Origin: a virus | IMG/VR virus record: IMGVR_UViG_3300035150_000015 | Coordinates: 1 to 64,000 of that record | Direction: 5' to 3' (one strand) | DNA: 64,000 bases | Shown: piece after piece, positions 1-64,000 of the stretch | Position numbering within the stretch: the first letter of the stretch is position 1 | Layout of the letters: each line of letters starts with the position of its first letter | Position numbers and translations under genes: made by a program | The notes under the pieces: model-generated | The model's database searches: none | What the model was told of the DNA's origin: nothing | Seen by the model: the letters and a program-made list of their open reading frames with translations, nothing else

Positions 1-2845
1 CGGGGGCAGAGGCGGGGGCAGGACTGGCTACAGCGGCCGCCCCACCTCCGGGACTAGCTGTGGCCCCACTTTTGGCGGCTGCTTCTTGCTGTACTGACGG
101 CTTAGGTTCTATAGGAGAGGGGGCTCCAGTTGCTTCGCCGAAGTCCTTCAAAATTCCCGCAAATTGCTCGTTGCTCAGTTTGAAGTTGAAGGCCTTCTCG
201 AAAACTTTGGTTATTTCAGCCTCATTGAAACCAGCGCCTTCCAAAGCTGACTGCAGGTCTTGGCCCTGTCCCAAATTTGTGTGTAAAGACGCCCTCTGTG
301 CCTCTGTGCCGATCTTCTCCCCCTTGAGCAAGTCCGTGACATTCTTGTCTCCGCCCTTCGTCAAGTTCAGACCAATAGCGCCCCGGAGCTTCCTCTGGTT
401 GTCTTGCAAAGCCTCCTGTTCCATCTCTATGCTACGAACTCGCTTTACGGCAGCCTTCCTCTCCTCTTCCGTATTGGCCTCATAAGACAGCTTGGCTTGC
501 TTGGCCTTTTCCTGCTCGAGCTTCTGGAACTGCTCCCCAAAGTGAGTGATTTGCGCAGTGACTCCCTTAGCCGTCTTAGACCCTATGGCTTCTTTACGGA
601 AAGCCCCCAAGTTGTCCCCAGTCTTCCGAAGAATCTTGATCAACTCCATGTTGCCCTTGATTTGCCGGGTGACGTTCAGTTTCTCTCTAGCTTTCCCTCC
701 CCCAAAGAAGTCGAAGCTCTGAATCGTATCAAGGATGTCAGCCATGACATTGTAGAGCTCGTTCATGACGAACTGGACAAGCATTTCAAAACTCTTCATC
801 CAGCTTCGGGTCAGTCGGGTTTGTTCCTTAGCGTAGTTTCTCTCCTTGTTTGAGTTCTTGAGCTGTTCTTGCATGTCTTCTGACATAGTATCCATGATGT
901 CCGCCGCAGAGAGTTTCTCGGCCTGCTTACGGGTCATCTTGTTTTCGGCCACAAGAGCGTCCCTCTGGTCCTCTATCGCACCCTCGAGCAACATCATATT
1001 ACGAAGCTGTTCGGTACCGATCCCCAAGTTTTCGGCCATCTTAGTCATGCCAATGGTTCCAGCCCCCTCAGTGAGGCTCTTCCCACCTCCCCACTTCACT
1101 AGAGCCGCCGAGACGGCGTCTAGAGCGGCTCCTGGCGAGAGATTTTCCATAGCGAAAGCTTGCCCGTAGACTCCCCGCTTAGCCGCTGTACGGTCGATTC
1201 TGAGCTGCCCAGCGGCCTCTCTAAGAGCACCAGCTCTCTCCGGGGTAGCTGCCTGCAGACGCTTCCAGATATCCTTGGCTAGCTTGGGGTCAGACAGCTG
1301 CCTGGCCACCTGATCTCCCTGCATCCCCAGAGCCGCTCCAATCTCCCGATTGACGGTTGATTCCCGGCGTTTCAGGTCCTTCTCGAGAATCTTGGCACCC
1401 TTGGCCCCCGTCAGAAGGTTGAGCTTGAGGCGCTCGTCCTGACCCATGTTCTTGAGTCCCTGGACGGCCGTCTGAAAGAATTTCTGAGCATTCCTAGGAT
1501 TCATAACCCGGTTCATGAGCCCCAAGATTTTGACTGCATCCTCCATCCGAGTGTTGTAGAGGCTGAGATCCTGAGAAGCTCCCCGAATCATCGCGAAGAA
1601 CTTGTTGGCAGCTACCCCTGACTCAGAAGCTGTGCGACTGACCTGATGAAAAGCTAGTTGAGTGTCCTGCAGGCTCATCCCTAGGTCTCTCATCATCTCA
1701 GCCTGCATCTGGTTGATCTCACTCAAAGGGAGACCGAAAGATCTAGAAAAGGCCAGAGAAGTGGCTACTAGTTGGTGCTCGTAGTCCGCAACAGCCGCCT
1801 CGAACTCCTCCGCCGTGCGCACCCCTCTACCCATAGACTTCGCGGCTGCCTCAGCCTCTGTTTTGATACTATGCAGAGACACTCCCTCCTGGGTTAGGAC
1901 ATTGAGCATCTTGATATGATCTTCGGCCAGGACACCCCACTTGAAATTGAACCTGATGTCATGAGCTGCGTCACGAATCGCGTCTAGGGTATCACTCAAT
2001 TCCAATGCCGCCACATCGGCCTGTTGAAGATTGGCATAGAAGAACTCTGATGTGCTGGCCGAAGTCAGTACCTCCTGGTTAAACTCCTTTACCTTGGCAT
2101 CCAGATCAATGAACAGTTTTACGAGGCCCATGATAGCCCCGGTGGCCATTGAAAGCATTGGCCCAATTTTTGCGAAGGTTTGAGCCAGCTTTCCTACAGC
2201 CCCTGCCATGGCTCCAGCCCCCTTCAAAGCCAATCCCTGAGCCCCACCGGCTGCAGCCCCCCGGGCCCCCATACCAGCTCCTAGCATTCTGAGTTTACGG
2301 CCACCCCCCGTAAGAGCTGACTTCGTCGCCTTCCCGAACATCTCAGCCGACTCTTCCAAGGTACCCTTAAGATCTCGAGCGAAGAAACTTCGTAGAGGGG
2401 CCTTCAAAGCGGCTCCGATGCCAGCAGCAGCGGCCGCCGCCTTGCCTCCTTTGCCACCCCCGGTTTTTGCCACCGACTTAGCTACCTGACTCTGGACCTT
2501 CAGCTCCTTTTCTAGCAAAGAAATCTGAGCATTGATTCCAACCCGTTCATTTTTTCCGGCCTTAGCCGCCTTCTCCTTGAGCTTAGCAATGACGGCCCCA
2601 AGCTTGCTAACTTCCTGACTCTGCTCCTCGTAAGAATCTGTAACTTCTGAAACGGAGTCGCCCCACTCTCTCGTAGCCTTAGCACTCTCTCTGGCTACAC
2701 GAACTCCGGCCCCCGTAGACTGATCAATTGCAGAAGACAGCTTCTGCATCTGATCCATCATCTGGCGCTGGAATTTAGCAGACTCCTGAATAGCTTTCTT
2801 GGTATCAACATCGACTTCCAGAGTCAGGATATCGTCTTTGGCCAT
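1..2845 (-). CDS. Tail tape measure protein (3' end beyond the left window edge)
   Basis: The frame is open from the ATG at 2845 to the left window edge, giving at least 948 residues. It starts with an acidic, coiled-coil region (about residues 1-110). This is followed by a glycine/alanine-rich hydrophobic stretch (about 115-245) and long helical segments rich in charged residues, ending at the edge in an Ala/Pro/Gly-rich linker. Long helical proteins with a central hydrophobic patch, placed just after chaperone-like genes in a tail module, are typical of tape measure proteins, which set tail length and are ejected at infection. The start lies four bases after the stop of the upstream gene. 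Identity rests on size, composition and position. Confidence 0.82.
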   Translation of the reverse strand, partial: MAKDDILTLEVDVDTKKAIQESAKFQRQMMDQMQKLSSAIDQSTGAGVRVARESAKATREWGDSVSEVTDSYEEQSQEVSKLGAVIAKLKEKAAKAGKNERVGINAQISLLEKELKVQSQVAKSVAKTGGGKGGKAAAAAAGIGAALKAPLRSFFARDLKGTLEESAEMFGKATKSALTGGGRKLRMLGAGMGARGAAAGGAQGLALKGAGAMAGAVGKLAQTFAKIGPMLSMATGAIMGLVKLFIDLDAKVKEFNQEVLTSASTSEFFYANLQQADVAALELSDTLDAIRDAAHDIRFNFKWGVLAEDHIKMLNVLTQEGVSLHSIKTEAEAAAKSMGRGVRTAEEFEAAVADYEHQLVATSLAFSRSFGLPLSEINQMQAEMMRDLGMSLQDTQLAFHQVSRTASESGVAANKFFAMIRGASQDLSLYNTRMEDAVKILGLMNRVMNPRNAQKFFQTAVQGLKNMGQDERLKLNLLTGAKGAKILEKDLKRRESTVNREIGAALGMQGDQVARQLSDPKLAKDIWKRLQAATPERAGALREAAGQLRIDRTAAKRGVYGQAFAMENLSPGAALDAVSAALVKWGGGKSLTEGAGTIGMTKMAENLGIGTEQLRNMMLLEGAIEDQRDALVAENKMTRKQAEKLSAADIMDTMSEDMQEQLKNSNKERNYAKEQTRLTRSWMKSFEMLVQFVMNELYNVMADILDTIQSFDFFGGGKAREKLNVTRQIKGNMELIKILRKTGDNLGAFRKEAIGSKTAKGVTAQITHFGEQFQKLEQEKAKQAKLSYEANTEEERKAAVKRVRSIEMEQEALQDNQRKLRGAIGLNLTKGGDKNVTDLLKGEKIGTEAQRASLHTNLGQGQDLQSALEGAGFNEAEITKVFEKAFNFKLSNEQFAGILKDFGEATGAPSPIEPKPSVQQEAAAKSGATASPGGGAAAVASPAPASAP

Positions 2846-2848
2846 TTC

Positions 2849-4087
2849 TTACCGGCCCTTTCCGAAGGGAGTGCCGCGAGGTCGATCTGAAACTACTACA
2901 GGAGAAGACTGTGTGCGGTCAGGACGCACATACTTGTCAACGAACGAGGACATCCTCGGGTCATGTAGTTCTGGGTAGGTCTGTTGAGAGGCCAAACGTT
3001 GAGCGGCCAACTGCCGTCTACGGGTAAGACGGAACTTGACTTCCTCGGGGGTAAGTCCCTTTGCATCGGTCTCAGACACCAAAGCACGATCCCCGTACTT
3101 GTCCTCGAAATCTTTCTGCAGCTCCAGGAGGTGTTCCTGACGAGCCTGGAACTGTGCCCTGACTCTATTTTCATGAGCCTCCACAACCTCATCGTGCCAG
3201 TCTTTCTCTCCACGGAGGTCTCGTTCTAGCTGGTCTTGGAGTTCTTCCACCGTTCTAGCCACTTTGATTGGGGTTGATCCTTTGGATTTGTCTAAGGGTT
3301 CACCCAAGACGGCGAAACGAAGGATTTTGTCCTTCCGCTCCAAACGCTCTTCAGTCTCCTTTTTCCGACGCTGTTTGTCTTGGGTATGAACTTTGGACAT
3401 CCCTTTTCCAGCCATAGCGGAAGCAATGAACTTTGCGTTCTCCCACTCACGTTCTGCCTGGTCTTTGATGTCCTCGTAGTGATTCAGAGCTCTCCAGGTA
3501 AGCTGTCCCCAATTCATCCCAATGGCCGAAGAGCCTTCGATTCCAGTGACAGAAGTACTAGTCAGGTCGGACCCCTTCAACTGAGCCCATCGCAATCTGC
3601 TGGTACCCTCCATAGAGTAGGCTTCTGAGAGGATAACGGCTCGATTGGCCCTCCGGTTGACTTCACTCATGTGACGAACAATTTTGGCTCTGATTCCTTC
3701 CTCGAATTTATCAAAGGTCTCAACCAAGGCAGGCAAGTACTGATTCCGGTCGGCCAGTACATTAACCCCGTCGAGCATGAAAACCCCGTAAGCCAGGAAC
3801 AAACTGTAGTATCTTCGCAACCCTTTCTTGGTGTCAGTAGTTGTATACAGATTCAAGAGCTCAAACTCATGATGATTCAAGCTCTTGAACACAAATGGGA
3901 CCCCGTTGATTTCAGCTCCCACGTGAAGGAACCCACGAAAAAGAATGGGTTCCACGTCCCGGTAGACCTCAGGATTTACCTCTGGGGCACGAGGGATCTC
4001 AATATGCAAGTCATCCTCAGCCTCTCCGTCATACTGCTGTTGAAGCTTGCGTTGCTCGACCTCATAGTTTGCCTCAGAGGGCATCAA
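2849..4087 (-). CDS. Putative tail assembly chaperone-region protein
   Basis: This 412-residue soluble protein lies immediately upstream of the tape measure gene, where tail assembly chaperones normally sit in contractile-tail phages. The N-terminal half (about 45-210) is mixed alpha/beta with aromatic residues. The region about 230-370 is strongly charged and predicted helical, and the last 40 residues are basic and probably disordered. No catalytic motif is visible. It is separated by two bases from the preceding gene and three from the next, suggesting translational coupling. I do not recognise a named family; the chaperone role is inferred only from position. Confidence 0.7.
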   Translation of the reverse strand: MMPSEANYEVEQRKLQQQYDGEAEDDLHIEIPRAPEVNPEVYRDVEPILFRGFLHVGAEINGVPFVFKSLNHHEFELLNLYTTTDTKKGLRRYYSLFLAYGVFMLDGVNVLADRNQYLPALVETFDKFEEGIRAKIVRHMSEVNRRANRAVILSEAYSMEGTSRLRWAQLKGSDLTSTSVTGIEGSSAIGMNWGQLTWRALNHYEDIKDQAEREWENAKFIASAMAGKGMSKVHTQDKQRRKKETEERLERKDKILRFAVLGEPLDKSKGSTPIKVARTVEELQDQLERDLRGEKDWHDEVVEAHENRVRAQFQARQEHLLELQKDFEDKYGDRALVSETDAKGLTPEEVKFRLTRRRQLAAQRLASQQTYPELHDPRMSSFVDKYVRPDRTQSSPVVVSDRPRGTPFGKGR

Positions 4088-4089
4088 AT

Positions 4090-5265
4090 TTACCTATTGT
4101 GGGGACGATATCTGGGGTTTATCCCTGCCTTTGGAGGAGCGTCTACCAGTTTAGTGATAGCCTTGGGGTCGATTTTCTCCAATGGCCGGATCTCAGCGAC
4201 TTCTTCAGGTGCCACGGGTGCCACAGGCAAGTCTTCTGAATTCACTTCAGTAGGGACGAGGCCTAACTGACCCTCCAACTGAGCAATCTGTTCCGACCTA
4301 GAAGACCGCATGTTTATCGCGGTCCTCTTTATCTCAGGGTCTACGGGCTGCCTGGCCATCCGGGGCACTGATTCCTGAGGGACTTTGGGGGCCACCGCCA
4401 CCCGATTCAGAGGCTGACGCTTTTGCATCCTTTGAGCCGGTAGAGACGGGTCTGAAGCTGGTTTCTCTTCAGAGGCACTCTGCTCCACCGAGGGGAGAGA
4501 AACCTCCTCCTGAGGCTCCTCAGGGACGGCAGCCGCTTGGTTATGCGATTGCTCCTCAGCAAACTTTCTAGCCCGTTCCTTGATGGCTTCCTTCTCTTGG
4601 GCCGAAGTTCCTTTTAGGTACCCCTGAGACTCCAGAACGCTGGCTACGAGCTCATCTGGCATCTCATCCTCGATCTCCTGCAACTCTCCCAAAAGCCTAC
4701 GATACTTGTCTTCTGGAGACTCATCTGGAATCCTAAACTGAACGCCCTCCTTGGCCTTCTGCTCAGATTCAACCATTAGCTCGGCTAACTTCCTCCAGGC
4801 TACGTTCAGAGCCTCTCTTCCCCAATTCTTCAGGACATACTCTTTGAGCCAGACGTGCCTCTCGAGACGTACAGTTTGGGGCTCCTCATTCTCGACAGAA
4901 GACACCAAGGGCTGCAAGCCAGACTCCTCTAGAGCTTTCACAACCTGTTGGGCCATATCAGCAGAAACTACCACTGAAACTACCCGATGGTCTTCAGGAA
5001 CCTCGGCTTCGATGAAGTCCGTGTCCCGTAGGTCGACACCATTGATCTCAATTATGGAGCGACTGATACCCCCCAGCTGGTAGGCATTGTAGTACTCTAC
5101 GTCATCCAGGCCCTTCGTGTCCTCAAATACCCCTTCATGGTCTTCTGGGTTCAGGGTCTGAATCACCAGGTCACACCCAAGGATCGAAAAAGAGTCCGTT
5201 AGGCGACCTACCTGCCTAGCTTTGGCCAGGGCTTCTTGAATTCGTGCTAGTTGTAATACTGCCAT
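4090..5265 (-). CDS. Putative tail assembly protein, acidic/proline-rich C-terminus
   Basis: The protein has 391 residues if the third of three closely spaced ATGs is used. That ATG has a GAGG Shine-Dalgarno six bases upstream, within the first two ATGs at 5277 and 5271. The N-terminal 170 residues look like an alpha/beta globular domain. A helical acidic part (about 180-250) follows, then a long low-complexity Pro/Ala/Glu region. It is the first gene after a 160-base gap that holds a hairpin and a recurring sequence motif, so it may head a transcription unit containing the chaperone-like and tape measure genes. No family is recognised; the function is inferred from position. Confidence 0.7.
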   Translation of the reverse strand: MAVLQLARIQEALAKARQVGRLTDSFSILGCDLVIQTLNPEDHEGVFEDTKGLDDVEYYNAYQLGGISRSIIEINGVDLRDTDFIEAEVPEDHRVVSVVVSADMAQQVVKALEESGLQPLVSSVENEEPQTVRLERHVWLKEYVLKNWGREALNVAWRKLAELMVESEQKAKEGVQFRIPDESPEDKYRRLLGELQEIEDEMPDELVASVLESQGYLKGTSAQEKEAIKERARKFAEEQSHNQAAAVPEEPQEEVSLPSVEQSASEEKPASDPSLPAQRMQKRQPLNRVAVAPKVPQESVPRMARQPVDPEIKRTAINMRSSRSEQIAQLEGQLGLVPTEVNSEDLPVAPVAPEEVAEIRPLEKIDPKAITKLVDAPPKAGINPRYRPHNR

Positions 5266-5359
5266 CCTCATCCTCATCTAGTTGAGCCCGAGGACAGCGA
5301 TGTCCCACCCCAGACGATGGGCCGTCTGACTTGGTTATACGATTTCTGTTGACACAAAA

Positions 5360-5432
5360 GTCCCCAAGTCCAAAATTCTATATCTCAATCTACATCACTG
5401 TCAGCGGGAATTGGAGCCCCAAAGGGCCCCTC
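5360..5432 (-). promoter_or_regulatory. Intercistronic hairpin plus recurring A/G-rich motif upstream of 4090-5265
   Basis: In the 160-base gap after the tail tube gene, the minus strand can form a seven-base-pair GC-rich hairpin (about 5413-5432, arms GGGGCCC/GGGCTCC with one G-T pair, loop of four) without a T-run. About 20 bases further on (5366-5394) lies a sequence of the form AGATTGAGAT..AGAA followed by TTGGACT. Similar sequence occurs upstream of the sheath gene (17940-17965) and upstream of 32919-33179 (33212-33240). I infer an RNA processing, termination or promoter element; which one cannot be told from sequence. Confidence 0.35.
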
Positions 5433-5438
5433 ATTTCA

Positions 5439-6164
5439 TCACGGGATAAGACCCGTAGCTACTCCGGCTCCTCCAGAGAACCTCAAGGAGTACCCGGTTC
5501 CAGCAGCACCGTTCGTCGTAATCGGAGCAAGACCAGAATCAATGTACTCGCCATACTGGCTCGTGCCATCGATAATATCAGTTACCGTGACACTGGAGTT
5601 TTCTGCTACAATTGCTGCATCCGATGTGTAGCTGGCCGAGTAGCTGTTCAGCCAGCATCCCTCGAAGAAGGTGAAGAGTGCCTTGACAGCAGTCGTCACA
5701 TAACCTTCTCCGGTCGGCCGGGTGCCAGCATCCTTGGTGGGGGCATTAGCAACATCATACTGAGAAGCGATTTCAGAGAAAACCAGCTCCTGCTTGATGT
5801 CAAAAGGCCACCTGTGATGCTTCAGGCTCCGAACTAACCCTTCCACTCCGCCCTTGTACCCCAAGGTCTGGAACAGATTGACAGCATACAGAAGAGTCTT
5901 GTTGATCGTCAAGGTCATCGGCTCAGTGACACCCGGAACCAGCTCAGCAACCTGATCACCGTAGCCAACGCCACGAATCGGCTCGATGGTCCGAGACTCA
6001 TCATGTCCGAACTCGCTCACGACCCCGATCTGCCGGAACCCCTGAGCGCCGTACATGTACCCGTAAACTTTATTCTTTTGTGAGATCGCCGCACGAGTAT
6101 TGGGGGCTGTTCCCATGCGGTAGATGTAGTTAGTGGCTTCAGACGGCCTGGATGTTTGCGGCAT
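5439..6164 (-). CDS. Tail tube protein
   Basis: This 241-residue protein opens with a Met-Pro-Gln leader and then a beta-rich body with motifs seen in contractile-tail tube proteins. There is a conserved-looking ERTIEP/IRGVGYGDQ-type turn, followed by VTEPMTLTI and LYAVNLFQTLGYKGG. Tube proteins polymerise into the inner tail channel inside the sheath. Position supports this: it is a single-domain beta protein between the sheath and the tape measure in a tail operon. The start ATG at 6164 has a GGAGAAAATC Shine-Dalgarno region directly upstream. Confident as a tube or tube-like protein, less so on exact subfamily. Confidence 0.75.
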   Translation of the reverse strand: MPQTSRPSEATNYIYRMGTAPNTRAAISQKNKVYGYMYGAQGFRQIGVVSEFGHDESRTIEPIRGVGYGDQVAELVPGVTEPMTLTINKTLLYAVNLFQTLGYKGGVEGLVRSLKHHRWPFDIKQELVFSEIASQYDVANAPTKDAGTRPTGEGYVTTAVKALFTFFEGCWLNSYSASYTSDAAIVAENSSVTVTDIIDGTSQYGEYIDSGLAPITTNGAAGTGYSLRFSGGAGVATGLIP

Positions 6165-6207
6165 GGTGATTTTCTCCTACGATCTGGGTCTCTTTCTGAT
6201 TGGGGGT

Positions 6208-6933
6208 TCAGTCCTTGGGGGTGAACAATTGATGGATCTTAAGAGCTCTCTTCTCTAGAACTCTCAAATCCTCCTGGACCCAAGAAGCGATCACTTCCGA
6301 GCCCACAATACTAGCTACCTTAGTGCTTACTTCGTAGAGGTCCTGCCTCGCACGAGCAGCATTGAACTTCTTCCCCTCTTCAACCAACTGGTCAATTCTA
6401 TCGGCTGTGGAAGCCACCAGATCCAGGACCTTCTCAGCCAATTCGGAATTGTCTCGGTAAGTCTCCGCCAAGTCCAGATTCTCAGAAGCTGTCCTGCCAG
6501 AGGAAAGGCCATAGAACTCCGGATACTTTGCAGGGGAGGGCAAAGTAGCCAACCGTTTGAGCATAGCAATGTCTTGGGGTTCGGGACTACCGTCTTTTTG
6601 CCCCAAAGAATGCAAATGGCCCTTCAGTGCGTCCAATTGCTGATGGATACCACTCATTGTGTCTCTGCGATCATGGTATATAAAAGGACCCTCAGTGGCT
6701 AATCTGGGCGGCCGGGGGGCCAACATATCCCACATCTTCTCCTCGTCCACTGAAATGAGGGCTTCTCCAGAAGAAGTGAACTGTTGGAGGGCCTTCTTGG
6801 CCGTCGAGCCTGAAGATAGTTGGGTAGCAAAGCTCAAAATAGAAATGGGGCCCAGGTTAAACCTTTGGCCATCCGGCAGCTTCACCCAGTTTGTAGCCCC
6901 GTCAGATCCGATAGTAACAAGGAGGCGTCTCAC
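6208..6933 (-). CDS. Hypothetical protein, helical C-terminus
   Basis: This 241-residue protein has a short beta-rich N-terminus (about 1-45, with LPDGQRFNLGPIS resembling a beta hairpin) followed by a long charged helical region (about 90-240). No signal peptide, membrane segment or catalytic motif is evident. It lies between the unknown gene 6965-7774 and the tail tube gene, with a 43-base spacer before the tube. Its place in the tail module suggests a role in tail assembly, but no family is recognised. Confidence 0.7.
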   Translation of the reverse strand: MRRLLVTIGSDGATNWVKLPDGQRFNLGPISILSFATQLSSGSTAKKALQQFTSSGEALISVDEEKMWDMLAPRPPRLATEGPFIYHDRRDTMSGIHQQLDALKGHLHSLGQKDGSPEPQDIAMLKRLATLPSPAKYPEFYGLSSGRTASENLDLAETYRDNSELAEKVLDLVASTADRIDQLVEEGKKFNAARARQDLYEVSTKVASIVGSEVIASWVQEDLRVLEKRALKIHQLFTPKD

Positions 6934-6964
6934 GCCTTAGATAAGTCACGAATACTCTATTGAC

Positions 6965-7774
6965 CTACACCCGCAACAAAAGTTCCACAAGGTGAGACAC
7001 CAAGATCAGGGTCCCTTTTTCTGGACTCTCCACCCAATTAGTCCCCACTCTCCATCCAGGGGGCTCCCCCATTGCCCTCTCAGCTTCGTTCAAAGCTGCA
7101 CCGGCCTTGGGTAGGTCCATCTGGAGAAATGCGCTCTTTCGGCCGATCAGAACCCTTCTGCGGTCATCTTTAGGCGGTCCGAAAACCATCCCTCGTAGGA
7201 ACCCTTGACGGAAAAGCTCAACCCAAGCTGTCTCCAGCAGCCCTATAGCGGAAGCTACCACAAAACCATTGGTCCCAGTGTTCAGGATTCTAGGGGGGTC
7301 CTCCTCAGGAGGGAGAGACGGAAATCCCCCTTCCAAAGCATACTCCCTGATCCACCGTATTGCCACAGGAAGTCTCTCTTGGAGGATAGCCTTCTTCAAC
7401 CCCGAAGGCAGAAAACTGCTCAACAACATCAGAAACCGTGCTAAGTCCCTATCTACATGAGCTAGACCAGCAATCCCCCACCTATCGGCCAGGTCTACAG
7501 CAGAAATCAAACCCACCATAGCTGGCTGGATCACCAGGTCTCTATGCAAAAATAGGGCCACCGTCAAAAGATGACTCACACTCTCCAAGTCTCTCAGAAC
7601 CAGGACGAGAGGAAGCGGCCTCCCTAACGCCAACTCAGAGAAAAAGACGGGTAGTGAAGTGTAGACAGGAAACTCCTCCTCGGCATCGAAGTCGCCAAAA
7701 CCCATTGCTCCGGGAAGACTGCGAGGAAGGTCCTTGTCAATGAGCAACCGAAATTGGAGCTCCTCAGAATCCAT
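6965..7774 (-). CDS. Hypothetical protein, hydrophobic/leucine-rich
   Basis: This 269-residue protein is unusually rich in Leu, Val and Ala, with alternating amphipathic helices (about 45-130) rather than clear transmembrane spans. A central loop is proline-rich (PSLPPEEDPP near 155). The start ATG at 7774 lies 22 bases after the stop of the upstream gene. No motif identifies a function. The helical leucine-rich organisation could be a protein-protein interaction scaffold. It sits between a conserved hypothetical protein and the gene before the tail tube. Confidence 0.68.
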   Translation of the reverse strand: MDSEELQFRLLIDKDLPRSLPGAMGFGDFDAEEEFPVYTSLPVFFSELALGRPLPLVLVLRDLESVSHLLTVALFLHRDLVIQPAMVGLISAVDLADRWGIAGLAHVDRDLARFLMLLSSFLPSGLKKAILQERLPVAIRWIREYALEGGFPSLPPEEDPPRILNTGTNGFVVASAIGLLETAWVELFRQGFLRGMVFGPPKDDRRRVLIGRKSAFLQMDLPKAGAALNEAERAMGEPPGWRVGTNWVESPEKGTLILVSHLVELLLRV

Positions 7775-7796
7775 AAGGAGCTATTACACCGTTCCG

Positions 7797-8465
7797 TTAC
7801 TGAGTGTAATCATAGTCGGGTACTTCGAGACCTTCTTCGGTGGCCCACCGACGGTACCCACTAGACCTGCCGTACCCAGCTCCCTTCAGAGCATCAATGA
7901 GCCTACTGACCATCCAGGCGGGCATATTCCGGATCTCTTCCTGGCTGGGTACATGATTTATCTTGAACCGCCGATCCCAACCATTACCTTCCCAAGCCAT
8001 ATCATCGACCCCGCTTAGGAGGAACATAACATAACGAACTTGCTTTTCCGTGGGTCCGGGGGCAGCAGATCCCGGGGACTTCCTCTCTTCAGGCTCTCGA
8101 CCACCTGCCCCCTCCCAATACTCGTCCTTGTCTTCGTACTCCTCGATGAGGTCCTCAATCCGACCCTGGAGAGAGTTCCTCCAATTTTGGGTCCTCTTGA
8201 CGATAGGAGACTTCCCCTTCTTCAGAGGTCGACGGCTCTTGACCCCCCAAAGTTGGACACGAATGGCATCCTGGCCCACATCTGCTCCCATTCCGGAATG
8301 AGGCTTCACCGAAGTCCAAATTCTAACGGCCACATTGGGACTCAAGGACAGATCGTAGTAGATCTCCCCCCGGACCTCACCCTTCTTTGGTCTCATAGAC
8401 CTAAAGCCACGCTTCAAGAAGCGTTCCATGTCCTCGAGAGAAATTTCCGTGAACTGTGCAGCCAT
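7797..8465 (-). CDS. Conserved phage-type hypothetical protein with KQ-x-Y/HVPSQEE tail
   Basis: The protein has 222 residues if the ATG at 8465 (MAAQFTEIS) is used. The upstream in-frame start would overlap the helicase gene by 35 bases. The N-terminal half contains a strand-rich segment ending in DAIRVQLWG. I remember this pattern (a short basic stretch, a GxDAIRV core) as recurring in phage and bacterial proteins of unknown function. A flexible acidic/Gly linker (about 110-135) joins it to a helical domain with TEKQVRYVMFLL and HVPSQEEIR, resembling a small lid-like or DNA-binding helix bundle. No activity can be assigned. Confidence 0.72.
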   Translation of the reverse strand: MAAQFTEISLEDMERFLKRGFRSMRPKKGEVRGEIYYDLSLSPNVAVRIWTSVKPHSGMGADVGQDAIRVQLWGVKSRRPLKKGKSPIVKRTQNWRNSLQGRIEDLIEEYEDKDEYWEGAGGREPEERKSPGSAAPGPTEKQVRYVMFLLSGVDDMAWEGNGWDRRFKINHVPSQEEIRNMPAWMVSRLIDALKGAGYGRSSGYRRWATEEGLEVPDYDYTQ

Positions 8466-8472
8466 AATACCC

Positions 8473-11400
8473 TCAAAAATCCTCGGCCCATCTTGCCGTC
8501 TTCTCAATGGGTTCAGGGGCTTCAGGGGCTTTAGTTACATTCTGACCAGTCACTAGCCCGGCCTCATCGACGAACGGGCTTACCCCTGCAGCCCTACCTC
8601 CAACTACCTTGGGGCACAGAATAGTCAAATTCTGAACAGCTCTAGTGAGAGCAACGTATGCCAGTCTTCGCTCAATCTGCAAATCCTTCTCCAATTTGTC
8701 AGGATCAGGAGGAGGTTCCCCAGGCTTCGGAGGGGGAATCAGTGGAAACTTCCCGTTTGGCATTTGAACGAAGCAATTCTTCCACTGTGCCCCTTTGGTC
8801 GAGTGACAAGTTCCTAGATAGACCCCAGGAGGTGGCTGCCGCTGATCTGGAGGCAGGTCAGCTTGCGCTCTCTCCCACTTATCAGTATCCGTACGAAGAT
8901 CTCGTACTCTAGAGGCATACCTCTCCATTTTAGCTTTAAAGCCAAAAGGAGTACTCGGAGGATTCTCGAGGTCCCCAGAATCCGTGGGGTCAGTTTCAGC
9001 CAACTTGAACAAAAATGAGACATTCCCCAACCCCTCATCGTCATCCCCCTCATCTTCGTCTTTGGTGTCATCATCATCAGAAGAGAAGTCCCGGACACCC
9101 ACCTGAAGAGATTCCCGAAAACTCTGCTCAATCCTAACTAGCTTCCCATTAGGACCGGTGCTTAGCTTGATCCCTTTCACGTTGAGAATGGAATCGAAGA
9201 GGTCTTGAGTTGTGTAGCCTGGATCAGAAGCACTGGCTTGCATGTCGGCCAGAGAGTCGGCCAGATCTTGCACCAATTCAACAGCCTTATTGAATTTAAA
9301 GGCTGCTTTATTGTCTAGAGACTGTCCCCTACTGTACCCCAAGATCTTAGAGACTAAAAGCTCGGCGAAATCCTCATCCTGCAAGGCTACAACTGGATTG
9401 ATACTCTTGATATCTTGACGAGTGAACCTAGCATACGACTCGAAAGCCATTTGCACTGCCACTGGACCTTTCTTCGGATCAATGAAAAACCGATTGGGGT
9501 TGTTTAATACCATCCCCAAGGATTTCTGCATCTTGGAAAAATCCGTGCCAGTAGCCAACTGAACGTAACTCAAAAAAGCGGTGGTCTCCGGAGACCCCAA
9601 GAAGCTCGAAGCCCCTTTTCGGGCATAGGGAACCCCTCGAATGATACAGGCCGTCTCGTAGGCGTGCATCTCCTTGTTCGTCCGGAACAGAATGGCGTGG
9701 TCAGTAACAGCTTCTCCTGCCTCTATATCCGATTTGATGCCCTCCACTACAGTCAGAGCGGAAGTCACCTCGTCCTCTGGGGAGAAAACTTCAATACTGG
9801 CTGTACCACGTGCCTTAGTGGGACTCGGGAGAGACAACTGAGACTGCCCAGGATTGTGACCAATCAATCGATTGGCTGCCTCCACAATCTCCGGCTGACA
9901 ACGATAGTTGGTACGAATTGTGCGTGTAGTCCAACCTTCCTCATCATAAAGATCTGTGAACAGATCCGGCCGGGCTCCGCGAAACGAATAAATCGATTGT
10001 TTCTCGTCCCCAACCATCCACAAGGACTTACCATCCGAGCCATCCGTGATATGCTCGGTCATCATCTCAAAGACACCATGCTGAACCTGATTCAAGTCCT
10101 GGCACTCATCAATCAAAATGTGGTCAAAAGCCTTGTGAAACTGAGCTTTTACAGCAGGGTTGTTAGCCATCAGGTCGTGGAAGATTTTTAGCATATCGTC
10201 AAAGTCACCCAGACGCCGAATTCCTTTCCTGACCTTACCCATGAAGGAATTGTAGGCAAAAGTCTCACCACACGGAGGCTTCCATCCAGGGATAGACCCC
10301 TTAAGGCCCTCGTATATCTCGTACCATTGAGCAGCATCCAGGTCTTCTGGAGTAGCTTGAGCTCGAGCCATCGCCGGGGTCACATTATTTCCAGCCCACT
10401 GAGTCTTTTGGAGCATCATATTCTTCAGCTTGGGCACTGGCCGGTCTGTCTTACTAAAGCATTCCTCCCAAATTCTCTGGACTGCAGAAGCTACGATGTT
10501 GCCTTTGTTAACTAGACCGTTGGGAGCTCCTTTTCCAGCTGCCCCTACTGCAACCTTCTCCTCGGTTGTACCATAGTCCTTGATGAATCTCTTGAACAAT
10601 GAGTGCATGGTACCCACACTCATCTGTTGCAGAGCCTCCGCACCGGCAGACTTACCAATCTTTTCCTTGAGCTCACTAGCCGCTTTCTTGTTGAAAGATG
10701 TGACCAGAATTCGACTCGGATCTACCCGGCGGTCTCTGATCAAGTAATTTACCCGAGCAATCAAGGTTGTTGACTTCCCCGATCCGGCACCCGCTGATAC
10801 AAGAACCTTACCATCGGTCAAAGCAGCGGATCGCTGCTCGTCATCCAGTCGACGGAGAGGTTCCGGAATGTTCTGAGGGCGAGAAGGGTCACTCAGAGCC
10901 TTTTCCACTGCCGCCGCAACTGTCCCGATTACCTCAGACTTCTTGGGGGGAGCATCCTCCTCACCCTTGGCCTTGATGGCCTCCTTAGCCGCCTCAGAGG
11001 CCCCCTCTTCAACTTTCTGGAGTTGCTCCTTACGTACTGCCTGGGCTTGCTGAAAGCCCTCTGCGCCTGGAGCAGCAAGCTCCTCGACCTGAGCCTTGAG
11101 CAGAGTCTGAGAAGTCTCCTCTTCAACTGCATCGGAAGCCGACTCTGTTATCGTCTTGGGGGGTTCACCCGAACCAGCCGTATCGGCAGCCTTCTTGATC
11201 CAAGACCGGAACCTCATGTTCTTCATGGGGATAGCCACGAATCGGTCGAGAGCAGCATCCGCGTCATCCAGCATCGAAGAAGATACAGCTTCCCGCACCA
11301 TCTTGATAGTCTTGTTTTTCTCGAACACCGCTCTCATAGTGGCCGTGTTCCGAAGCAAGGTCCGGAGCTTTAGAGACCTATCCCCAATCCCACTGACCTG

Positions 11401-11688
11401 AGAGACCCTACGCAAAAAGGCCCTCTTGGCCATTTTTTTATGGGTTTCCGAGGGCAGGTGCTCCTGAAGGAAACCCATCATGGCCTCAGCCCTGGGTTCA
11501 GCTATCTTCAGAAGCCTGAGCCCCTGACTAATAACGTCGTCGGTGGGGTCTTCCTCCCCCGTCTCTTCCTCGACGTATCGGATGTAGGTGTCCATTGCCA
11601 AGAGGAAGACGATGTACTCGGCTACCACAAATTCGCCGATTTCCTCTTCCGTTTCAGCTGTTACGACTTTTAAGCTTGAACTTGCCAT
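8473..11688 (-). CDS. UvrD/PcrA-type superfamily 1 DNA helicase with long N-terminal extension
   Basis: This 1071-residue protein has the full SF1A helicase motif set: Walker A AGAGSGKST near residue 299, motif Ia TSFNKKAA, Walker B ILIDECQDL, motif III GDEKQSIYSFRGA, an NYRC motif IV, and motif VI VALTRA near the C-terminus. Such enzymes unwind DNA 3' to 5' using ATP. About 280 residues precede the helicase core and look helical and charged (no recognised domain). An acidic Asp/Glu loop sits near 865-890. The ATG at 11688 is preferred over a TTG at 11706. The position inside the tail-structure operon is unusual. It could be packaged in the virion or simply displaced. Confidence 0.93.
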   Translation of the reverse strand: MASSSLKVVTAETEEEIGEFVVAEYIVFLLAMDTYIRYVEEETGEEDPTDDVISQGLRLLKIAEPRAEAMMGFLQEHLPSETHKKMAKRAFLRRVSQVSGIGDRSLKLRTLLRNTATMRAVFEKNKTIKMVREAVSSSMLDDADAALDRFVAIPMKNMRFRSWIKKAADTAGSGEPPKTITESASDAVEEETSQTLLKAQVEELAAPGAEGFQQAQAVRKEQLQKVEEGASEAAKEAIKAKGEEDAPPKKSEVIGTVAAAVEKALSDPSRPQNIPEPLRRLDDEQRSAALTDGKVLVSAGAGSGKSTTLIARVNYLIRDRRVDPSRILVTSFNKKAASELKEKIGKSAGAEALQQMSVGTMHSLFKRFIKDYGTTEEKVAVGAAGKGAPNGLVNKGNIVASAVQRIWEECFSKTDRPVPKLKNMMLQKTQWAGNNVTPAMARAQATPEDLDAAQWYEIYEGLKGSIPGWKPPCGETFAYNSFMGKVRKGIRRLGDFDDMLKIFHDLMANNPAVKAQFHKAFDHILIDECQDLNQVQHGVFEMMTEHITDGSDGKSLWMVGDEKQSIYSFRGARPDLFTDLYDEEGWTTRTIRTNYRCQPEIVEAANRLIGHNPGQSQLSLPSPTKARGTASIEVFSPEDEVTSALTVVEGIKSDIEAGEAVTDHAILFRTNKEMHAYETACIIRGVPYARKGASSFLGSPETTAFLSYVQLATGTDFSKMQKSLGMVLNNPNRFFIDPKKGPVAVQMAFESYARFTRQDIKSINPVVALQDEDFAELLVSKILGYSRGQSLDNKAAFKFNKAVELVQDLADSLADMQASASDPGYTTQDLFDSILNVKGIKLSTGPNGKLVRIEQSFRESLQVGVRDFSSDDDDTKDEDEGDDDEGLGNVSFLFKLAETDPTDSGDLENPPSTPFGFKAKMERYASRVRDLRTDTDKWERAQADLPPDQRQPPPGVYLGTCHSTKGAQWKNCFVQMPNGKFPLIPPPKPGEPPPDPDKLEKDLQIERRLAYVALTRAVQNLTILCPKVVGGRAAGVSPFVDEAGLVTGQNVTKAPEAPEPIEKTARWAEDF

Positions 11689-11706
11689 CCTGTTACCGCT
11701 GAACAA

Positions 11707-13242
11707 TCAAAGAGTTAGGTATCCGTCTTGTTCTAAACGATGCCTCAAGTAGTTCACATCTCGATAGGGCTCCGTCTCATATACCACAAAAAGACTTAGC
11801 GTAGGATGATTTTTCACCAAGTGAGCCTTGATCTTGTCATACTTCTGCGTACTCTTGAAGCTACGTTCCCCACCATAGAACCCAATAGGCTCCAGATGCT
11901 GGCGACCATGAAATTCCACCAGAAGTTGATGCTCGACAAAAAACCCATCATATCTGAATCTTCGGCCGGTTTCAGGATTCACAAAGTCAGGGGAACTCCA
12001 CTCCGAAATGTATGATTCCCCTAGTATACCGGCCAGCAGTTCTAAAACGAAGTGCTCAGCCACATTAGTATGAGATGTGAGTAAACCTAGCCTATCACAT
12101 TCACTACGAATGGTCACAAAAGGATGCCCCAAAGCAGCCATTGCTTTGCCCACAGAAACCTTGCCGTTCTTTAGCTTAAATGGTTCCAGCTGTTCCTCAG
12201 TCAAAGTGACTTTTAGGCCATTGGACCAAGTCCTCTTAGGACCCACCCAGGTCTTCAATTTCTCTGAAGTGTTCAGCAAACTGGGATGCTTCTCTTTGGT
12301 CAAACCCTTCGACCAAGAAGGTCTCCCTTTGCAGCTCTCTGACAATTGAGCCAATCGAGAGTCCGTTTCCTTCGTTAGTCCTTTGTTCCACCGGCCGGCA
12401 TTGGCAGCCATTTTAGCTTTGGTCTCTTCGGACAATGTCTTATCTTTGAGTGCAGTTTTGTCTCGAACAGCGGAGCAGAGAGCCACTACTCGACCAGGGT
12501 AACTCCCGACCAACTCAGGATGCCTGTTCTGTATGTGGCTGGTCAGATTCTCGGCCCTATGGCCGCACAAGATACACACCACATAGTCAGTCCCCTCCTC
12601 TTTCCCCTCCCATTTAGCCGATTCTCGGCATCGAAGGCACCTAGGATTGTGTGTCGAAGGGGCAAAGCTCCAACCCACCTCTCGGGATTCTCCACAGTCG
12701 GGGCAAACTATGATTTTCTTCCTCCCTGCTGTCGACTTAGCAGGTTGAGCTCTCTTGGCAGCCTCTTTTTGATGATTTTCACAACTCGTTGACCGAAGTC
12801 GGTGGCCCGGGTAAAGCTCGTAGTAGGTCTCTGCAGTAAGGCCATGGGTCCTAATATGACCGGTGAGGCCCTTCCCACGAGCTCCGCATACTTGACACAC
12901 CACGTAATCCTGTCCCTCAACCTGTCCTTCCCATTCATCAAAGTTTTGAACATAGGTCTGGTGTTCAGCGTCCTTAGCCCACCTAAGAAGATGGTTGGAT
13001 AGGCCCTTTTTGCCCTTGCACAATAGCCCACAAACAGGACACTTGGTATCCTTTCCCCGACAAGCAGGGCACAAAACTTCCTTAAACTTGGCTAACTGCC
13101 CCTTGGTTAGCTCTAAGGAAATTCCACATTTATCGCAGTGGGTCTCAACGAACGTCTTTTTCTTTGGCACCCCTTTAGTCCTACCCCCAAAATTGATGGC
13201 ACCCTCCTCCCTCATTCGTAGAGTGCGATCCCGAGGACCCAT
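11707..13242 (-). CDS. Zinc-finger/NUMOD3 homing endonuclease with Vsr-like or PD-(D/E)xK-type nuclease domain
   Basis: This 511-residue protein (ATG at 13242; GTG at 13251 also possible) has several CxxC zinc modules in its first 240 residues. Two are MucR-like fingers of the form YVVCxxCGxxxxxLTxHI. NUMOD3-like repeats follow at about 270-345 (SEETKAKMA, WNKGLTKE, WSKGLTKE, WSNGL). The C-terminal domain (about 393-514) has RYDGFF, LLVEFHGRQHLEP and a final VVYETEP segment. This resembles the freestanding EDxHD/Vsr-type endonucleases of phages. It is inserted between the sheath and helicase genes. The expected role is DNA cleavage for self-propagation (homing). The nuclease subfamily is less certain than the overall class. 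Confidence 0.85.
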   Translation of the reverse strand: MGPRDRTLRMREEGAINFGGRTKGVPKKKTFVETHCDKCGISLELTKGQLAKFKEVLCPACRGKDTKCPVCGLLCKGKKGLSNHLLRWAKDAEHQTYVQNFDEWEGQVEGQDYVVCQVCGARGKGLTGHIRTHGLTAETYYELYPGHRLRSTSCENHQKEAAKRAQPAKSTAGRKKIIVCPDCGESREVGWSFAPSTHNPRCLRCRESAKWEGKEEGTDYVVCILCGHRAENLTSHIQNRHPELVGSYPGRVVALCSAVRDKTALKDKTLSEETKAKMAANAGRWNKGLTKETDSRLAQLSESCKGRPSWSKGLTKEKHPSLLNTSEKLKTWVGPKRTWSNGLKVTLTEEQLEPFKLKNGKVSVGKAMAALGHPFVTIRSECDRLGLLTSHTNVAEHFVLELLAGILGESYISEWSSPDFVNPETGRRFRYDGFFVEHQLLVEFHGRQHLEPIGFYGGERSFKSTQKYDKIKAHLVKNHPTLSLFVVYETEPYRDVNYLRHRLEQDGYLTL

Positions 13243-13285
13243 GGTGATCACTATACACCACCATGGGTCTCCTCTAGGAAGGACC

Positions 13286-16200
13286 TTATACCTGGGCTCG
13301 AAGATTGAACGTCAAGACCAAATATAGTAACGGGAAGATAGGTGCGTAAAAGCTTTCCACACGCATTATTGTGGGGTCGGTGTCATCCACGTCAGCACTG
13401 ATTCCAGTGTAGGCACCCACAATCTCAGCCTGGACGAGGGATTTGAAGAGGTTGGACAAGCTAACCTCTACCTCGTTGACCCGAGTAGCCAGGAACTTGG
13501 TGCCCACGAAGGCATCCAAAACCACCCGGCTCTGCTGCTGCACGAAGTCAGAAATCTGGGTCACCGTGGGCAGACGTGTCATCACCGTACTCATGTCGGT
13601 CGTCAAGCCTTGGCGTATTCGGATGATCGGATCCAGATCTTCCAGAACCGAGATCCCCGCCACCGCTGTCTGGTTGGCCTCGACAGGGTCCAGAACTCGG
13701 ACGAGTCTGGTGAACCCGTTGACCCGCCTACGAGTATAGGGGGTGGCCACGTCGACTGCAGGGCTGACCACCGCACCAACCAGGGCAGCAGCCAAGAAGG
13801 TCCCGTCCACTAGCACCTCGAAGGACTCTCCGAGCTCGTTGGTCAAGGTCACGACCGCCGAATCCGGGTAAACAGCTACGATACGATTGGAGAGAAGACC
13901 TCGAGCAACCGCCTGAGCCGAAGTGGGACTGGTCCCACTGGCAAAGCCAATGAAGCCCATGCGCTCACTCTGGTTGCGGATGTTGCTCATCACCTCACAG
14001 TGTTGGAGCAAGTAGGTATAGACCGTGGTGTCCGTCGAAAGCGGGCATATAATGTCCGGCCGGATGTTACCAGGTAGAGGAGTGCCCAATTCCTGAATGG
14101 CCGTTATGAAGGACTGAGCAGTCGCCTGGTTAGTGTTGGGCGCCTTCAGTACCTGCTTGATACCCACGAGGACCGCACCATTTTGGATGGCCAGATAGGC
14201 TGCCAGAGAGACGCGATTTTCACTGCTGATAGAACCGAAGTTGGCTTCGATTGTCTTCAGCTGTTGGTACAAGCGGGTAGAAAAGTCCTGCTTTGTGTAC
14301 TGATACGTAATGTAGTAGTAGTCACCTACTGCAGGCTCCTGACCACCAGGGTTGAATACCTGGACAGTGGCGGTGTCATCCACTCCTACTCCCACCGTGT
14401 CGGTCACGATGAGCTCTAGGCCACCAAGCTGGAGGGACGGTACCGCAGGGTTGACGTGCCATCGCTTAGTAACCAGTAGAGTGAAGCTTCCAGCACTGTA
14501 GGTCGAACTTGCGCTTGGTAGAACCGTGAACCGGAGGCCCGTCTTAGCATCTGTGTAGGTTTGACCAGGTGTTCCAGTACCCCCTGATCCGTTCGTGAAA
14601 TCCGAGGAGGTTACCGTGAACATATCATGGGCAGCCTCCCCCACATCACCACTCGTACCAGCCACAATTTCAGTACCCGCTGTGGTATTGAAAGCCGTTC
14701 CTGCTGCTCCAAAGGCAACTGACGAACCTGTACCAGTAGTCAAGGACTCGATGGTGACGTAGTCAGCACTCTGGATAGTAGTTGGGTAGGCTATACCCTC
14801 GGTAGTGAAGCTGGAGGTACTGAGCAACGCATTGACTACATCCTGAGCACTCACCTGGGTCATGCTTGCCGAGTCTCCAGTGGTGAGACCCAGAGCAGTA
14901 TTAGCAGTCCCAGTAAGGATTACCACACTGGACGAGGGGTCAATAGTAGTACTAGTCAACCGAAGCTTGTTAAGGTTATCCCCCGTTCCCACAGAAGCGA
15001 CCGAAGCTACGACCGCGTTAATATCAGCCTTGACATCCGCCGTGGTGGGAGTAGGAAGATTTGTGGTCAAGGTTACTGAGTAGTCGACCCCATCCACCTG
15101 GAAGTTGAGCTCGTCGTTAACTCCAGTTGTAATGGCGAACGGTCCAGTAGACGTGCCAAGGATCGTAGCCGGCTTATTGAGGGCCGTCGGAGATCCGTAG
15201 ACTGTCTCGAGAGCCGTGAATCCAAGGGTAGATTCAGCGGTTCCCTGACGGATGGCAACCGAGGATTCCTGGTCAAAGCCATCCGGAAGACTCGATGGGG
15301 AGACCAGGCTATTGAGAATGAAGATCACATCTCCGGTTGATCCGCCAATCTGGACGTACTGAGCAATCGGAGTCCCGTCCACACCGCCCAAAAGGGTGCC
15401 AGCCGCCCAGCTAGCACCTGTTACGTTGGTCGTGGAAGCAATCGAGTTCCCGGCTGTACCGGCCACCTTGGCCGTAACATCCATGGTATCCCCGGCACCA
15501 GCCACGGCCGTCACCAAGGTATGCTCAGTAGTGGAAGTGGCGTAAGTCGTACCAGCACCAGCACCCAGGGTAATGGCTGCAATCAGGTTGTCCAGAGAGT
15601 CAGAAGCCGTACCACCGATCAATACATGGCCGTCAACATCCGTCAAAATCGTCTCAAAGGTGTAAACCTTCGTTCCGATAGTGACGATTTCACCATTCAA
15701 TGCATTTCCGGTAAAGGTCAACGTCCCAGTAGCGGACACTGCACCAGTGATCGAGGTAGCAGCAAGGTTGATATCCGAGCAAATCTGGGCAGGAGTACGG
15801 TTTCCGTCCACCAGAGTAACATCGAAGTCGGTGCCATCAATGGTAATCTTAAAGGAATCATTGACCCCCGTTGTAATGGTGACTACGTCCGACGGAGCCG
15901 CCACATGAGCACCCACCATGTAGGCTGATGCTGCTGAGGCAAGGTTAGTGGTGTAGGTCGAGCCATCCAAAAGGGTGACCCACGAAGCACTGTAGGTCGC
16001 ATAGAAGTCGTATGGAGCGGCTCCTTCGTTGGTGTAAGCAGCGTTAGTGGCAGCCTCCGTCGAGAACGTTACAGTAACAGTCTCTGCCACCGCGGTTCCA
16101 TCACCAGTATGGAAGGCATCAGGCACATTTTCTACGCCCCGAGGCCACTGTATGGCCTGGGACCCAGATCGAGTACCGAAGCGAACCTGGTATAGGTTGT

Positions 16201-17887
16201 CCTGATTGAGAACCGAGTAAACCTCGTACTGCCCGGTCCCGAAGCCACCGGCTACCTTGTTAGTCAAGATGTAGGTGTCATCGGTAAGCCGGCTGTACCA
16301 GAAGGTGCAGTAGGCGTTGTAGTCCGGAGGAACCTCGTCCTTGAGGGTGACCACGCGGGTATCGGCGTCCACCGAAATAACGGTAGCGGGGTTGCGACCG
16401 AGGGCATCCTGCAGGGTCCGGCCCGTATAGACAACAACCAGGTCAGGTCGGTCCGTGCTCAACCCAATACGGTCATTGGACACAGAATTGTACAGGGTAC
16501 TTCCAAGCGGGGTGTCTCGGCCGTTACCGGTCGTGGGCACCTCAGGCAGGGTGAACGAGTTCGGGCTCAAAAGAGCAGGAACCACCGTAGTATCCACCAC
16601 TCTAGTGGCCTCTCCCAAGTACATGCGATCGTCGACCAGAGTCGGAAGAATCTGGGTGTCGTCAAATGACGTGGCACCGGCAGTCCGAGAGGTAGAAGCT
16701 ACCTGATAGCTGGCGCCCCAGTGAACCATGGAGACATCAAGGCTAGGATTCGAAATGACGAAGTCCGTATTCTCGATATAGTCCGACCGTCCAGGAGCAA
16801 AACCACAACGAGTGACGTTGCTGACGCTGGTATTGGGCAAGTAATCAAAAGTGTCCTGCCAAGTGTTGGCCCAATACTGGATGGTGACAGTCGAGCCGGC
16901 AGCTGGAGCCGAAGGGAGAGTCACAACACCGTTGGTACCATCCACTGCCGTGGCAACCACCTGGGAACCGTTAACCAAAACCGTGACCTTAGAAGGGTCG
17001 GTCGTGGTAACACCGCCACCAGTTCCGTCCACAACTGGATGCTGGAAGACACGGAACAGGGTATTTCGTGAAGTGGAAGTCCCCGAAGTAAACCCTAGGG
17101 CCCCATTGGCATTCCCACTACCGACCACCAAGCTCTGAGCAGCCTCAAACTTGAGATGCTCCTTGCCCTGGTTGTCCGTGAAAACGGACACTGCCAGACC
17201 AGTAATGCTTTGAGCGGAGATGAGGGCATCGAGAGCCGAAGCCGAGTAAGATCCGGCGGCCATAACAATGGTATTCTCAGTCCCATCAACCGTCAGAACG
17301 AGAGTATCCGTGGTAGAAGCTACAATCGTGAAAGGTCCGTACGCAGGAGTCGTCAGAGCGGCCGTCCCTGCAGTAATCTGGTCGGACACATCATCCGTGA
17401 ACGAAGTATCGCCACGGTGGAAGTAATAGGTGATCCGAATGTCGTCCCCAACCTGAGGGGGGACCTGGAGCGTCACATAACCAGTCGCTCCTGCAACGGA
17501 TCCTACCGCAACTGGGTCACCATTCACGGTAACGCTGACAGATGAAGGCTTATTGGCTGTTTGGCCGAAACCCTGGCCATCCACAATCGGATAATTCCTG
17601 ACCCGAAACTTGGCCACAATGCCATTAGCAGCCCCAAGAATAGGGTTGCTCGGATTGGTGTCATCCAGCACTAACCTCTGGCTGACATCCTCAGCCACGA
17701 TCTGCTGGTCGAGAGTTGCGCTAGAACCACGAACCAACTCAAAGTCAGTCTGGTCCAGATCTTCTTGCCCCACGCCCACGAGGACAGGGATTCGGAGACC
17801 GGCCACCAAATTGGCAGCGTTAGTTTCAGAAAGGGTTCGAGAGTAGACTCCCGGTGGAACATAAGTCACAAACGGGCCCAATGCCAT
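13286..17887 (-). CDS. Tail sheath protein, very large with multiple inserted beta domains
   Basis: This 1533-residue protein begins with VPPGVYSRTLSETN and ends with a typical sheath C-terminal domain. That domain (about 1290-1533) includes the RRRVNGFTRLVRVLDP, QQQSRVVLDAFVG and PIFPLLYLVLTFNL segments. Contractile sheath subunits are usually 400-700 residues. Here a large middle region (about 100-1150) holds repeated beta modules: two units with VTVxVNGxxV...GxVTL, and at least two flagellin-hook-like units with TTGVNDxxxxxxDGxxxxVTL. These insertions should decorate the outside of the tail. The ATG has a CTGGAG Shine-Dalgarno about seven bases upstream. Confidence 0.93.
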   Translation of the reverse strand: MALGPFVTYVPPGVYSRTLSETNAANLVAGLRIPVLVGVGQEDLDQTDFELVRGSSATLDQQIVAEDVSQRLVLDDTNPSNPILGAANGIVAKFRVRNYPIVDGQGFGQTANKPSSVSVTVNGDPVAVGSVAGATGYVTLQVPPQVGDDIRITYYFHRGDTSFTDDVSDQITAGTAALTTPAYGPFTIVASTTDTLVLTVDGTENTIVMAAGSYSASALDALISAQSITGLAVSVFTDNQGKEHLKFEAAQSLVVGSGNANGALGFTSGTSTSRNTLFRVFQHPVVDGTGGGVTTTDPSKVTVLVNGSQVVATAVDGTNGVVTLPSAPAAGSTVTIQYWANTWQDTFDYLPNTSVSNVTRCGFAPGRSDYIENTDFVISNPSLDVSMVHWGASYQVASTSRTAGATSFDDTQILPTLVDDRMYLGEATRVVDTTVVPALLSPNSFTLPEVPTTGNGRDTPLGSTLYNSVSNDRIGLSTDRPDLVVVYTGRTLQDALGRNPATVISVDADTRVVTLKDEVPPDYNAYCTFWYSRLTDDTYILTNKVAGGFGTGQYEVYSVLNQDNLYQVRFGTRSGSQAIQWPRGVENVPDAFHTGDGTAVAETVTVTFSTEAATNAAYTNEGAAPYDFYATYSASWVTLLDGSTYTTNLASAASAYMVGAHVAAPSDVVTITTGVNDSFKITIDGTDFDVTLVDGNRTPAQICSDINLAATSITGAVSATGTLTFTGNALNGEIVTIGTKVYTFETILTDVDGHVLIGGTASDSLDNLIAAITLGAGAGTTYATSTTEHTLVTAVAGAGDTMDVTAKVAGTAGNSIASTTNVTGASWAAGTLLGGVDGTPIAQYVQIGGSTGDVIFILNSLVSPSSLPDGFDQESSVAIRQGTAESTLGFTALETVYGSPTALNKPATILGTSTGPFAITTGVNDELNFQVDGVDYSVTLTTNLPTPTTADVKADINAVVASVASVGTGDNLNKLRLTSTTIDPSSSVVILTGTANTALGLTTGDSASMTQVSAQDVVNALLSTSSFTTEGIAYPTTIQSADYVTIESLTTGTGSSVAFGAAGTAFNTTAGTEIVAGTSGDVGEAAHDMFTVTSSDFTNGSGGTGTPGQTYTDAKTGLRFTVLPSASSTYSAGSFTLLVTKRWHVNPAVPSLQLGGLELIVTDTVGVGVDDTATVQVFNPGGQEPAVGDYYYITYQYTKQDFSTRLYQQLKTIEANFGSISSENRVSLAAYLAIQNGAVLVGIKQVLKAPNTNQATAQSFITAIQELGTPLPGNIRPDIICPLSTDTTVYTYLLQHCEVMSNIRNQSERMGFIGFASGTSPTSAQAVARGLLSNRIVAVYPDSAVVTLTNELGESFEVLVDGTFLAAALVGAVVSPAVDVATPYTRRRVNGFTRLVRVLDPVEANQTAVAGISVLEDLDPIIRIRQGLTTDMSTVMTRLPTVTQISDFVQQQSRVVLDAFVGTKFLATRVNEVEVSLSNLFKSLVQAEIVGAYTGISADVDDTDPTIMRVESFYAPIFPLLYLVLTFNLRAQV

Positions 17888-17939
17888 GGCGTTTTCTCCA
17901 GTGATTTCAGGTTGTTAGGTGCACATCTTGGGGAACGAG

Positions 17940-17965
17940 GTCTACATCTGAATCTCTAATCTGGT
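17940..17965 (-). promoter_or_regulatory. Recurring AGATTCAGAT-type motif upstream of the sheath gene
   Basis: The 132-base gap between the zinc-ribbon gene 18020-18442 and the sheath start contains AGATTAGAGATTCAGATG then TAGACCTC on the minus strand. It lies about 55-75 bases before the ATG. Similar sequences occur in the gaps at 5366-5394 and 33212-33240, and at the 3' end of 18445-19608 just before the next start. The remainder of this gap shows two GAAAAGCG repeats on the plus strand and no convincing terminator. I infer a shared regulatory or processing signal; no sigma-70 promoter is convincing. Confidence 0.35.
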
Positions 17966-18019
17966 TCTATCTTGAAAAGCGCACAAAAAGAAAAGCGTAC
18001 CCATATACTAAGACGCCGC

Positions 18020-18442
18020 TCAAAGCTTCCCGCTCTTCACAGCAGTCTCTACCGACTTAACGACCTTTTTTCGATGGTTAATGAGCTCAGAACCGGCACC
18101 ACTATATTCAATGTACTTTCCGTCCGGACCATGTTCACGTCTCAAAGCCCTATTTCCGGTGACCTTCCTAACTTTGTCCTTGACCTCATCTCTAGCGTGT
18201 ATCTCTTCCCATCGCGCATCAGCACTCCGGCCAACTGTCTGGTCAGCCGTCGGATAATCATGCTTGTTGACCCCAGAATTTCCAGGGGGTCCCTTCCCCA
18301 ACGCAAAACTGAAGCCAAACTTTGGCATCACTTGCTTGGCCATTCCCGAACACGATGGGCAGACATGTGTCTTGTGCTCCCCAATCTTTAAGGTCTTGAC
18401 GAACTTGGCCCCGCAATCACACAAAAAAGTATACTTGGGCAT
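18020..18442 (-). CDS. FmdB-type zinc ribbon small protein
   Basis: This 140-residue protein starts with MPKYTFLCDCGAKFVK and continues with a CPSC pair. This is the FmdB/CxxC regulatory-type zinc ribbon, common as a small conserved protein in phage structural clusters. After the ribbon (about residues 1-42) comes a basic, probably disordered C-terminus. The fold suggests zinc binding. Whether it acts in assembly or regulation is unknown. The start follows the stop of 18445-19608 by two bases. Confidence 0.82.
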   Translation of the reverse strand: MPKYTFLCDCGAKFVKTLKIGEHKTHVCPSCSGMAKQVMPKFGFSFALGKGPPGNSGVNKHDYPTADQTVGRSADARWEEIHARDEVKDKVRKVTGNRALRREHGPDGKYIEYSGAGSELINHRKKVVKSVETAVKSGKL

Positions 18443-18444
18443 CT

Positions 18445-19608
18445 TTACTTTATCCTCTCGAAATCTGAATCTGAATCTTGTGTTCGGTAGAATAGCTGGC
18501 TCCCCACCAGCACCATCCCAGAAGCGGCCGATGGGTCGATATCGCCACTCGGGGTGTTGGGGGTAACCCTGCTAATCGTAAGTGGGAGTGGGATATGAAC
18601 TTCCCAGTCCGCTTGAAGTTGCACTGACATTGAACTCGTGTAGAAGTACAGATCTCCCGTCTCGTCATACAGGTCCTCGGCCTCTCCGCCCTGGGAGACA
18701 TCGACTATCTCAATACCTTCAAAGGCAAGTTTGCTCCTTTTCTGGCTCCAAAGGTACATGAAAATCAAGTCCGCGATTTCCTCCGTCTGAACTGTATCTC
18801 GAGTGATCACGTCCGTGTCAAAGGAACCCTCCCACTTCCCGCCGTAAACCTTAGCGGTTTCCACCCTATCTTGGTAGACTACTATAGCCACGGTATCCCC
18901 AACCTTGGCCCGTTTGCCGAAAGCCAGCACTACCCCCGGGAGAGTGTTGAAGTCAGCGGTATTCCAGTAGAACTCCACGGGGCCTACCGATGCGACAGCG
19001 TATCGATAATCGGCTGTTACCTCTGACCCCCCAGAGAATCTCTCAAGGAAGGTGATAGCCCCCGTCTCATAATCCACCTGGTAGTCGTAACCCTCCTTCA
19101 TAAGATAGCGGTGCCCCTCCCAGAGCCGAAGGGTTCCGGAAACTGGGACATTCTGTAACTGGGCCTCCCTCTCGATGCCGGACTGGAACAAGAGAACTGC
19201 CTCACCCGTCACAGTCAAAAGGGGATCCATAGCAAAGGTCCCAGAAGTCTCTGGGGTAGTAGGGGCCGTCAAAATCTCCAGGAAATAGACCCCAGGAGGG
19301 GTGGGCATGCCACCCCCCTCACTAACACACTTGAGGTCTTCTCTGACCCACTCCAGAGGATTAGCTGGCGCCCCGAACTGGGCCAGCATCACATAGGAGG
19401 AGAGGGTCCCCATGTAATTATCAGCACTCAGCTGAATCTTGTTGCCCGAAGCACCCTTTACTACAATACCAGCTTGAGGCCGCTCTGAAAAAGCAAACTT
19501 GTTCTGGATGTAGGGGACTATCTTCTCGTAGAGAGGGTGATCGGCGAAACTATCCTGAAGCTCTAGGATTAGGCGTCTCTTCAGGACACCGGTTAGGTTG
19601 TAGTACAT
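18445..19608 (-). CDS. Phage structural protein (probable neck/tail or baseplate component)
   Basis: The protein has 387 residues from the ATG at 19608. That ATG overlaps the stop of the upstream IsrB relic as TGATG, and the in-frame TTG at 19623 is a weaker start. The N-terminal 130 residues are helical and look like a folding domain for a virion component (YNLTGVLKRRLILELQ). The rest is beta-rich, with a YQVDYETGAITFLERFSGG turn that resembles tube or sheath-associated domains. The last residues, encoded by AGATTCAGATTCAGATTT, carry the recurring nucleotide motif. I infer a virion protein; its exact role is unknown. Confidence 0.75.
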   Translation of the reverse strand: MYYNLTGVLKRRLILELQDSFADHPLYEKIVPYIQNKFAFSERPQAGIVVKGASGNKIQLSADNYMGTLSSYVMLAQFGAPANPLEWVREDLKCVSEGGGMPTPPGVYFLEILTAPTTPETSGTFAMDPLLTVTGEAVLLFQSGIEREAQLQNVPVSGTLRLWEGHRYLMKEGYDYQVDYETGAITFLERFSGGSEVTADYRYAVASVGPVEFYWNTADFNTLPGVVLAFGKRAKVGDTVAIVVYQDRVETAKVYGGKWEGSFDTDVITRDTVQTEEIADLIFMYLWSQKRSKLAFEGIEIVDVSQGGEAEDLYDETGDLYFYTSSMSVQLQADWEVHIPLPLTISRVTPNTPSGDIDPSAASGMVLVGSQLFYRTQDSDSDFERIK

Positions 19609-20278
19609 CAGGCTACCTTCCAACTACTATAAGATAGAAACTTACAATCTTCAGGCTTGGCATTCTGGCACAATCTTTTTCCAGTCTTCACAGAGTGTAG
19701 ACTTATTCTATCGTTACTGGTACCACCTACATAAACCACACCCCGCTTACGATGTGTCACCAGAGATCCTCTCTTGAACCCTAGGCTCCGAGTTCCCCCA
19801 TAAGGCCTCCGGTCCCCTCCTTTTGAAGGCTTCATAGCATGGAGCTGCCTCCTATGTAGCCTAATAGGACTAACACAGAGAAGACTAGTATTGTCAGGCT
19901 TCGTATGACCTCCGACTGACCAGTTGGCCAGAACCCAGGAATCCACGCAATGAGCCTCAAAGACTTCAGCAAGCTTCCTTGAGGTCTTCTTCAACCCCAA
20001 CTGATCTCGAAGTTCTTTGGTCTCCCATCCTTGCTTAAGATCCACTAGAGCGATCCTGGAGAGCTCCCTATAGAACCAGTTTTTCCCAAATTCCAAAGGA
20101 GTGAAAGACCGGTCCCATCCCCTCTGGCCCTTGGTCCTAGCCTTTATATCCTCCACCACGAATTGAAAAATAGGAAACATCTTAGTTACCCACCAAGCGA
20201 TACGTATTTTCCACTGCCATCTGGTTTTCACCGACGGTGAGAGGAATTTGGTTACTATCCACTACAGGGACATACATT
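19608..20278 (-). pseudogene. isrB: IsrB-like RNA-guided nickase, internally deleted and frameshifted
   Basis: The ATG at 20278 encodes MYVPVVDSNQIPLT, the start of the IscB/IsrB PLMP domain. After about 13 codons, sequence near 20238 jumps, in another frame, to VKTRWQWKIRIAWW. Downstream are RuvC-II (FVVEDIKART), RuvC-III (AHCVDSWVLAN) and the C-terminal target-interaction region (HRRQLHAMKP, GGTRSLGFKRGS, YVGGTSNDRISLHS). There is no HNH between RuvC-II and RuvC-III, which fits IsrB rather than IscB. From memory of full-length IsrB, roughly 130 residues are missing, including RuvC-I and the Arg-rich bridge helix. Nickase activity is therefore not expected. A GTG at 20231 could start a 207-residue remnant but lacks a clear Shine-Dalgarno. 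Confidence 0.85.
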
Positions 20279-20460
20279 GGAACGGTAAGTCTCCTTGCGG
20301 AGTGTGTACAACCCTTCGACACTGACCAACCAAGGGAAGAGAGACTAGGGTGGCATCCCTCATGTTGCTCGACCTGCCATGGTCAGTTGGTTCAGTTGGG
20401 AAGCCTAGCTTCCCTTGTCTAATCAACCGTTTCTGCCCTCAAGTTTGGCCTTGGTTGATA
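20279..20460 (-). ncRNA. HEARO / omega RNA of the IsrB element
   Basis: The minus strand immediately 5' of the IsrB start shows nested complementarity. ATCAACC (20459-20453) pairs with GGTTGAT (20428-20422). GGGAAGC/GCTTCCC (20414-20398) closes a three-base loop. ACTGACCA (near 20387-20380) can pair with TGGTCAGT (20328-20321). A CTCC-GCAA-GGAG GNRA hairpin lies at 20302-20291. The GGCAGGTCGAGCAACATGAG and GGGATGCCACCC segments match what I remember of the HEARO motif. In intact systems this RNA binds IsrB/IscB and carries a 5' guide, which here would fall in the 3' end of the actin-like gene. Boundaries are approximate. Confidence 0.72.
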
Positions 20461-20478
20461 CTCCTCCATTGCAAAAAC

Positions 20479-21516
20479 TTACTCCTCCTCTTCATACTCT
20501 TCCATAGCCAATACCAGCAAACCGGACGATACGGCAGTCAACGGATTAGTGGCGTGACGTACCTCAGAAATATCAATAGGGAAGTCCTTCTTGATACTTT
20601 CAAACTGGGCCTTGAATACATCCATGAACCCAGTGGCCAAACTCGTGCCCCCACTGACCACGAAGGGGATGGGGTCAGGGAGAGTAACATTCCCCGAGAC
20701 CTTCTTGAACTCAGACATGATTGCTTCCAAACAATAGTCAATGAGATTCGAGAGATAAAAGCCAATAGCCTCTTGCTCCCGAGAAGTGGGGTGGCCAAGG
20801 TCAGCTTCCTTCTCCTTGATGGCACAAATTTGGCTGGCCGTCTTGCCAGTAGCCTTGGCAGCACTCTTGTCCACCCAGTCTCCACCCCTAGCCACCGAAA
20901 AGCTCATGGCAATGCTAGCCTGGTAAAGTAGAGCAATGTTGCACATACCACTACCAAAACTCACAGCCAGACCCGAGAAATTGTCCTCGGCGCATTGGCT
21001 ATATACGATGGCCGAAGCCTCGTTCGTGGGATGCGGCGTATACCCATGAGTCTGGATGATTTTCCGGAAAACTTCCGTGTGATAAATGATATCCTGGTCT
21101 GGGTCATCCAACGGAGCTGCAGGTACACTGTAAAAACAGTGCTCATTGGAAATAGTTGGAGGCCCTAGAACCTTCTTGACCAGCAAACTCAAGATGCGCT
21201 GAGCATCGAGCTCCCCGGCGGAAATGACGCCCCGTTGGAGAGGCCTGCGAGCCTCACGACGGAAGAGATTGGCCATGGTCAGGGCGCTATCCCCAACGAC
21301 TACCAGGTTGTTTCCCTCCTGCACATAGTCCACCTTGGACAGCCTGAGGGATCGCTTGGCCGCCATGTCCAAATCCAAAAATGCGTCTCGAATCGGCGTA
21401 TGCTGCGGACCTTCGCTCTCGCTGCGGCGAGAGGAAATGATATTCATTGTTCCCACATCGAGCCCTACGCCGGGCAAATAATCGGATGGCCCCTTAGGAG
21501 CAGTTTTCTTACTCAT
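20479..21516 (-). CDS. Actin-like (MreB/ParM superfamily) ATPase
   Basis: This 345-residue protein has the actin-fold nucleotide motifs. Phosphate-1 is GLDVGTMN at 18-25. A phosphate-2-like VSFGSGMCNIAL lies at 185-196 (the usual Asp is replaced by Ser/Phe). ARGGDWVDKSAAKATG lies at 209-224 and the adenosine motif FVVSGGTSLATGF at 285-297. The C-terminus is strongly acidic (EEYEEEE). Relatives polymerise into filaments that segregate plasmids, shape cells or position phage DNA. The gene lies inside the virion block, upstream of the IsrB relic and downstream of the Dps-like gene, which is unusual. Family membership is clear; the cellular role is not. Confidence 0.85.
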   Translation of the reverse strand: MSKKTAPKGPSDYLPGVGLDVGTMNIISSRRSESEGPQHTPIRDAFLDLDMAAKRSLRLSKVDYVQEGNNLVVVGDSALTMANLFRREARRPLQRGVISAGELDAQRILSLLVKKVLGPPTISNEHCFYSVPAAPLDDPDQDIIYHTEVFRKIIQTHGYTPHPTNEASAIVYSQCAEDNFSGLAVSFGSGMCNIALLYQASIAMSFSVARGGDWVDKSAAKATGKTASQICAIKEKEADLGHPTSREQEAIGFYLSNLIDYCLEAIMSEFKKVSGNVTLPDPIPFVVSGGTSLATGFMDVFKAQFESIKKDFPIDISEVRHATNPLTAVSSGLLVLAMEEYEEEE

Positions 21517-21555
21517 TTTTCATCCTCTTTGTGTGTGTGTGTCTTGAAAGGTAAT

Positions 21556-22239
21556 TCAGCTCATGTAGTTATAGGCGTCTACCCGAGTTCTCTGTTGGAG
21601 AAGGTAGACGAAAGTCTCATGCAGGTCAGCCAACCCCTCAAGAAGATTGGAAATTCCGGGGGAAAGGGTGCTGTCCGATTCCATCACCTGGATAACCGAT
21701 TTGATCAGTCGTAAGCAGTTGAGCTCTCCTTGAAGGCTGCTTTCAACGTAGTTCAGGGTCGTGCCTTCCTCGTCGTTTTTGGACAGACCCAAAAGAATAC
21801 TGTGAATGATCTGGCCCTGAACCGCCGGCTCAATAGCCGCCACAGACTTTGACCCAACAGCCCTTTCGGCCACCTGGTCAATAAAGTCCTGGGACTGTTC
21901 GTAGAGCCGCTGGAACAAGAGGTGATCTCCGTAGTCCCCCATGGTATTCCAGTGGTGAATCTGATGGAGATGAGATAGAGCCTGAAGTAAACCTAGAAGG
22001 ATCGTGAGAGGGGATCTACCTCTGCCCTCAAGAGCTCGCCCCAAAGACTGAGTGTCATAATAGGCGGCCTTCTTGAGAAGGGGCTCAATTTCTTTCCGCT
22101 GAACGCTGGAGAGCTTCAGATAAGGAGGGCCGTCCTGAACTGCACTGTAGTCAGTGGGATCCTGCCAGACCTTATTGTCATCACCATGATGGTGGCAAGT
22201 ACCACCACAAGAACACTGTCCTTCACACGCACTCTTCAT
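21556..22239 (-). CDS. Dps/ferritin-like protein with Cys/His-rich N-terminus
   Basis: This 227-residue protein carries the Dps signature in its helical bundle: LSHLHQIHHWNTMGDYGDHLLFQRLYEQ, with the His and Asp ligand spacing of Dps-type ferroxidase centres, then FIDQVAERAVG. The first 20 residues contain CSCGGTCHHHGDD, a possible metal-binding tag. Dps-like proteins store iron or bind DNA under stress. Similar proteins appear sporadically in large phages. It overlaps the stop of the HicB-like gene by four bases (ATGA). Fold assignment is good; iron oxidation is not proven because not all ligands can be checked by eye. Confidence 0.78.
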   Translation of the reverse strand: MKSACEGQCSCGGTCHHHGDDNKVWQDPTDYSAVQDGPPYLKLSSVQRKEIEPLLKKAAYYDTQSLGRALEGRGRSPLTILLGLLQALSHLHQIHHWNTMGDYGDHLLFQRLYEQSQDFIDQVAERAVGSKSVAAIEPAVQGQIIHSILLGLSKNDEEGTTLNYVESSLQGELNCLRLIKSVIQVMESDSTLSPGISNLLEGLADLHETFVYLLQQRTRVDAYNYMS

Positions 22240-22487
22240 TGCACTTTCCCGGGGGCATCAAAAGAAAGCTCAGGTTCAGGGATTGGAAAACCCTGATCAA
22301 GACACGCTAGCAGCCAGCTTTCAGCGGCAGACTCCAAATTTTGGAGGGCTTCATCAGCTGTTTCCCCTTCAGCAAAGCATCCAGGGAATTCCAACATCCT
22401 AGCAGAATACCCTCCGGTCTCATCCGGAACCAAAACTCTAGAATATGGCCGGGCTAGAATCCCAGAGACTCGCTCAGAATCGGTCAT
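22236..22487 (-). CDS. HicB-like protein (solitary)
   Basis: This 83-residue protein matches the HicB antitoxin N-terminal RNase H-like fold: a GGYSARMLEFPGCFAEGETADEA core, then NLESAAESWLLACLDQG and IPEP. In type II systems HicB neutralises the HicA mRNA interferase, whose gene is usually adjacent. No HicA-like small gene is present here; neighbours are the Dps-like gene and a coiled-coil protein, both overlapping by four bases. Such orphan HicB domains are widespread in phages and may counter host HicA or have other roles. No DNA-binding C-terminal domain is visible. Confidence 0.82.
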   Translation of the reverse strand: MTDSERVSGILARPYSRVLVPDETGGYSARMLEFPGCFAEGETADEALQNLESAAESWLLACLDQGFPIPEPELSFDAPGKVQ

Positions 22488-23152
22488 TTTCCCCTCTTTT
22501 CCCGAAGGCTCTTCAGTTTCTTGGCCGCACCCAAAATGTCCTTATCCCCACCTGACCGACTCTCAAGCTCTATACTCACATCATCCGGCTGGACGTCCAT
22601 ACTCTGAATGAAGGCAGGCGTGTCATCGGCCACTCTAGAAGGGGCTTGGGGGGCTGCTGCCTGTTGGAAAGCTTCTGGAGCCATTACCACCGTATTGCTG
22701 GCTGGTCGACTCTCCAACCTTCTCAGAGTAGCTGTAATCTCATCCAATTGCTTCTGGACCCCATCACTCCTATCTCTCTCGAGCTCACGCTCTTTTTTCT
22801 GCTGCAAGCTCTCCTCTTGCTCTCTCCTCTTCTGCAGACGCCTCTTAGCCTCCACCAACTGCAACCTGAGACGCCGGTTCTCTTCTTCCAAAGCCACAGA
22901 CTTCTCAATCTGCGCTGACGGAACTACTGCGAACTTTTGAGCCTTTTTCACCACTGGAGCTCCTGCCTCTCTAGGGGCTCGACGAACAAACTTTCTCTGG
23001 AGGGCTATCTGCAGGTCTCTGGACTTAAGCACCTTTTCAACCGGAATGTTCACTGCTACATTGCAAGGTACCCCAACCTTGATGTCCTCCAAAAGATGAA
23101 TTCCACTGACATTTCCAATTACAGTAATGTCCCCTTGATTCTTGTTACTCAT
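22484..23152 (-). CDS. Coiled-coil protein of unknown function
   Basis: This 222-residue protein has a small N-terminal beta segment (about 1-45, ITVIGNVSGIHLLEDIKVGVPC). A long basic coiled coil follows (about 75-145, ALEEENRRLRLQLVEAKRRL). The C-terminal region is Pro/Ala-rich and ends in a Lys/Arg-rich tail. The start overlaps the previous stop (ATGA), as does its own stop with the HicB-like gene, so it is part of a coupled string 23658-21556. No catalytic motif; a structural or assembly role is plausible. Confidence 0.75.
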   Translation of the reverse strand: MSNKNQGDITVIGNVSGIHLLEDIKVGVPCNVAVNIPVEKVLKSRDLQIALQRKFVRRAPREAGAPVVKKAQKFAVVPSAQIEKSVALEEENRRLRLQLVEAKRRLQKRREQEESLQQKKERELERDRSDGVQKQLDEITATLRRLESRPASNTVVMAPEAFQQAAAPQAPSRVADDTPAFIQSMDVQPDDVSIELESRSGGDKDILGAAKKLKSLREKRGK

Positions 23153-23658
23153 CGTCCCCTGAATCCTGCTTTGAGTTGCTCTCGAATCATTGACTTGATT
23201 CGCTTCCGAATCTCCTTCCGAGCCTCTTTCCTGGCCCGATCAATGACTTTCGTCTTCGGCCTACCAGGATGGACCCAGCTCCCGTTAGCCATTGACTTAG
23301 GAGTAGCTGAACGGAAGATCAGTTCCCCGTCATCCGTCACAATTGGAATGGGGGCTCTAGCCTTGGTCAGCCACCGCATCTGCCCCTTCCTCTGCCCCTC
23401 AATTAAAGGACGGAAGGCCGGATGTTTGGCCTCCACAGTTACACTCTTGGGCCCCAGTCTAGCCTCGATCCCCTCAGACAAAGCCTTCTTAGCCTTGTCC
23501 GAAAAGGTTTCCTGGAGAATATTGGCCCGCAACCTCTTGAGAATTAGCTTCTTCAACGACTGGAGAACCCTCTCGGGCTTTAGCCTTTCCGCCTGGTCAG
23601 GCGAAAGAATGGGCTTGAGATTCACCCTTAAGATTTTAACATTAGGTGGCTTGAACAT
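23149..23658 (-). CDS. Basic hypothetical protein, probable virion/tail completion role
   Basis: This 169-residue protein is strongly basic, with a helix-rich body and an Arg/Lys-rich C-terminal helix (RARKEARKEIRKRIKSMI). A loop with DDGELIFRS and a GSWVHPG turn lies in the middle. The same general arrangement (basic, 150-200 residues, just after a large structural gene) is common for phage tail-terminator or neck completion proteins. I do not recognise a specific family. The ATG follows the stop of the intein-containing gene directly. Confidence 0.68.
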   Translation of the reverse strand: MFKPPNVKILRVNLKPILSPDQAERLKPERVLQSLKKLILKRLRANILQETFSDKAKKALSEGIEARLGPKSVTVEAKHPAFRPLIEGQRKGQMRWLTKARAPIPIVTDDGELIFRSATPKSMANGSWVHPGRPKTKVIDRARKEARKEIRKRIKSMIREQLKAGFRGR

Positions 23659-26274
23659 TCAGAAGGTGATATTCTCCCAGACCACAGTTCGGCCTCTGCG
23701 CTCCCTTTCATCGGGGATCCCGGACTTGTCTGTGATTTGGGCCGGAGCAGTGTCCGGTGGAATCATAGGCGCCAGCTGGTCTGCCACATAACGGGCTACA
23801 TCGTCGAGGGGGACTCGATACCGGATGTCCTGTTCATCCAAATGCCCGATATTGAAATGCTGCTGTAAAATCATTCCCCGATTCGTGGGCATCCTCACGG
23901 CCCCGATCGAGTAACGCTCCCCGTTGATCTTCACAATGAAGTCCCGCTGGCTCACCAAAGGCCTGGGACCCATCCAAACTTCGTAGCTATGCTCAACAGT
24001 CCTGCCGGAATCTCTCTGTGTGATTCGACGCTCTCCGTCATCCGGAGCAATGATGATATCGTACGGGCCCTCAAATCCACCAAGTATCCCAGTGCCGAAG
24101 CAGTTATGTACCACTACTCCTTGAACAACATAAGTATGGTCACCTTCAACCTCAAGATTGTACACCAAGCCTTCGTAGGGGACTGTATCGATGGAACGAA
24201 TTTTAGTCAGCTGTTTACCCCCGTAGGCCCATCGACCTTTTCGATTGCTCTTCTGAAATCCAGTACCAGCCCAATTCACACAATAAGCCAACTTTCTAGG
24301 ATTTCCACTTGGTGCTGCAGGCCCCTTCTGTCTTCGAATCAAAGGCTGCTCACCCATTCGATGCAAAATCTCAGAGATCTGCAAAGACAGAATTTCTGAA
24401 GTCTGGGTAATTTCCGACCCGCCCTTCCATCCATCCCCATCGTAAATTCCTTGGAGAAGGAATCTCTGCTTATCAGGAGGAAGCCTCATAAACTCCTCAG
24501 GAATGTGCTTATTTTCACACCCACGCCCCAACCAAGTAGGAAACCAATCCGACAGATTCGAGCCATTCACATGAACCTGAACACCGTTTTCCCCACTTGG
24601 ACTGATGGATGAAGAATACCCATGATTCTTAAAGTAGGACGTTATCCTACTCTGGAAGTCTTTCTCTTCAGCATGAAGGGAAAAAGTCAGTGATCGAGAG
24701 CTAGAACTCCCTTCTGCCAGATACATACCCACGACCCAAAGGAAATCCTCCCCTACCGTGAAGCTAGTGGCACCTTGTCTCTCAGGCCCAAACTTAGATT
24801 GCTTGCGGAATTTCGAAGGAACTCCAATAGTATCCAGGTCCTCCACCACCGAAGGCCACTGAGAAACCAACCACCCACCTTTATTTAGTTCCTCTGCAGG
24901 TAACCATTCAAAAGAATGACACTTCTTGTGTTCTAGCCTATACGTACAAATAGCCTCTTCAGCTTCCTCTTTAGTGCGATAAGTGCCCAGACTTACCCTC
25001 ATCCCTCTGGTGCCACCCCCAACTCTAGCCCACCATCTACCACTCGGTAAAAGACGAACACTCGGGGGTCCTGAACGAAGGGTATCCTTCATTTCACCAC
25101 ATACTTTAGGCCCACAACCTAGAGCATTGTGATGATGCCCCACCAAAGAATAAAAGGGATGCTCTGGGGTCGCCAGAACAGGGTTGGCCGATACTGTCGG
25201 AAGAACTTTGATCAAATTACCCTTGAAGACTCTCTCGAATAGCTTCGTCACTCTCCGAAAGTCCCCCTTCGATGTCAGAACCTTTTCCCCCACTCGAATC
25301 TGATCAATAGGCTGATACCCAGATTCCGTTCTAACCAGAGACCCAGGAGGAAAACACAAAGTGCAGTCACTCTGGGGTTGCTTGTAGGAAACCTTTTGGA
25401 TGCAGTGACATTGCTGTCCTACGGCCTTCCGAAGAAAAGCTTTGACCCGCTCCCCGCCTTGAGCCAGAATCCACTGGTTTCTCCGAACCGCCTCACGCCA
25501 AATGTAGTCAAGCTTCTCGATCTCGAAATTACTGGTGGCTGCCGCGTACTCGAGAGGGGTCTCTACTAGGTCCTCCGGCTGAACTTCCGAGAGGGGGAGG
25601 TTGATTGGGACCCCGACCGTGGTGACACGGTAGAAAACCCGCTGAGACAAGTCCGTTCGAAGTAAAGAACGATTGTAGCGGTAAGTTACTGTTACCACAC
25701 TGTTTTCTTGTGGGACCACTGGAGTACTTAAAGACTGAGTGGCCACTTCTGGATACCAGTTGGGATCCAGCTCAATCTCCCCCGAAGGCCCATCGACACG
25801 AAGAACTCGAGCCTGCACCCCATCCACCTTGACAATGACCTCAGAAGCCCTGTGCTCCGGGACCGCTTGCGAGCCCGACTGCACAATGGGCCTTTGCTCG
25901 GTCCTGAAGACGTACCTGGGGGCGTCTAACTCACTGGCGGAGCACACCCCCCAGAGCACCCAACGGTCATCAGAGACGACCTCATCGACCACTACAACAT
26001 TGTCCGTTTGGTCCCTCCAGAAGATAGCTCCCACCGGAAGGTCTGTGATCCTCTCAAAGGGGCCGTACTCTGAATCGAAAGACCGATAAATATTGACCCC
26101 GTAGATAGAGAACCGTGAATTCAGAGCCAAAGAGGAGGGGTCATCCCACACCAAATCATACACCCCCGCCAAATACCCACTCGTTAGGAACAGATTGAGA
26201 GGGGGAACAGGCCATGTGACTTTCTCAAGCTCGAGTTGGTCAATTGGCCGGTCTCGATTCGTAGCGTATGGCAT
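23659..26274 (-). CDS. Virion structural protein interrupted by a cis-splicing LAGLIDADG intein
   Basis: The precursor has 871 residues. Residues 1-306 and 725-871 are extein (453 residues after splicing); residues 307-724 are an intein. The N-extein contains beta domains with an IVKVDGV...SGEIELDP unit like modules in the sheath protein, and a CHC plus DCTL cysteine cluster just before the intein. The first C-extein residue is Cys725. Splicing would create QSDCTL-CFGTG, completing a CxxC/CxC zinc-type site. The C-extein has IIIAPDDGERR and RDFIVKINGERYSIG segments typical of beta-rich neck or tail proteins. The protein lies between two groups of tail genes; its exact role is unknown. Confidence 0.85.
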   Translation of the reverse strand: MPYATNRDRPIDQLELEKVTWPVPPLNLFLTSGYLAGVYDLVWDDPSSLALNSRFSIYGVNIYRSFDSEYGPFERITDLPVGAIFWRDQTDNVVVVDEVVSDDRWVLWGVCSASELDAPRYVFRTEQRPIVQSGSQAVPEHRASEVIVKVDGVQARVLRVDGPSGEIELDPNWYPEVATQSLSTPVVPQENSVVTVTYRYNRSLLRTDLSQRVFYRVTTVGVPINLPLSEVQPEDLVETPLEYAAATSNFEIEKLDYIWREAVRRNQWILAQGGERVKAFLRKAVGQQCHCIQKVSYKQPQSDCTLCFPPGSLVRTESGYQPIDQIRVGEKVLTSKGDFRRVTKLFERVFKGNLIKVLPTVSANPVLATPEHPFYSLVGHHHNALGCGPKVCGEMKDTLRSGPPSVRLLPSGRWWARVGGGTRGMRVSLGTYRTKEEAEEAICTYRLEHKKCHSFEWLPAEELNKGGWLVSQWPSVVEDLDTIGVPSKFRKQSKFGPERQGATSFTVGEDFLWVVGMYLAEGSSSSRSLTFSLHAEEKDFQSRITSYFKNHGYSSSISPSGENGVQVHVNGSNLSDWFPTWLGRGCENKHIPEEFMRLPPDKQRFLLQGIYDGDGWKGGSEITQTSEILSLQISEILHRMGEQPLIRRQKGPAAPSGNPRKLAYCVNWAGTGFQKSNRKGRWAYGGKQLTKIRSIDTVPYEGLVYNLEVEGDHTYVVQGVVVHNCFGTGILGGFEGPYDIIIAPDDGERRITQRDSGRTVEHSYEVWMGPRPLVSQRDFIVKINGERYSIGAVRMPTNRGMILQQHFNIGHLDEQDIRYRVPLDDVARYVADQLAPMIPPDTAPAQITDKSGIPDERERRGRTVVWENITF
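24103..25356 (-). mobile_element. Cis intein with LAGLIDADG endonuclease and AP2-like domain
   Basis: The 418-residue intein starts at Cys307 (CFPPGSLVRTESGY, block A) and ends with VVVHN before Cys725 (block G). Block B is ATPEHPFY and block F is VYNLEVEGDHTYVVQG. The endonuclease has both LAGLIDADG motifs (WVVGMYLAEGS near 512-522 and LLQGIYDGDGW near 607-616). Between block B and the endonuclease, residues about 403-450 read like an AP2/ERF-type DNA-binding domain (GRWWARV...VSLGTYRTKEEAEEA). The intein should self-excise, and its nuclease should cleave intein-free alleles. Confidence 0.9.
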
Positions 26275-26307
26275 GGCTCTCTATAGAGGGAGAACCATAA
26301 GGGGAAA

Positions 26308-26640
26308 TCACTCCTCTTCTGGTTTCTCCGGGACCTCAGGTTTTGGTGGGGCCTCCTCAGGTTTTGGGGTGACAACATCCTCTTTTGGGACCAATTGCCG
26401 AGTATTGGCGTCGATGAACGCCTCCGCCGTAGGCTCCAATCCCCTCTCAACGAGGATTTGCTCGAACAGACGCTTGGACTGCTGATCTACTCTCTTGGAA
26501 GATGCCAAGATTTGAATCTTCTCGTGCTCCAGTTCCAGCAATTTCAGAGCCATCTGTTGTTTGGCGTCTCTCAGATTCACCAGCTGCTCAAAGAGCTCCT
26601 CAGAAACCGGATCGTTCACGGTAAGTTGTTTTTCAGCCAT
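26308..26640 (-). CDS. Small helical protein with Pro/Glu-rich tail
   Basis: This 110-residue protein has one continuous amphipathic helical region (about 10-75, with LFEQLVNLRDAKQQMALKLL and RVDQQSKRLFEQILVERG) and then a Pro/Glu/Lys low-complexity tail. It contains no membrane span and no recognisable enzyme motif. It lies just before the intein-bearing structural gene (33-base gap). It could be a small virion or assembly protein; no family is recognised. Confidence 0.68.
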   Translation of the reverse strand: MAEKQLTVNDPVSEELFEQLVNLRDAKQQMALKLLELEHEKIQILASSKRVDQQSKRLFEQILVERGLEPTAEAFIDANTRQLVPKEDVVTPKPEEAPPKPEVPEKPEEE

Positions 26641-26701
26641 GCCCCCCTATACACCAACTGGACTGAATGTCGCGACACAAACGCCCTAGAGCGGCTCAGT
26701 C

Positions 26702-26899
26702 TCACTCGGCTTGATCATCAACACTCAGAGCCTCCAGGCCCCCAGAAACGGTCAACTGTCGGACAATCTGTTCGCTGAGCTCCACTTCCTTATGCACCAC
26801 AGGAGAGTCCTCGGGGGAAACTACTCGAATTCGGAAAAGAGGCTCAACGATCTTCATCACAACCCAACAAACTTTCTGGGGCAAAATCCCCTCACTCAT
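26702..26899 (-). CDS. Small hypothetical protein
   Basis: The likely start is the ATG at 26899, which overlaps the stop of the 56-residue gene upstream (ATGAGTGA). Further in-frame ATGs at 26902 and upstream would overlap more. The 65-residue product begins MSEGILPQKV and has a beta-like centre (EPLFRIRVVSPEDSP). Nothing identifies a function. The tight coupling and lack of frame competition support it being real. Confidence 0.55.
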   Translation of the reverse strand: MSEGILPQKVCWVVMKIVEPLFRIRVVSPEDSPVVHKEVELSEQIVRQLTVSGGLEALSVDDQAE

Positions 26900-27062
26900 C
26901 ATCAGCATATTGAGCAAAAGACCCTAGAAACACCACGGGTTTTTCCTTAGCACTCCGAATAGCCTCCCTAAGGTGTTGGAGACTCGAAGGAGAAAGAGGC
27001 TCACAAAAAACTTCCTCTTCCACAGAGTCTTGCTCTGAGTTCCTGTGGTGCTGGGCCTCCAT
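26892..27062 (-). CDS. Very small hypothetical protein
   Basis: A 56-codon frame starts at ATG 27062, preceded by a clear Shine-Dalgarno (GGAAAAGGTG, seven bases upstream) that directly follows the stop of the C-extein gene 27078-27707. It ends at 26892, overlapping the next start by eight bases. The product begins MEAQHHRNSEQDSVEEE and has an amphipathic helix (SLQHLREAIRSAKEK). Spacing and ribosome binding site support it as a real gene; function unknown. Confidence 0.55.
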   Translation of the reverse strand: MEAQHHRNSEQDSVEEEVFCEPLSPSSLQHLREAIRSAKEKPVVFLGSFAQYADDE

Positions 27063-27077
27063 CAGTTCACCTTTTCC

Positions 27078-27707
27078 TTAGAACCCAATGAATTTACGGG
27101 GGGTCAGGACCCCAGATCCGGTGTGCGGCCCAAAGGCCGAACGTATCCCGATCCCATATCTAGGCTGCTGGAGCCCTTTGACAATCTTGACCGTCTGCTT
27201 GGCCCGCTCAAGCTGCTTGTCGAACTGGTCACTCATAGCCTGATACAGACTCTCGTACTTCGAGCTCTTGTCGATATCCAGTGAAACCCCTCCAATGGAG
27301 TACGAATTATGAGCTACAATGCCATTGGAAAGCACAAAGTTTTCCGGCCCAGGTACAGAAAGGTCATAGGAATTCTCTAAAGGATCGAGCTCCTCGGTGA
27401 GCAAAACTGGCTGAGAAGTCAATTCACCATCCAACACCACCGCCAATGAATCCCCAACTTTGAACTCATCAGTCAGAGTCTCCTCCAAAGTCCCATCTTC
27501 AGTCACTCTAAAAAGACTGTGATCTTCTGTGGCCACTACTTCCCCGGATTCAACAGTTACCCGGAAAGCCTTTTTGTGGGGGGTGCGATGTTTGAGCACA
27601 TCTCGTACCTTATGCCAATTAACCTTTCCATCAATTTCTACGGACTGGACTTCCAAATGTCCACACTTAAAGGCCTTTTTTATAGCACTTTTAGTCTCTT
27701 GATCCAT
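27078..27707 (-). CDS. Third piece of a three-piece structural protein: C-intein 2 plus C-extein
   Basis: Residues 1-134 are the C-terminal part of a split intein. They include an N-terminal lead-in helix (KSAIKKAFKCGHLEV, NWHKV), block B VATEDHSLFR, and block F/G ending SNGIVAHN. Residues 135-209 are extein, starting with Ser135 (SYSIGGVSLDIDKSS). The end is AFGPHTGSGVLTPRKF, which I remember from intact phage structural proteins. The partner N-intein is the last 31 residues of 28619-29359. Splicing would join WVADEF to SYSIGG. The start overlaps the end of the endonuclease gene by 17 bases. See the finding on the doubly fractured gene. Confidence 0.9.
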   Translation of the reverse strand: MDQETKSAIKKAFKCGHLEVQSVEIDGKVNWHKVRDVLKHRTPHKKAFRVTVESGEVVATEDHSLFRVTEDGTLEETLTDEFKVGDSLAVVLDGELTSQPVLLTEELDPLENSYDLSVPGPENFVLSNGIVAHNSYSIGGVSLDIDKSSKYESLYQAMSDQFDKQLERAKQTVKIVKGLQQPRYGIGIRSAFGPHTGSGVLTPRKFIGF

Positions 27708-28714
27708 GACAGGCCTCCTGAACTTGGCTTATACAGCCTTCTAAGTCTCCCCTAATAGAACACTCCTTCAACCGAACGACCTTCCAGCCCCTTTTCTCAA
27801 GGTAAGTCTGTTTCCTGATGTCCAAAGAGGCCATCTTAGGCTGAGGGGCATACCCACATTCAGTACACCCGTGCCAATAACAACCATCGACCTCTACCGC
27901 CACACGAAGTTCTGGATTAGCTTCATCTATCTCATAATATCCTACACGATGCTCTGTGAGGAAATCTCTTACCCCAGCTAAGTCTAGAGCCGATTTGAAT
28001 TCCAGGTGAAGTTTTGATGTCTTGGAATGATGTCTCCGAGCGTGGGCTGCCGAATCCAAAACGTGCTTCCGATTGTTCTCGACCCACTGCCTCTGCTTCT
28101 TTCTGAATGCAGGGTCTTCCCACATACGTCTGCTGCGCATTGAAGCAGCTTTTTTGAACTCTGGGTCCTGATTCAGAGACCTGAGGTGGGCAGCGGCCCT
28201 CCTCCCATACTCCCCAGCCTGCATTCTTTTAGAAGCCTCAGATATCTGCTTTTTGGTCTTCTGGCCAGCCTCTGTCTGAAACCTAGCCCTTAAGACCTCC
28301 GATTGATGCTCCTTCTGATCTTGGGTTTTGGCTATCCGCCTAGAGCAGAAATTAGATACATAAGTAGCATCGGGGTGTCGCATCTTATAGGCAGCAAGAG
28401 AATAACCACTACACATTTTCAAGTGTTTAGTGGTCAAGATAGAGCAAAAAGCTCCACACTCTACACACCGAACGTAATGCTCGCCCTCCACCATACAATG
28501 TGAGATAACGTCTACCTTATTCCTGAGACCAGAAGTCACCCTCACTGAAATCGCCCCCTCACCCACTAAGGAGTCGAAGGTCCTACTATTTAGGCCAAAC
28601 TTCAGCAGAAATTGACGTTTAGTCATTGCAGATAGAATGTAGGTCCTGAAGGCTGATGTCAATCTCCCCCAGGTCTGGAGTCCGAACTCTCACTACAGAA
28701 TCCCCGGAAAGTGA
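27306..28714 (-). mobile_element. Split intein cassette 2 (N-intein, Vsr-like endonuclease gene, C-intein)
   Basis: The cassette runs from the Ser codon at 28714-28712 (Ser218 of the middle gene, block A SLSGDSVVRV) to the last Asn codon of the C-intein (27308-27306). It contains the whole endonuclease gene 27691-28626. If removed, the reading frame of the middle extein continues directly into the C-extein. This is the 'fractured gene' arrangement described by Dassa and colleagues (2009): split intein halves flanking a freestanding Vsr-like nuclease. An N-intein Ser at position 1, rather than Cys, is unusual but known. Confidence 0.85.
27691..28626 (-). CDS. Freestanding Vsr-like (EDxHD) homing endonuclease with zinc finger
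   Basis: The protein has 311 residues from ATG 28626, which overlaps the stop of the upstream N-intein gene by eight bases (ATGACTAA). The in-frame start at 28662 would overlap more. It has an N-terminal HTH-like part (RQFLLKFGLNSRTFDSL) and a MucR-like zinc finger (YVRCVECGAFCSILTTKHL). A basic linker with repeated PEFKK/PAFRKKQ-type elements follows. The C-terminal Vsr-like domain has VAVEVDGCYWHGCTECG and GWKVVRLKE. Such nucleases cut intein-free target alleles. Its location between the two halves of split intein 2 supports a homing role. Confidence 0.87.
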   Translation of the reverse strand: MTKRQFLLKFGLNSRTFDSLVGEGAISVRVTSGLRNKVDVISHCMVEGEHYVRCVECGAFCSILTTKHLKMCSGYSLAAYKMRHPDATYVSNFCSRRIAKTQDQKEHQSEVLRARFQTEAGQKTKKQISEASKRMQAGEYGRRAAAHLRSLNQDPEFKKAASMRSRRMWEDPAFRKKQRQWVENNRKHVLDSAAHARRHHSKTSKLHLEFKSALDLAGVRDFLTEHRVGYYEIDEANPELRVAVEVDGCYWHGCTECGYAPQPKMASLDIRKQTYLEKRGWKVVRLKECSIRGDLEGCISQVQEACHGSRD

Positions 28715-29359
28715 AAACTCATCGGCTACCCAGTTCATCATCAAGGCAAAGATAGCGTGAAGCATGGCCCCATTCAGCAAGAGGGTCCTCCAGTCTGGAT
28801 AGCATCTAATCATAGACTGACAATTCGTGAAGACCGTCCGAGGGGGAGCCGCAGAAATCATGTCCAGAGACCTCAAGAGATACTCTTGGAGCTCGGCATC
28901 CTCCCAGATGTAACCAAATACCCGATTGAACTGCGAAACAGTGGTTTCGTGGGCAGGTGGCCTGAAGTGGTAGTTTCTATCGGGGGAATTTGATACAAGC
29001 ATCCCAGATTTCACCAGGAAAAAATTGTGCCAATCCTCAGCGGTAAGGTCATACATATACTGACGGGAAGGCAATCTCCTGACAGACACCACCGAAACCC
29101 CAGAAACCGAATCCCCCGAACAAAGCTTCTCCGCCTCAATCTTACTTGTAGGGGTGAGGAATACTCGGTGTCCTCCCGTGAGTACAGAAACTCCCTTAGA
29201 AGTAGCAACTTCTACTATGGTTTCAGGGCCTACTTCCGACCGACTGACTTCAAGAACCTTCTTCCAATCCAACTGTCCATCAGGCCCACAAGACTTCACC
29301 CTAAGCTTACCAGAAGCATAGGCAGCTCGAATTCTATCTCGTTGTACTTCGTTCAACAT
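28619..29359 (-). CDS. Middle piece of a three-piece structural protein: C-intein 1, extein B, N-intein 2
   Basis: Numbered from the TTG at 29365, residues 3-126 are a C-intein (NEVQRDRIRAAYASGKL lead-in, block B LTGGHRVFLT, block F/G ending MLVSN). Residues 127-217 are extein (SPDRNYHFRPPAHE to MMNWVADEF). Residues 218-248 are an N-intein (SLSGDSVVRV to DLHSICND). The ATG at 29359 is the likely start. The extein matches remembered intact phage proteins in which RDN-NPDRNYHFRPP and WVADEF-SYSIGG are continuous. The penultimate intein residue is Ser rather than His. This polypeptide must be spliced at both ends. Confidence 0.9.
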   Translation of the reverse strand: MLNEVQRDRIRAAYASGKLRVKSCGPDGQLDWKKVLEVSRSEVGPETIVEVATSKGVSVLTGGHRVFLTPTSKIEAEKLCSGDSVSGVSVVSVRRLPSRQYMYDLTAEDWHNFFLVKSGMLVSNSPDRNYHFRPPAHETTVSQFNRVFGYIWEDAELQEYLLRSLDMISAAPPRTVFTNCQSMIRCYPDWRTLLLNGAMLHAIFALMMNWVADEFSLSGDSVVRVRTPDLGEIDISLQDLHSICND

Positions 29360-30336
29360 TTCCAAAATCTTTCTCGGTCAGAATTCGGAAGTCCCACCCT
29401 TGATCAAAAGCAAAAGAAGAAGCTTGACGAAGACGCTTCCGAATCTTGTGTTCTTCAGGCAGCTCCAGCACCCAACTGGCCTTCACCTCTATCAAAACCA
29501 CTCCACTTCCATACCGAACCACAAAGTCTGGGAGAATCCACCGGCCACCCGGAAGTTCCAGTCTGGGTTCAAAATGATACTCCAGAACCGAAGTGTCTGA
29601 GTCTAATATCTTGACCACGACCCTTTCGTAGCTACTGCGGGTCCAGATTGGAGACCGAGAACACTTCTCGGGGGTCACCCAGGCTCCTCTTCCACGACAC
29701 CATTTCTCAGGGGTCTTCAGCATCCTTTTAGTTTGAGCCTCAGAGCGTTCTCTTCTGGTTTCCTCAGAACGATGATAATCCAGGAGGGCTTTCCGGAACT
29801 CCGGATTCTGCCATCTCCGAAGAGCCGACTGATGTCTCCTCTCCTTCACCTCCGGACGAAGAGAAGCCAACCGAAGGGTTTCTCGTTCTTGTTCGGAACG
29901 AATACGACCTCGGTGAAAGTCGAAGGAACCTGATGCCCATTGCAACTTCAACTGGCCAGACAGCCAAGGTTTTTTCTCTCCTTTTCTAGCTCTACCAACC
30001 TTCGCTGCACTCTCTCGACGATTTCTCCGAGAAGCCTCATTCCACATCGCACGAGTGCCCCTTTGAATAGCCCCTAAAGAGAGGCCAGTCACTGCGATCA
30101 TATGGTTCCAACTCATACCCGAAAGATGAAGTTCGGTGATGATATCTCGACGCTTCTCAGTTACCCAATGTAGGTCTTTGGGCAAGCGACCTTTTCGAGA
30201 GAACAACTCCCAAGACAACCCATGCTTCTCAAGAAGGGGTATCAGTTCCGTGGATGGTTTCGAAGAGCTCACGGAGGGATACTATCATTTTTCCCCCATC
30301 CACATCAAGCTCAATCTCCTCTTCTCCCCCAAGGCA
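28988..30336 (-). mobile_element. Split intein cassette 1 (N-intein, PD-(D/E)xK nuclease gene, C-intein)
   Basis: The cassette runs from the Cys codon at 30336-30334 (Cys131 of the first gene, block A CLGGEEEIELDV) to the final Asn codon of the C-intein (28990-28988). It encloses the complete nuclease gene 29334-30272. Removing it joins LLRDN to SPDRNYHF in frame. Its intein halves are recognisably related to cassette 2 (same short N-part, same lead-in helix in the C-part), but its nuclease is of a different fold. Confidence 0.85.
29334..30272 (-). CDS. Freestanding PD-(D/E)xK endonuclease in split intein 1
   Basis: This 312-residue protein starts at GTG 30272, overlapping the N-intein gene end by 44 bases; its end overlaps the next start by 26 bases. 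The N-terminal part (about 35-80) looks like a helix-turn-helix (HLSGMSWNHMIAVTGLSLGAIQRG). A long basic linker with NUMOD-like short repeats (WQNPEFRKALLDYH) follows. The C-terminal domain (about 212-300) has YERVVVKIL, YHFEPRLELPGG, ILPDFVVRYG and VVLIEVKASW, giving the D-x(n)-ExK arrangement of PD-(D/E)xK nucleases. It probably mobilises cassette 1, filling the role that Vsr-like enzymes play in other fractured genes. Confidence 0.82.
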   Translation of the reverse strand: MSSSKPSTELIPLLEKHGLSWELFSRKGRLPKDLHWVTEKRRDIITELHLSGMSWNHMIAVTGLSLGAIQRGTRAMWNEASRRNRRESAAKVGRARKGEKKPWLSGQLKLQWASGSFDFHRGRIRSEQERETLRLASLRPEVKERRHQSALRRWQNPEFRKALLDYHRSEETRRERSEAQTKRMLKTPEKWCRGRGAWVTPEKCSRSPIWTRSSYERVVVKILDSDTSVLEYHFEPRLELPGGRWILPDFVVRYGSGVVLIEVKASWVLELPEEHKIRKRLRQASSFAFDQGWDFRILTEKDFGNVERSTTR

Positions 30337-30726
30337 ATTGTCTCTCAGGAGGATCCTGAGCCTCCGCATCATATCCGTTTCACAGTCACTGTAAAGAGTC
30401 ACCAAGTTTGTGGCTTTGTCGATGACCTCGAACTCCTGGACCACCTGATGCACGGGTCCGCCAACCAACTCCCGGAAAGTCCAACGAACCCGGTAGGATC
30501 CAATATTGGCATCCAGAGGGATGATGATCGAGGCGTAGTAGTGCCCAACCGAGGGGTTGACAGGTGTGCGATGAGGGACTCCCAAAAGAACCTCTAACCC
30601 GGTCGTGAAATCGTAGAGGGCATAGGTAATTTCGGCCGCATTGGTAGGGTGTCCTGAACTGTTGTCCAAGTAAATGTTCAGGTCCTCGGCGCCTAGTTGC
30701 TGACCTCGGTAAAACGCTACGGACAT
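30229..30726 (-). CDS. First piece of a three-piece structural protein: N-extein plus N-intein 1
   Basis: Of 165 residues, 1-130 are extein and 131-165 the N-intein (Cys131, CLGGEEEIELDVDGG to IHGTDTPS). The extein has an Ig-like domain (ITYALYDFTTGLEVLLG, SVGHYYASIIIP, SYRVRWTFRELVGG, QEFEVI) similar to those in 31302-32054 and 32511-32906. It ends with the helix CETDMMRRLRILLRDN. In intact homologues, as I recall them, this helix is followed directly by the RNYHFRPP segment found in the middle gene. A 35-residue N-intein is much shorter than the usual ~100 and matches atypically split inteins such as AceL-TerL. Confidence 0.9.
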   Translation of the reverse strand: MSVAFYRGQQLGAEDLNIYLDNSSGHPTNAAEITYALYDFTTGLEVLLGVPHRTPVNPSVGHYYASIIIPLDANIGSYRVRWTFRELVGGPVHQVVQEFEVIDKATNLVTLYSDCETDMMRRLRILLRDNCLGGEEEIELDVDGGKMIVSLRELFETIHGTDTPS

Positions 30727-30914
30727 GTTGCCTCCAATTGCTCGCGCTCAAGGGCTTTTCCTTGACGTTTTGCCCTTGCTCTAGCAGACCAAACCCGATC
30801 ACCACACAAGGGGCAACAGCACCCTCCGGACTTTCCGAGAAATGACAACCAGCCATAGGGGTTCATGCGACGAGCCCCACGGCCGTTCGAAAGCTTGAGC
30901 TTGATACGCTTCAT
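30717..30914 (-). CDS. Small basic zinc-ribbon protein
   Basis: This 65-residue protein has one zinc-binding type cluster (GGCCCPLCGDRVW) in a strongly basic background (Arg/Lys-rich on both sides). The stop overlaps the start of the N-extein gene by ten bases. Small single zinc-ribbon proteins are frequent in phage late regions; no specific role can be given. Confidence 0.65.
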   Translation of the reverse strand: MKRIKLKLSNGRGARRMNPYGWLSFLGKSGGCCCPLCGDRVWSARARAKRQGKALEREQLEATCP

Positions 30915-30916
30915 CC

Positions 30917-31300
30917 CTACCTATCGGACCGCCAACCAGCCTCAAATTTGTCAGCTAGCGATGCACACATGGCGCCAGGATCATCGATGCCCTCTTTTCC
31001 CTGAAGTCTCTTGATGCAAGCTGTCACCTTGTGTTTCCGGTCTCCTGTCAAGCTCTCCCAAAAGCTCTTGAGAGACTTCTGAGTCCAGCCCTTGGGGAGG
31101 TTCTTCCAAGCTGCTGTCATGATCCGAGTATCACTAAAAAGAGCATAGGCCCGAACCTTGGATATACCCATAGAAGCCATCTTGGTGGCGCACTGGGGGC
31201 ACAACGCAGCAATCTGCTCTCGGGTCACCCAGACATCGTCTTGGGAAGAATCTACTCTCGAAGCTAGGAAATCACTAACAACACGATCTGAAAGGGTCAT
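30917..31300 (-). CDS. Conserved small phage protein with CPQC motif and DPGAMCASLAD tail
   Basis: The protein has 127 residues from ATG 31300 (MTLSDRVVSDFL), which follows the stop of the upstream gene by one base and has a GGTGG ribosome site upstream. A CPQC motif lies near 35-38, then a helical region with CIKRLQGKEGIDDPGAMCASLADKF. That C-terminal pattern (IDDPGAFCASLADK) recurs in small phage proteins of unknown function that I remember. A structural zinc role for the cysteines is possible but not shown. Confidence 0.75.
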   Translation of the reverse strand: MTLSDRVVSDFLASRVDSSQDDVWVTREQIAALCPQCATKMASMGISKVRAYALFSDTRIMTAAWKNLPKGWTQKSLKSFWESLTGDRKHKVTACIKRLQGKEGIDDPGAMCASLADKFEAGWRSDR

Positions 31301-31301
31301 T

Positions 31302-32054
31302 TCAATTCCACCCATACTTTCTGCACCGAACCGTCGCATCCATTGGGTCATTGGCCATGACTGCGTCCAAAACCCTGAAAGTCATCTCTTTGGTCTGAGC
31401 CTTGAACTGAGGGCTCTCCTGGTATTCCCAGACTATAACCCAATCACCGGGCTGCCCGAGCTCCCCGGCCCGGCCCGTTGCATAGTACTCCCCCACGTCT
31501 CCCTTCACCGGGAGTCTAGACGGACCCACTTGAAAACGTGTGCCATTAGGCCTTTTTTGGTAGAGGGTATAGACCACCCTCACCGGTGATACAGGTCCAG
31601 CTGCGTCCCTGATGTAGATTGCCAGGTCACCCCTTTGAAAAAACTCCATGTACCGGAAACACTTCGAGGGACATGTGGTAGCCCCATATACCGTGTGGGT
31701 GTAAACACCCAAAGAGCCATATAGCCAGGAATCCCCCACAAGAGGTAACGGGTACCACCAAAGTAGCTCGCTGCCCCCTGACAATCTTCCGGAGAGACGG
31801 ACTATTCGATCCAGACTACCAGAAACCTCACCTACCCCGTCCAGGATCCCTGCGAGGTTTTCCGGGAGAACGGGAGGATCCGCCTCTATGCCACCGATTC
31901 CTTGAAAGGTGCCAAATAACGGTTGGATCAGACCAACGGTTCCTTGTTCTGCTCCGATGGTCCCCGATCCCTCAAAGAAAACTTGGAACAGACTGAGAGT
32001 ACCCTCTAGACTAGAGGTCCCTTCTAGACCACCCTGGAACGGAATTAGAGCCAA
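31302..32054 (-). CDS. Structural protein with glycine-rich repeats and Ig-like C-terminus
   Basis: This 250-residue protein has a first 90 residues rich in Gly/Leu with a degenerate pattern of the type LxGxGxxxGxxxG (GLEGTSSLEGTLSLF, GTIGAEQGTVGLI). A CPSKC pair follows, then an Ig-like segment (DLAIYIRD, RVVYTLYQKRPNG, GEYYATGRAG, GDWVIVWEY, EMTFRVLD). That segment is clearly related to the extein domain of 30229-30726 and to 32511-32906. It is probably a neck, baseplate or fibre-attachment component. Start ATG 32054, one base before the upstream stop. Confidence 0.72.
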   Translation of the reverse strand: MALIPFQGGLEGTSSLEGTLSLFQVFFEGSGTIGAEQGTVGLIQPLFGTFQGIGGIEADPPVLPENLAGILDGVGEVSGSLDRIVRLSGRLSGGSELLWWYPLPLVGDSWLYGSLGVYTHTVYGATTCPSKCFRYMEFFQRGDLAIYIRDAAGPVSPVRVVYTLYQKRPNGTRFQVGPSRLPVKGDVGEYYATGRAGELGQPGDWVIVWEYQESPQFKAQTKEMTFRVLDAVMANDPMDATVRCRKYGWN

Positions 32055-32447
32055 TTATGACTCCGAGGCAAATAGCTGCCCTATAGCGAAAACAGCTTGG
32101 TTTCCCAAAGAAATGGTTCTAGGCACGGAAAGAGCAGTCCAGTAGAGCATATTCCCTGCCGTCACAGCATCGAAGGCGGCGAATGCTACTACTGTGCCCC
32201 AGTCCGCTGTAGCTGTCCCAAAATCCACTGCTGCTGTATTGCTGATCTGCACTGGAGGGGTTTCGGTAGCGTCTTCAAACGTGACCGCCTTACGGATATA
32301 CCCTCCACCAGTGACCTCGGTACCACCTCCAGCGTCCGTAGGGGCTACTGTAAAGAGAGCGATGTAAACAGCAGCCGGGGAAGTGTAGGTGGTAGCCCGG
32401 AAAACATGGTTGAGAAGGGCAGCCTTCAAATAGTTTGACTTAGCCAT
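32055..32447 (-). CDS. Phage tail-fibre-associated protein (MAKS..YTSPAAVYIALFT family)
   Basis: This 130-residue protein matches a phage protein family that I remember by its pattern. It begins MAKSNYLKAALLNHVFR, followed by YTSPAAVYIALFT, GGGTEVTGGGYIRKAVTF, NTAAVDFGTATADWGTV, FDAVTAGNMLYW and FAIGQL. All of these are present in order. Members are small beta-rich virion proteins, often annotated as tail fibre or structural proteins. The ATG is at 32447. Confidence 0.82.
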   Translation of the reverse strand: MAKSNYLKAALLNHVFRATTYTSPAAVYIALFTVAPTDAGGGTEVTGGGYIRKAVTFEDATETPPVQISNTAAVDFGTATADWGTVVAFAAFDAVTAGNMLYWTALSVPRTISLGNQAVFAIGQLFASES

Positions 32448-32510
32448 AATCCTAGTATCCTAGCGAAGGGTTCTGATAAAAAGCTTCGGACCTAGGACCC
32501 TTGGCCAAAC

Positions 32511-32906
32511 TCAAGAGCTGGGTTTGGTGAACGAGGCTCTCAAGCCCGAATCCGTGATAGGGTACTGGACCACATCGAAATCTTGAGCCATGATCTGGGC
32601 TCCGGCCGGATAGTTAACCAAAAGACGCCAATACCCAGCGGAACTGGGGCGGAACCTCATGTTGTAGATGCCGGGGGAGCCGGGAACTTCGTGCCAGTAC
32701 ACATTCCCAGAATGGACTTGGAGGTCGGTCGTAGTGGACCCGTCAATAAGAGTCCAAGGCTGTAGAGAGTTGTTGAAATAGAGCTCACATTTCAAGTCCG
32801 CTGGAGTCAACCCAGTGACTCGAGTGTAGCCGTCCCCCTCGAAGAAATCCGCCTGGTCTAGGATTACTTGATTAACCGGGACTAGTCTGCCTCGGATGGT
32901 TACCAT
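32511..32906 (-). CDS. Ig-like structural protein
   Basis: This 131-residue protein is a single Ig-like beta domain. Strand-rich segments LKCELYFNN, GIYNMRFRPSSAGYWRLLVNY and AQDFDVVQ parallel those in 30229-30726 and 31302-32054, indicating paralogous domains. It lies between the fibre-associated gene and a DUF5659-like gene. The 63-base gap downstream (32448-32510) holds only a weak possible stem. Probable virion protein. Confidence 0.7.
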   Translation of the reverse strand: MVTIRGRLVPVNQVILDQADFFEGDGYTRVTGLTPADLKCELYFNNSLQPWTLIDGSTTTDLQVHSGNVYWHEVPGSPGIYNMRFRPSSAGYWRLLVNYPAGAQIMAQDFDVVQYPITDSGLRASFTKPSS

Positions 32907-32918
32907 TTATTCCTCACT

Positions 32919-33179
32919 TCACGGCATATGAACGACACTCTTGAGCATCTTGATGGCATTGGCGTACAACTGCGCTGGAACTCTCCCCGTCTGGCTGACC
33001 CACCCATTCTTCAATTCGGCCATGTTGCACACTGAAGTGTCGAAAATGAAAGTGACTTTTCCCATGTTCCGGGAAGTCCTAATCATCTGAACTCCAGCTA
33101 CTTGCAAGTATGCGGCATAGTATAGGTCAGAGGTGGAGTATTCAGGGGTCTTCCCCTGGTTAGGGTTTTGCGTCATCAT
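32919..33179 (-). CDS. DUF5659-like small protein
   Basis: This 86-residue protein has the features of DUF5659 as I remember it: YSTSDLYYAAYLQVAGV, a MGKVTFIFDTS strand, a LKNGWVSQTG stretch and a basic final helix with YANAIKMLKSVVHM. Function is unknown, but the family recurs in phage and mobile element genomes. It is the first gene after a hairpin and the recurring motif at 33212-33258, so it may head a transcription unit. Confidence 0.72.
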   Translation of the reverse strand: MMTQNPNQGKTPEYSTSDLYYAAYLQVAGVQMIRTSRNMGKVTFIFDTSVCNMAELKNGWVSQTGRVPAQLYANAIKMLKSVVHMP

Positions 33180-33211
33180 CTAATATCCCAATCTCGGCGC
33201 GCAGCACCGTA

Positions 33212-33258
33212 AAAAGAGTCCAAATCTGAATCTAAATCTTGGGGGCCCGAAGGCCCCC
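33212..33258 (-). promoter_or_regulatory. UUCG hairpin followed by recurring AGATT-type motif
   Basis: In the 93-base gap between 33273-34382 and 32919-33179 the minus strand forms a perfect seven-base-pair hairpin, GGGGGCC-TTCG-GGCCCCC (33258-33241). It ends next to AAGATTTAGATTCAGATT then TGGACTC and TTTTT (33240-33207). The UUCG hairpin fits a rho-independent stop or processing stem. The A/G-rich motif is shared with the gaps upstream of 4090-5265 and of the sheath gene. The DUF5659-like gene starts about 35 bases further on. Confidence 0.45.
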
Positions 33259-33272
33259 GATAGTCAAAGTGA

Positions 33273-34382
33273 TTAGGCTAGAGCTTCCGCAGCCGAGACC
33301 CGATTACGAACTCGGACCTTCACGGAAGTGGTAGTGGTAGCCGCACCCGGAATAAGGGAAGCCGGAACAACCACAGAGGTGGCAGAAATAGACCCGCCAG
33401 CTGCCACAATCTGAGACTGATTCAAAGATTTGGCCACATCACCAGTGAATTGGACAACGGTATCCAGGAGCTCGCTGTTTCCGAGACCTGTGCCAGCAAT
33501 GGTGACATCCCCAGTCGTTGGGGAGTCCAAAGTAGCTGAAGAAATGGTCGGCAAAGTCACGGACATGGCAGAAGCGCCATCGTCCTGAACCACTTGAATG
33601 GCCGCCCCGGCAACTAGACCCTGACGGGAGTCAGGGTTGAAGGTAGCAGAACGAAGAGAAGCGATGTATCCCACGAGGTAGCTATCCAGAGCCACGGTAG
33701 TCTCGAGGAATTGCGGGGCAATGGCATCGGCTAAAGCTTCGTGAGTTCCACGTGTCGAGGGGATAAAGGCAAAAGCTGTGGAGCTCGTTCCAGACCCGAC
33801 TGTGTTCATCGTGGTGACAGAGACATCTAGTGTTCCGCCAACAGGATTCAAGTCAGTGATGATGGTCGTGGCCGAGGGCATGGCCCGAACGATAGCCGCC
33901 GTACCAAGGCCCAAATCAGGTAATGCCGTAGAACCCCCAACCTCACTATCGATACCCACATAAGAATTCACTCCGTGAGGACCTTCAAGGGCCAAGGTGT
34001 CACTGGTAGTGCCTTCACGCGCAGTGATGCCGGTGCCTACCAAAGCCGCGTTAACGGCCGCTGCCAGGTCAATGATGTTGGTATAGGTGGCGGCTGCAAT
34101 CGTCACCGAAGTATAGCTAGCTGCTGCCGATGTCCGCACCTTCAGGACATCGTTTGAGCTACCCGTGATAGTGATATTGAAGGTCAGGGCACTACCCTGA
34201 GCCACAGCACCTGCCCCAACTGAGGAATCGGACAAAACCATCTCGATTTCAGTAGTGGTGGGACGGGAAATGTAAACTTCCTGGCCAGGAGGTTCTGTCG
34301 AGAAGTTTCTCCGAGAGACAGGCTCCAAGTCGGCCAGGAGGACTGGTCCGGGAAGGTCGGCTCGAATAATTCCAACACGCAT
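33273..34382 (-). CDS. Virion protein with C-terminal TIG/IPT-like domain
   Basis: This 369-residue protein is beta-rich. The N-terminal part has VGIIRADLPGPVLLADLEP and PPGQEVYISRPT. The region 60-190 contains flagellin-hook-like repeats (FNITITGSSNDVLKVRT). The C-terminal 95 residues (ATLDSPTTGDVTIAGTGL onward) are one copy of the TIG/IPT-like unit that is repeated six times in 34775-36763. It is probably a tail or capsid surface component; the receptor or function is unknown. Confidence 0.75.
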   Translation of the reverse strand: MRVGIIRADLPGPVLLADLEPVSRRNFSTEPPGQEVYISRPTTTEIEMVLSDSSVGAGAVAQGSALTFNITITGSSNDVLKVRTSAAASYTSVTIAAATYTNIIDLAAAVNAALVGTGITAREGTTSDTLALEGPHGVNSYVGIDSEVGGSTALPDLGLGTAAIVRAMPSATTIITDLNPVGGTLDVSVTTMNTVGSGTSSTAFAFIPSTRGTHEALADAIAPQFLETTVALDSYLVGYIASLRSATFNPDSRQGLVAGAAIQVVQDDGASAMSVTLPTISSATLDSPTTGDVTIAGTGLGNSELLDTVVQFTGDVAKSLNQSQIVAAGGSISATSVVVPASLIPGAATTTTSVKVRVRNRVSAAEALA

Positions 34383-34398
34383 TGGTTTTTGCTCCTAG

Positions 34399-34767
34399 TC
34401 AGTTCTCTGGTTGAGAGTTGAAACGTCCCCTGGCCTGCTCAATCTTGAGGTTGCGGAGAATCGTTCCGTAGTCAGTGTAAAAATTGCTAATCGATTCGAT
34501 GAATTTGAGGTCATCCGTCCTCCAAGCGAACTTGGCGTCCCGAACGGTAAGCCGCATTCGCCTGAGGACAGTGAGAAAGAAAGTGGCTCGGTCCAACGTT
34601 TGGAACTCGGATTCCGCCTCTTCAAGGCGAGTGAATCTCGCCTGAACGTCCTTGAGCATGCTCCGGCGAAAAGGCTCCGGAATGAGGTCCTTGGGGCGCC
34701 ACCGACGTTCCAGCCGGTAGAACTGAGAACCTTCATGCTCAAGGATCGTGGGTAGGAGGAGGTACAC
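34399..34767 (-). CDS. Small hypothetical protein, helical
   Basis: This 122-residue basic, helix-rich protein begins at GTG 34767, seven bases after the stop of the adhesin-like gene; no ATG is available until the middle of the protein. Segments include YRLERRWRPKDLIPEP and FTRLEEAESEFQTL. There is no motif. The frame is well used with no competing alternative; a competing frame from ATG 34775 gives an unlikely Ser/Arg-rich product. Confidence 0.6.
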   Translation of the reverse strand: MYLLLPTILEHEGSQFYRLERRWRPKDLIPEPFRRSMLKDVQARFTRLEEAESEFQTLDRATFFLTVLRRMRLTVRDAKFAWRTDDLKFIESISNFYTDYGTILRNLKIEQARGRFNSQPEN

Positions 34768-34774
34768 AGGTTCA

Positions 34775-36763
34775 TTACGTCGTCACGGTGAAGGGGTCAC
34801 TGGTTGTGCTGTCTGCAGAGACGGTTACCTCATCACCAGCAGCCAGGAATGGCACAAGTGCAGCCGGAATGATGACCTGGGCGTCCCCGTAAGCAGCAAC
34901 GCCACCAGCCCCGAGAATTTGGGCTTTGGTCCTGGTCACATCGCCAACCCCGGAGCCAAACAAACGAACCGAAGAGCCAGCACCGTCAAGGCCAGCACCG
35001 TCAATGGTGATGTCCCCACCGCCTGGGGAACCAACAACAGCAGCCGTGACTACCGGAGCCAGATTCCAAGTATTGCTGTCTTGTCCACCCGCAGAGACCA
35101 CTACCGTATCGCCACCAGCCAGACCAGTCAGGTCGCTGGAGTCGATCACAATCTGAGTGTCCGAAACCGACCCGCCTCCGCTGATGATAGCAGCTGACGT
35201 CAGGGTAACCGGAGAACCAGCGATGGCTCCTGTCAGCACAACACTAACTGGAGTCGTACTGAACCCGATACCGTCAATCGTCAAATCTCCAGCACCCGGA
35301 GAATCCATAGCAGCAGCTGTGATTTCAGGTAGCGTGTACTCGAGACTGTCCACCCCATCCGCTGTCACTACGAAACTGTCCCCGGCTCCCATAGCTGGGA
35401 TCAGGGTCGCATCGATGATGATCTGGGTGTTGCTCACTGCTCCAGGAGGCGTTCCAGTGATGGTGGCTTCGCTTAGAGTCGTGGGTACCCCACCAATCGT
35501 GACTGTAACCGACGTAGTAGCCGGACCAGTTGAAGCGAGCCCTACACCGTCAATGGTAAGGTCTCCACCCGCAAGAGCAGCTCCAGTGATCACAGCAGCC
35601 AGGTTGTAAGTGTTACTATTCTGGCTGTCTGAAATGACCACAATTGTGTCTCCACCACCAAGGCTAGAGACTAGAGCCGCCGGGATCACAATTTGAGTAT
35701 CCGAAACCGTTCCGCCACCACCCGTGATGGCCGTCTCGGTAAGAGTCAAAGGTGAACCGGCCACTGCACCAGTGAGAAGTACAGAGGTACCACCGGGAGT
35801 CGTAGAAGCAAACCCAATACCGTCGATGGTGACGTCTCCGGCTGTCGGGGAATCCAACGTAGCCGAAGTGATAACCGCCGGCAGGTAGTAAGTGTTGCTC
35901 GGAGTGCCATCGGAGGTAACCACCACCGTGTCACCACCAGTGAGGCCTGGGATCAAGGTCGAGTCAATAACAATTGAGGTATCACCCACCGCTCCAGGAG
36001 GAACAGCAGTGATCTGAGATTCCGTGAGGGTAACGTCCCCCACACCAGAACCAACCAGGTGAACTGAAGTGACCGCTGGAGAGGTCGAAACGAAACCCAG
36101 ACCAGCAATCGTAATGTCCCCAGAAGAAGGACTGTTCTGAGTGATTCCAGAGATAGCTGCTGGAACGTAGGCAGTGTTGCTGTCTTGGCTGTCAGCGTGG
36201 ACAATCACCGTGTCCCCGGCCTGAAGACCAGCGATCAGGGTCGCATCGATGACAATCGAGGTGTTGCTCACTGAACCAGGGGAAGCCGCCTCAATTTGAG
36301 TCTTGGTCAAGGTAACCGAGCCAACGCCAGCACCAGCCAAGGTAACCGAGGTAACGTCCGGGAGCACCGATAGGAAGTTGGACCCAGCGATGGTGACGTC
36401 TCCAGCTGTCGGGGAATCCAAGGTCACTGTGGAAACCACTGGGGCAAGCTTGTCAGACGCCGACAGAGAGACCACCGAAATGAGCCCCGCCGCCAAAAAA
36501 CCAGCAATCTTCCCTGAGCCGGCCGAACGAACAACACTGTTCGTTTCATCCAAATCTATATAGCCAGCTTGAGCTGTGTTGGCTGGATTGCTGTAGGGAA
36601 TGTAGCAAGGCTGCTTCCGCCTATTCGCATACCCGTCGCGCTGGTAAGAATCAGGGTCAGCCGTAGATCCCATCCTGTGAACTGCTTTATTGGGTAGGCC
36701 ATCGTCGATATCGTCGATAAGGATACCGCCAAGACCGGTCTGAGAGTGAATTAGTCTCAACAT
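34775..36763 (-). CDS. Large virion adhesin-like protein with six TIG/IPT-like repeats
   Basis: This 662-residue protein has a first part (1-105) with GLGGILIDDIDDGLPNKAVHR and a hydrophobic GFLAAGLISVVSLSA stretch. Six repeats of about 75-90 residues follow, each beginning like DSPTAGDVTIAGxGF and containing SDTQIVI and GGDTVVV strands (starts near 108, 210, 300, 393, 480, 570). TIG/IPT-like domains stack into rods in surface adhesins. The repeats lie in the virion module and should decorate a fibre or head surface. The domain name is from memory of the motif; the repeat structure is directly visible. Confidence 0.8.
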   Translation of the reverse strand: MLRLIHSQTGLGGILIDDIDDGLPNKAVHRMGSTADPDSYQRDGYANRRKQPCYIPYSNPANTAQAGYIDLDETNSVVRSAGSGKIAGFLAAGLISVVSLSASDKLAPVVSTVTLDSPTAGDVTIAGSNFLSVLPDVTSVTLAGAGVGSVTLTKTQIEAASPGSVSNTSIVIDATLIAGLQAGDTVIVHADSQDSNTAYVPAAISGITQNSPSSGDITIAGLGFVSTSPAVTSVHLVGSGVGDVTLTESQITAVPPGAVGDTSIVIDSTLIPGLTGGDTVVVTSDGTPSNTYYLPAVITSATLDSPTAGDVTIDGIGFASTTPGGTSVLLTGAVAGSPLTLTETAITGGGGTVSDTQIVIPAALVSSLGGGDTIVVISDSQNSNTYNLAAVITGAALAGGDLTIDGVGLASTGPATTSVTVTIGGVPTTLSEATITGTPPGAVSNTQIIIDATLIPAMGAGDSFVVTADGVDSLEYTLPEITAAAMDSPGAGDLTIDGIGFSTTPVSVVLTGAIAGSPVTLTSAAIISGGGSVSDTQIVIDSSDLTGLAGGDTVVVSAGGQDSNTWNLAPVVTAAVVGSPGGGDITIDGAGLDGAGSSVRLFGSGVGDVTRTKAQILGAGGVAAYGDAQVIIPAALVPFLAAGDEVTVSADSTTSDPFTVTT

Positions 36764-36818
36764 CCTATGTTTCTCCGTACGGGACCTTTAAGGCCTCTGG
36801 TTACCTGCCGGATCCGGG

Positions 36819-37671
36819 TCATAAAAGGAAACTGGCATCCTCGTACCCCTTCCGTCGCATCTCCTTCACCTTAGAAGGAGAGAAGTCCAATGAATCTTCA
36901 ATTAAAACGCAATTCGGCCGCTGGACCCGAATTTTCACGTTCTTGTAGGAACCGTTCAATACGGCCAAATCATTCTTCAATCCGGCCTCCCGAAGGTCTC
37001 CTCGAATAATCTCATCCCCCATTAAGTCCACAGCCCTCATGGCTCGTGATAAAGCATTTTTCTTTTTTGAGTCCCAGACCCTACGGAGGTCAGGGTTTGA
37101 ACACAAGATCACATCAATTTCCGTAGCCCCGGCTCGGATGGCCGCTCCCAAGGGAGCTACATTCCGAATACCGCCGTCAGTCCACTCTTCCCCATCCAAC
37201 TTGATGGGGTTAAGAAAGGCCGGAAAGCTAGACGAAGCAAGGACCCAATCGGCCAACCTCTCAGAATTCTCGGTGGCCAAACAATAGTCGCCAGTGTTCC
37301 AGCTAACCGCCCCAATTCTTACAGATCTACCCGAATTCCTAATTTTGGAAACATCGAGCTCAGACTTGACCCATTTTTCAAGAGGAGCAGAATTGTAGAC
37401 TGAGGGCTTCCAGAGAGCGGCCAAATACCACCCAAACCACCACTTACGAATTTTCCTGTTCTCAACCCGATTCCAGATTCTATCTAGGTACTCGTAGGCC
37501 CTCTCAGGGTCCCCAAGCGGAGCTTGAGAAAGGGCCGCCGAATTGAGAGCCCCGACCGAAACACCGCAGACAATATCATAGTCCCGCTTATCCTCTAGGA
37601 GCCACTTCTGAAGAACCCCGACTTCATACGCACCTTTGCTTCCCCCCGCCTCCAAGGACCAACGCTCTCAT
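36819..37671 (-). pseudogene. Patatin-like phospholipase with a one-base frameshift near the N-terminus
   Basis: The body (279 residues from 37655) has the patatin features: glycine-rich oxyanion loop GGSKGAYEVG, nucleophile elbow GVSVGALN, and DGGIRNVAPLGAAI with the catalytic Asp. These enzymes are serine acyl hydrolases (lipases). The expected start is ATG 37671, with an AAAAAGGTG Shine-Dalgarno upstream, reading MRALVLGGG. It enters the oxyanion loop out of frame because the C-run at 37642-37647 (G6 in the coding strand) has one base too many for the canonical loop. A frameshift, an assembly error in a homopolymer, or a weak internal TTG start near 37655 are the alternatives. Apart from this the gene looks intact. 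Confidence 0.78.
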
Positions 37672-37705
37672 AACACACCTTTTTCTACTTTGGCTACCAT
37701 GTAGC

Positions 37706-38479
37706 TTAATCTCCAGAATCTCGGTTTAGGAGCCACCAACGTAGGTTCCCCCTAACCTTTATAGGGGTACTAGGAGAAACTTCGTGGGAAAAGTAGCTAA
37801 TACGGACAAGTAAAGGTGGGGACACCGTTTTCGAACCATTGGCCATCACCTGAATGACTTGGCCATCATTGGGCAGGTAGACCCCCACCCCATACTTCAA
37901 GAGTTCCACTTCCCCGGGAGCTTCCGTAGCAGGAGAAAAAGGCCAGTCCCCCAAACCTAAAGCCGCCCAAGAAGTTTCCGACTCCCCTTCAGGAAAAATG
38001 ATGGTGAAATCCAAATAGTCGTCCTCATGTCCGGACTTGTTTTCCATCCATATGGAATGAACCCCCTGAATATCTAACGGAGACGGAAGAGAAAAGTCGT
38101 AGTTGGTTTTCTTCGGGATCTCTTCTTCGTTAGTAGGGGATTCCGGGGACATCTTGAACCCGACAATCTGCATCAAGCTCGTCGAACCTGAAGGCTCCTG
38201 TACGACCCTAAGACAGCCATCTGAACTGCGAGTGGCTAAAACCGGCGTCACTGGAAGTGGTACCCCGTCATGTGCCCCTATCACAGCTCCCAGTTCTGTC
38301 GTTTGCTCAGAATTCAGGTCTGCTTGAAAGTCAACTGTGAGTACGTCCCCAGAAGTAGAAACCCCCTCCAACTCTACAGGTATGTCAGTGTCCGACCGGA
38401 TCTCATAGTCTAGTTTGGAGCAAGACACAGCACCATTCTGGGTGTCATCGGCTACACTGAAAACGAATTGAGTCGTCAT
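37706..38479 (-). CDS. Virion/fibre protein, beta-rich
   Basis: The protein has 257 residues from ATG 38479 (MTTQFVFSVADD), which has an AGGAG ribosome site just upstream; the longer in-frame start at 38527 would overlap the upstream gene. It is beta-rich throughout, with VELEGVSTSGDVLTVDFQ, GVHSIWMENKSG and GNLRWWLLN. No enzyme motif. Next to other fibre-type genes it is most likely part of the tail-fibre or baseplate decoration set. Confidence 0.68.
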   Translation of the reverse strand: MTTQFVFSVADDTQNGAVSCSKLDYEIRSDTDIPVELEGVSTSGDVLTVDFQADLNSEQTTELGAVIGAHDGVPLPVTPVLATRSSDGCLRVVQEPSGSTSLMQIVGFKMSPESPTNEEEIPKKTNYDFSLPSPLDIQGVHSIWMENKSGHEDDYLDFTIIFPEGESETSWAALGLGDWPFSPATEAPGEVELLKYGVGVYLPNDGQVIQVMANGSKTVSPPLLVRISYFSHEVSPSTPIKVRGNLRWWLLNRDSGD

Positions 38480-38490
38480 TCCATAGTCTC

Positions 38491-39165
38491 CTAAGCAACA
38501 GCCTCTACACACAGATAGACATCCCACACGGAAGCCTCTATACTAGGCGGCGTCTTCTTCTTCTGATACTCGGACTCCGAAATAGACATCCCACCGGTAG
38601 ACCTCCACTGAAGTCTCCACTGATAGGTCCCTGTAGTCAAATGTTTTTCAACAATCCTGGCTAAGTAATGACGTTGGTCACTACCAGTGTCTCCAAACAC
38701 CCCAGACGCATCCGACGGCTCCTGAAGATGCGTTTCCCCAATATCAACGAAACCCCCTCCGGAATCTTCTTGGAGCCTAACCTCAATATCCTGACTCACA
38801 GAATCACAATTCCAGCCATAGGAAGTTATACGATAAGTACCCTCCACCAGATCCACAGGAGACGTGACCACCTTTGTACGGAAAAAGGAAGAGGTCGTGG
38901 TGCTCACAGAAGGGTCGTGGGCGCCGACCACTCTTCCCAGAACAGGGCCGGGCTCCGCACACAAGATGCAATTCAGTATGATACCTGGGTCTGAATCTAC
39001 GAAAGGGCTATAGTCCATCACCAATGACAATACAGCTGGAATACTAGTAGCCTCATCGATTTGGCCGAAAAGTCCAACTTGCGCAGAATACAGACTGTTT
39101 ACCCAGCCAAAGTACTGGTCCAATAGCGCCCTCTGCCCATTAGTAGCTGTAGAGTACAGAACCAA
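38491..39165 (-). CDS. Virion/fibre protein, beta-rich
   Basis: This 224-residue protein consists of beta strands with short loops (RITSYGWNCDSVSQDIEVRL, TTGTYQWRLQWRSTGG) after an N-terminal helical segment (QRALLDQYFGWVNSLYSAQVGLF). The domain end resembles the jelly-roll domains that close phage fibres. Its start is near the end of the frameshifted fibre region 39175-39899. No sequence family is recalled. Confidence 0.66.
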   Translation of the reverse strand: MVLYSTATNGQRALLDQYFGWVNSLYSAQVGLFGQIDEATSIPAVLSLVMDYSPFVDSDPGIILNCILCAEPGPVLGRVVGAHDPSVSTTTSSFFRTKVVTSPVDLVEGTYRITSYGWNCDSVSQDIEVRLQEDSGGGFVDIGETHLQEPSDASGVFGDTGSDQRHYLARIVEKHLTTGTYQWRLQWRSTGGMSISESEYQKKKTPPSIEASVWDVYLCVEAVA

Positions 39166-39174
39166 GAATTCATC

Positions 39175-39609
39175 CTAAGTATCCTGGGAATACCTAGACA
39201 ACAGAAAAGCACTCGTGGCCGCACCCACTGCGGATTTATGCGCTGCTCTGACCTCAGCTAAAGTAGCCGAATCCTGATCGACAATGTCTTTCTCAGGCTG
39301 AGTCATTTCCCTCAAGTTCTGAGACTCTGGGGGGTCCACCACCCAATACATTTTAGGGACTTCGGGGTTACTGTCGGTACCAGAACCCACCAAACTAGGT
39401 AACGCTGGGGGATTGTGAACCCAGTCCTCTGGAAGGTAGTCGGGGGTGTGTGCCGACCGAATCACTTGAAAGGTGGATTTTTTTGACAACATCCGACATG
39501 ATATACCCCTAGCAACTACGACGTCGGGTACGAGAGACCACAAGAGAGTTTGCATAAGATCCTGAAGAGGGGTTTGCGACAGGGGTCCCGTGGATCCCCG
39601 AAACCCCAC
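39175..39609 (-). CDS. Fibre-type gene segment, probably continuation of the frame at 39672-39899
   Basis: This 144-residue frame contains VPKMYWVVDPPESQNLREMT-type sequence, then PEKDIVDQDSATLAEVRAAH. That resembles the end region of phage fibre proteins, where a Met-rich strand is followed by a helix with an EKD/VD motif. The same frame remains open upstream to 39669 (GGNLTSELLGSH...DLDLYEIVGF) without a good start codon. This suggests it once continued the coding sequence that begins at 39899. It may be a translated 3' part of a disrupted gene. Confidence 0.5.
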   Translation of the reverse strand: MGFRGSTGPLSQTPLQDLMQTLLWSLVPDVVVARGISCRMLSKKSTFQVIRSAHTPDYLPEDWVHNPPALPSLVGSGTDSNPEVPKMYWVVDPPESQNLREMTQPEKDIVDQDSATLAEVRAAHKSAVGAATSAFLLSRYSQDT

Positions 39610-39671
39610 AATCTCGTATAGATCCAGATCCTGACAATGAGATCCCAGGAGCTCGCTCGTTAAGTTTCCAC

Positions 39672-39899
39672 CTACTCAAGAGCCCGTAAACGTTGCGATC
39701 TTTCCCTCTGGCCGCGTAAAGACCAGCAATTTCCGACGGAGTCGGCCCACAGCCAACGCTTAACCTGAGAACGAAGATTATTTAGGTCGTCTTCGACGTT
39801 AGTCGGAGACGATTCCATCGTAGAACCAACAGCCACGGTATCATCGTAAGTAGTTGACTGCCTAATTTGAGAAACTTGGCGGATGAAGGTTCTGCCCAT
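39672..39899 (-). CDS. N-terminal segment of a fibre-type protein (possibly frameshifted)
   Basis: This 75-residue frame starts with MGRTFIRQVSQIRQS, followed by YDDTVAVGSTMESSPTNVEDDL and NNLRSQVKRWLW. This is a typical N-terminal beginning of phage fibre or virion proteins in which SPTNVEDDLNxLRSQ is conserved. The frame then ends in a basic tail at 39672. In the +1 frame, sequence of the form PTPSEIAGLYAARGKDRNV continues, better matching a fibre body. A GGAG ribosome site precedes the ATG. See the finding on 39175-39899. Confidence 0.6.
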   Translation of the reverse strand: MGRTFIRQVSQIRQSTTYDDTVAVGSTMESSPTNVEDDLNNLRSQVKRWLWADSVGNCWSLRGQRERSQRLRALE

Positions 39900-39972
39900 T
39901 TTGTCGCTCCGTGGGTAAAGGGGGAATGCTTTTCACTATTTGATAGGCAACAAGAGTTCTATCATAAAAGAC

Positions 39973-40353
39973 TCAAGTGTTAACGGCCACGTAATCGACA
40001 AGCAACTGGTCGTCAGCCTCTGGAGGAATCTCCAACAACACAGTGTCATATCCAGTCCCGGGACCCCCACTCTCCGAGATGACATAGTCCTCTATAAGTG
40101 TAAGGCGGACACCGTTACAGTATATGTGTATCGAAAGGAAAGGGAGGTTGTGGGTGAATTTGTCCCCGACAGGGACAGTGAAGGTGATATTTACTCCGTC
40201 TTTTGGCCCTACCGGTTGCTGTCCCGTGCGGAACCTAGCTGTTTGAATGAACAGCTGGCTGGCCGCTTGGAGGGAGAGAAAGTTGATGAGGTACACACTG
40301 AATTTCTCTAAGAAACGAACGAACGGCTCGGCTCGGCTCGGTCTACTTGGCAT
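39973..40353 (-). CDS. Virion protein with GPKDGVN...SESGGPGTGYDTV motif, N-terminus possibly altered
   Basis: This 126-residue frame has the core RFRTGQQPVGPKDGVNITF, LSIHIYCNGVRLTL, DYVISESGGPGTGYDTV and ADDQLLVDYVA, a pattern I remember from small phage tail-associated proteins. Those normally begin close to the first of these segments. Here the frame extends about 40 residues further, into GGCTC-rich sequence (40325-40341) at the edge of the LRR cassette. Either translation starts at the ATG at 40353 or at a GTG near 40296. The insertion of the cassette may have replaced the original start. Confidence 0.62.
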   Translation of the reverse strand: MPSRPSRAEPFVRFLEKFSVYLINFLSLQAASQLFIQTARFRTGQQPVGPKDGVNITFTVPVGDKFTHNLPFLSIHIYCNGVRLTLIEDYVISESGGPGTGYDTVLLEIPPEADDQLLVDYVAVNT

Positions 40354-40576
40354 CCACCCGGTAATGGCCCACCACTTTTTCCGGATCGAATGGCTCGGCC
40401 TCTAGCGCTATGGCAGCGGGGTCTGTTTCAGCAAGCCACTTGCGCAACCCACCGATTTCCCAATCACGCTCCTCGGAACACTTCGCGCATAGCCGCCAGG
40501 ATCGCTTCTGTGTGGCCGTGGTAGAACCCACCGTACGATCATCCAGTTCTACCTCGCAGATACAGCAGGTCAGCAT
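40343..40576 (-). CDS. Small CxxC zinc-ribbon-like protein in LRR cassette
   Basis: The protein has 77 residues from ATG 40576, overlapping the stop of the LRR gene (ATGCTGA) with a GGGAG ribosome site upstream. It has two CxxC pairs (CCIC near 4-7 and CAKC near 28-31), compatible with one zinc site, and an Arg/Trp-rich centre. The last codons overlap the next gene by 11 bases. Base composition is GC-richer than the flanking phage genes. Function unknown. Confidence 0.62.
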   Translation of the reverse strand: MLTCCICEVELDDRTVGSTTATQKRSWRLCAKCSEERDWEIGGLRKWLAETDPAAIALEAEPFDPEKVVGHYRVDAK

Positions 40577-41301
40577 GAGCAACTCCCAGTGATGGTGCAG
40601 GTCCAACTATGTGCATTGACAAGCGAGCAGTACGCAGGACATCCTGTCCCAACACTCGGAGCGGCATTCGTCCCATGAATCTGCAGCGTGCCGGCGCGCG
40701 GGTTGGCGGTCACCGTCGCAAGCAGGTCTACCAACACATCGTCAACGACGGATTCCGACCAGCCATTGTTGTAGCAATACAAATTCTGTAGCTCCGTCCA
40801 CGTCGACGGAATCGTCAGCGACGCAAGCGCGTTGTCGTAGCAGTACAGTGTTTTCATCGCCGTCCACTCAGGTGGTAACGTCAGCGACGTGAGCGCGTTG
40901 CCTACACACGACAGATTTGTCATCGCCGTCCACTCAGGTGGTAACGTCAGCGACGTGAGCGCGTTGTAGTAGCAACGCAGAACCTTCATCGCAGTCCATT
41001 CCGGCGGGAGCGTCAGTGATGTGAGCAAGCACGAATAGCAAAACAAGACTGTCAGCGTCTCGCCGCCCTCGATCCAAATCGAGTGCCCCGCGACGCCGTC
41101 CGTGTACGTGTGTGCTGAGACTTGGAGCGCCCCGGTCTTGTCCGTAGTCAATCCGTCCCCCCAGTGAATCGTGATCTGCGCGGAACTACTGGTGGTCAGC
41201 GTAACGGTGTTGTTCGTGCCGCTGGTACGCATCGTCTCGGGCACAGTGACAGCTAGGATCCTTCGAGCTTGGACTCCGAGCCGTCTATAAATCCCAGGCA
41301 T
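40570..41301 (-). CDS. BspA-like leucine-rich repeat surface protein
   Basis: This 243-residue protein has an N-terminal beta domain (about 20-80) with TTSSSAQITIHWGDG, HTYTD and GHSIWIEGG. Four 22-residue leucine-rich repeats follow, three of them starting LTSLTLPPEWTAM and ending in CYxNA, and the fourth LASLTIPSTW. A cysteine-rich C-terminal region ends TGSCSC. BspA-like LRRs are usually bacterial cell-surface adhesins. The gene looks GC-richer and less phage-like than its neighbours, so recent acquisition is likely. In a virion block it could be a fibre or a moron. Confidence 0.72.
   Translation of the reverse strand: MPGIYRRLGVQARRILAVTVPETMRTSGTNNTVTLTTSSSAQITIHWGDGLTTDKTGALQVSAHTYTDGVAGHSIWIEGGETLTVLFCYSCLLTSLTLPPEWTAMKVLRCYYNALTSLTLPPEWTAMTNLSCVGNALTSLTLPPEWTAMKTLYCYDNALASLTIPSTWTELQNLYCYNNGWSESVVDDVLVDLLATVTANPRAGTLQIHGTNAAPSVGTGCPAYCSLVNAHSWTCTITGSCSC
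40800..41031 (-). repeat. 66-base tandem repeats encoding LRRs
   Basis: Four direct copies of a 66-base unit lie in tandem (near 40803, 40863, 40929 and 40995). Three share GTCCACTCAGGTGGTAACGT or a variant of it. They encode the 22-residue LRR units. Near-identity at DNA level suggests recent expansion. Confidence 0.7.
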
Positions 41302-41313
41302 ATCAGACTTTTT

Positions 41314-41586
41314 TCAGTAGAGAACCACTACCCCAGTAGCACTCGAACCGGCCCCAATTGACTTAGCTTGAATATCCCAAATGAAGCCATCTGGACAGGC
41401 AGGAAGCGTAACTGAAGAATCGTCATACCGAACTACATCCAGTGTGCCCCCACCCATTACAGCGATGGCCCGACTCAAACGAGACTTGTCTTGAGGGTCT
41501 GACGTCTGGATGTTCAGGGCTACACCATCTGCCTTAAGGATATAGTCGAGAGCACTGTAGATGTGTGGGGAGCCAGGGATTCCCAT
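41314..41586 (-). CDS. Small virion-associated hypothetical protein
   Basis: The protein has 90 residues from ATG 41586, seven bases after the upstream stop, with a GAGGT ribosome site. It opens with GIPGSPHIYSALDYILKAD and continues with beta segments (GGGTLDVVRYDD, IGAGSSATGVVVLY). A longer in-frame upstream ORF would overlap 41594-42256 and is not used. No motif identifies a function; a fibre or adhesin subunit is possible. Confidence 0.6.
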   Translation of the reverse strand: MGIPGSPHIYSALDYILKADGVALNIQTSDPQDKSRLSRAIAVMGGGTLDVVRYDDSSVTLPACPDGFIWDIQAKSIGAGSSATGVVVLY

Positions 41587-41593
41587 GATGACC

Positions 41594-42256
41594 TCAAAGT
41601 GGTAGGTAGGAAGTGAAACTTGCTGAGAAAGTAGCAGTGCTGCTATCCCCTCGAACCAGGAAACTGTCAATAGCACCATCAACAAACTGCATCTGAGACA
41701 GAGTGCTGGACCCGGCATCCAAAAGGACCTCCGCCCCACCCTCATCCAATGCCACATACAAGTCCGTAATGGGCTCGTGGTTGTGGATGGTCAAATCCTG
41801 GGTGCGGAACGGCAGCAAGAGTTGCAAAGAGTTACCCACCGTGGTCCCAGAAGGGGCAGTTCCCCCAATTAAAACTCGGCTGTCCCCTCGGAGAGCACTC
41901 TCCGGGAGAATCAGACAAGGGGAGCTGGCGGTACCAGGTGTACCCGAATAGTCTACCGGCACGAACTTTAGCCAGAACTGCTTGCTGTCTTCGATTCCAG
42001 TGGGGGTGAAAAACGTCTGAGGGTTGAATACCACTCGAATATGATTGGGGTTGTTGAGAGCATTGAGCTTGTTCCGGTCAACAGCGGGGTCCAAGTAGCC
42101 AGATGAAATGTCCGCTGTCAAAATTGTAGTGAAAGTGGCATCAAAATTCGTTGCCGCCTGGAGTCGATACCCCTTCACGCTCACTTGCTTGGGGATCAAA
42201 AGGTCTATGATATTCGGCCTGCGCCGAACAACATTGAATGGTCTAGTAGTACTCAT
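41594..42256 (-). CDS. Structural protein with beta-rich body
   Basis: This 220-residue protein begins STTRPFNVVRRRPNIIDL and has a beta body (RVVFNPQTFFTP, FWLKFVPVDYSG, GDSRVLIGGTAPSG). It ends in a TFSASFTSYLPL strand pattern. These proteins, with an Arg-rich N-terminal linker and compact beta domain, are usual in phage tails. The start overlaps the previous stop by four bases (ATGA-type). Function not assignable. Confidence 0.68.
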   Translation of the reverse strand: MSTTRPFNVVRRRPNIIDLLIPKQVSVKGYRLQAATNFDATFTTILTADISSGYLDPAVDRNKLNALNNPNHIRVVFNPQTFFTPTGIEDSKQFWLKFVPVDYSGTPGTASSPCLILPESALRGDSRVLIGGTAPSGTTVGNSLQLLLPFRTQDLTIHNHEPITDLYVALDEGGAEVLLDAGSSTLSQMQFVDGAIDSFLVRGDSSTATFSASFTSYLPL

Positions 42257-42672
42257 GACGCAGCTCCCTGACGCTTCTCCTTAGTCACAAGAGGATCATA
42301 GGTACGGGCCGAAGCCTCACCCTTGGTGCTTCGGACGTGCTCCTGGACTTCTCTCCAATTATCGGCCTCCTGGCCTCCGTAGTTAGGCACCAATTTGTTC
42401 TTCTGGACGTGGTCCCTTTCCCGTTGAGCCATTTGTTCAGACCGCGCCCTACGATACTTGTTTTCCCGCATGGCCTTTGTCGCCCACCCCCCAGAAGGTC
42501 CGTCCTTAAGCACGAAACCTATCTGTCCCGCGTCAAAAATCAACTCCAATACAGTCCCGTCGTCGGCCTTGACTTCTTGTTCGCCCGACCGGACGGCCTC
42601 ATACTCAGCAAACTTCAACCGCTTGGTCAAAATGTCTCCTGATTTTGAGTTACGAAAAGTGTAGGTAGGCAT
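42253..42672 (-). CDS. FmdB-like small protein without zinc ligands
   Basis: The protein has 139 residues from ATG 42672 (MPTYTFRNSKSGDIL); an adjacent ATG at 42675 overlaps the SWIM gene stop by four bases. The start pattern MPTYxFxxxxxG is that of FmdB-type zinc ribbons, but the cysteines expected later are absent here. The rest is charged and helical with many Arg/Lys. It probably has the same role as 18020-18442 (unknown). Confidence 0.65.
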   Translation of the reverse strand: MPTYTFRNSKSGDILTKRLKFAEYEAVRSGEQEVKADDGTVLELIFDAGQIGFVLKDGPSGGWATKAMRENKYRRARSEQMAQRERDHVQKNKLVPNYGGQEADNWREVQEHVRSTKGEASARTYDPLVTKEKRQGAAS

Positions 42673-43505
42673 CATTTCCTCTTTGTTTTCATCTTTTTCT
42701 TGGGGATGGTCCAAGATCTAGTGGTAGCCAAAACGGCGGCCACATGCTTACAGACCGGATGGATCCTCTCGGGATCTCGAATGTCTGGGGGAGAGGCTGT
42801 CCCTCTCGGCTTCCCCAGCTGATAGCTTTTTTCCTTGGCATGGTATTCGGGCCCCTGCCATCTCCAGGCCGGACAAGAACAACTAAGCTCCAAATCCAAT
42901 TTGGAGAATTTGGTCACATTGCCAGACCTACGTGCCTTGATACTCACTACCTTAGGGCCGTTCCCACAGTCTACACTGAATAGCCACCTGAGATTCTTGA
43001 TATCCGCTCTCTTGAGAGTAGCCTGGCATTTCTTGGCCCTCTGCTGGAACTTGTGACTCAGGTTCTTCAGAATCTCCTCTGCCGTGGCCGCTACCCTAAC
43101 ACCGTCCGTGGGTCGAATAAGCCTCACAGGAGCGTCCTTGAGCTCCCAGATAGCCGCTACAACGAAAGCAATGTTGCTGGGTCGACGGTAAGGAAGATTG
43201 TCTGTAGGCTTACCCAAACCGAAGTAACTGGGGTTTGCATCGGAGTGGTCGATCTGATCCGGAATGGACTGGTCCTTGGGCATGTCTCTAGGGTTCCGAA
43301 TCCGGTAGATTGACTCATCTCGAGCCGGGGAACGAGAGGTACCATTGTCATCCAGAGGCTTGACAAAGGTCTTTTCTCCAGGGATAGATTCGCCAAGAGG
43401 GAGACCTTTGCCCGCAGGAGGCCCTTCGGGGAGCTCCGCTACAGCCACGGGGGCCCTCGCTCTGCCCTCTCCATAGGGCGGACGAGACACAAGAGGCTCC
43501 CTCAC
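42672..43505 (-). CDS. SWIM-type zinc-finger protein
   Basis: This 277-residue protein has a Pro/Arg-rich disordered N-terminus (about 1-90). A mixed domain follows, then LDLELSCSCPAWRWQGPEY and ERIHPVCKHVAAVL, the CxC..CxH arrangement of SWIM zinc fingers that bind nucleic acids or proteins. It overlaps the next gene by one to four bases and the previous one by four, so it belongs to a coupled group 45559-41594. Its role in the phage is unknown. Confidence 0.78.
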   Translation of the reverse strand: MREPLVSRPPYGEGRARAPVAVAELPEGPPAGKGLPLGESIPGEKTFVKPLDDNGTSRSPARDESIYRIRNPRDMPKDQSIPDQIDHSDANPSYFGLGKPTDNLPYRRPSNIAFVVAAIWELKDAPVRLIRPTDGVRVAATAEEILKNLSHKFQQRAKKCQATLKRADIKNLRWLFSVDCGNGPKVVSIKARRSGNVTKFSKLDLELSCSCPAWRWQGPEYHAKEKSYQLGKPRGTASPPDIRDPERIHPVCKHVAAVLATTRSWTIPKKKMKTKRK

Positions 43506-45559
43506 GCCTTCCAGGAAGCCTCTCGAAGCTGATCTTTCACGGAATACGGAAGGCCATATGTCCCGAAGTCAGTTTCTGCTACCAGGTCCTTGTTATCCAC
43601 GAATGCCTTAATGGCCTTCTTCTTATCCACTACCACAGCACCACCACGGTTTTTCACGATTCCTCGCTTAATCAGAGCCGCAATGTGGATGTTGTGGACC
43701 CCGTATTCCCCGAGACCGGCTCTCTGGAAGTACTGGCCTCGAGCCACGGGCTTGAGAGTCATCATGATGGCCAGAGCTCGAAGCTCATCCTTGGAGATCT
43801 TGGCCGAAGGGGTGATGTTCTTGACTTTCTCAAGCTTCTCAGCCGTCTCGGCCTCTTCCTTTTGCTTCCTCTCCACGTACTTCTTGGCCTCAGGGAGCAC
43901 CTTACTGGTGACCTTGGATGGCACCTCCGACTCTCTAACCGCCTCGAAGTTGCGGAGGTCATAGGAGTTCAAAGAGGTAAGCTTGGGCTTGCCTCGAGTC
44001 CGGCCAGAGGAGCCAACCTCCATGCTCATACACCGATAACCACCATTCTTCAAGGTTTCGAACGGGTAGTAATAGATAGTGCTAGGGTCATAACTTAAGC
44101 TGGACTGCCACCTGTACCAAGCCCCAACCCCAAAAGCCTTCTTGATGTTGCTTCCGTCTTCGTCAACATGGTCCTTCCATTTCTTGGCGTCCTCGGGACT
44201 CATGTTGCGAGTTGGGTCGGCCGGTTTTCCCTTCTCGAACTTGGATTCCTTGACTTCCTCTTCCTCAGAGGCGCCCTTGAACTTGTCCTCGTACTTGTCA
44301 GTATTGGACTTCCACTTCTTGGCGTCCTCGGGACTCATGTTGCGAGTTGGATCAGCTGGTTTACCCTCCTCGAAACGAGACTCCTTGGTTTCCTCTTCCT
44401 CAGAAGCCATCTTGCCAAGATTTCTCTGGAACATCCGACCAGCTGACATGAGAAAATTGACTGCTGAAACGAAGTTATCCTTCTGAGGGGCATTCTTTCC
44501 AGGATCTCTCTCTAGAAGCTTGAAAGAATGCTCCATCTCCTTTAGCTGGTCCTTAGTGGTATCCAACATGCGTTCCATAGCCCGCATGGGGTCCACTGCA
44601 ATCTTGTCCCCAGCCATCACCGGAACCATGTCCTCCGGGCTCATACGCTGGGCCATGCGGGCCGCCTGCATGACATCACGAACCAGAGCCCGGGTCTTCT
44701 GCAAGGCCCCCTCATCACCCATCTGAGCCAAGAGATTGCCAATGCCGTCCACAATCCCAGTTAGCTGTAAAAGAGCCGCCCTCCAACGGCCTACCCCGGC
44801 ACTCCGAGCTACCATCTTCATAGCAGACAGCATCTCTTCCACCAAGATGTCCGGAGAAACAACCTCTTCAGCCGCCTCTTTTAGAGACCCCTCAGACAAC
44901 AACTCCTGAACCATCGAATCCGCAACCAACCTCCTCAAAAGACCAGCCAAACGAACCCGACTGAGCTTCTGCTCGGGGGTAGCCGAAGCCAGGGCCGACG
45001 CAATCCGATCCAACATATCTGATGGGTCAAAATCGTCAGAAGCCGTCTTCACACCGGCCTCCAGTTCGGTAATGAGGCCTAGAACCTCCGTTGTTGGGAG
45101 AGACCCGGCCTCACGAGTCTTCTTGGCCAGTTCCTGGATGGCTTCGGTTGCTTTCTTAGGATTCATGGTAATAGGCTCCGTCCCAGAGCAAGCTGGGCCT
45201 TGTGGTTCTGAACGGCGGTGGACTGGTCGAATACGGACCTCTTCGAGGACCTTCTCGAGCTGTTGGACTTTTTCCGGCCTGAGTTCCTGCTTAAGCTCTT
45301 CGTAATCCAACTTCCCAGCAGCCAAAGCCACTGCCTGCAGAGACTTCTCAAGCTTAAAAGCAGCGGCTGGGATACCCTTGATGAGATGCCCGGCTTCCTC
45401 AAAGAAGTGGTCCTTCTTGGGGGACTTGTCGATGAGCTTCACAGCATCGTTGATATAGCGGACCAGCTGATCACACCGAAGTCGAGCATCTCCGAGCTCC
45501 TCGATCAGGTACAGGGTAACACTAGCAGACTTTTGGGCAGAGCTAGAGGGTTTGGCCAT
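43502..45559 (-). CDS. Large helical virion protein with internal duplication
   Basis: The protein has 685 residues from ATG 45559 (MAKPSSSAQKSASV); a further upstream in-frame ATG at 45595 is less likely. The first 420 residues are nearly all helical (coiled-coil type). A 45-residue acidic/basic unit (SEEEETKESRFEEGKPADPTRNMSPEDAKKWK) occurs twice (about 400-490). The end is a compact domain (about 495-685) with AVRESEVPSKVTSKVLPEAKKYV and LAIMMTLKPVARGQYFQ. No catalytic motif. It is likely to be an ejected internal or baseplate-hub-associated protein. Confidence 0.7.
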   Translation of the reverse strand: MAKPSSSAQKSASVTLYLIEELGDARLRCDQLVRYINDAVKLIDKSPKKDHFFEEAGHLIKGIPAAAFKLEKSLQAVALAAGKLDYEELKQELRPEKVQQLEKVLEEVRIRPVHRRSEPQGPACSGTEPITMNPKKATEAIQELAKKTREAGSLPTTEVLGLITELEAGVKTASDDFDPSDMLDRIASALASATPEQKLSRVRLAGLLRRLVADSMVQELLSEGSLKEAAEEVVSPDILVEEMLSAMKMVARSAGVGRWRAALLQLTGIVDGIGNLLAQMGDEGALQKTRALVRDVMQAARMAQRMSPEDMVPVMAGDKIAVDPMRAMERMLDTTKDQLKEMEHSFKLLERDPGKNAPQKDNFVSAVNFLMSAGRMFQRNLGKMASEEEETKESRFEEGKPADPTRNMSPEDAKKWKSNTDKYEDKFKGASEEEEVKESKFEKGKPADPTRNMSPEDAKKWKDHVDEDGSNIKKAFGVGAWYRWQSSLSYDPSTIYYYPFETLKNGGYRCMSMEVGSSGRTRGKPKLTSLNSYDLRNFEAVRESEVPSKVTSKVLPEAKKYVERKQKEEAETAEKLEKVKNITPSAKISKDELRALAIMMTLKPVARGQYFQRAGLGEYGVHNIHIAALIKRGIVKNRGGAVVVDKKKAIKAFVDNKDLVAETDFGTYGLPYSVKDQLREASWKA
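44175..44410 (-). repeat. 135-base-offset direct duplication inside 43502-45559
   Basis: A segment of about 100 bases (44181 onward) is repeated with an offset of exactly 135 bases (44316 onward) with only scattered differences. Both copies encode GKPADPTRNMSPEDAKKWK. The even codon count keeps the reading frame. It looks like an in-frame tandem duplication. Confidence 0.75.
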
Positions 45560-45610
45560 GTGTGCCTTTTCCGTTTCACCGAAGAAGGCACACAAGAAGA
45601 AGCGCCAAAC

Positions 45611-46687
45611 TCATCCAGAAAAGGCTTCCGGGTATTCGGCTACCAACTGAGACTTGATAGTGGCATCAGTCTCGGCTGCTGCCACCGCCCGGATTACGTC
45701 CGGCCGGTCGTCATAGTCCGCAGCGATCCTAGCCATTTTCTTCTTAGGGGTGTCCGTGAACACATAATTTTCAGGGAAATCAGGACAGATGGCCTTTGCA
45801 ATCGTACGACATGCCTCATCGGCTGCCTCAGAATCCTTAGCCTCGGGCACCAAAAGCCTCTGGCCCTTTTTCGGCCCATTGGTAGTATTGAAGCGGATGC
45901 CCTCGCTCTCAATGACTGACTGAGCAGCTTCTCCCTCTCCTTCGGGGACCGAAACCTCAGTTCCAGCCACAACGGAAGGCTTCAGCATAACCCCTTCGGT
46001 CTCCTTGACTGAAGAAGGCTTCACCCGGCCAACAACTACAGGCGCATCCTCAGAAACATGGGTTGCCCTGACTGCCTCGATTCTAGCTAGATAGGTTTCC
46101 CTTTCCTCGGGGCCCAAGGTAGCCAAAAACTCCTCCCGGCTCATCCCCGCTCCAGCGTCAATACTAACATTTTCTGCCTTAGAAATGGCTGCTTGGGGGG
46201 TGACCTCTCCCAAGTCTGTCTTCTGCTTGGACGGAGTCTTGAGCTTGCGAACAACGGTGCCCTCCTGATCTTCAGCCTTAATGATTCGGCGCCCTCGAGC
46301 ATTCTGTTCTGCAGCAAACTTGTTACGGTCAGCAACGGTACTCACTTCCCGTTCCTCGTCCGCCACTGTCACAGATCCCACTTCCTCACGAGGCTCCATC
46401 GGATCGCCGCCAACAGCTTTCCGAATCTTGATAGGAGCTTGTGTTGGGACATGGGTGCTATTATCCTCAGGATCGTACAGGTCCGACAAAACCAGCCATC
46501 CCATCCGCACGGCTCCTCGAACCGTAGGGACGGAAAAAGGCTCGTATCCGTCGTAATACACCTTTTGTCCGTCAAACTCGATTTCCGCACCAACTGGAAT
46601 CTTGATTCCAGTTGACCCCAAGGTGAACTCTTTCGTGGCAGTGAACTTCTGAGGGTGGCCAGGCTTATACTGAATCTGAGTACTCAT
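45611..46687 (-). CDS. Hypothetical virion protein
   Basis: This 358-residue protein has an N-terminal globular domain (about 1-85, with FTATKEFTLGSTGIKIPVGAEI and VRMGWLVLSDLYDPE, similar to a beta-barrel of virion proteins). A long, charged, low-complexity central part follows, then a small helical end with ADEACRTIAKAICPDFPENYVF. The gene is preceded by a hairpin (46715-46730) and a 76-base gap. No family known. Confidence 0.65.
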   Translation of the reverse strand: MSTQIQYKPGHPQKFTATKEFTLGSTGIKIPVGAEIEFDGQKVYYDGYEPFSVPTVRGAVRMGWLVLSDLYDPEDNSTHVPTQAPIKIRKAVGGDPMEPREEVGSVTVADEEREVSTVADRNKFAAEQNARGRRIIKAEDQEGTVVRKLKTPSKQKTDLGEVTPQAAISKAENVSIDAGAGMSREEFLATLGPEERETYLARIEAVRATHVSEDAPVVVGRVKPSSVKETEGVMLKPSVVAGTEVSVPEGEGEAAQSVIESEGIRFNTTNGPKKGQRLLVPEAKDSEAADEACRTIAKAICPDFPENYVFTDTPKKKMARIAADYDDRPDVIRAVAAAETDATIKSQLVAEYPEAFSG

Positions 46688-46714
46688 TGTGTATACATCC
46701 TTGTGGTAATCTCA

Positions 46715-46730
46715 GGGGAAAGTATTCCCC
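46715..46730 (-). terminator. Small intercistronic hairpin between 46764-47483 and 45611-46687
   Basis: GGGGAA-TACT-TTCCCC on the minus strand forms a perfect six-base-pair stem with a four-base loop in the 76-base intergenic gap. There is no T-run, so it could be an attenuator or RNA-processing stem rather than a full terminator. Confidence 0.4.
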
Positions 46731-46763
46731 TACAATAGATGAAAACACAAATAGAGTATGACC

Positions 46764-47483
46764 TCAGAATCTAACAAGCCGGGAAATCGCTCGAAGCAAA
46801 TCTCGCAAGACTTTGATGGTCTTATTAGCAGTAACACTCAAGCTAGTCTTCAAAAGGTCTACTTCTTGCCCGATAACAGTTTTAATGTCAACGTAATCAG
46901 AGAAGGTCACTCCCTCCTTAAGCTTCTTGTCGAATTTCCCCAGAGCCTCTGCGAGATCAATATCGAAGTCCAAGCGACCGGCATCCCATGCCCTAATAGC
47001 ACGTTTAATAGCCCTGGAAACATCATCTACTGTTCGAGGTTTTCCGATAAACTCTGCGTGTTTCTCGAACTTACTCTCCATCTCTTCGAGGTAGTCGTAG
47101 TATTTGGGGTCCTCGGTCAAGTGATCCATGGCAATCTCTAGAGCCAAATCTGGATCGTCCGTGTGCTCCATCTCGACCTTCTTACCCTTGGCCAGTTGTT
47201 CAGGGTCGAAGTCCTTGGGCTGCTTTTTATCGGCTTGGCCTCCAGGAACCTTATCCTTTCGGGCTTCCTTGGTCTCGAAATATTCTACCTCATGAAGGCG
47301 CTTTTCCGCCTTCCCCTTCTCAGAGAAGCACCCGCCGCTCCAATCAGGGTTGTCCGGGGAACGCACACAGTACTCCCCCTTCTCTTTGCGGATTACCGAG
47401 TTCTTCTCTTCCTCCGCCTTCAGATACCGGGCTACAACCCTACGAGAAAGCAAAGCCGCCTGAAAGTTTCCCAAAGTTTCCAT
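46764..47483 (-). CDS. DUF5661-like conserved protein
   Basis: The protein has 239 residues from ATG 47483 (METLGNFQAALLSRR). The N-terminal part has RRVVARYLKAEEEKN, a motif that recurs in virion proteins of large phages. A CVRSPDNPDWSGGCF segment contains two cysteines. KKVEMEHTDDPDLALEIAMD and HLTEDPKYYDYLEEME match the DUF5661-type pattern (a short helix-turn with EHTxD..IAxDHLxExPxYY). The C-terminus is helical. Function unknown; frequently present in phage and plasmid genomes. Confidence 0.72.
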   Translation of the reverse strand: METLGNFQAALLSRRVVARYLKAEEEKNSVIRKEKGEYCVRSPDNPDWSGGCFSEKGKAEKRLHEVEYFETKEARKDKVPGGQADKKQPKDFDPEQLAKGKKVEMEHTDDPDLALEIAMDHLTEDPKYYDYLEEMESKFEKHAEFIGKPRTVDDVSRAIKRAIRAWDAGRLDFDIDLAEALGKFDKKLKEGVTFSDYVDIKTVIGQEVDLLKTSLSVTANKTIKVLRDLLRAISRLVRF

Positions 47484-47506
47484 GACCAAGATTGGACATA
47501 GAAAAA

Positions 47507-48166
47507 CTAGGAGGGAAGACTCCAGTCCAAGGGTTCCTTGCCCATTGCCTTCAAAGCTTCGTTGGTGACCGAAAATGGCCTAGACCCGAAAAAACCACGG
47601 TGGGCCGAAAGTGGAGACGGGTGTGCACTCTCCACTACCATGTGTCGTTGACTGTCCACCAAAGAGGACTTCTTGCGAGCATCTGCCCCCCAAAGAATGA
47701 ACACCAGTGGGTCTTCTCTAGCACTCAAGACCTCGATTACCCGATTCGTGAATATCTCCCACCCCTTATCCTCATGGGACTTGGGTTCATGGGCTCTAAC
47801 CGTGAGGATGGAGTTCAGAAGGAAGACCCCCTTCTCAGCCCAAGCCTCCAAACATCCGTGTTTTGGGGGCTTGACTCCCACGTCGTCCTCCAGCTCCCTG
47901 TAAATGTTCTTCAGACTCCTGGGGATGGGTACCCCCGGGAGCACCGAAAAGCACAAGCCATGGGCCTGTCCAGCGCCAGGATAAGGGTCCTGACCCAACA
48001 CCACAACCTTTACCTGGTCGTAGGGAACCTCAAAGGCCCGGAATACATTCCCAGCGGCCGGGAAAATGGCGTTGGCCTTCCGTTCTTCCCGAACAAACTC
48101 GGCCAACTGACGAAAGTAAGGCTTCTGGAACTCTTCAGCTAGAAGCCTTTTCCAAGACTCATGCAT
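47507..48166 (-). CDS. ung: Uracil-DNA glycosylase, family 1
   Basis: The protein has 219 residues from ATG 48166 (MHESWKRLLAEEF); an extended start at 48199 would overlap the peptidase gene. It has all family-1 motifs: the catalytic GQDPYPGAGQAHGL loop, LLNSILTVR, VFILWGADARK, and the HPSPLSAHRGFFGS Leu-loop. It removes uracil from DNA by hydrolysing the N-glycosidic bond. Phage-encoded copies may protect the genome from deamination or remove uracil inserted during replication. Location in the late region is unusual but its sequence is fully intact. Confidence 0.97.
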   Translation of the reverse strand: MHESWKRLLAEEFQKPYFRQLAEFVREERKANAIFPAAGNVFRAFEVPYDQVKVVVLGQDPYPGAGQAHGLCFSVLPGVPIPRSLKNIYRELEDDVGVKPPKHGCLEAWAEKGVFLLNSILTVRAHEPKSHEDKGWEIFTNRVIEVLSAREDPLVFILWGADARKKSSLVDSQRHMVVESAHPSPLSAHRGFFGSRPFSVTNEALKAMGKEPLDWSLPS

Positions 48167-48199
48167 ACTATAAGGTACACCAAACCCAATGGCATACAC

Positions 48200-48823
48200 T
48201 CACACACCCAGACGATACTTATTAGCAAATTTGTGGAACTCTTCGTTGAGACGCCAATTGTTGCCATTCAAGGCCCCAAAGGCAATGTGCCCCATCTCAT
48301 GAGCAAAAGCGGTGCTTTCAACAGGAGTGTCGGCTTTCTCAAAAGCCACCCGACTACTACGCCCACTGGTAAGGCCAGCAAACTTAACCTTAGCGCCACT
48401 CATCCTCTCATGATCCAAGTAAGGACCCTCTTCGAATCGAACAAAGTTGTAGTCCTCGCTCAGAGCGCGATAGGCCTTGACGTACTTGTGGTCTACACCA
48501 CCCTCAAGAACATTGGGCCACTTGGCCAACATATCCTCGATCACCTGCTCACATTCCTTCTTAGTGACATTGTAACCGTTCCGGAACACACAAATCCTGT
48601 GAGCGGTCACGAAATCAATGCCCTTGTTGAAATCCCACCTCATCCAGATACGAACCGGCCACAACATAGCTAGAAGGGCAGCTACAATCCACGTTATGAC
48701 GAAAGCTTCGGCCCTGGTCCCAGGGTCAGCCTTCAGCTGGATGTAAGTGGCAATCCCAATACCGACTAGGCCAAAAAGCCCAAGAATTGAGTCTCTGAGA
48801 CGAAAAATTGGGGGCTTGTTCAT
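48200..48823 (-). CDS. Membrane-anchored HExxH metallopeptidase-like protein
   Basis: This 207-residue protein has two hydrophobic segments near the N-terminus (about 10-28 and 42-60), separated by a short loop. A soluble domain carries AFAHEMGHIAFG, the HExxH zinc-peptidase signature with a glycine three residues further. A third ligand is not clear from sequence (Glu or Asp in RLNEEFHKFAN is a candidate). It is close to the ung gene. Possible roles are host-membrane or peptidoglycan processing, or self-maturation; no family is certain. Confidence 0.75.
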   Translation of the reverse strand: MNKPPIFRLRDSILGLFGLVGIGIATYIQLKADPGTRAEAFVITWIVAALLAMLWPVRIWMRWDFNKGIDFVTAHRICVFRNGYNVTKKECEQVIEDMLAKWPNVLEGGVDHKYVKAYRALSEDYNFVRFEEGPYLDHERMSGAKVKFAGLTSGRSSRVAFEKADTPVESTAFAHEMGHIAFGALNGNNWRLNEEFHKFANKYRLGV

Positions 48824-48864
48824 CTGTAACCGCTCCTTACTACAGGGGTGGGATTACAAGAGGA

Positions 48865-49503
48865 CTAGATGAGCATCAAGTCCACATAGCCCTGACAATC
48901 AACCTCTACCAATGCCTCAGCTGTGTAAAAGGCCACCTGAAGAGTGGCAGTGGTTCCCCCCACGGAAAGGCGAAAGGCTGGGTTCCCTGCAGAGAAATCC
49001 CCCGAAAAGCAACTAGAGACGTTCGTGTATTGAGGCGTGGTCAAGACGCCCCCATTATTGGCTACTGTGAGTAAGCTCTCCTGAACGAAAACCCCTTGAA
49101 CTGAAGTGGGATCCCTGAAAACACCGTAGGAAGACACGAACAAAGCTGTATTCGAAGGTAACTCTATGGCGACACCGGTAGAAACGGCCGTCGGACCGGT
49201 AGTGCTGCAAGTCCAGGGAACCCTCTGAAGAACCTTGGACTGAGTATTAACTGACCCTACCCAAGCCCCCAAAGGCTGAGGAAGAGCAACAGGCTTCCAC
49301 GAAGACGAGGCACCTTCCCACGTCAAAACATCTCCATCAGCTGGGGCATCTGATGCCACAGTCCGACTCTGAAGAGTGGAAACTGCTTTCGGGGTCCACT
49401 TCAAACTGGCCTGGTCCCAAACCAGAACATACCCCTCTGAAGGAACACTTGTAGCAACTTCTCTGCCGCGTATCCCTGTAACAGTGCTGTCTGTGTCGCT
49501 CAT
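48865..49503 (-). CDS. Tail fibre-type protein with beta repeats
   Basis: This 212-residue protein is made of beta segments. Two early ones have the form GYVLVWDQASLKWTPK and GDVLTWEGASSSWKPV (a GxxLxWxxxSxxWxP repeat typical of phage fibres). They are followed by jelly-roll type strands ending in VDCQGYVDLMLI. Position next to the LAGLIDADG fusion and peptidase genes fits a tail fibre. No further family evidence. Confidence 0.72.
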   Translation of the reverse strand: MSDTDSTVTGIRGREVATSVPSEGYVLVWDQASLKWTPKAVSTLQSRTVASDAPADGDVLTWEGASSSWKPVALPQPLGAWVGSVNTQSKVLQRVPWTCSTTGPTAVSTGVAIELPSNTALFVSSYGVFRDPTSVQGVFVQESLLTVANNGGVLTTPQYTNVSSCFSGDFSAGNPAFRLSVGGTTATLQVAFYTAEALVEVDCQGYVDLMLI

Positions 49504-49526
49504 GCCAACGCAAATCTACAAGAGGA

Positions 49527-52013
49527 CTAGGTCTGCGATCTTTTCCGGAAATAGCTTTCGTCCTTAGCCAATCCAGACCTGAGTAGTTTTTCCCTCCTTC
49601 TGTGCTCCGGGCAACAGTACGTCATAGAATTCTTAGGAGAAGTGTCCGTAAAATCAACTCCACAGTAACGATACCCACACTTTTTGACCCTGCCCTCAAG
49701 ATCCTTAGCCTCCCTACAGGACGGACAATACTTGAAGTTGCCTAATTTCTCAGTTTCCCATTGAGACCCACACAGAAAACAGGTAAACTTTCTGACCCCA
49801 GAGACAGGGTGCTTTTCCCTTAAAACCCGTCGCCTATATCGAGCATAACAGGCAGCACTGTGAAAGTTAGCCGACTCAGTGGCCGACTTGAACTCAATCC
49901 CGCACCCCTTGCATACACGAAAACTTCCTTTCGGAGTCAAACAACCTTTACATAGCCCGGAAGTCAGTGACTTGAACGGGGCCACCTTTCCACAAGAAGA
50001 GCACGATGAGATCCTCTGGCTGCCCCCATAAGAGGTGTTTGGCAAAGAATAGCAGACACCTTTCACCCAGCACAGAACCGATTCAGAACGGGATTCTGTA
50101 CCAGGGCTAGGCAAGTAATAGAGTAACTTCTCCGCCCTCCCCAAACCCAACTCAGCCACCAGTCGAAGAGTATCCTCGACCAACGGGTAGTCACGATCCC
50201 AAAGTCTGAAATCGTCTACATTGACTACAAGCCATCCCCCGGACTTGAGAGCCAACACACTTTTCTCTAAGACCTTTCTCCAAAAGAGGTTCAACCAATC
50301 TTCGTAAGTACAGTACTCTTCCCGACACCAATAAGGAGGTGAGGTCAGGACCATGTCCACATTCTCAGGAAATGTGGCTTCCTCGGACATCTCACACCGA
50401 ATGTCAACAGTACCTTTCAAGTCTGGAAGGTACTGCCGGACCCAATCATTCAAACGAAGCAACCCAGCATGAGTCTCCGTAGAAGGGTCATACCCTACGT
50501 AGTTCGCTTGAGAGTTAGATAGCAATGTACCCAAAAGACGGCCACCATACCCAGCACAAGGGTCTAAGACTGTGCCCCCCGTACAACAGAACCTGTCCAC
50601 CAGAGCCTTTGCTGCCGAAGGCCTGAAATTGTATACCCCGGATCTTTTCCAAAGCCTTAGAGCAGCCCGCATTCTAGCAGGGTTAGGAACATCCCCAGAT
50701 TTCAGTATGAACCGAATCAGCTCTCTGAGTTGAAGGGGGTCCGAGAATAACTCTCGGGGGCTAGGGGCTCTGAAACTACTAGCCGACCAAATATGCTTCA
50801 TGATTCCCTGACAAATACCTTGGCCGGCCTGTCTGGCTTTGATTGCGCCATCTTGGATGACATGAGAAGGGTCAAGATTAAGTAGAACAGTGAGCTCTTC
50901 CGGACGGGGGACATGATAGGGAAATCCCGTTTCCGACCAAAACTTGAAGAATGCTTCCACGAGTACCTCTTTACCAGAGTCGTCTAATGTAGGCCATTGT
51001 TTCACTTCAGCTACCAAGCCACTAGGTACCAAGGACTCATTTGTACGCACTGGCTGACGAGCAATAGCCCCTCTCCAATACTTAGCCGGGAACTTGTAGA
51101 GCATGTCGGGAGGGGCGTGCTCCCGAATCATCTTGAAAAAGGCGTCGGCTGAACGGGCACGGATCCCTAGTCTCTGACAAGTAAGGCATACAGGACATTT
51201 GGAATAGACATCCAAATTGAATCGGTTTCCTACTATACTCAGTACAGACCTGAGTTCTTTTTCATCTACATTCCCCAAAGCTATTGTAGGCAAACCATCT
51301 CCCAAATGACCGTCGTCGAAGTACCAGTAAGCAAGGGACCTTGGAGTGAGCTCCTTCAGGATGGACTCCGGAAAGATCCGAACCCCCTCAGGATAAAAAA
51401 TGGATCGCATCTTACGCAACCACTCATGCTGAATTGTCTGAAAGCCAAACCCAAACGTCAGACGACCGTTCTTCATCTCCTTCTCCGCATACCGAATGGG
51501 GAGAGCGTGAGGAGAAAGAAGCTTATGTAGATGCCTGAGGTAGTCTATCTGCTCCTGGTAATGAGACACCTTGAAGACCCCCCTCTCCAATAAATGACCA
51601 TCCCCAAGAAGGACCCCTATGAAAGCCTCTTTCTGCTCCTCAGTCACCTCCTCATGAGAAGTTGACCGGTCACTCTTAGTCAAGGCAGGAATCCCGAATT
51701 CTTTCAGCTTAACTGAAATCGTTGGTTTGCTCACCCCGTAAAGAGCCCCTATCTCCCTCTGACCGAGAGAAGAGTACAAATCAGCCAACTTAGCAGGGGT
51801 TAGATCATCCAGGACTGGTTGACCCGGACGTTTGGCATCCCTTCTCTGTCTCAAAGAAATCGAAGGAATCCCGTACTTCCTTCGAAAGTAAGAAACGGCC
51901 ACATCGGACATACCCAAAAGGACTCCTATCTCAGCATCCGTATGCTCACGATACAGCTCTTCCAGGCGCTCTTTGGTCAGCCCTACTTCTTTAGCTCTGT
52001 TCCTACGTGCCAT
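49527..52013 (-). CDS. LAGLIDADG homing endonuclease-DNA methyltransferase-zinc ribbon fusion
   Basis: This 828-residue protein has four parts. Residues 1-112 carry two HTH motifs (DAEIGVLLGMSDVAVSYF; QREIGALYGVSKPTISVKL). Residues 128-330 form a two-motif LAGLIDADG nuclease (AFIGVLLGDGHL; AYWYFDDGHLGDG). Residues 400-655 form an adenine/cytosine-N DNA methyltransferase (VLDPCAGYGGRLLG motif I; VLTSPPYWC motif IV; LKSGGWLVVNV). Residues 668-828 have several CxxC zinc modules. A nuclease and a methyltransferase in one chain is unusual. I infer either a selfish restriction-modification/homing device or a methyltransferase carrying an inserted homing nuclease. It lies between the fibre and capsid genes. 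Confidence 0.86.
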   Translation of the reverse strand: MARRNRAKEVGLTKERLEELYREHTDAEIGVLLGMSDVAVSYFRRKYGIPSISLRQRRDAKRPGQPVLDDLTPAKLADLYSSLGQREIGALYGVSKPTISVKLKEFGIPALTKSDRSTSHEEVTEEQKEAFIGVLLGDGHLLERGVFKVSHYQEQIDYLRHLHKLLSPHALPIRYAEKEMKNGRLTFGFGFQTIQHEWLRKMRSIFYPEGVRIFPESILKELTPRSLAYWYFDDGHLGDGLPTIALGNVDEKELRSVLSIVGNRFNLDVYSKCPVCLTCQRLGIRARSADAFFKMIREHAPPDMLYKFPAKYWRGAIARQPVRTNESLVPSGLVAEVKQWPTLDDSGKEVLVEAFFKFWSETGFPYHVPRPEELTVLLNLDPSHVIQDGAIKARQAGQGICQGIMKHIWSASSFRAPSPRELFSDPLQLRELIRFILKSGDVPNPARMRAALRLWKRSGVYNFRPSAAKALVDRFCCTGGTVLDPCAGYGGRLLGTLLSNSQANYVGYDPSTETHAGLLRLNDWVRQYLPDLKGTVDIRCEMSEEATFPENVDMVLTSPPYWCREEYCTYEDWLNLFWRKVLEKSVLALKSGGWLVVNVDDFRLWDRDYPLVEDTLRLVAELGLGRAEKLLYYLPSPGTESRSESVLCWVKGVCYSLPNTSYGGSQRISSCSSCGKVAPFKSLTSGLCKGCLTPKGSFRVCKGCGIEFKSATESANFHSAACYARYRRRVLREKHPVSGVRKFTCFLCGSQWETEKLGNFKYCPSCREAKDLEGRVKKCGYRYCGVDFTDTSPKNSMTYCCPEHRRREKLLRSGLAKDESYFRKRSQT

Positions 52014-52161
52014 AGTAAGGGAACCCTACTACAGCCCTAACATAAGATCAAGTGGTCTCTAGAACCACACCGGAGATAGGCCCCATAACCTAAATATACA
52101 GAAGCCCCAGACAATTCTGTCTGAGGCTTCTATTTTACTCGAGAATTCCTGCTAGAATCTA
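52014..52161 (-). other. Intergenic region after the capsid gene
   Basis: A 148-base gap between the capsid gene stop and the start of the LAGLIDADG fusion gene. It contains the strong hairpin at 52100-52131 and no reading frame worth naming. The fusion gene begins downstream with no clear promoter; a read-through or hidden promoter in this gap would be needed for its expression. Confidence 0.5.
52100..52131 (-). terminator. Strong hairpin terminator after the major capsid gene
   Basis: A 14-base-pair stem with one G-T pair, arms AGAAGCCTCAGACA and TGTCTGGGGCTTCT, and a GAAT loop, lies 31 bases after the capsid stop. It is followed on the minus strand by TGTATATTT and on the plus strand by ATTTTAC. 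It is by far the strongest hairpin I noted in the window and fits a high-output head operon ending here. Confidence 0.72.
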
Positions 52162-53040
52162 TCAGGTGCGGGTGACCACGAGGCGCGTAAGACCACGGGG
52201 GTTGAAGGCCCCTATACCCAGATTCTCAAAGCAGCTGAAGCCAATCGTCCGAGCCTTGGGGTCATCGGCCGACAGGACGGTCAATTCCGTCCTTACGGGG
52301 ATGCGCCCAAAATTCTCGGGCTCACAGCAAACATACACGTAACCGGCTGGAACCAGACGGCTGGTGATGATCTGAGCGCCCCAGAGAGTGCTCTGGAGAC
52401 CGGTCTTGAGCAGGGTTGCCTGGGTCTCGATGTCCAGGATGTCCCGACCGAACTTACGGATGTCAGCGTAATCGGTCGCATTCATGTAAATGCGAGCAAC
52501 ACGCAGATCATGACGCTCGACCTCGGCGAAGGCGTCAGCAAGGACGCTCGGCGAAATCGGAGCCACAACGGCGATATCCGGATTGGTCTGGGCAGCCAGG
52601 GTGTCGAAACCAGAGACCGCGATCGAGTCGAGAACCGCGAAGACCCTCTCGTCCTCGGCCGCCTGAATCTGCGCACGGGCAAGATCCTGGGACCGCTCGA
52701 TGAGGTCAAAGCGCCGCTCCTTGATCTGCGTCAGAGGAATCTCGGGGTTCGAGGCAATCTCGAACAACGGGAAAATAACCCTGCGAGGCTTCTGGATAGC
52801 GACGATGTTCTCGCCCTCTTCGCCAACCACGTATGCAGTGACGTCGGGGTCCTTGTCGTAGATCGGAAGAGCGCCGTCGGGGAGCTCCTCAACGAGGAAG
52901 GTTTTACGTCCCACCGCAGTGTAGTCACGGCGAGAGCGGAGGGGCTGAACCATCGAAGCTGCGAGCTTGGCGCGACCGGCGGCGGTCTTGATATACTCAC
53001 TGATAATCCGTTGCTTTTGGGCGTTACTGACCTGATTCAT
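52162..53040 (-). CDS. Major capsid protein (HK97-type fold)
   Basis: This 292-residue protein has the segments of HK97-like major capsid proteins of large phages as I recall them: GALPIYDKDPDVTAYVVGEEGEN, PRRVIFPLFEIASNPEIPL, the helix LIERSQDLARAQIQAAEDERVFAVL, and the end KARTIGFSCFENLGIGAFNPRG. Position fits: directly after protease, scaffold-like and decoration genes, and followed by a strong terminator. The start ATG has an AGGAAGAAGCC ribosome site. No delta domain is visible within it; scaffolding may be provided by the neighbouring Gln/Glu-rich protein. Confidence 0.9.
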   Translation of the reverse strand: MNQVSNAQKQRIISEYIKTAAGRAKLAASMVQPLRSRRDYTAVGRKTFLVEELPDGALPIYDKDPDVTAYVVGEEGENIVAIQKPRRVIFPLFEIASNPEIPLTQIKERRFDLIERSQDLARAQIQAAEDERVFAVLDSIAVSGFDTLAAQTNPDIAVVAPISPSVLADAFAEVERHDLRVARIYMNATDYADIRKFGRDILDIETQATLLKTGLQSTLWGAQIITSRLVPAGYVYVCCEPENFGRIPVRTELTVLSADDPKARTIGFSCFENLGIGAFNPRGLTRLVVTRT

Positions 53041-53095
53041 GGCTTCTTCCTTAGGGAACTTTCTTTTCCAGGTTAGGGGTTTACGGCTCCCGGGC

Positions 53096-53695
53096 TCAGA
53101 TCCTCATGTCCAGTACCATTAGCGAGTTGTTCGCATCCGGTACGACCTTGAGAACGCCGACGATGGTGTAAGTGGTTTGCTCGAAGCAGTTGTTATCGTT
53201 ACCTGCATTGGTCAGAAGACCATTCGCCGAAGCGTACAGCGCGTCGCCAACTGCGTAGGTAAGAGCCGCAGCACTGTTGAGATCCTGAGTCTCATACAGA
53301 GTCACGCCCACAACGGACATGCCATTGAAGTACGGACCACGGTTCGAAGCCACACCAGGGGTGTTTTCGTAGGCATTGCCCACGGCGTCATTGATGAAAA
53401 GTCCGAGAGGCTTGCACGTAGCTGTACCAACGCCACCGGAGGTGTCAGGACCACCGATATAGCCGTTGCCAGCATCTCCACGGGTGAAAGCTACGCTGGC
53501 ACCCAAGACACCAGTCTTGGTGATACCAGATAGCGTAGTACTTACAGTAGTAGCCCCAGTGACCGTGGGAGGATTAGCCTGAGTGAAAGCGTCCGCCGCC
53601 ATGATACCGAGTGCATTTCGGTGTCCGACGTGGAAAATCTGGACTCGTCCACTAGTTTCCCGGTAGTCACCCGAGCTTTGACCATATGCTAGCAT
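53096..53695 (-). CDS. Capsid decoration/head stabilisation protein
   Basis: This 199-residue beta-rich protein without disulfide pattern lies directly before the capsid gene. Segments include HVGHRNALGIMAADAFTQ, KPLGLFINDAVGNAY, SVVGVTLYETQDL, YAVGDALYASANGLLTN and TIVGVLKVVPDANNSLMVLD. Genes with this type of YAVGDxLYaSaNGLLTN repeat near capsid genes encode head decoration or vertex proteins. The function is inferred from position and the repeat; it could be another structural head protein. Confidence 0.78.
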   Translation of the reverse strand: MLAYGQSSGDYRETSGRVQIFHVGHRNALGIMAADAFTQANPPTVTGATTVSTTLSGITKTGVLGASVAFTRGDAGNGYIGGPDTSGGVGTATCKPLGLFINDAVGNAYENTPGVASNRGPYFNGMSVVGVTLYETQDLNSAAALTYAVGDALYASANGLLTNAGNDNNCFEQTTYTIVGVLKVVPDANNSLMVLDMRI

Positions 53696-53757
53696 GTTTT
53701 CTTGCTCCTATTGGTTAGTTGCTTGCTGGGGTTGACCGATACTCATTCATATTTGGG

Positions 53758-54975
53758 TCAGCGACCAAAGGTCTGGGAGACGTCAGGGGACGTTGACCAA
53801 AGATTTGAAAGCTTATCAACATCGCTGTTGACATCGCTGGGGGAACTTCCACCTAACTTGGAAACGCCACCAGAGGGGCGAGTTCCAACGGTTCGGGTCG
53901 AAGCGGTTCGGACAGGAGTTTCCTTGGCAGGAGCCTCAAGATCCGTGGCGAACAGGGAACGAAGAACCTCATCCTCCTGGCCAGCAGTGACATCCAGACT
54001 CATCTCAGGGCTTTCGAGCTCAATCTCGAATTCACCTTCATTAGCCATCAGCATCTGCTCCTGGGACTGATCCATCTGGGGCTCTTGGGCCAACTGTGGA
54101 TCGAGCATCTGGCTTAGAAGCTGTTCGTCATCCACGGGCACCTGCTGCTGGACCTGAACCTCTTCCTGAACAGGCTGTTGCTGGGACATGAGCTGCTGCT
54201 GAAGCTGGGCCAGGAGCTGTTGCTGCTGCTCTTGGCTCATCTGGCACATAGCCTGGACAACCTTCTTCTGGACGTCTTCGTCCTCTTCGTCCTTCTTTTC
54301 CTGCTGATCAGCGGCCTGCTTCTCTTCCTGCTGCTCAGTTTCCTTCTTCTCTTCCTGCTGATCAGCGGCCTGCTTCTCTTGCTCAGCCTTATCTCCCTGC
54401 TCAGCTTCCTTCTTCTCTTCTTGCTGCTCGGTGGCTTGCTTATCTTGCTGGGCCTGAGCCTTCTCTTGCTGGGCCTGAGCCTTCTCTTCGTCAGCCTCAG
54501 CCTGCTCTTCGTCAGCTTCAGCCTCTTCCTCGTCGTCCTCGTCCTCGTCAGCGGCGGAAACTAGACGACTGGCAGTCTTAAGGAGCTCAGAATCAGAAAG
54601 GGTCATAAACGAAAGGGCCTGATCGACAAGAACATCGTCAGAAGCTGTCTTACCAAGCAAGGCGCGAGCGACATCAACACACAAATCGGCTTTTTTGATC
54701 AAAAACCCATGATCTTCGGCCGCTTTGAAGGTGTCGGACCTGAACTCGGGCATACCGATCTCGTTTCTACGAGTCTCATCACCCTCATACTCAGCCTTCC
54801 ACGTATCGCCAGACTCGTGTACATCCTCAGCAAACTCCGAAGGTCCACCAGTTTCGTACTCGGTGGCGGACGGCTGCTGCTGCAGGTGGTCCTGGTTCAT
54901 TGCCCGGGGATCTTCTGCCAATTTGGCAGCCAGGCTAGCAATCCGGTCTCGGTCCCATGTGGTGCGCTCGCGCAT
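53758..54975 (-). CDS. Gln/Glu-rich scaffold-like head protein
   Basis: This 405-residue protein has a mixed helical region for the first 150 residues. An Asp/Glu/Gln-rich region follows (about 150-330, with repeats like KQAADQQEEKKE and QQQQLLAQLQQQLMSQQQ). The tail is Ser/Thr-rich with RTASTRTVGTRPSG. Highly charged helical proteins between the prohead protease and major capsid genes are typical scaffolds, which shape the prohead and are cleaved by the protease. The scaffold role is inferred from position and composition. Confidence 0.72.
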   Translation of the reverse strand: MRERTTWDRDRIASLAAKLAEDPRAMNQDHLQQQPSATEYETGGPSEFAEDVHESGDTWKAEYEGDETRRNEIGMPEFRSDTFKAAEDHGFLIKKADLCVDVARALLGKTASDDVLVDQALSFMTLSDSELLKTASRLVSAADEDEDDEEEAEADEEQAEADEEKAQAQQEKAQAQQDKQATEQQEEKKEAEQGDKAEQEKQAADQQEEKKETEQQEEKQAADQQEKKDEEDEDVQKKVVQAMCQMSQEQQQQLLAQLQQQLMSQQQPVQEEVQVQQQVPVDDEQLLSQMLDPQLAQEPQMDQSQEQMLMANEGEFEIELESPEMSLDVTAGQEDEVLRSLFATDLEAPAKETPVRTASTRTVGTRPSGGVSKLGGSSPSDVNSDVDKLSNLWSTSPDVSQTFGR

Positions 54976-55020
54976 GGTTAATCACCTTTCCTGCCCAGAG
55001 AGGGCATATAAAGAGATTCT

Positions 55021-57984
55021 CTACGATCCTAGGTCGTAAAGTCTCCCTTTTGTAATTAGGGCGTCCCTCTCGGAGCCCTGCAGGTCTCTACCAATCACCC
55101 GCCGACAAGCGGCGAGATAGCTATTCAGATCCTCGTAAACAGAAAAACCGCCGACACTTACTACGGTTTTATATATTCTGGATTCACCTGCGATCCTCGG
55201 CGTATCCGTGAACTCATCAAGGAAACGAGATACAGCCAGAATCTCTGTTCCGTTTAACCGGCCAGAGGCTTGTACGGCCCTCCAGCCGCCATTCTTGTGG
55301 AGTAGAAGACCATACAATACCTTACGCGCCAATACACAATTAGGTATTCTAGACCCCACCTTCTCAGCAATCATTCTCCAAGAAGCATTCTTGGTGAAGG
55401 CCTCCTTGATGAGAGTCTCGTTAAGGTTCTCATCCAAAGTTGGGTTTTCCCCCTTCCCAATCTGCTCCCGAACCTTCTCCACAGCTTTTTCCCTGAGGAA
55501 CTCAGCTAGGTCCCCGACAGCCTGGTCCAAAGGATCGTCCTCGGTCTTCTTCTCTTCTTTGGGCTCACCACCAAATTCCCCACCCTCACCAAAGTCGAAG
55601 CCTTCCTCACCAGCCGCAGACAAAAGGCTGGCGGCCCTCTGGAAGGCTCCCAAGTCGGTCACTCGGGCAGCTTGTGAGAAGGCCACCTGAACCTTGTTCC
55701 GGATCTGTTTTATTTCAGAGGGGGTCAAAATATTGCGCAACACAGCCCCAGTGAAGGCTGGGTGAGCTACCCAACTAGCTTCGATGAACTTGACGCTATT
55801 TGGGTCAGATCGGTGACCACAAAGCTCAGCAATTTTACGTTTGTTGCCCAGGCCATCCAAGTAGGTCTGGCCCTTCATATAGCGAATATGTGGGCAATTA
55901 TGGACCGCCACCCCCTCTACAACATATGAATGGTCCTCTTCAACCCCAACATTATGCACTGGACCAGAATACAGCTCCGAGAATACCCCCCTGACTCTGT
56001 AGACAAACCAGTTTCCAACTCGCTTAAATCCACCATTAGTTAGCGAGGCCATTGTCACCCGAGCTGTTTCTCGATCTTCAAACCGAGCTTCTCCTGAGAA
56101 TCCAACAGGCTCTGGACAAGTTACAGAAAAACTTGGGAGCCATCCTCTTTGATCACGGATCGTTACTGACCCGTCCCCGTTCACAACCTCCTGAACAGTG
56201 GCGAGCTTACCTCCAAAGACGATAGCTCGACGAGCATACATCTCGCAACGAGCCGCAAGCACGTGCATTTGGCTACACAAGTTGAAAGAAGCCGTGTTTC
56301 CCCGAATACCATTAGCATTCTGGGTTCCATCTCCGCCAAGCCAACATTTGAGTACGTGTGCTTGAACACTAGAAGGCCACAACATCACCTCTCGAGAAAG
56401 TCGCTTAGCACTTGCATATTCCCCACAATGCCTGAAGAAAAACGCAGCTGCTTCCTGATCCATAAGTCGGACAGAACATGAGGACCCATTATCATAGATT
56501 CGAGGGAGGACATCGTGACAAGCCTCTTGAACCCAACAACGACCACACACCTTGCATTTATAGCAGTCGTCCCGACCAGGTTTGAATCTAGCGTTTAGGG
56601 CATATTCTGAAGGAGCCTCACATGAAGGACATGATACCTCTTCAGGTATTGAACGACTCGTTGACCGACGCTTAACTTGCTTGGTCCCTCGCTCCTGAAC
56701 GAGCTGTTTCCACTGCACCGACACTGGACGGCGTTTTCGTCCAAAGACTTCAGACAAGAGCCGAGAAGTTTCCTCTACCAAAGTAGTACGTTCATGAGAA
56801 CCAAAATCAAAACTCACCCCCACAAGCTCACCCTTACGCTTGATAAACGAGCCTTCAGCCGCGAAATAACCAATCAATCGGGCCTTTTCAATTGTAGCAT
56901 CAGTTGTCAACACCTCACCCTGAGGGATTGGGAACGCAAGGTAATCTCCAACTCGGATATCCTGAGCTTCCGTGAAATCAAACTTCACCTCGAACAAATT
57001 CCGCCACTCATCGAGGCTCACCACATCCCGAGAAGGGTTCGGATTTCGAAGTCTAGTGTTATGACCCGGTAGAAACCGACGCCTGAATGCCTTCTGACTC
57101 CCACGCTCATGTTCAACAGTTCTTTGTAGGGACTGACCACACCCGCAAGCACATTCGATCTCTGGACGAAGCACCCAGTAAGGGTGATCAGGAGTAGACA
57201 TCAACTTAGATGGAACCCCTTCGACATCCAAAACACTGAGTGAGCCTTCATGATGACTACTCATCACTTCCGTCACGGCACGAGCATTGCCCTTGTGGGT
57301 GATCAGCATATCGCCCACAACCACATCTTCAATCGGAACATATGTCCCATCTTGACGAAGCACTCTGGTGCCAGGAGGGAAGCAAAGTTGGGTTTCGTCC
57401 TCGGCCACATTCCCACACTTAGTGCAGGTCGTATGGCCGACCTGGCAGCCCATAGACATGGTCTGAACTTGTCTGGACTGAATCGCAGCCACCAAAGGCT
57501 TGTGTTTCAGAGCCGTGGCCACCAGGATATCAACATAGACAGAATCCCCAATATCCCTGGCCGCCGCATCAATGATTTTGCCCTTGGAGAGCTCGGGAAT
57601 TTGTAGATGCTCTACGTAGTTTTCACCCCCAATGAAAGTCTTGTAAGTAGCTAAAAGTAAACGCCTCTCCCACGCATCAAAATTGTTATTTATAAAACTC
57701 TGAGTTCCAGGGGTAATCAGAAAGTCCCCAAACTTCCGGTCAATCTCGAACCCGTCAATCATCTGCCGTCCCAGAGGGAGACCTGACTCCTCGGTATCTA
57801 CAGAAGCGATAATTGTAGCGTGGCTCAAAAGATATTCCTTGGGGTCATACTTCTGGATGACCTGAGAAGCCTTTTTACTGAAAAAGCCTTTTCCCGAAAG
57901 GGCTTTAGCCCTCACTTCATCCCACACCGGAAGTTTGACATCCGGTTGGATTACAGTGGCATTGGCATAACGCAAAAAGGCCAT
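55021..57984 (-). CDS. Prohead protease interrupted by a cis-splicing LAGLIDADG intein
   Basis: Numbered from a GTG at 57990, residues 1-202 and 699-989 are extein (493 residues) and 203-698 intein; ATG 57984 (residue 3) is the likely start. The extein has ENYVEHLQ (a candidate catalytic His), VQTMSMGCQVGHTTCTKCG (candidate Ser) and PHIRYMKGQTY, as in phage head maturation proteases. The intein sits at a cysteine of the zinc-type cluster following the active site. Splicing gives DETQL-CPHIR. The C-extein has a long Glu/Lys helical region. Without splicing, protease and head maturation should not be possible. Confidence 0.86.
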   Translation of the reverse strand: MAFLRYANATVIQPDVKLPVWDEVRAKALSGKGFFSKKASQVIQKYDPKEYLLSHATIIASVDTEESGLPLGRQMIDGFEIDRKFGDFLITPGTQSFINNNFDAWERRLLLATYKTFIGGENYVEHLQIPELSKGKIIDAAARDIGDSVYVDILVATALKHKPLVAAIQSRQVQTMSMGCQVGHTTCTKCGNVAEDETQLCFPPGTRVLRQDGTYVPIEDVVVGDMLITHKGNARAVTEVMSSHHEGSLSVLDVEGVPSKLMSTPDHPYWVLRPEIECACGCGQSLQRTVEHERGSQKAFRRRFLPGHNTRLRNPNPSRDVVSLDEWRNLFEVKFDFTEAQDIRVGDYLAFPIPQGEVLTTDATIEKARLIGYFAAEGSFIKRKGELVGVSFDFGSHERTTLVEETSRLLSEVFGRKRRPVSVQWKQLVQERGTKQVKRRSTSRSIPEEVSCPSCEAPSEYALNARFKPGRDDCYKCKVCGRCWVQEACHDVLPRIYDNGSSCSVRLMDQEAAAFFFRHCGEYASAKRLSREVMLWPSSVQAHVLKCWLGGDGTQNANGIRGNTASFNLCSQMHVLAARCEMYARRAIVFGGKLATVQEVVNGDGSVTIRDQRGWLPSFSVTCPEPVGFSGEARFEDRETARVTMASLTNGGFKRVGNWFVYRVRGVFSELYSGPVHNVGVEEDHSYVVEGVAVHNCPHIRYMKGQTYLDGLGNKRKIAELCGHRSDPNSVKFIEASWVAHPAFTGAVLRNILTPSEIKQIRNKVQVAFSQAARVTDLGAFQRAASLLSAAGEEGFDFGEGGEFGGEPKEEKKTEDDPLDQAVGDLAEFLREKAVEKVREQIGKGENPTLDENLNETLIKEAFTKNASWRMIAEKVGSRIPNCVLARKVLYGLLLHKNGGWRAVQASGRLNGTEILAVSRFLDEFTDTPRIAGESRIYKTVVSVGGFSVYEDLNSYLAACRRVIGRDLQGSERDALITKGRLYDLGS
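55897..57384 (-). mobile_element. Cis intein with LAGLIDADG endonuclease and zinc clusters in the protease
   Basis: The 496-residue intein starts at Cys203 (CFPPGTRVLRQDGTY) and ends with GVAVHN before Cys699. Blocks: B MSTPDHPYW, F VHNVGVEEDHSYVVEG. The LAGLIDADG motifs are ARLIGYFAAEGS (near 370-381) and VLKCWLGGDGTQ (near 546-557). It also has CACGCGQ and CPSC plus CYKCKVCGRC clusters, probably DNA-binding zinc modules. Splice residues are canonical, so self-splicing is expected. Confidence 0.9.
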
Positions 57985-57986
57985 TC

Positions 57987-58430
57987 TCACCCCATCTTCA
58001 GGAGTACTTGGTTGACCAGGTCCCTCTTGGCGGATGCCACCTTGAAAGCTTCAAGATGGGAGACCATGGACCTGTACTTCTTCAATTGTTTTCGAAGGCT
58101 CTGTAGTCCCCTTTTTTCGGAATCCTTGGCAGAAAATTCCGCTTGCTGCAGAGCCCTCTGAGCCTTTCCCAGAAGACCTAGACTGACTGACTTCCCCTCT
58201 TCGACCCTCTTCTTCAAGAGATCAACAGGGTTTCCAGCTGGTCTGTTCTTCCAGACTTCCCCGATGCTATCACTGACACCCTTGTCTACCCTAACCTTGA
58301 CATTGGTGCCTCCGGACGGTCCCTCAGTCTTGTCCCTTTTCACATGATGCTTACGAGGGTCAGCTTTGGGGTGCTCTCTCAAATAAGTTCTGAGGGCTTC
58401 AGGAGATTCGAATTCTTTGGAAGTTTTCAT
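57987..58430 (-). CDS. Small basic hypothetical head protein
   Basis: The protein has 147 residues from ATG 58430; the upstream GTG at 58439 would overlap the previous gene by seven bases. It is a highly charged protein with Arg/Lys-rich linker segments (REHPKADPRKHHVKRDKTE) and a long helix. No motif. The location before the protease gene fits a minor head protein. Confidence 0.65.
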   Translation of the reverse strand: MKTSKEFESPEALRTYLREHPKADPRKHHVKRDKTEGPSGGTNVKVRVDKGVSDSIGEVWKNRPAGNPVDLLKKRVEEGKSVSLGLLGKAQRALQQAEFSAKDSEKRGLQSLRKQLKKYRSMVSHLEAFKVASAKRDLVNQVLLKMG

Positions 58431-58432
58431 CC

Positions 58433-59149
58433 TCACCACTCCACTGGAGAGCCATCAGGACCAAGAATATCGGCTTGACGGATCAAGTACATATCCTGCG
58501 GGCAAGCAAACAATCGGATTTTCCGGCCCTCCGCCATCTTGTAAGTGGTCCTCCGCATCTGAGTCCCACACTTAGGGCAGTTCGGAAGACGAGCTGTGAC
58601 TTCAGCCCTTGTAGCCCGGTGCTGGCGATTCTGAGCGGCCCAATAGGTGGCAGTCTTCCTGGCGTGCTGTTCCAGCAACAGATCAAGAGATCTGGAAGCA
58701 AAGCGGTAGAACTTCTTTACCTCATCCAGAAGAACGTCGTCTTCTGTCGCGGCCCCGTACTTACGCCACAAGCTATCGTAAGCTAGAACCTCTCCCACAT
58801 TCGAGTGGAACAAACGGGCCATGTCCCGATGAAATCCAGGAGGGACCTGAGTGGTTCTCCATAGATTCTGAAGCCTCTCCCTGGCCTTCTTGGTCACCTC
58901 CATCCCAGGAAAGTAGGAAAATTCTACTGTGGGTGGGAGATAAGCTGCGAATTCCGGAGATGACTTTACAAGCCACTCCGGAGATACGCGCTCACTGCCA
59001 AACGGCCACTGGACATCGACAAAACCAATCCCCGGCAACACGGCCAAAACCCTCCCGGCATAAGGGGTAACCCCCTGCCCGGGAAGGATTTGCTGTACGG
59101 TATCACCAACAGAAAAGTCTTTGGTCAGAGTCCAGTAGTCAATCGCCAC
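58433..59149 (-). CDS. Head-module protein with C-terminal zinc ribbon
   Basis: This 238-residue protein has an N-terminal KOW/SH3-like beta barrel (about 12-62, with SVGDTVQQILPGQGVTPYAGRV and GFVDVQWPFG). A helical middle follows, then a zinc ribbon near the C-terminus (LPNCPKCGTQMRRTTY ... RLFACPQDM). It probably binds nucleic acid or another head protein. Four bases separate it from the next start. No specific phage function recalled. Confidence 0.7.
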   Translation of the reverse strand: MAIDYWTLTKDFSVGDTVQQILPGQGVTPYAGRVLAVLPGIGFVDVQWPFGSERVSPEWLVKSSPEFAAYLPPTVEFSYFPGMEVTKKARERLQNLWRTTQVPPGFHRDMARLFHSNVGEVLAYDSLWRKYGAATEDDVLLDEVKKFYRFASRSLDLLLEQHARKTATYWAAQNRQHRATRAEVTARLPNCPKCGTQMRRTTYKMAEGRKIRLFACPQDMYLIRQADILGPDGSPVEW

Positions 59150-59190
59150 GGCAGAACCCTCAAGAAAAAACGGGATGGTAGAAAAGAAGC

Positions 59191-59586
59191 TTACGGAGCG
59201 AGAGGGCGCCCGGTCTCAGACTTACCAGTCTCAACAGCCGAGGACTGATCGTCGGAATAAGCCTGCATGTAAGGCTCGTCAGCGTCGGTCTGAACAGGCT
59301 TCTGAGGGTTCTCAAAGGTAGCCATGTAAGGCTCGTCAGCGTCACGCTGGAGAACCTTGGCTTCCTTGAGCAGTTTCACCTGACGACGCTCCAAGGAATC
59401 CTGCCCATAGGCACGAACCTCGAGCTCATCAGCAGTTTTGTCCAAGTTGTTGACAATCTCTTTGGCGGTATCAAAAGAGATCCCCAAAGCTTCGTGGTTG
59501 GCCTGGATCTCTCCGGCAGCCACGTCCAAGTGAGCAAGAATGGTATTGACCGTCTTGATTTGTTCGGCGGATAGCTTGGTAGGCAT
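59191..59586 (-). CDS. Small helical protein with DADEPYM repeats
   Basis: The protein has 131 residues from ATG 59586; a longer frame upstream overlaps the large internal protein and is rejected. The N-terminal part is a helix bundle (PTKLSAEQIKTVNTILAHL, AKEIVNNLDKTADEL). The C-terminal region contains two copies of DADEPYM spaced about 15 residues. Likely virion or assembly protein; no family recalled. Confidence 0.68.
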   Translation of the reverse strand: MPTKLSAEQIKTVNTILAHLDVAAGEIQANHEALGISFDTAKEIVNNLDKTADELEVRAYGQDSLERRQVKLLKEAKVLQRDADEPYMATFENPQKPVQTDADEPYMQAYSDDQSSAVETGKSETGRPLAP

Positions 59587-59617
59587 TTCCGTTACTCCTG
59601 AGGGTTGCTTGTTACTT

Positions 59618-62600
59618 CTAGGCCCCCTTGAGGACCTGGAGAATTGGTAGAAGGACTTTCTTGGCCTCAGCGTCAGCTGCTGCCGTTCGGATAATGAGAG
59701 AACGCAATTTGGTGTACTTGTCGGAAGAAGCCTTCTTCGGTTCCTCCTCCTTAGGTTCCTCGGGCTCCTGTTGCTCTGCCAGCCTGGTTGACAAGTCAAA
59801 GAGCTCAAAAGCCATCTTGGGATTTTCGTTAGCCAGATGAACTGCCATCTTTCGGATCTGAGTCGATGCTTTCACGAGAGTAACCTTTTCTTTGGCTAGT
59901 TTCCCTGGGATAGTCCCAAATGCTTCTCCAGGACCTGGAGCCGGAACATTCCCCAAGCGAGCCAAGAGCATGTTATATGTGTTCGGGTCCACAGTTCTAT
60001 TGTATTTGCTGGTGTGTATTGCGAGATCCAAGGCGGCTCTCAACTGAGTGTCACGAAGGACTCCCTTGACATCGTCAGCCAAAACAGGGTTTTTTAACCA
60101 CTCTTGGGCAGAATCCAAAATAAACCTGTAGTCTGCCTCTCCCAGTTTCCCTTGCTGGGCTTGATTCCACTGAGGGTAGGACGTGGGACGTTCTTCTTCG
60201 GGGTCCACGCCGTGGTAGACTGCAGTCCGGCGATGTTGATCCATCGATAATCTAGAAAGATAAGTAGAATTTCGGTATCGCTCCAAAACCGCAGCCACTT
60301 TAGACCGGTTGGCCAAATCTTCAAAAAGATCTGGCACCTCTTCTTTCTTACCTCTGACCACATCATACCGGACAGGTTTTACGGGCTTAGGGGGCTCGGG
60401 CTCAGAGAAAGGTTCGGGACGTTTCTTGCCCGGAGCCTGATAGCTCGTATCCCATTTCCACATGGCCTTTTCAGCCTTGGCCTTCCTCTTCTCCCACTCC
60501 CTGTAAAGAGCTAGCTGCTGGTCATACTCGTCAGCATCCAACCTGTCCATAGCGGCCCTAACAACAGGAACCTTCTGGGGGGCCAAAGCCCGTAAACGAG
60601 ACAGGATCCTAACCTTGAAAGCCACTCCTCCTGGGTGACGAGACGTCCCATAAAGCTTTGACTTCTTCCGGAAGAAATCCGATGCCTTCCTCATTCCCTG
60701 AGCAATATTATTGGCGTCGTCCAGTTCCGAGAAAGACTCCTCAGATTCAAAGGGGGTCCTATTCAAAAACTTCGCCTTAGCCTCCTGGTAATCATTGGCC
60801 TCCAGGAACCCTCGAGCAATCCTCCGAGTGGCCGGGTCAAGCTGAGAAAGGAGTTTCTTGGCCACACCCTCACGAATTGGGATGTGTTGCCCCGAATCCA
60901 AATGTTCCTCGAAAGCCTTCTCGGCCTGTTTCTTGGCCTGCTTCTCTGAGCCCCCCCGAAGCATGAAGTCCGCAAGTGTTGAAGCCAACTCTGGGGGTAC
61001 CCTTGGTCGGTTCGTCATCGACGGGAGGCTCAACTCGTAGGACAGCCTGTCCTTAGCGGCCAAACTAGCTGCCAAGACCTGCATCTGGTGTTTACGCATA
61101 GCTTCAGCCTGCTCATCCAACGGCAGGGAGGCGAACACCCTCTTCTTCCCACCCTGCATCACCGTTCTAGGGGGCTTCACATCAGCAGGGTCAGTAGCAA
61201 AGAATTGCTGGGTTTTGGCCACAAGGTCTCTGACATTCTTAGGCTTCTGTCTACGAGCCACAGAATAATTCCGGACCAATTCCCTAGCATCCGTAGGATG
61301 TAGGTTCTTGGAAATAATGTCGACAACAAGTTCCGGGGGGAAAGTGTCGACGATTTCAGCCAACACCTCCCGACGTTCTGCCTCAGAAGGCTCTGGGCGT
61401 TCTGGCTCTGGGATACCGGCCCTCTCGAACTCGGACAATGAATCGTAGGAACGCTTCGCGTCCAAAGCTTTCTTCAGAGCCCGGAGATTATCACTCAGAC
61501 CGTCAGGCAAGGCCCCCTTCAACTCAGGGAAGGCCTTCTCGGGCCTCACAAACTCCAAGTCGTGTTCCTCCGCCAACTTGTTCAATCTCTCGGAGGGTTC
61601 GCTGGTGGGGTCAGAAAGTTGTTGAACCAGATCCCAGGCCGGCCCATTCTTCACGTCCAAAAGCAACTTGGACGCCTCGGCCCCATCCTTGATCAGCTTT
61701 TTCCGAGCCCTCTTGTCTTTTTCGATCTTCTTCTTTTCTCCCTCCTCTTGCTCGAAGCTTTCTATCAGAACGGACTGCTTCTCCGGGGGGAGCTCCTCAA
61801 AAGGGACTCTCTTCTTGGAGTCCAGAACCATCACCTGTCCGTTCTCCAACTCACTGGTAGGGATGGCTTCTAGAAACCGTTGGAACTGGGGTTCTTTGTG
61901 CCTTCCAGAAGCTACCCACTCCTGAACCTTGGGATGCTCAGGCTCCTCTGAGGCGTCCTCCTCAGGCTCCCCTTTTGCTGGCGGCTCCTTGCCCTCCTCA
62001 GGAGCTTTCTCAACCTCCTTGGGCTTGGGTGTCTTCCTACCCTTGGGCTTAGCCTTGGACTTCGAGGGCTTCGTAGCGAAGGCCTTTTGAAGGTCACCGA
62101 GAGTAGTCAAGCCCTCGGGAAGCTCTATCCCACGGAAAACCTGCGAAACTGAGAACTCGGGATTGTTCTGAGCAAACCCGTGGAGCTCTTGCCCGGGGGT
62201 AATCAAACTCTGCAACTTAGACTTGAGGGCCGGATTGTCCTTCACGAGCTCTCGAAGTTGGTCACCGAATTGCTGCAGCTGAGCTCGATCGAGCTCCCCT
62301 TTCTTCTCCTCCCGCTTAATCTCCTCGTACTTGTGAGGCTCCTCCCTAAGAGTTCTAGGGGAGACCAGGACTGTTTTCCCTGTCTCCTTGCTTTTAGCCG
62401 GGACCCTATCCTCTTCAGCCAGAACCCGGCGTACAACCTGAGCCGATAGACTGCCGCCTATGTCCTTGTAATTCAAAGACTTATCTCGGTCTCTCGCTAC
62501 ATCCTGATCCCCCCCAACATCAGGATCTTCATCGACACGCATATGCTCTCGGCGGCGGTCATGACGAGGGGGCTTAAGCTTGGGAGCCGGGCGCACTAAG

Positions 62601-62656
62601 CGCTCGGCCTCAGCATCTTCGACCTCAGAACGGGTTTTGGTGGACCAAATATCCAT
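59618..62656 (-). CDS. Large charged internal/head protein
   Basis: This 1012-residue protein is mostly helical, with many Lys/Glu/Pro-rich linkers. These include a long basic/acidic low-complexity stretch at about 190-250 (PSKSKAKPKGRKTPKPKE) and acidic parts around 290-320. Repeated helix motifs of the type FEEL/LLSQLDPATRR are present but no enzyme motif is visible. Its position just downstream of the portal gene fits an internal head or ejection protein. Function is unknown. Confidence 0.72.
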   Translation of the reverse strand: MDIWSTKTRSEVEDAEAERLVRPAPKLKPPRHDRRREHMRVDEDPDVGGDQDVARDRDKSLNYKDIGGSLSAQVVRRVLAEEDRVPAKSKETGKTVLVSPRTLREEPHKYEEIKREEKKGELDRAQLQQFGDQLRELVKDNPALKSKLQSLITPGQELHGFAQNNPEFSVSQVFRGIELPEGLTTLGDLQKAFATKPSKSKAKPKGRKTPKPKEVEKAPEEGKEPPAKGEPEEDASEEPEHPKVQEWVASGRHKEPQFQRFLEAIPTSELENGQVMVLDSKKRVPFEELPPEKQSVLIESFEQEEGEKKKIEKDKRARKKLIKDGAEASKLLLDVKNGPAWDLVQQLSDPTSEPSERLNKLAEEHDLEFVRPEKAFPELKGALPDGLSDNLRALKKALDAKRSYDSLSEFERAGIPEPERPEPSEAERREVLAEIVDTFPPELVVDIISKNLHPTDARELVRNYSVARRQKPKNVRDLVAKTQQFFATDPADVKPPRTVMQGGKKRVFASLPLDEQAEAMRKHQMQVLAASLAAKDRLSYELSLPSMTNRPRVPPELASTLADFMLRGGSEKQAKKQAEKAFEEHLDSGQHIPIREGVAKKLLSQLDPATRRIARGFLEANDYQEAKAKFLNRTPFESEESFSELDDANNIAQGMRKASDFFRKKSKLYGTSRHPGGVAFKVRILSRLRALAPQKVPVVRAAMDRLDADEYDQQLALYREWEKRKAKAEKAMWKWDTSYQAPGKKRPEPFSEPEPPKPVKPVRYDVVRGKKEEVPDLFEDLANRSKVAAVLERYRNSTYLSRLSMDQHRRTAVYHGVDPEEERPTSYPQWNQAQQGKLGEADYRFILDSAQEWLKNPVLADDVKGVLRDTQLRAALDLAIHTSKYNRTVDPNTYNMLLARLGNVPAPGPGEAFGTIPGKLAKEKVTLVKASTQIRKMAVHLANENPKMAFELFDLSTRLAEQQEPEEPKEEEPKKASSDKYTKLRSLIIRTAAADAEAKKVLLPILQVLKGA

Positions 62657-62680
62657 CGCCTTACCAAGGCGATAGCTAAA

Positions 62681-64000
62681 TTAGTAACGACCCTCGTCCT
62701 CTCCTCCGCTGGGTTTCATCTTCAGCTTCAGGTACTCAGCTATCTTAGTAACTATGTCCGTCTGTTCGGCCAGTAGACGCCCGACCTCACTGTAGACACC
62801 CCTCATAGCCTCGTTGAAGACTGCATCATTGACCGTGAACATGTCCTTCTCGATCTTTAGCTTCGTTTCCTCAGGATCGATGCCAAGAAGCTCAAGGATG
62901 AGGTCGATGCTGATACTCCCCTTCTGGTAGAGGTTCATCATCGCATCAAAAGTATCCTGTGAGTCTCGAAGAGGCAGTCGAGTGAAGCTCAAACGCGGGT
63001 ACAGAACCACTTCCTGGCCCCACTCATCCTCCTCCACGAATCCCATGCGACGAGCCACAGGTTCGAACAGGTAGGTATGGACGTAGTCCTGAACGATCTC
63101 ACGAAGATGAAGATACCTTGTATTGATGACCTCCAGCTTTAGCCGATCCCCAGAATAGAGAGTCTCACCACTCATGAGACTCTCGGTGACACCCAACCCG
63201 GAAAGTAGCCGACGTTCAGTCTGCTCATACTCCACAGACAGATCGAGGAGCCGGTCCCGAGCTCCCATCTCTTCCCACCGAATCTCGTAGTTTGCAACAA
63301 TACTGTAATCGGGGTCTACGAGAGCCAGATCCACTTCTGCCCGTAGTATGTCCACATCGTCATTGCTCAAGCCCTCAGCCCAGACAATTCTTTTGGGCGT
63401 CATGGCTCTAGAAGCGATGGACGTCTGGGCCTGGCGAAGCTTCTCTCGGTAGTAGAGCGTACGCAAGCATCTGTCCAAAATACTCTGTCCTAGAGGGCTG
63501 TTGTCCGATTTCCGGCCGGAAAGAAGGTGCACAAAGGAGCCTTCATCCGGGTCAGTCCCCAACGGAATCAGGTGCCCTTGCGAAATGTGCTCCCGAACCT
63601 CATGGGGGATATCCTGGGCCAGCTCTTCGTCAGCCGGATTGCCATTTTTAGCGCCTTCAACAAGGGCCCGATCTTTGTCGGAAGGGATTAGCTCCACCCG
63701 AACCCGGTCTGTGAACGAACCAGTGGTGACCTTGACCCTATCCAGAGGAAGAATGATAAGCCGGGCCCATCCGGCATAGTGCTTCTGGTAGTAAAGAAGT
63801 TCCTGGTCTTCCCTATCAGTATCTTCTACCCAATACTCCTCCTCTTCCTCTACAGCATCACCGTTATCCTTCAGCACAGCCTTCGGCCGCTTCTCCAGCT
63901 TATGCCCAACCTCTTGTGGGAGATCAACATCAGAATCCTCAGCGAAAATGACACTGGTGCCATTAAGCCAATAGTGTCGAACAATCGTCAGTAGATTCTG
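62681..64000 (-). CDS. Portal protein (5' end beyond the right window edge)
   Basis: The frame is open from the right window edge to the stop at 62681 (at least 439 residues). It has a portal-like helical pattern: LIILPLDRVKVTTGSF, HLLSGRKSDNSPLGQSILDR, a YYREKLRQAQTSIASRAMTPK helix, ESLMSGETLYSGDRLKLEV and RLSFTRLPLRDSQDTFDAMM. These resemble the wing and stem regions of portals of large phages. Portals form the dodecameric DNA channel of the head. The upstream part in this frame at the window end (LLTIVRHYWLNG) continues beyond 64000. Identity is by pattern and position at the head of the module. Confidence 0.78.
   Translation of the reverse strand, partial: QNLLTIVRHYWLNGTSVIFAEDSDVDLPQEVGHKLEKRPKAVLKDNGDAVEEEEEYWVEDTDREDQELLYYQKHYAGWARLIILPLDRVKVTTGSFTDRVRVELIPSDKDRALVEGAKNGNPADEELAQDIPHEVREHISQGHLIPLGTDPDEGSFVHLLSGRKSDNSPLGQSILDRCLRTLYYREKLRQAQTSIASRAMTPKRIVWAEGLSNDDVDILRAEVDLALVDPDYSIVANYEIRWEEMGARDRLLDLSVEYEQTERRLLSGLGVTESLMSGETLYSGDRLKLEVINTRYLHLREIVQDYVHTYLFEPVARRMGFVEEDEWGQEVVLYPRLSFTRLPLRDSQDTFDAMMNLYQKGSISIDLILELLGIDPEETKLKIEKDMFTVNDAVFNEAMRGVYSEVGRLLAEQTDIVTKIAEYLKLKMKPSGGEDEGRY

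What the first reader, a model, noticed from the sequence alone, without database searches (positions are those of the whole stretch)
27078..30726. One structural protein encoded in three genes joined by two nested split inteins
Seen: 30229-30726 ends with a 35-residue N-intein (Cys131). 28619-29359 has a C-intein, then 91 residues of extein, then a 31-residue N-intein (Ser218). 27078-27707 starts with a 134-residue C-intein. Deleting 28988-30336 and 27306-28714 fuses the three exteins in one frame (LLRDN-SPDRNYHF and WVADEF-SYSIGG), and I remember these junctions as continuous in intact phage proteins. Known: 'fractured genes' with one split intein and a freestanding nuclease were described by Dassa and colleagues (2009). 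Inferred: a doubly fractured gene needs two orthogonal trans-splicing reactions on three polypeptides, with the middle fragment spliced at both ends. I am not aware of an arrangement of this kind.
Basis: partly seen in the sequence, partly recalled or inferred. Interest (0 to 1): 0.96.

Follow-up and report, generated by a model that had tools for sequence, protein, structure and literature searches.

The report
Phage connector gene in three pieces
A large bacterial virus encodes one of its particle proteins in three separate genes whose products carry two different pairs of self-splicing protein halves (split inteins), so the protein must be stitched together twice; the same double break recurs in at least five other viruses, and close relatives show the intermediate stages.

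Summary
Three minus-strand genes encode N-extein+IntN1, IntC1+middle extein+IntN2, and IntC2+C-extein, with a different homing-type nuclease gene in each gap. The joined 296-residue protein is continuous in 67 distinct intact homologues from large phages; it looks like a head-tail connector. The two inteins belong to two separate, strongly supported families, one per insertion site, and each half matches its own site's family. I found five more phages with the same three-gene break, two with one site split and the other cis, and many with one site occupied. Every state occurs: empty, contiguous mini-intein, split with nuclease, split without nuclease. Mobility traces are direct: a gene-conversion tract around an insertion, near-identical cassettes in diverged host genes, and a re-fusion across two ribosome-binding sites. 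The +1 residue is Ser/Cys/Thr in all occupied alleles and almost never in empty ones. Verdict: a real, recurrent, doubly fractured gene, most likely rebuilt by two trans-splicing reactions. It is a new variant of the fractured genes of Dassa 2009. The reactions themselves and functional orthogonality are inferred, not shown. The inteins are in tandem, not nested.

The parts
30337..30726 (-). N-extein, 130 aa (beta-sandwich part of a head-tail-connector-like protein)
   Evidence: aligns end to end with residues 1-130 of intact homologues; phrog_17327 in 10 of 34 homologues; model
30232..30336 (-). IntN1, 35 aa, Cys1 (CLGGEEEIELDVDGG...)
   Evidence: the same position in 17 other phages starts with Cys; 59.6 bits vs site-1 IntN profile, 11.7 vs site 2 (window left out)
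29334..30272 (-). HE1, stand-alone TnsA-like PD-(D/E)XK nuclease gene; overlaps the end of IntN1 and the start of gene 2
   Evidence: PF08722 26.2 bits (cut-off 26.5); homologues at the same place in other site-1 phages
28988..29359 (-). IntC1, 124 aa, block B TGGH, block F/G YDLTAEDWHNF...VSN, then +1 Ser
   Evidence: PF14890 E 8.5e-7; A2 alignment: 157.0 bits vs site-1 profile, 40.3 vs site 2
28715..28987 (-). Middle extein, 91 aa
   Evidence: aligns to residues 131-221 of intact homologues
28622..28714 (-). IntN2, 31 aa, Ser1 (SLSGDSVVRVRTPD...)
   Evidence: the same position in 20 other phages starts with Ser; 39.5 bits vs site-2 profile, 4.0 vs site 1; contiguous with IntC2 in the cis versions
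27691..28662 (-). HE2, stand-alone DUF559/Vsr-like nuclease gene; overlaps IntN2 and the start of gene 3
   Evidence: PF04480 24.8 bits (cut-off 20.6), weak Vsr; phrog_13076 endonuclease, phrog_3339 homing endonuclease; 40-44% identical genes in L013, L014, L067
27306..27707 (-). IntC2, 134 aa, block B TEDH, block F/G YDLSVPGPENFVLSNGIVAHN, then +1 Ser
   Evidence: PF14890 46 bits (cut-off 35.8), TIGR01443 34.9 bits (cut-off 15.6)
27081..27305 (-). C-extein, 75 aa
   Evidence: aligns to residues 222-296 of intact homologues

Best explanation
A head-tail-connector-like gene of a large tailed phage has been invaded at two sites, each by a cassette of the form [short IntN - stand-alone nuclease gene - long IntC] (shown from sequence). 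The nucleases cut empty alleles in co-infecting phages and the cassettes are copied in by repair (inferred; conversion tracts and horizontally moved cassettes are shown). Each insertion splits the protein, so three polypeptides are made from one run of overlapping genes (inferred). IntN1 on the N piece pairs with IntC1 on the middle piece, and IntN2 on the middle piece pairs with IntC2 on the C piece. Two class-1 protein trans-splicing reactions (Cys1/Ser+1 and Ser1/Ser+1) then excise both inteins and give one continuous 296-residue protein (inferred from conserved catalytic residues, ongoing constraint and the intact homologues). The two inteins are distinct lineages, so own-partner pairing is expected.
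For: Exact extein continuity in 67 distinct intact homologues. Site-specific intein families, split 100/99 in the tree; every half of seven double loci scores best against its own site's profile. Same three-gene break in L092, L101, L102, L105, L124, and mixed states in L016 and L166; 'both sites' needs at least 6 changes on the extein tree. Nucleophile 1 is Cys in 18/18 site-1 and Ser in 21/21 site-2 inteins, and +1 is Ser/Cys/Thr in all, while empty alleles have Ser at +1 in 1/60 and 2/65. Contiguous site-2 intein models as a HINT fold, pLDDT 96, TM 0.8 to solved inteins. L014/L016: flanks 98.5% and 99.7%, but middle extein 81% and IntN2 79%, a conversion tract. L166/L170: cassette dS 0.04-0.13, extein dS 2.2 or saturated. 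L105/L166: nuclease deletion between two AGGAG boxes re-fuses the intein and leaves a relic start codon. In L126 the C piece lies upstream of the N piece, so a cis or RNA route cannot rejoin them. No intron family at Rfam thresholds.
Against: No splicing, transcript or virion data. Penultimate residue of IntC1 is Ser, not His; IntC2 has Glu in place of the usual block-F His. L126 is one contig. The extein model is of low confidence (pLDDT 72, pTM 0.44), so the connector assignment is moderate. Functional orthogonality is untested. N-inteins are below family-model detection on their own.
Confidence: 0.9

Rival explanations
1. The pieces are not ligated: the three fragments assemble non-covalently (genes in pieces), with the inteins inert or only cleaving off.
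For: A phage ribonucleotide reductase broken by a nuclease is known to work as separate peptides (cited in PMC10448857); some block residues here are non-standard.
Against: All catalytic positions needed for ligation, including the +1 nucleophile that empty alleles lack, are kept in every occupied allele; cis versions of the same inteins occur at both sites, where splicing or breakage is the only choice; IntC dN/dS about 0.1 between close pairs.
Confidence: 0.05
2. Pairing is partly crossed: IntN2 with IntC1 on the same middle chain would make a cyclic middle peptide, and IntN1 with IntC2 would make an N-C product lacking the middle part.
For: The middle gene has the IntC-extein-IntN layout used to make cyclic proteins; the two inteins share a fold and about 25-30% identity.
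Against: The halves fall into two clearly separate families; single-site phages show each intein is kept without the other; nothing suggests a function for the crossed products.
Confidence: 0.08
3. The locus is a decaying, non-functional gene ruined by mobile elements.
For: Some relatives carry nuclease remnants (L092, L096).
Against: Exteins keep dN/dS 0.02-0.07 where measurable in a doubly split pair, L101/L102; invariant extein positions hold; all window reading frames are open; six phages share the state.
Confidence: 0.03
4. The inserts are RNA introns with nuclease genes, and splicing is at the RNA level.
For: Large phages carry many group I introns (PMC12363816).
Against: No group I or II match even at E 1; insert ends encode intein blocks in frame with the exteins; order is permuted in L126.
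Confidence: 0.01

Closest known systems
Fractured genes (Dassa and colleagues, NAR 2009, 10.1093/nar/gkp095; paper not held here)
   Same: Phage gene broken by a split intein with a stand-alone, often Vsr-related, nuclease gene in the gap.
   Different: Known cases, as far as I could read or recall, are one break per gene, in DNA-metabolism enzymes, mostly with the break at the classical endonuclease site; here two breaks, three genes, a structural protein, breaks near the N-end of the intein, and two unrelated nucleases.
Atypically split inteins (short IntN; e.g. PolB16 OarG PMC10189870, Aes123 PolB1 PMC11923092, VidaL)
   Same: Short IntN (29-43 aa here), long IntC, Ser1 in some; fold similarity to 9hth and 6vgv.
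   Different: Different host gene, and two families used together in one protein.
Engineered tandem trans-splicing with two orthogonal split inteins (PMC12707363; PMC7090010)
   Same: Three segments joined by two split inteins.
   Different: Designed in the laboratory; here natural and recurrent.
Phage genes with several inteins or introns (Campylobacter phage IBB_35 nrdA and phoH, PMC3322345; Jug-phage nrdD in four fragments, PMC12363816)
   Same: One phage gene interrupted more than once.
   Different: Described as inteins or group I introns; a gene split twice by split inteins was not described in the text I could read. Their sequences were not re-examined here.

Membership tests
Split intein (class 1) | Block A nucleophile Cys/Ser at IntN position 1 | tested here: met
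   Cys in 18/18 site-1, Ser in 21/21 site-2
Split intein (class 1) | Block B TxxH and block F/G ending in Asn with Cys/Ser/Thr at +1 | tested here: met
   IntC1 has Ser instead of the usual penultimate His
Split intein (class 1) | Matches intein profiles | tested here: met
   IntC2 above PF14890 and TIGR01443 cut-offs; IntC1 PF14890 E 8.5e-7 but below cut-off
Split intein (class 1) | HINT fold | tested here: met
   Contiguous homologue L016 site 2: pLDDT 96, Foldseek E 1.6e-10, TM 0.8; not run on the window's own split pairs
Split intein (class 1) | Two halves on separate reading frames | tested here: met
Split intein (class 1) | Trans-splicing activity | not testable with these tools
   Needs expression
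Fractured gene | Conserved gene broken at a split intein with a stand-alone endonuclease gene between the halves | tested here: met
   Both gaps in the window; intact homologues exist
Fractured gene | Single break in a DNA-metabolism enzyme (all reported types, by recall of the abstract; descriptive rather than strictly defining) | tested here: not met
   Two breaks; connector-like structural protein; this is the ground for 'new variant'
Vsr-related homing endonuclease (HE2) | Vsr/DUF559-type nuclease domain | tested here: met
   PF04480 over cut-off, Vsr E 0.006, TIGR00632 E 1.5e-4
TnsA-like PD-(D/E)XK nuclease (HE1) | TnsA-like N domain | tested here: inconclusive
   PF08722 26.2 bits vs cut-off 26.5
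Head-tail connector (phrog_17327) | Profile match | tested here: inconclusive
   10 of 34 intact homologues, best E 1e-4; annotation in phage Tunturi_5; no PDB profile hit

The most novel reading that the evidence does not exclude
Double fracture makes the phage connector an obligate three-polypeptide product, and partner choice between the two split inteins is used or tolerated as protein-level alternative splicing: cognate pairing gives the full protein, crossed pairing gives an N-C form without the middle segment and a cyclic middle peptide.
Probability: 0.07. Interest if true: 0.95.

Novelty: new variant of a known kind. Interest (0 to 1): 0.8.

Why it matters
It suggests that evolution has repeatedly arrived at tandem trans-splicing with two inteins of separate lineages, which so far was, to my knowledge, a laboratory design. 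The set of relatives catches every step of intein life in one gene: empty site, contiguous intein, split with nuclease, split after nuclease loss, re-fusion at ribosome-binding sites, a third insertion site, and a permuted gene order. That makes the origin and reversal of split inteins directly testable, and supplies many natural candidate-orthogonal pairs with very short N-halves for protein engineering.

Tried and rejected
RNA introns: only a chance U3 match at E 0.9. Chimeric assembly as the source of the layout: rejected because independent contigs of different sequence share it (L101, L124). Cellular homologues: none in 84,980 genomes by pattern scan. Function of the extein by fold: only weak matches, among them a siphophage portal adaptor 8gtd and the 4v96 injection device, all E > 1e-3 with low TM. 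Sequence relatives in the PDB: none. PHROG 'head closure' for HE1 (phrog_218) is taken as a mislabelled nuclease family. Permuted order in L126: seen in one contig only, kept as supporting, not decisive. The Dassa 2009 paper was not in the library, so its figures could not be checked for a double case.

Full report
What is there. On the minus strand, gene 1 (30726-30229) encodes 130 residues of a phage protein and a 35-residue N-intein beginning with Cys. Gene 2 (29359-28619) encodes a 124-residue C-intein, 91 residues of extein and a 31-residue N-intein beginning with Ser. Gene 3 (27707-27078) encodes a 134-residue C-intein and 75 residues of extein. Between genes 1 and 2 lies a TnsA-like nuclease gene and between genes 2 and 3 a DUF559/Vsr-like nuclease gene. 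The nuclease genes overlap the genes on either side: HE1 and gene 2 by 26 bases, HE2 and gene 3 by 17 bases, which suggests coupled translation (inference; a Shine-Dalgarno-like AGGAGG stands before gene 3). The record is an IMG/VR virus fragment of 104,443 bases. The window runs from portal through head protease and major head protein, so this is a structural region.

Intact homologues. The joined 296-residue sequence was used as a query. In viral contigs it found homologues that run through both junctions without a gap. A profile gave 135 relatives with 80 kept; 77 of the loci then held, duplicates included, are intact, and 67 distinct intact sequences were counted. The host contigs reach 536 kb, so these are mostly jumbo phages. 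None was found in cellular genomes. Homologues match phrog_17327, head-tail connector, in 10 of 34 cases, and the isolate Tunturi_5 carries one annotated as head-tail connector.

Occupancy of the two sites. Scans with the two C-intein families and with the middle gene, followed by mapping, gave the following. Split at both sites: window, L092, L101, L102, L105, L124. Site 1 split and site 2 contiguous: L016, L166. Site 1 split plus a contiguous intein at a third site in the C-extein: L100. Split at site 1 only: among others L015, L023, L090, L091, L093, L096, L097, L099, L104, L106, L155, L170. Split at site 2 only: among others L013, L014, L067, L116, L118, L121, L122, L125, L127, L130, L134. 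Contiguous at site 1: L162, L165. Contiguous at site 2: L086, L128, L132, L208. L102 has lost both nuclease genes and L092 keeps remnants, so the break outlives the nuclease. In L126 the C-piece gene lies directly upstream of the N-piece gene. On the extein tree the doubly occupied state needs at least six changes, so it has arisen, or been lost, repeatedly.

Two different inteins. A tree of 40 inteins puts all 18 site-1 inteins on one side of a branch with 100/99 support and all site-2 inteins on the other; the site-3 intein falls among the site-2 ones. With each double locus left out of training, every N-half and C-half scores higher against its own site's profile, for the window 59.6 vs 11.7, 157.0 vs 40.3, 39.5 vs 4.0 and 137.0 vs 54.4 bits; the margin is small for the N-halves of L105 site 1 and L016 site 2. 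This is kinship, not a test of function. Site-1 inteins start with Cys and site-2 inteins with Ser without exception. The contiguous site-2 intein of L016 is predicted as a HINT fold with pLDDT 96 and matches solved mini-inteins at TM about 0.8.

The +1 residue. In occupied alleles it is Ser, Cys or Thr in every case. In empty alleles it is Asn in 53 of 60 readable cases at site 1 and Asp in 51 of 65 at site 2, with Ser in one and two. The catalytic residue therefore arrives with, or is required for, the intein. The spliced protein would differ from an empty-allele protein by that one residue at each junction.

Traces of mobility. L014 and L016 are 98.5% identical up to site 1 and 99.7% from the C-extein on. 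The middle extein (81%), IntN2 (79%) and the start of IntC2 have been replaced in one of them, beginning some 45 bases before site 1. This is what co-conversion during homing leaves. L166 and L170 have saturated synonymous divergence in the middle and C exteins and 2.2 in the N extein, but only 0.04-0.13 in the site-1 cassette: the cassette moved between already diverged phages. L105 (split, with nuclease) and L166 (contiguous) show the way back. The nuclease gene is gone between two AGGAG boxes, the presumed ribosome-binding sites of the nuclease and of the C-piece, and the fused intein still contains the old start codons. Split inteins can thus become contiguous again by a small deletion.

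How it most likely works. Shown from sequence: layout, intact homologues, two intein families, conserved catalytic residues, constraint, mobility traces. Inferred: that three polypeptides are made, that IntN1 meets IntC1 and IntN2 meets IntC2, and that two class-1 splicing reactions give one continuous protein. The order of the two reactions is not determined. Rival readings are set out in their own section; crossed pairing deserves an experiment because the middle gene has the layout used to make cyclic proteins.

What is known. One-break fractured genes were described by Dassa and colleagues in 2009; that paper could not be opened here, and what I say of it rests on recall and on citations in held papers. 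Tandem splicing with two orthogonal split inteins is an engineered scheme (PMC12707363, PMC7090010). Phage genes with two inteins or several introns are reported (PMC3322345, PMC3653736, PMC12363816), and some of those might on re-inspection be double fractures. Seven literature searches found no description of a gene split twice by split inteins; the library lacks most subscription papers, so absence there is weak evidence. I therefore call this a new variant of a known kind.

Noticed in passing
window 23659-26274 (-): Nearby gene carries a contiguous intein with a LAGLIDADG-like domain (CFPPGSLVR...VVVHN|C), just downstream of the fractured one.
   Followed up: partly
window 55021-57990 (-): Head-maturation-protease-like gene interrupted by a contiguous intein (CFPPGTRV...GVAVHN|C).
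   Followed up: partly
record G000 67856-69187 and 97717-99012 (-), outside the window: Two more intein-bearing reading frames of over 1,100 aa, so this 104-kb fragment holds at least six inteins.
   Followed up: no
L100:3221-3694: A contiguous intein at a third site inside the C-extein, phylogenetically inside the site-2 family, i.e. a site-2 intein that moved to a new position.
   Followed up: partly
L126:4992-6430: Gene order permuted: IntC2-C-extein gene lies just upstream of the N-M-IntN2 gene, with no nuclease; one contig only.
   Followed up: partly
L105:5740-6740 and L166:5240-5310: Nuclease loss by deletion between two AGGAG ribosome-binding sites restores a contiguous intein that still contains the relic start codons.
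   Followed up: yes
L097:4171-5000: Site-1 gap of 1313 bases without a recognisable HE1 homologue; probably another nuclease type.
   Followed up: no
window 49527-52013 (-): 828-aa frame joining a LAGLIDADG_2 nuclease domain to a weak DNA methylase match.
   Followed up: no
window 20479-21516 (-): Strong match to volactin (PF25216, E 2e-69), an actin-like protein, in a phage structural region.
   Followed up: no
window 36819-37655 (-): Patatin-like phospholipase (E 8e-29) in the structural region.
   Followed up: no
window 11707-13251 (-): 514-aa frame with a ROS/MUCR-type zinc-finger match and a long C-terminal part, placed between two other genes; looks like a stand-alone homing-type nuclease (inference).
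   Followed up: no
window 31302-32054 (-): A gene upstream holds a 30% identical copy of the N-extein's beta-sandwich domain; the same paralogue sits upstream in many relatives.
   Followed up: partly
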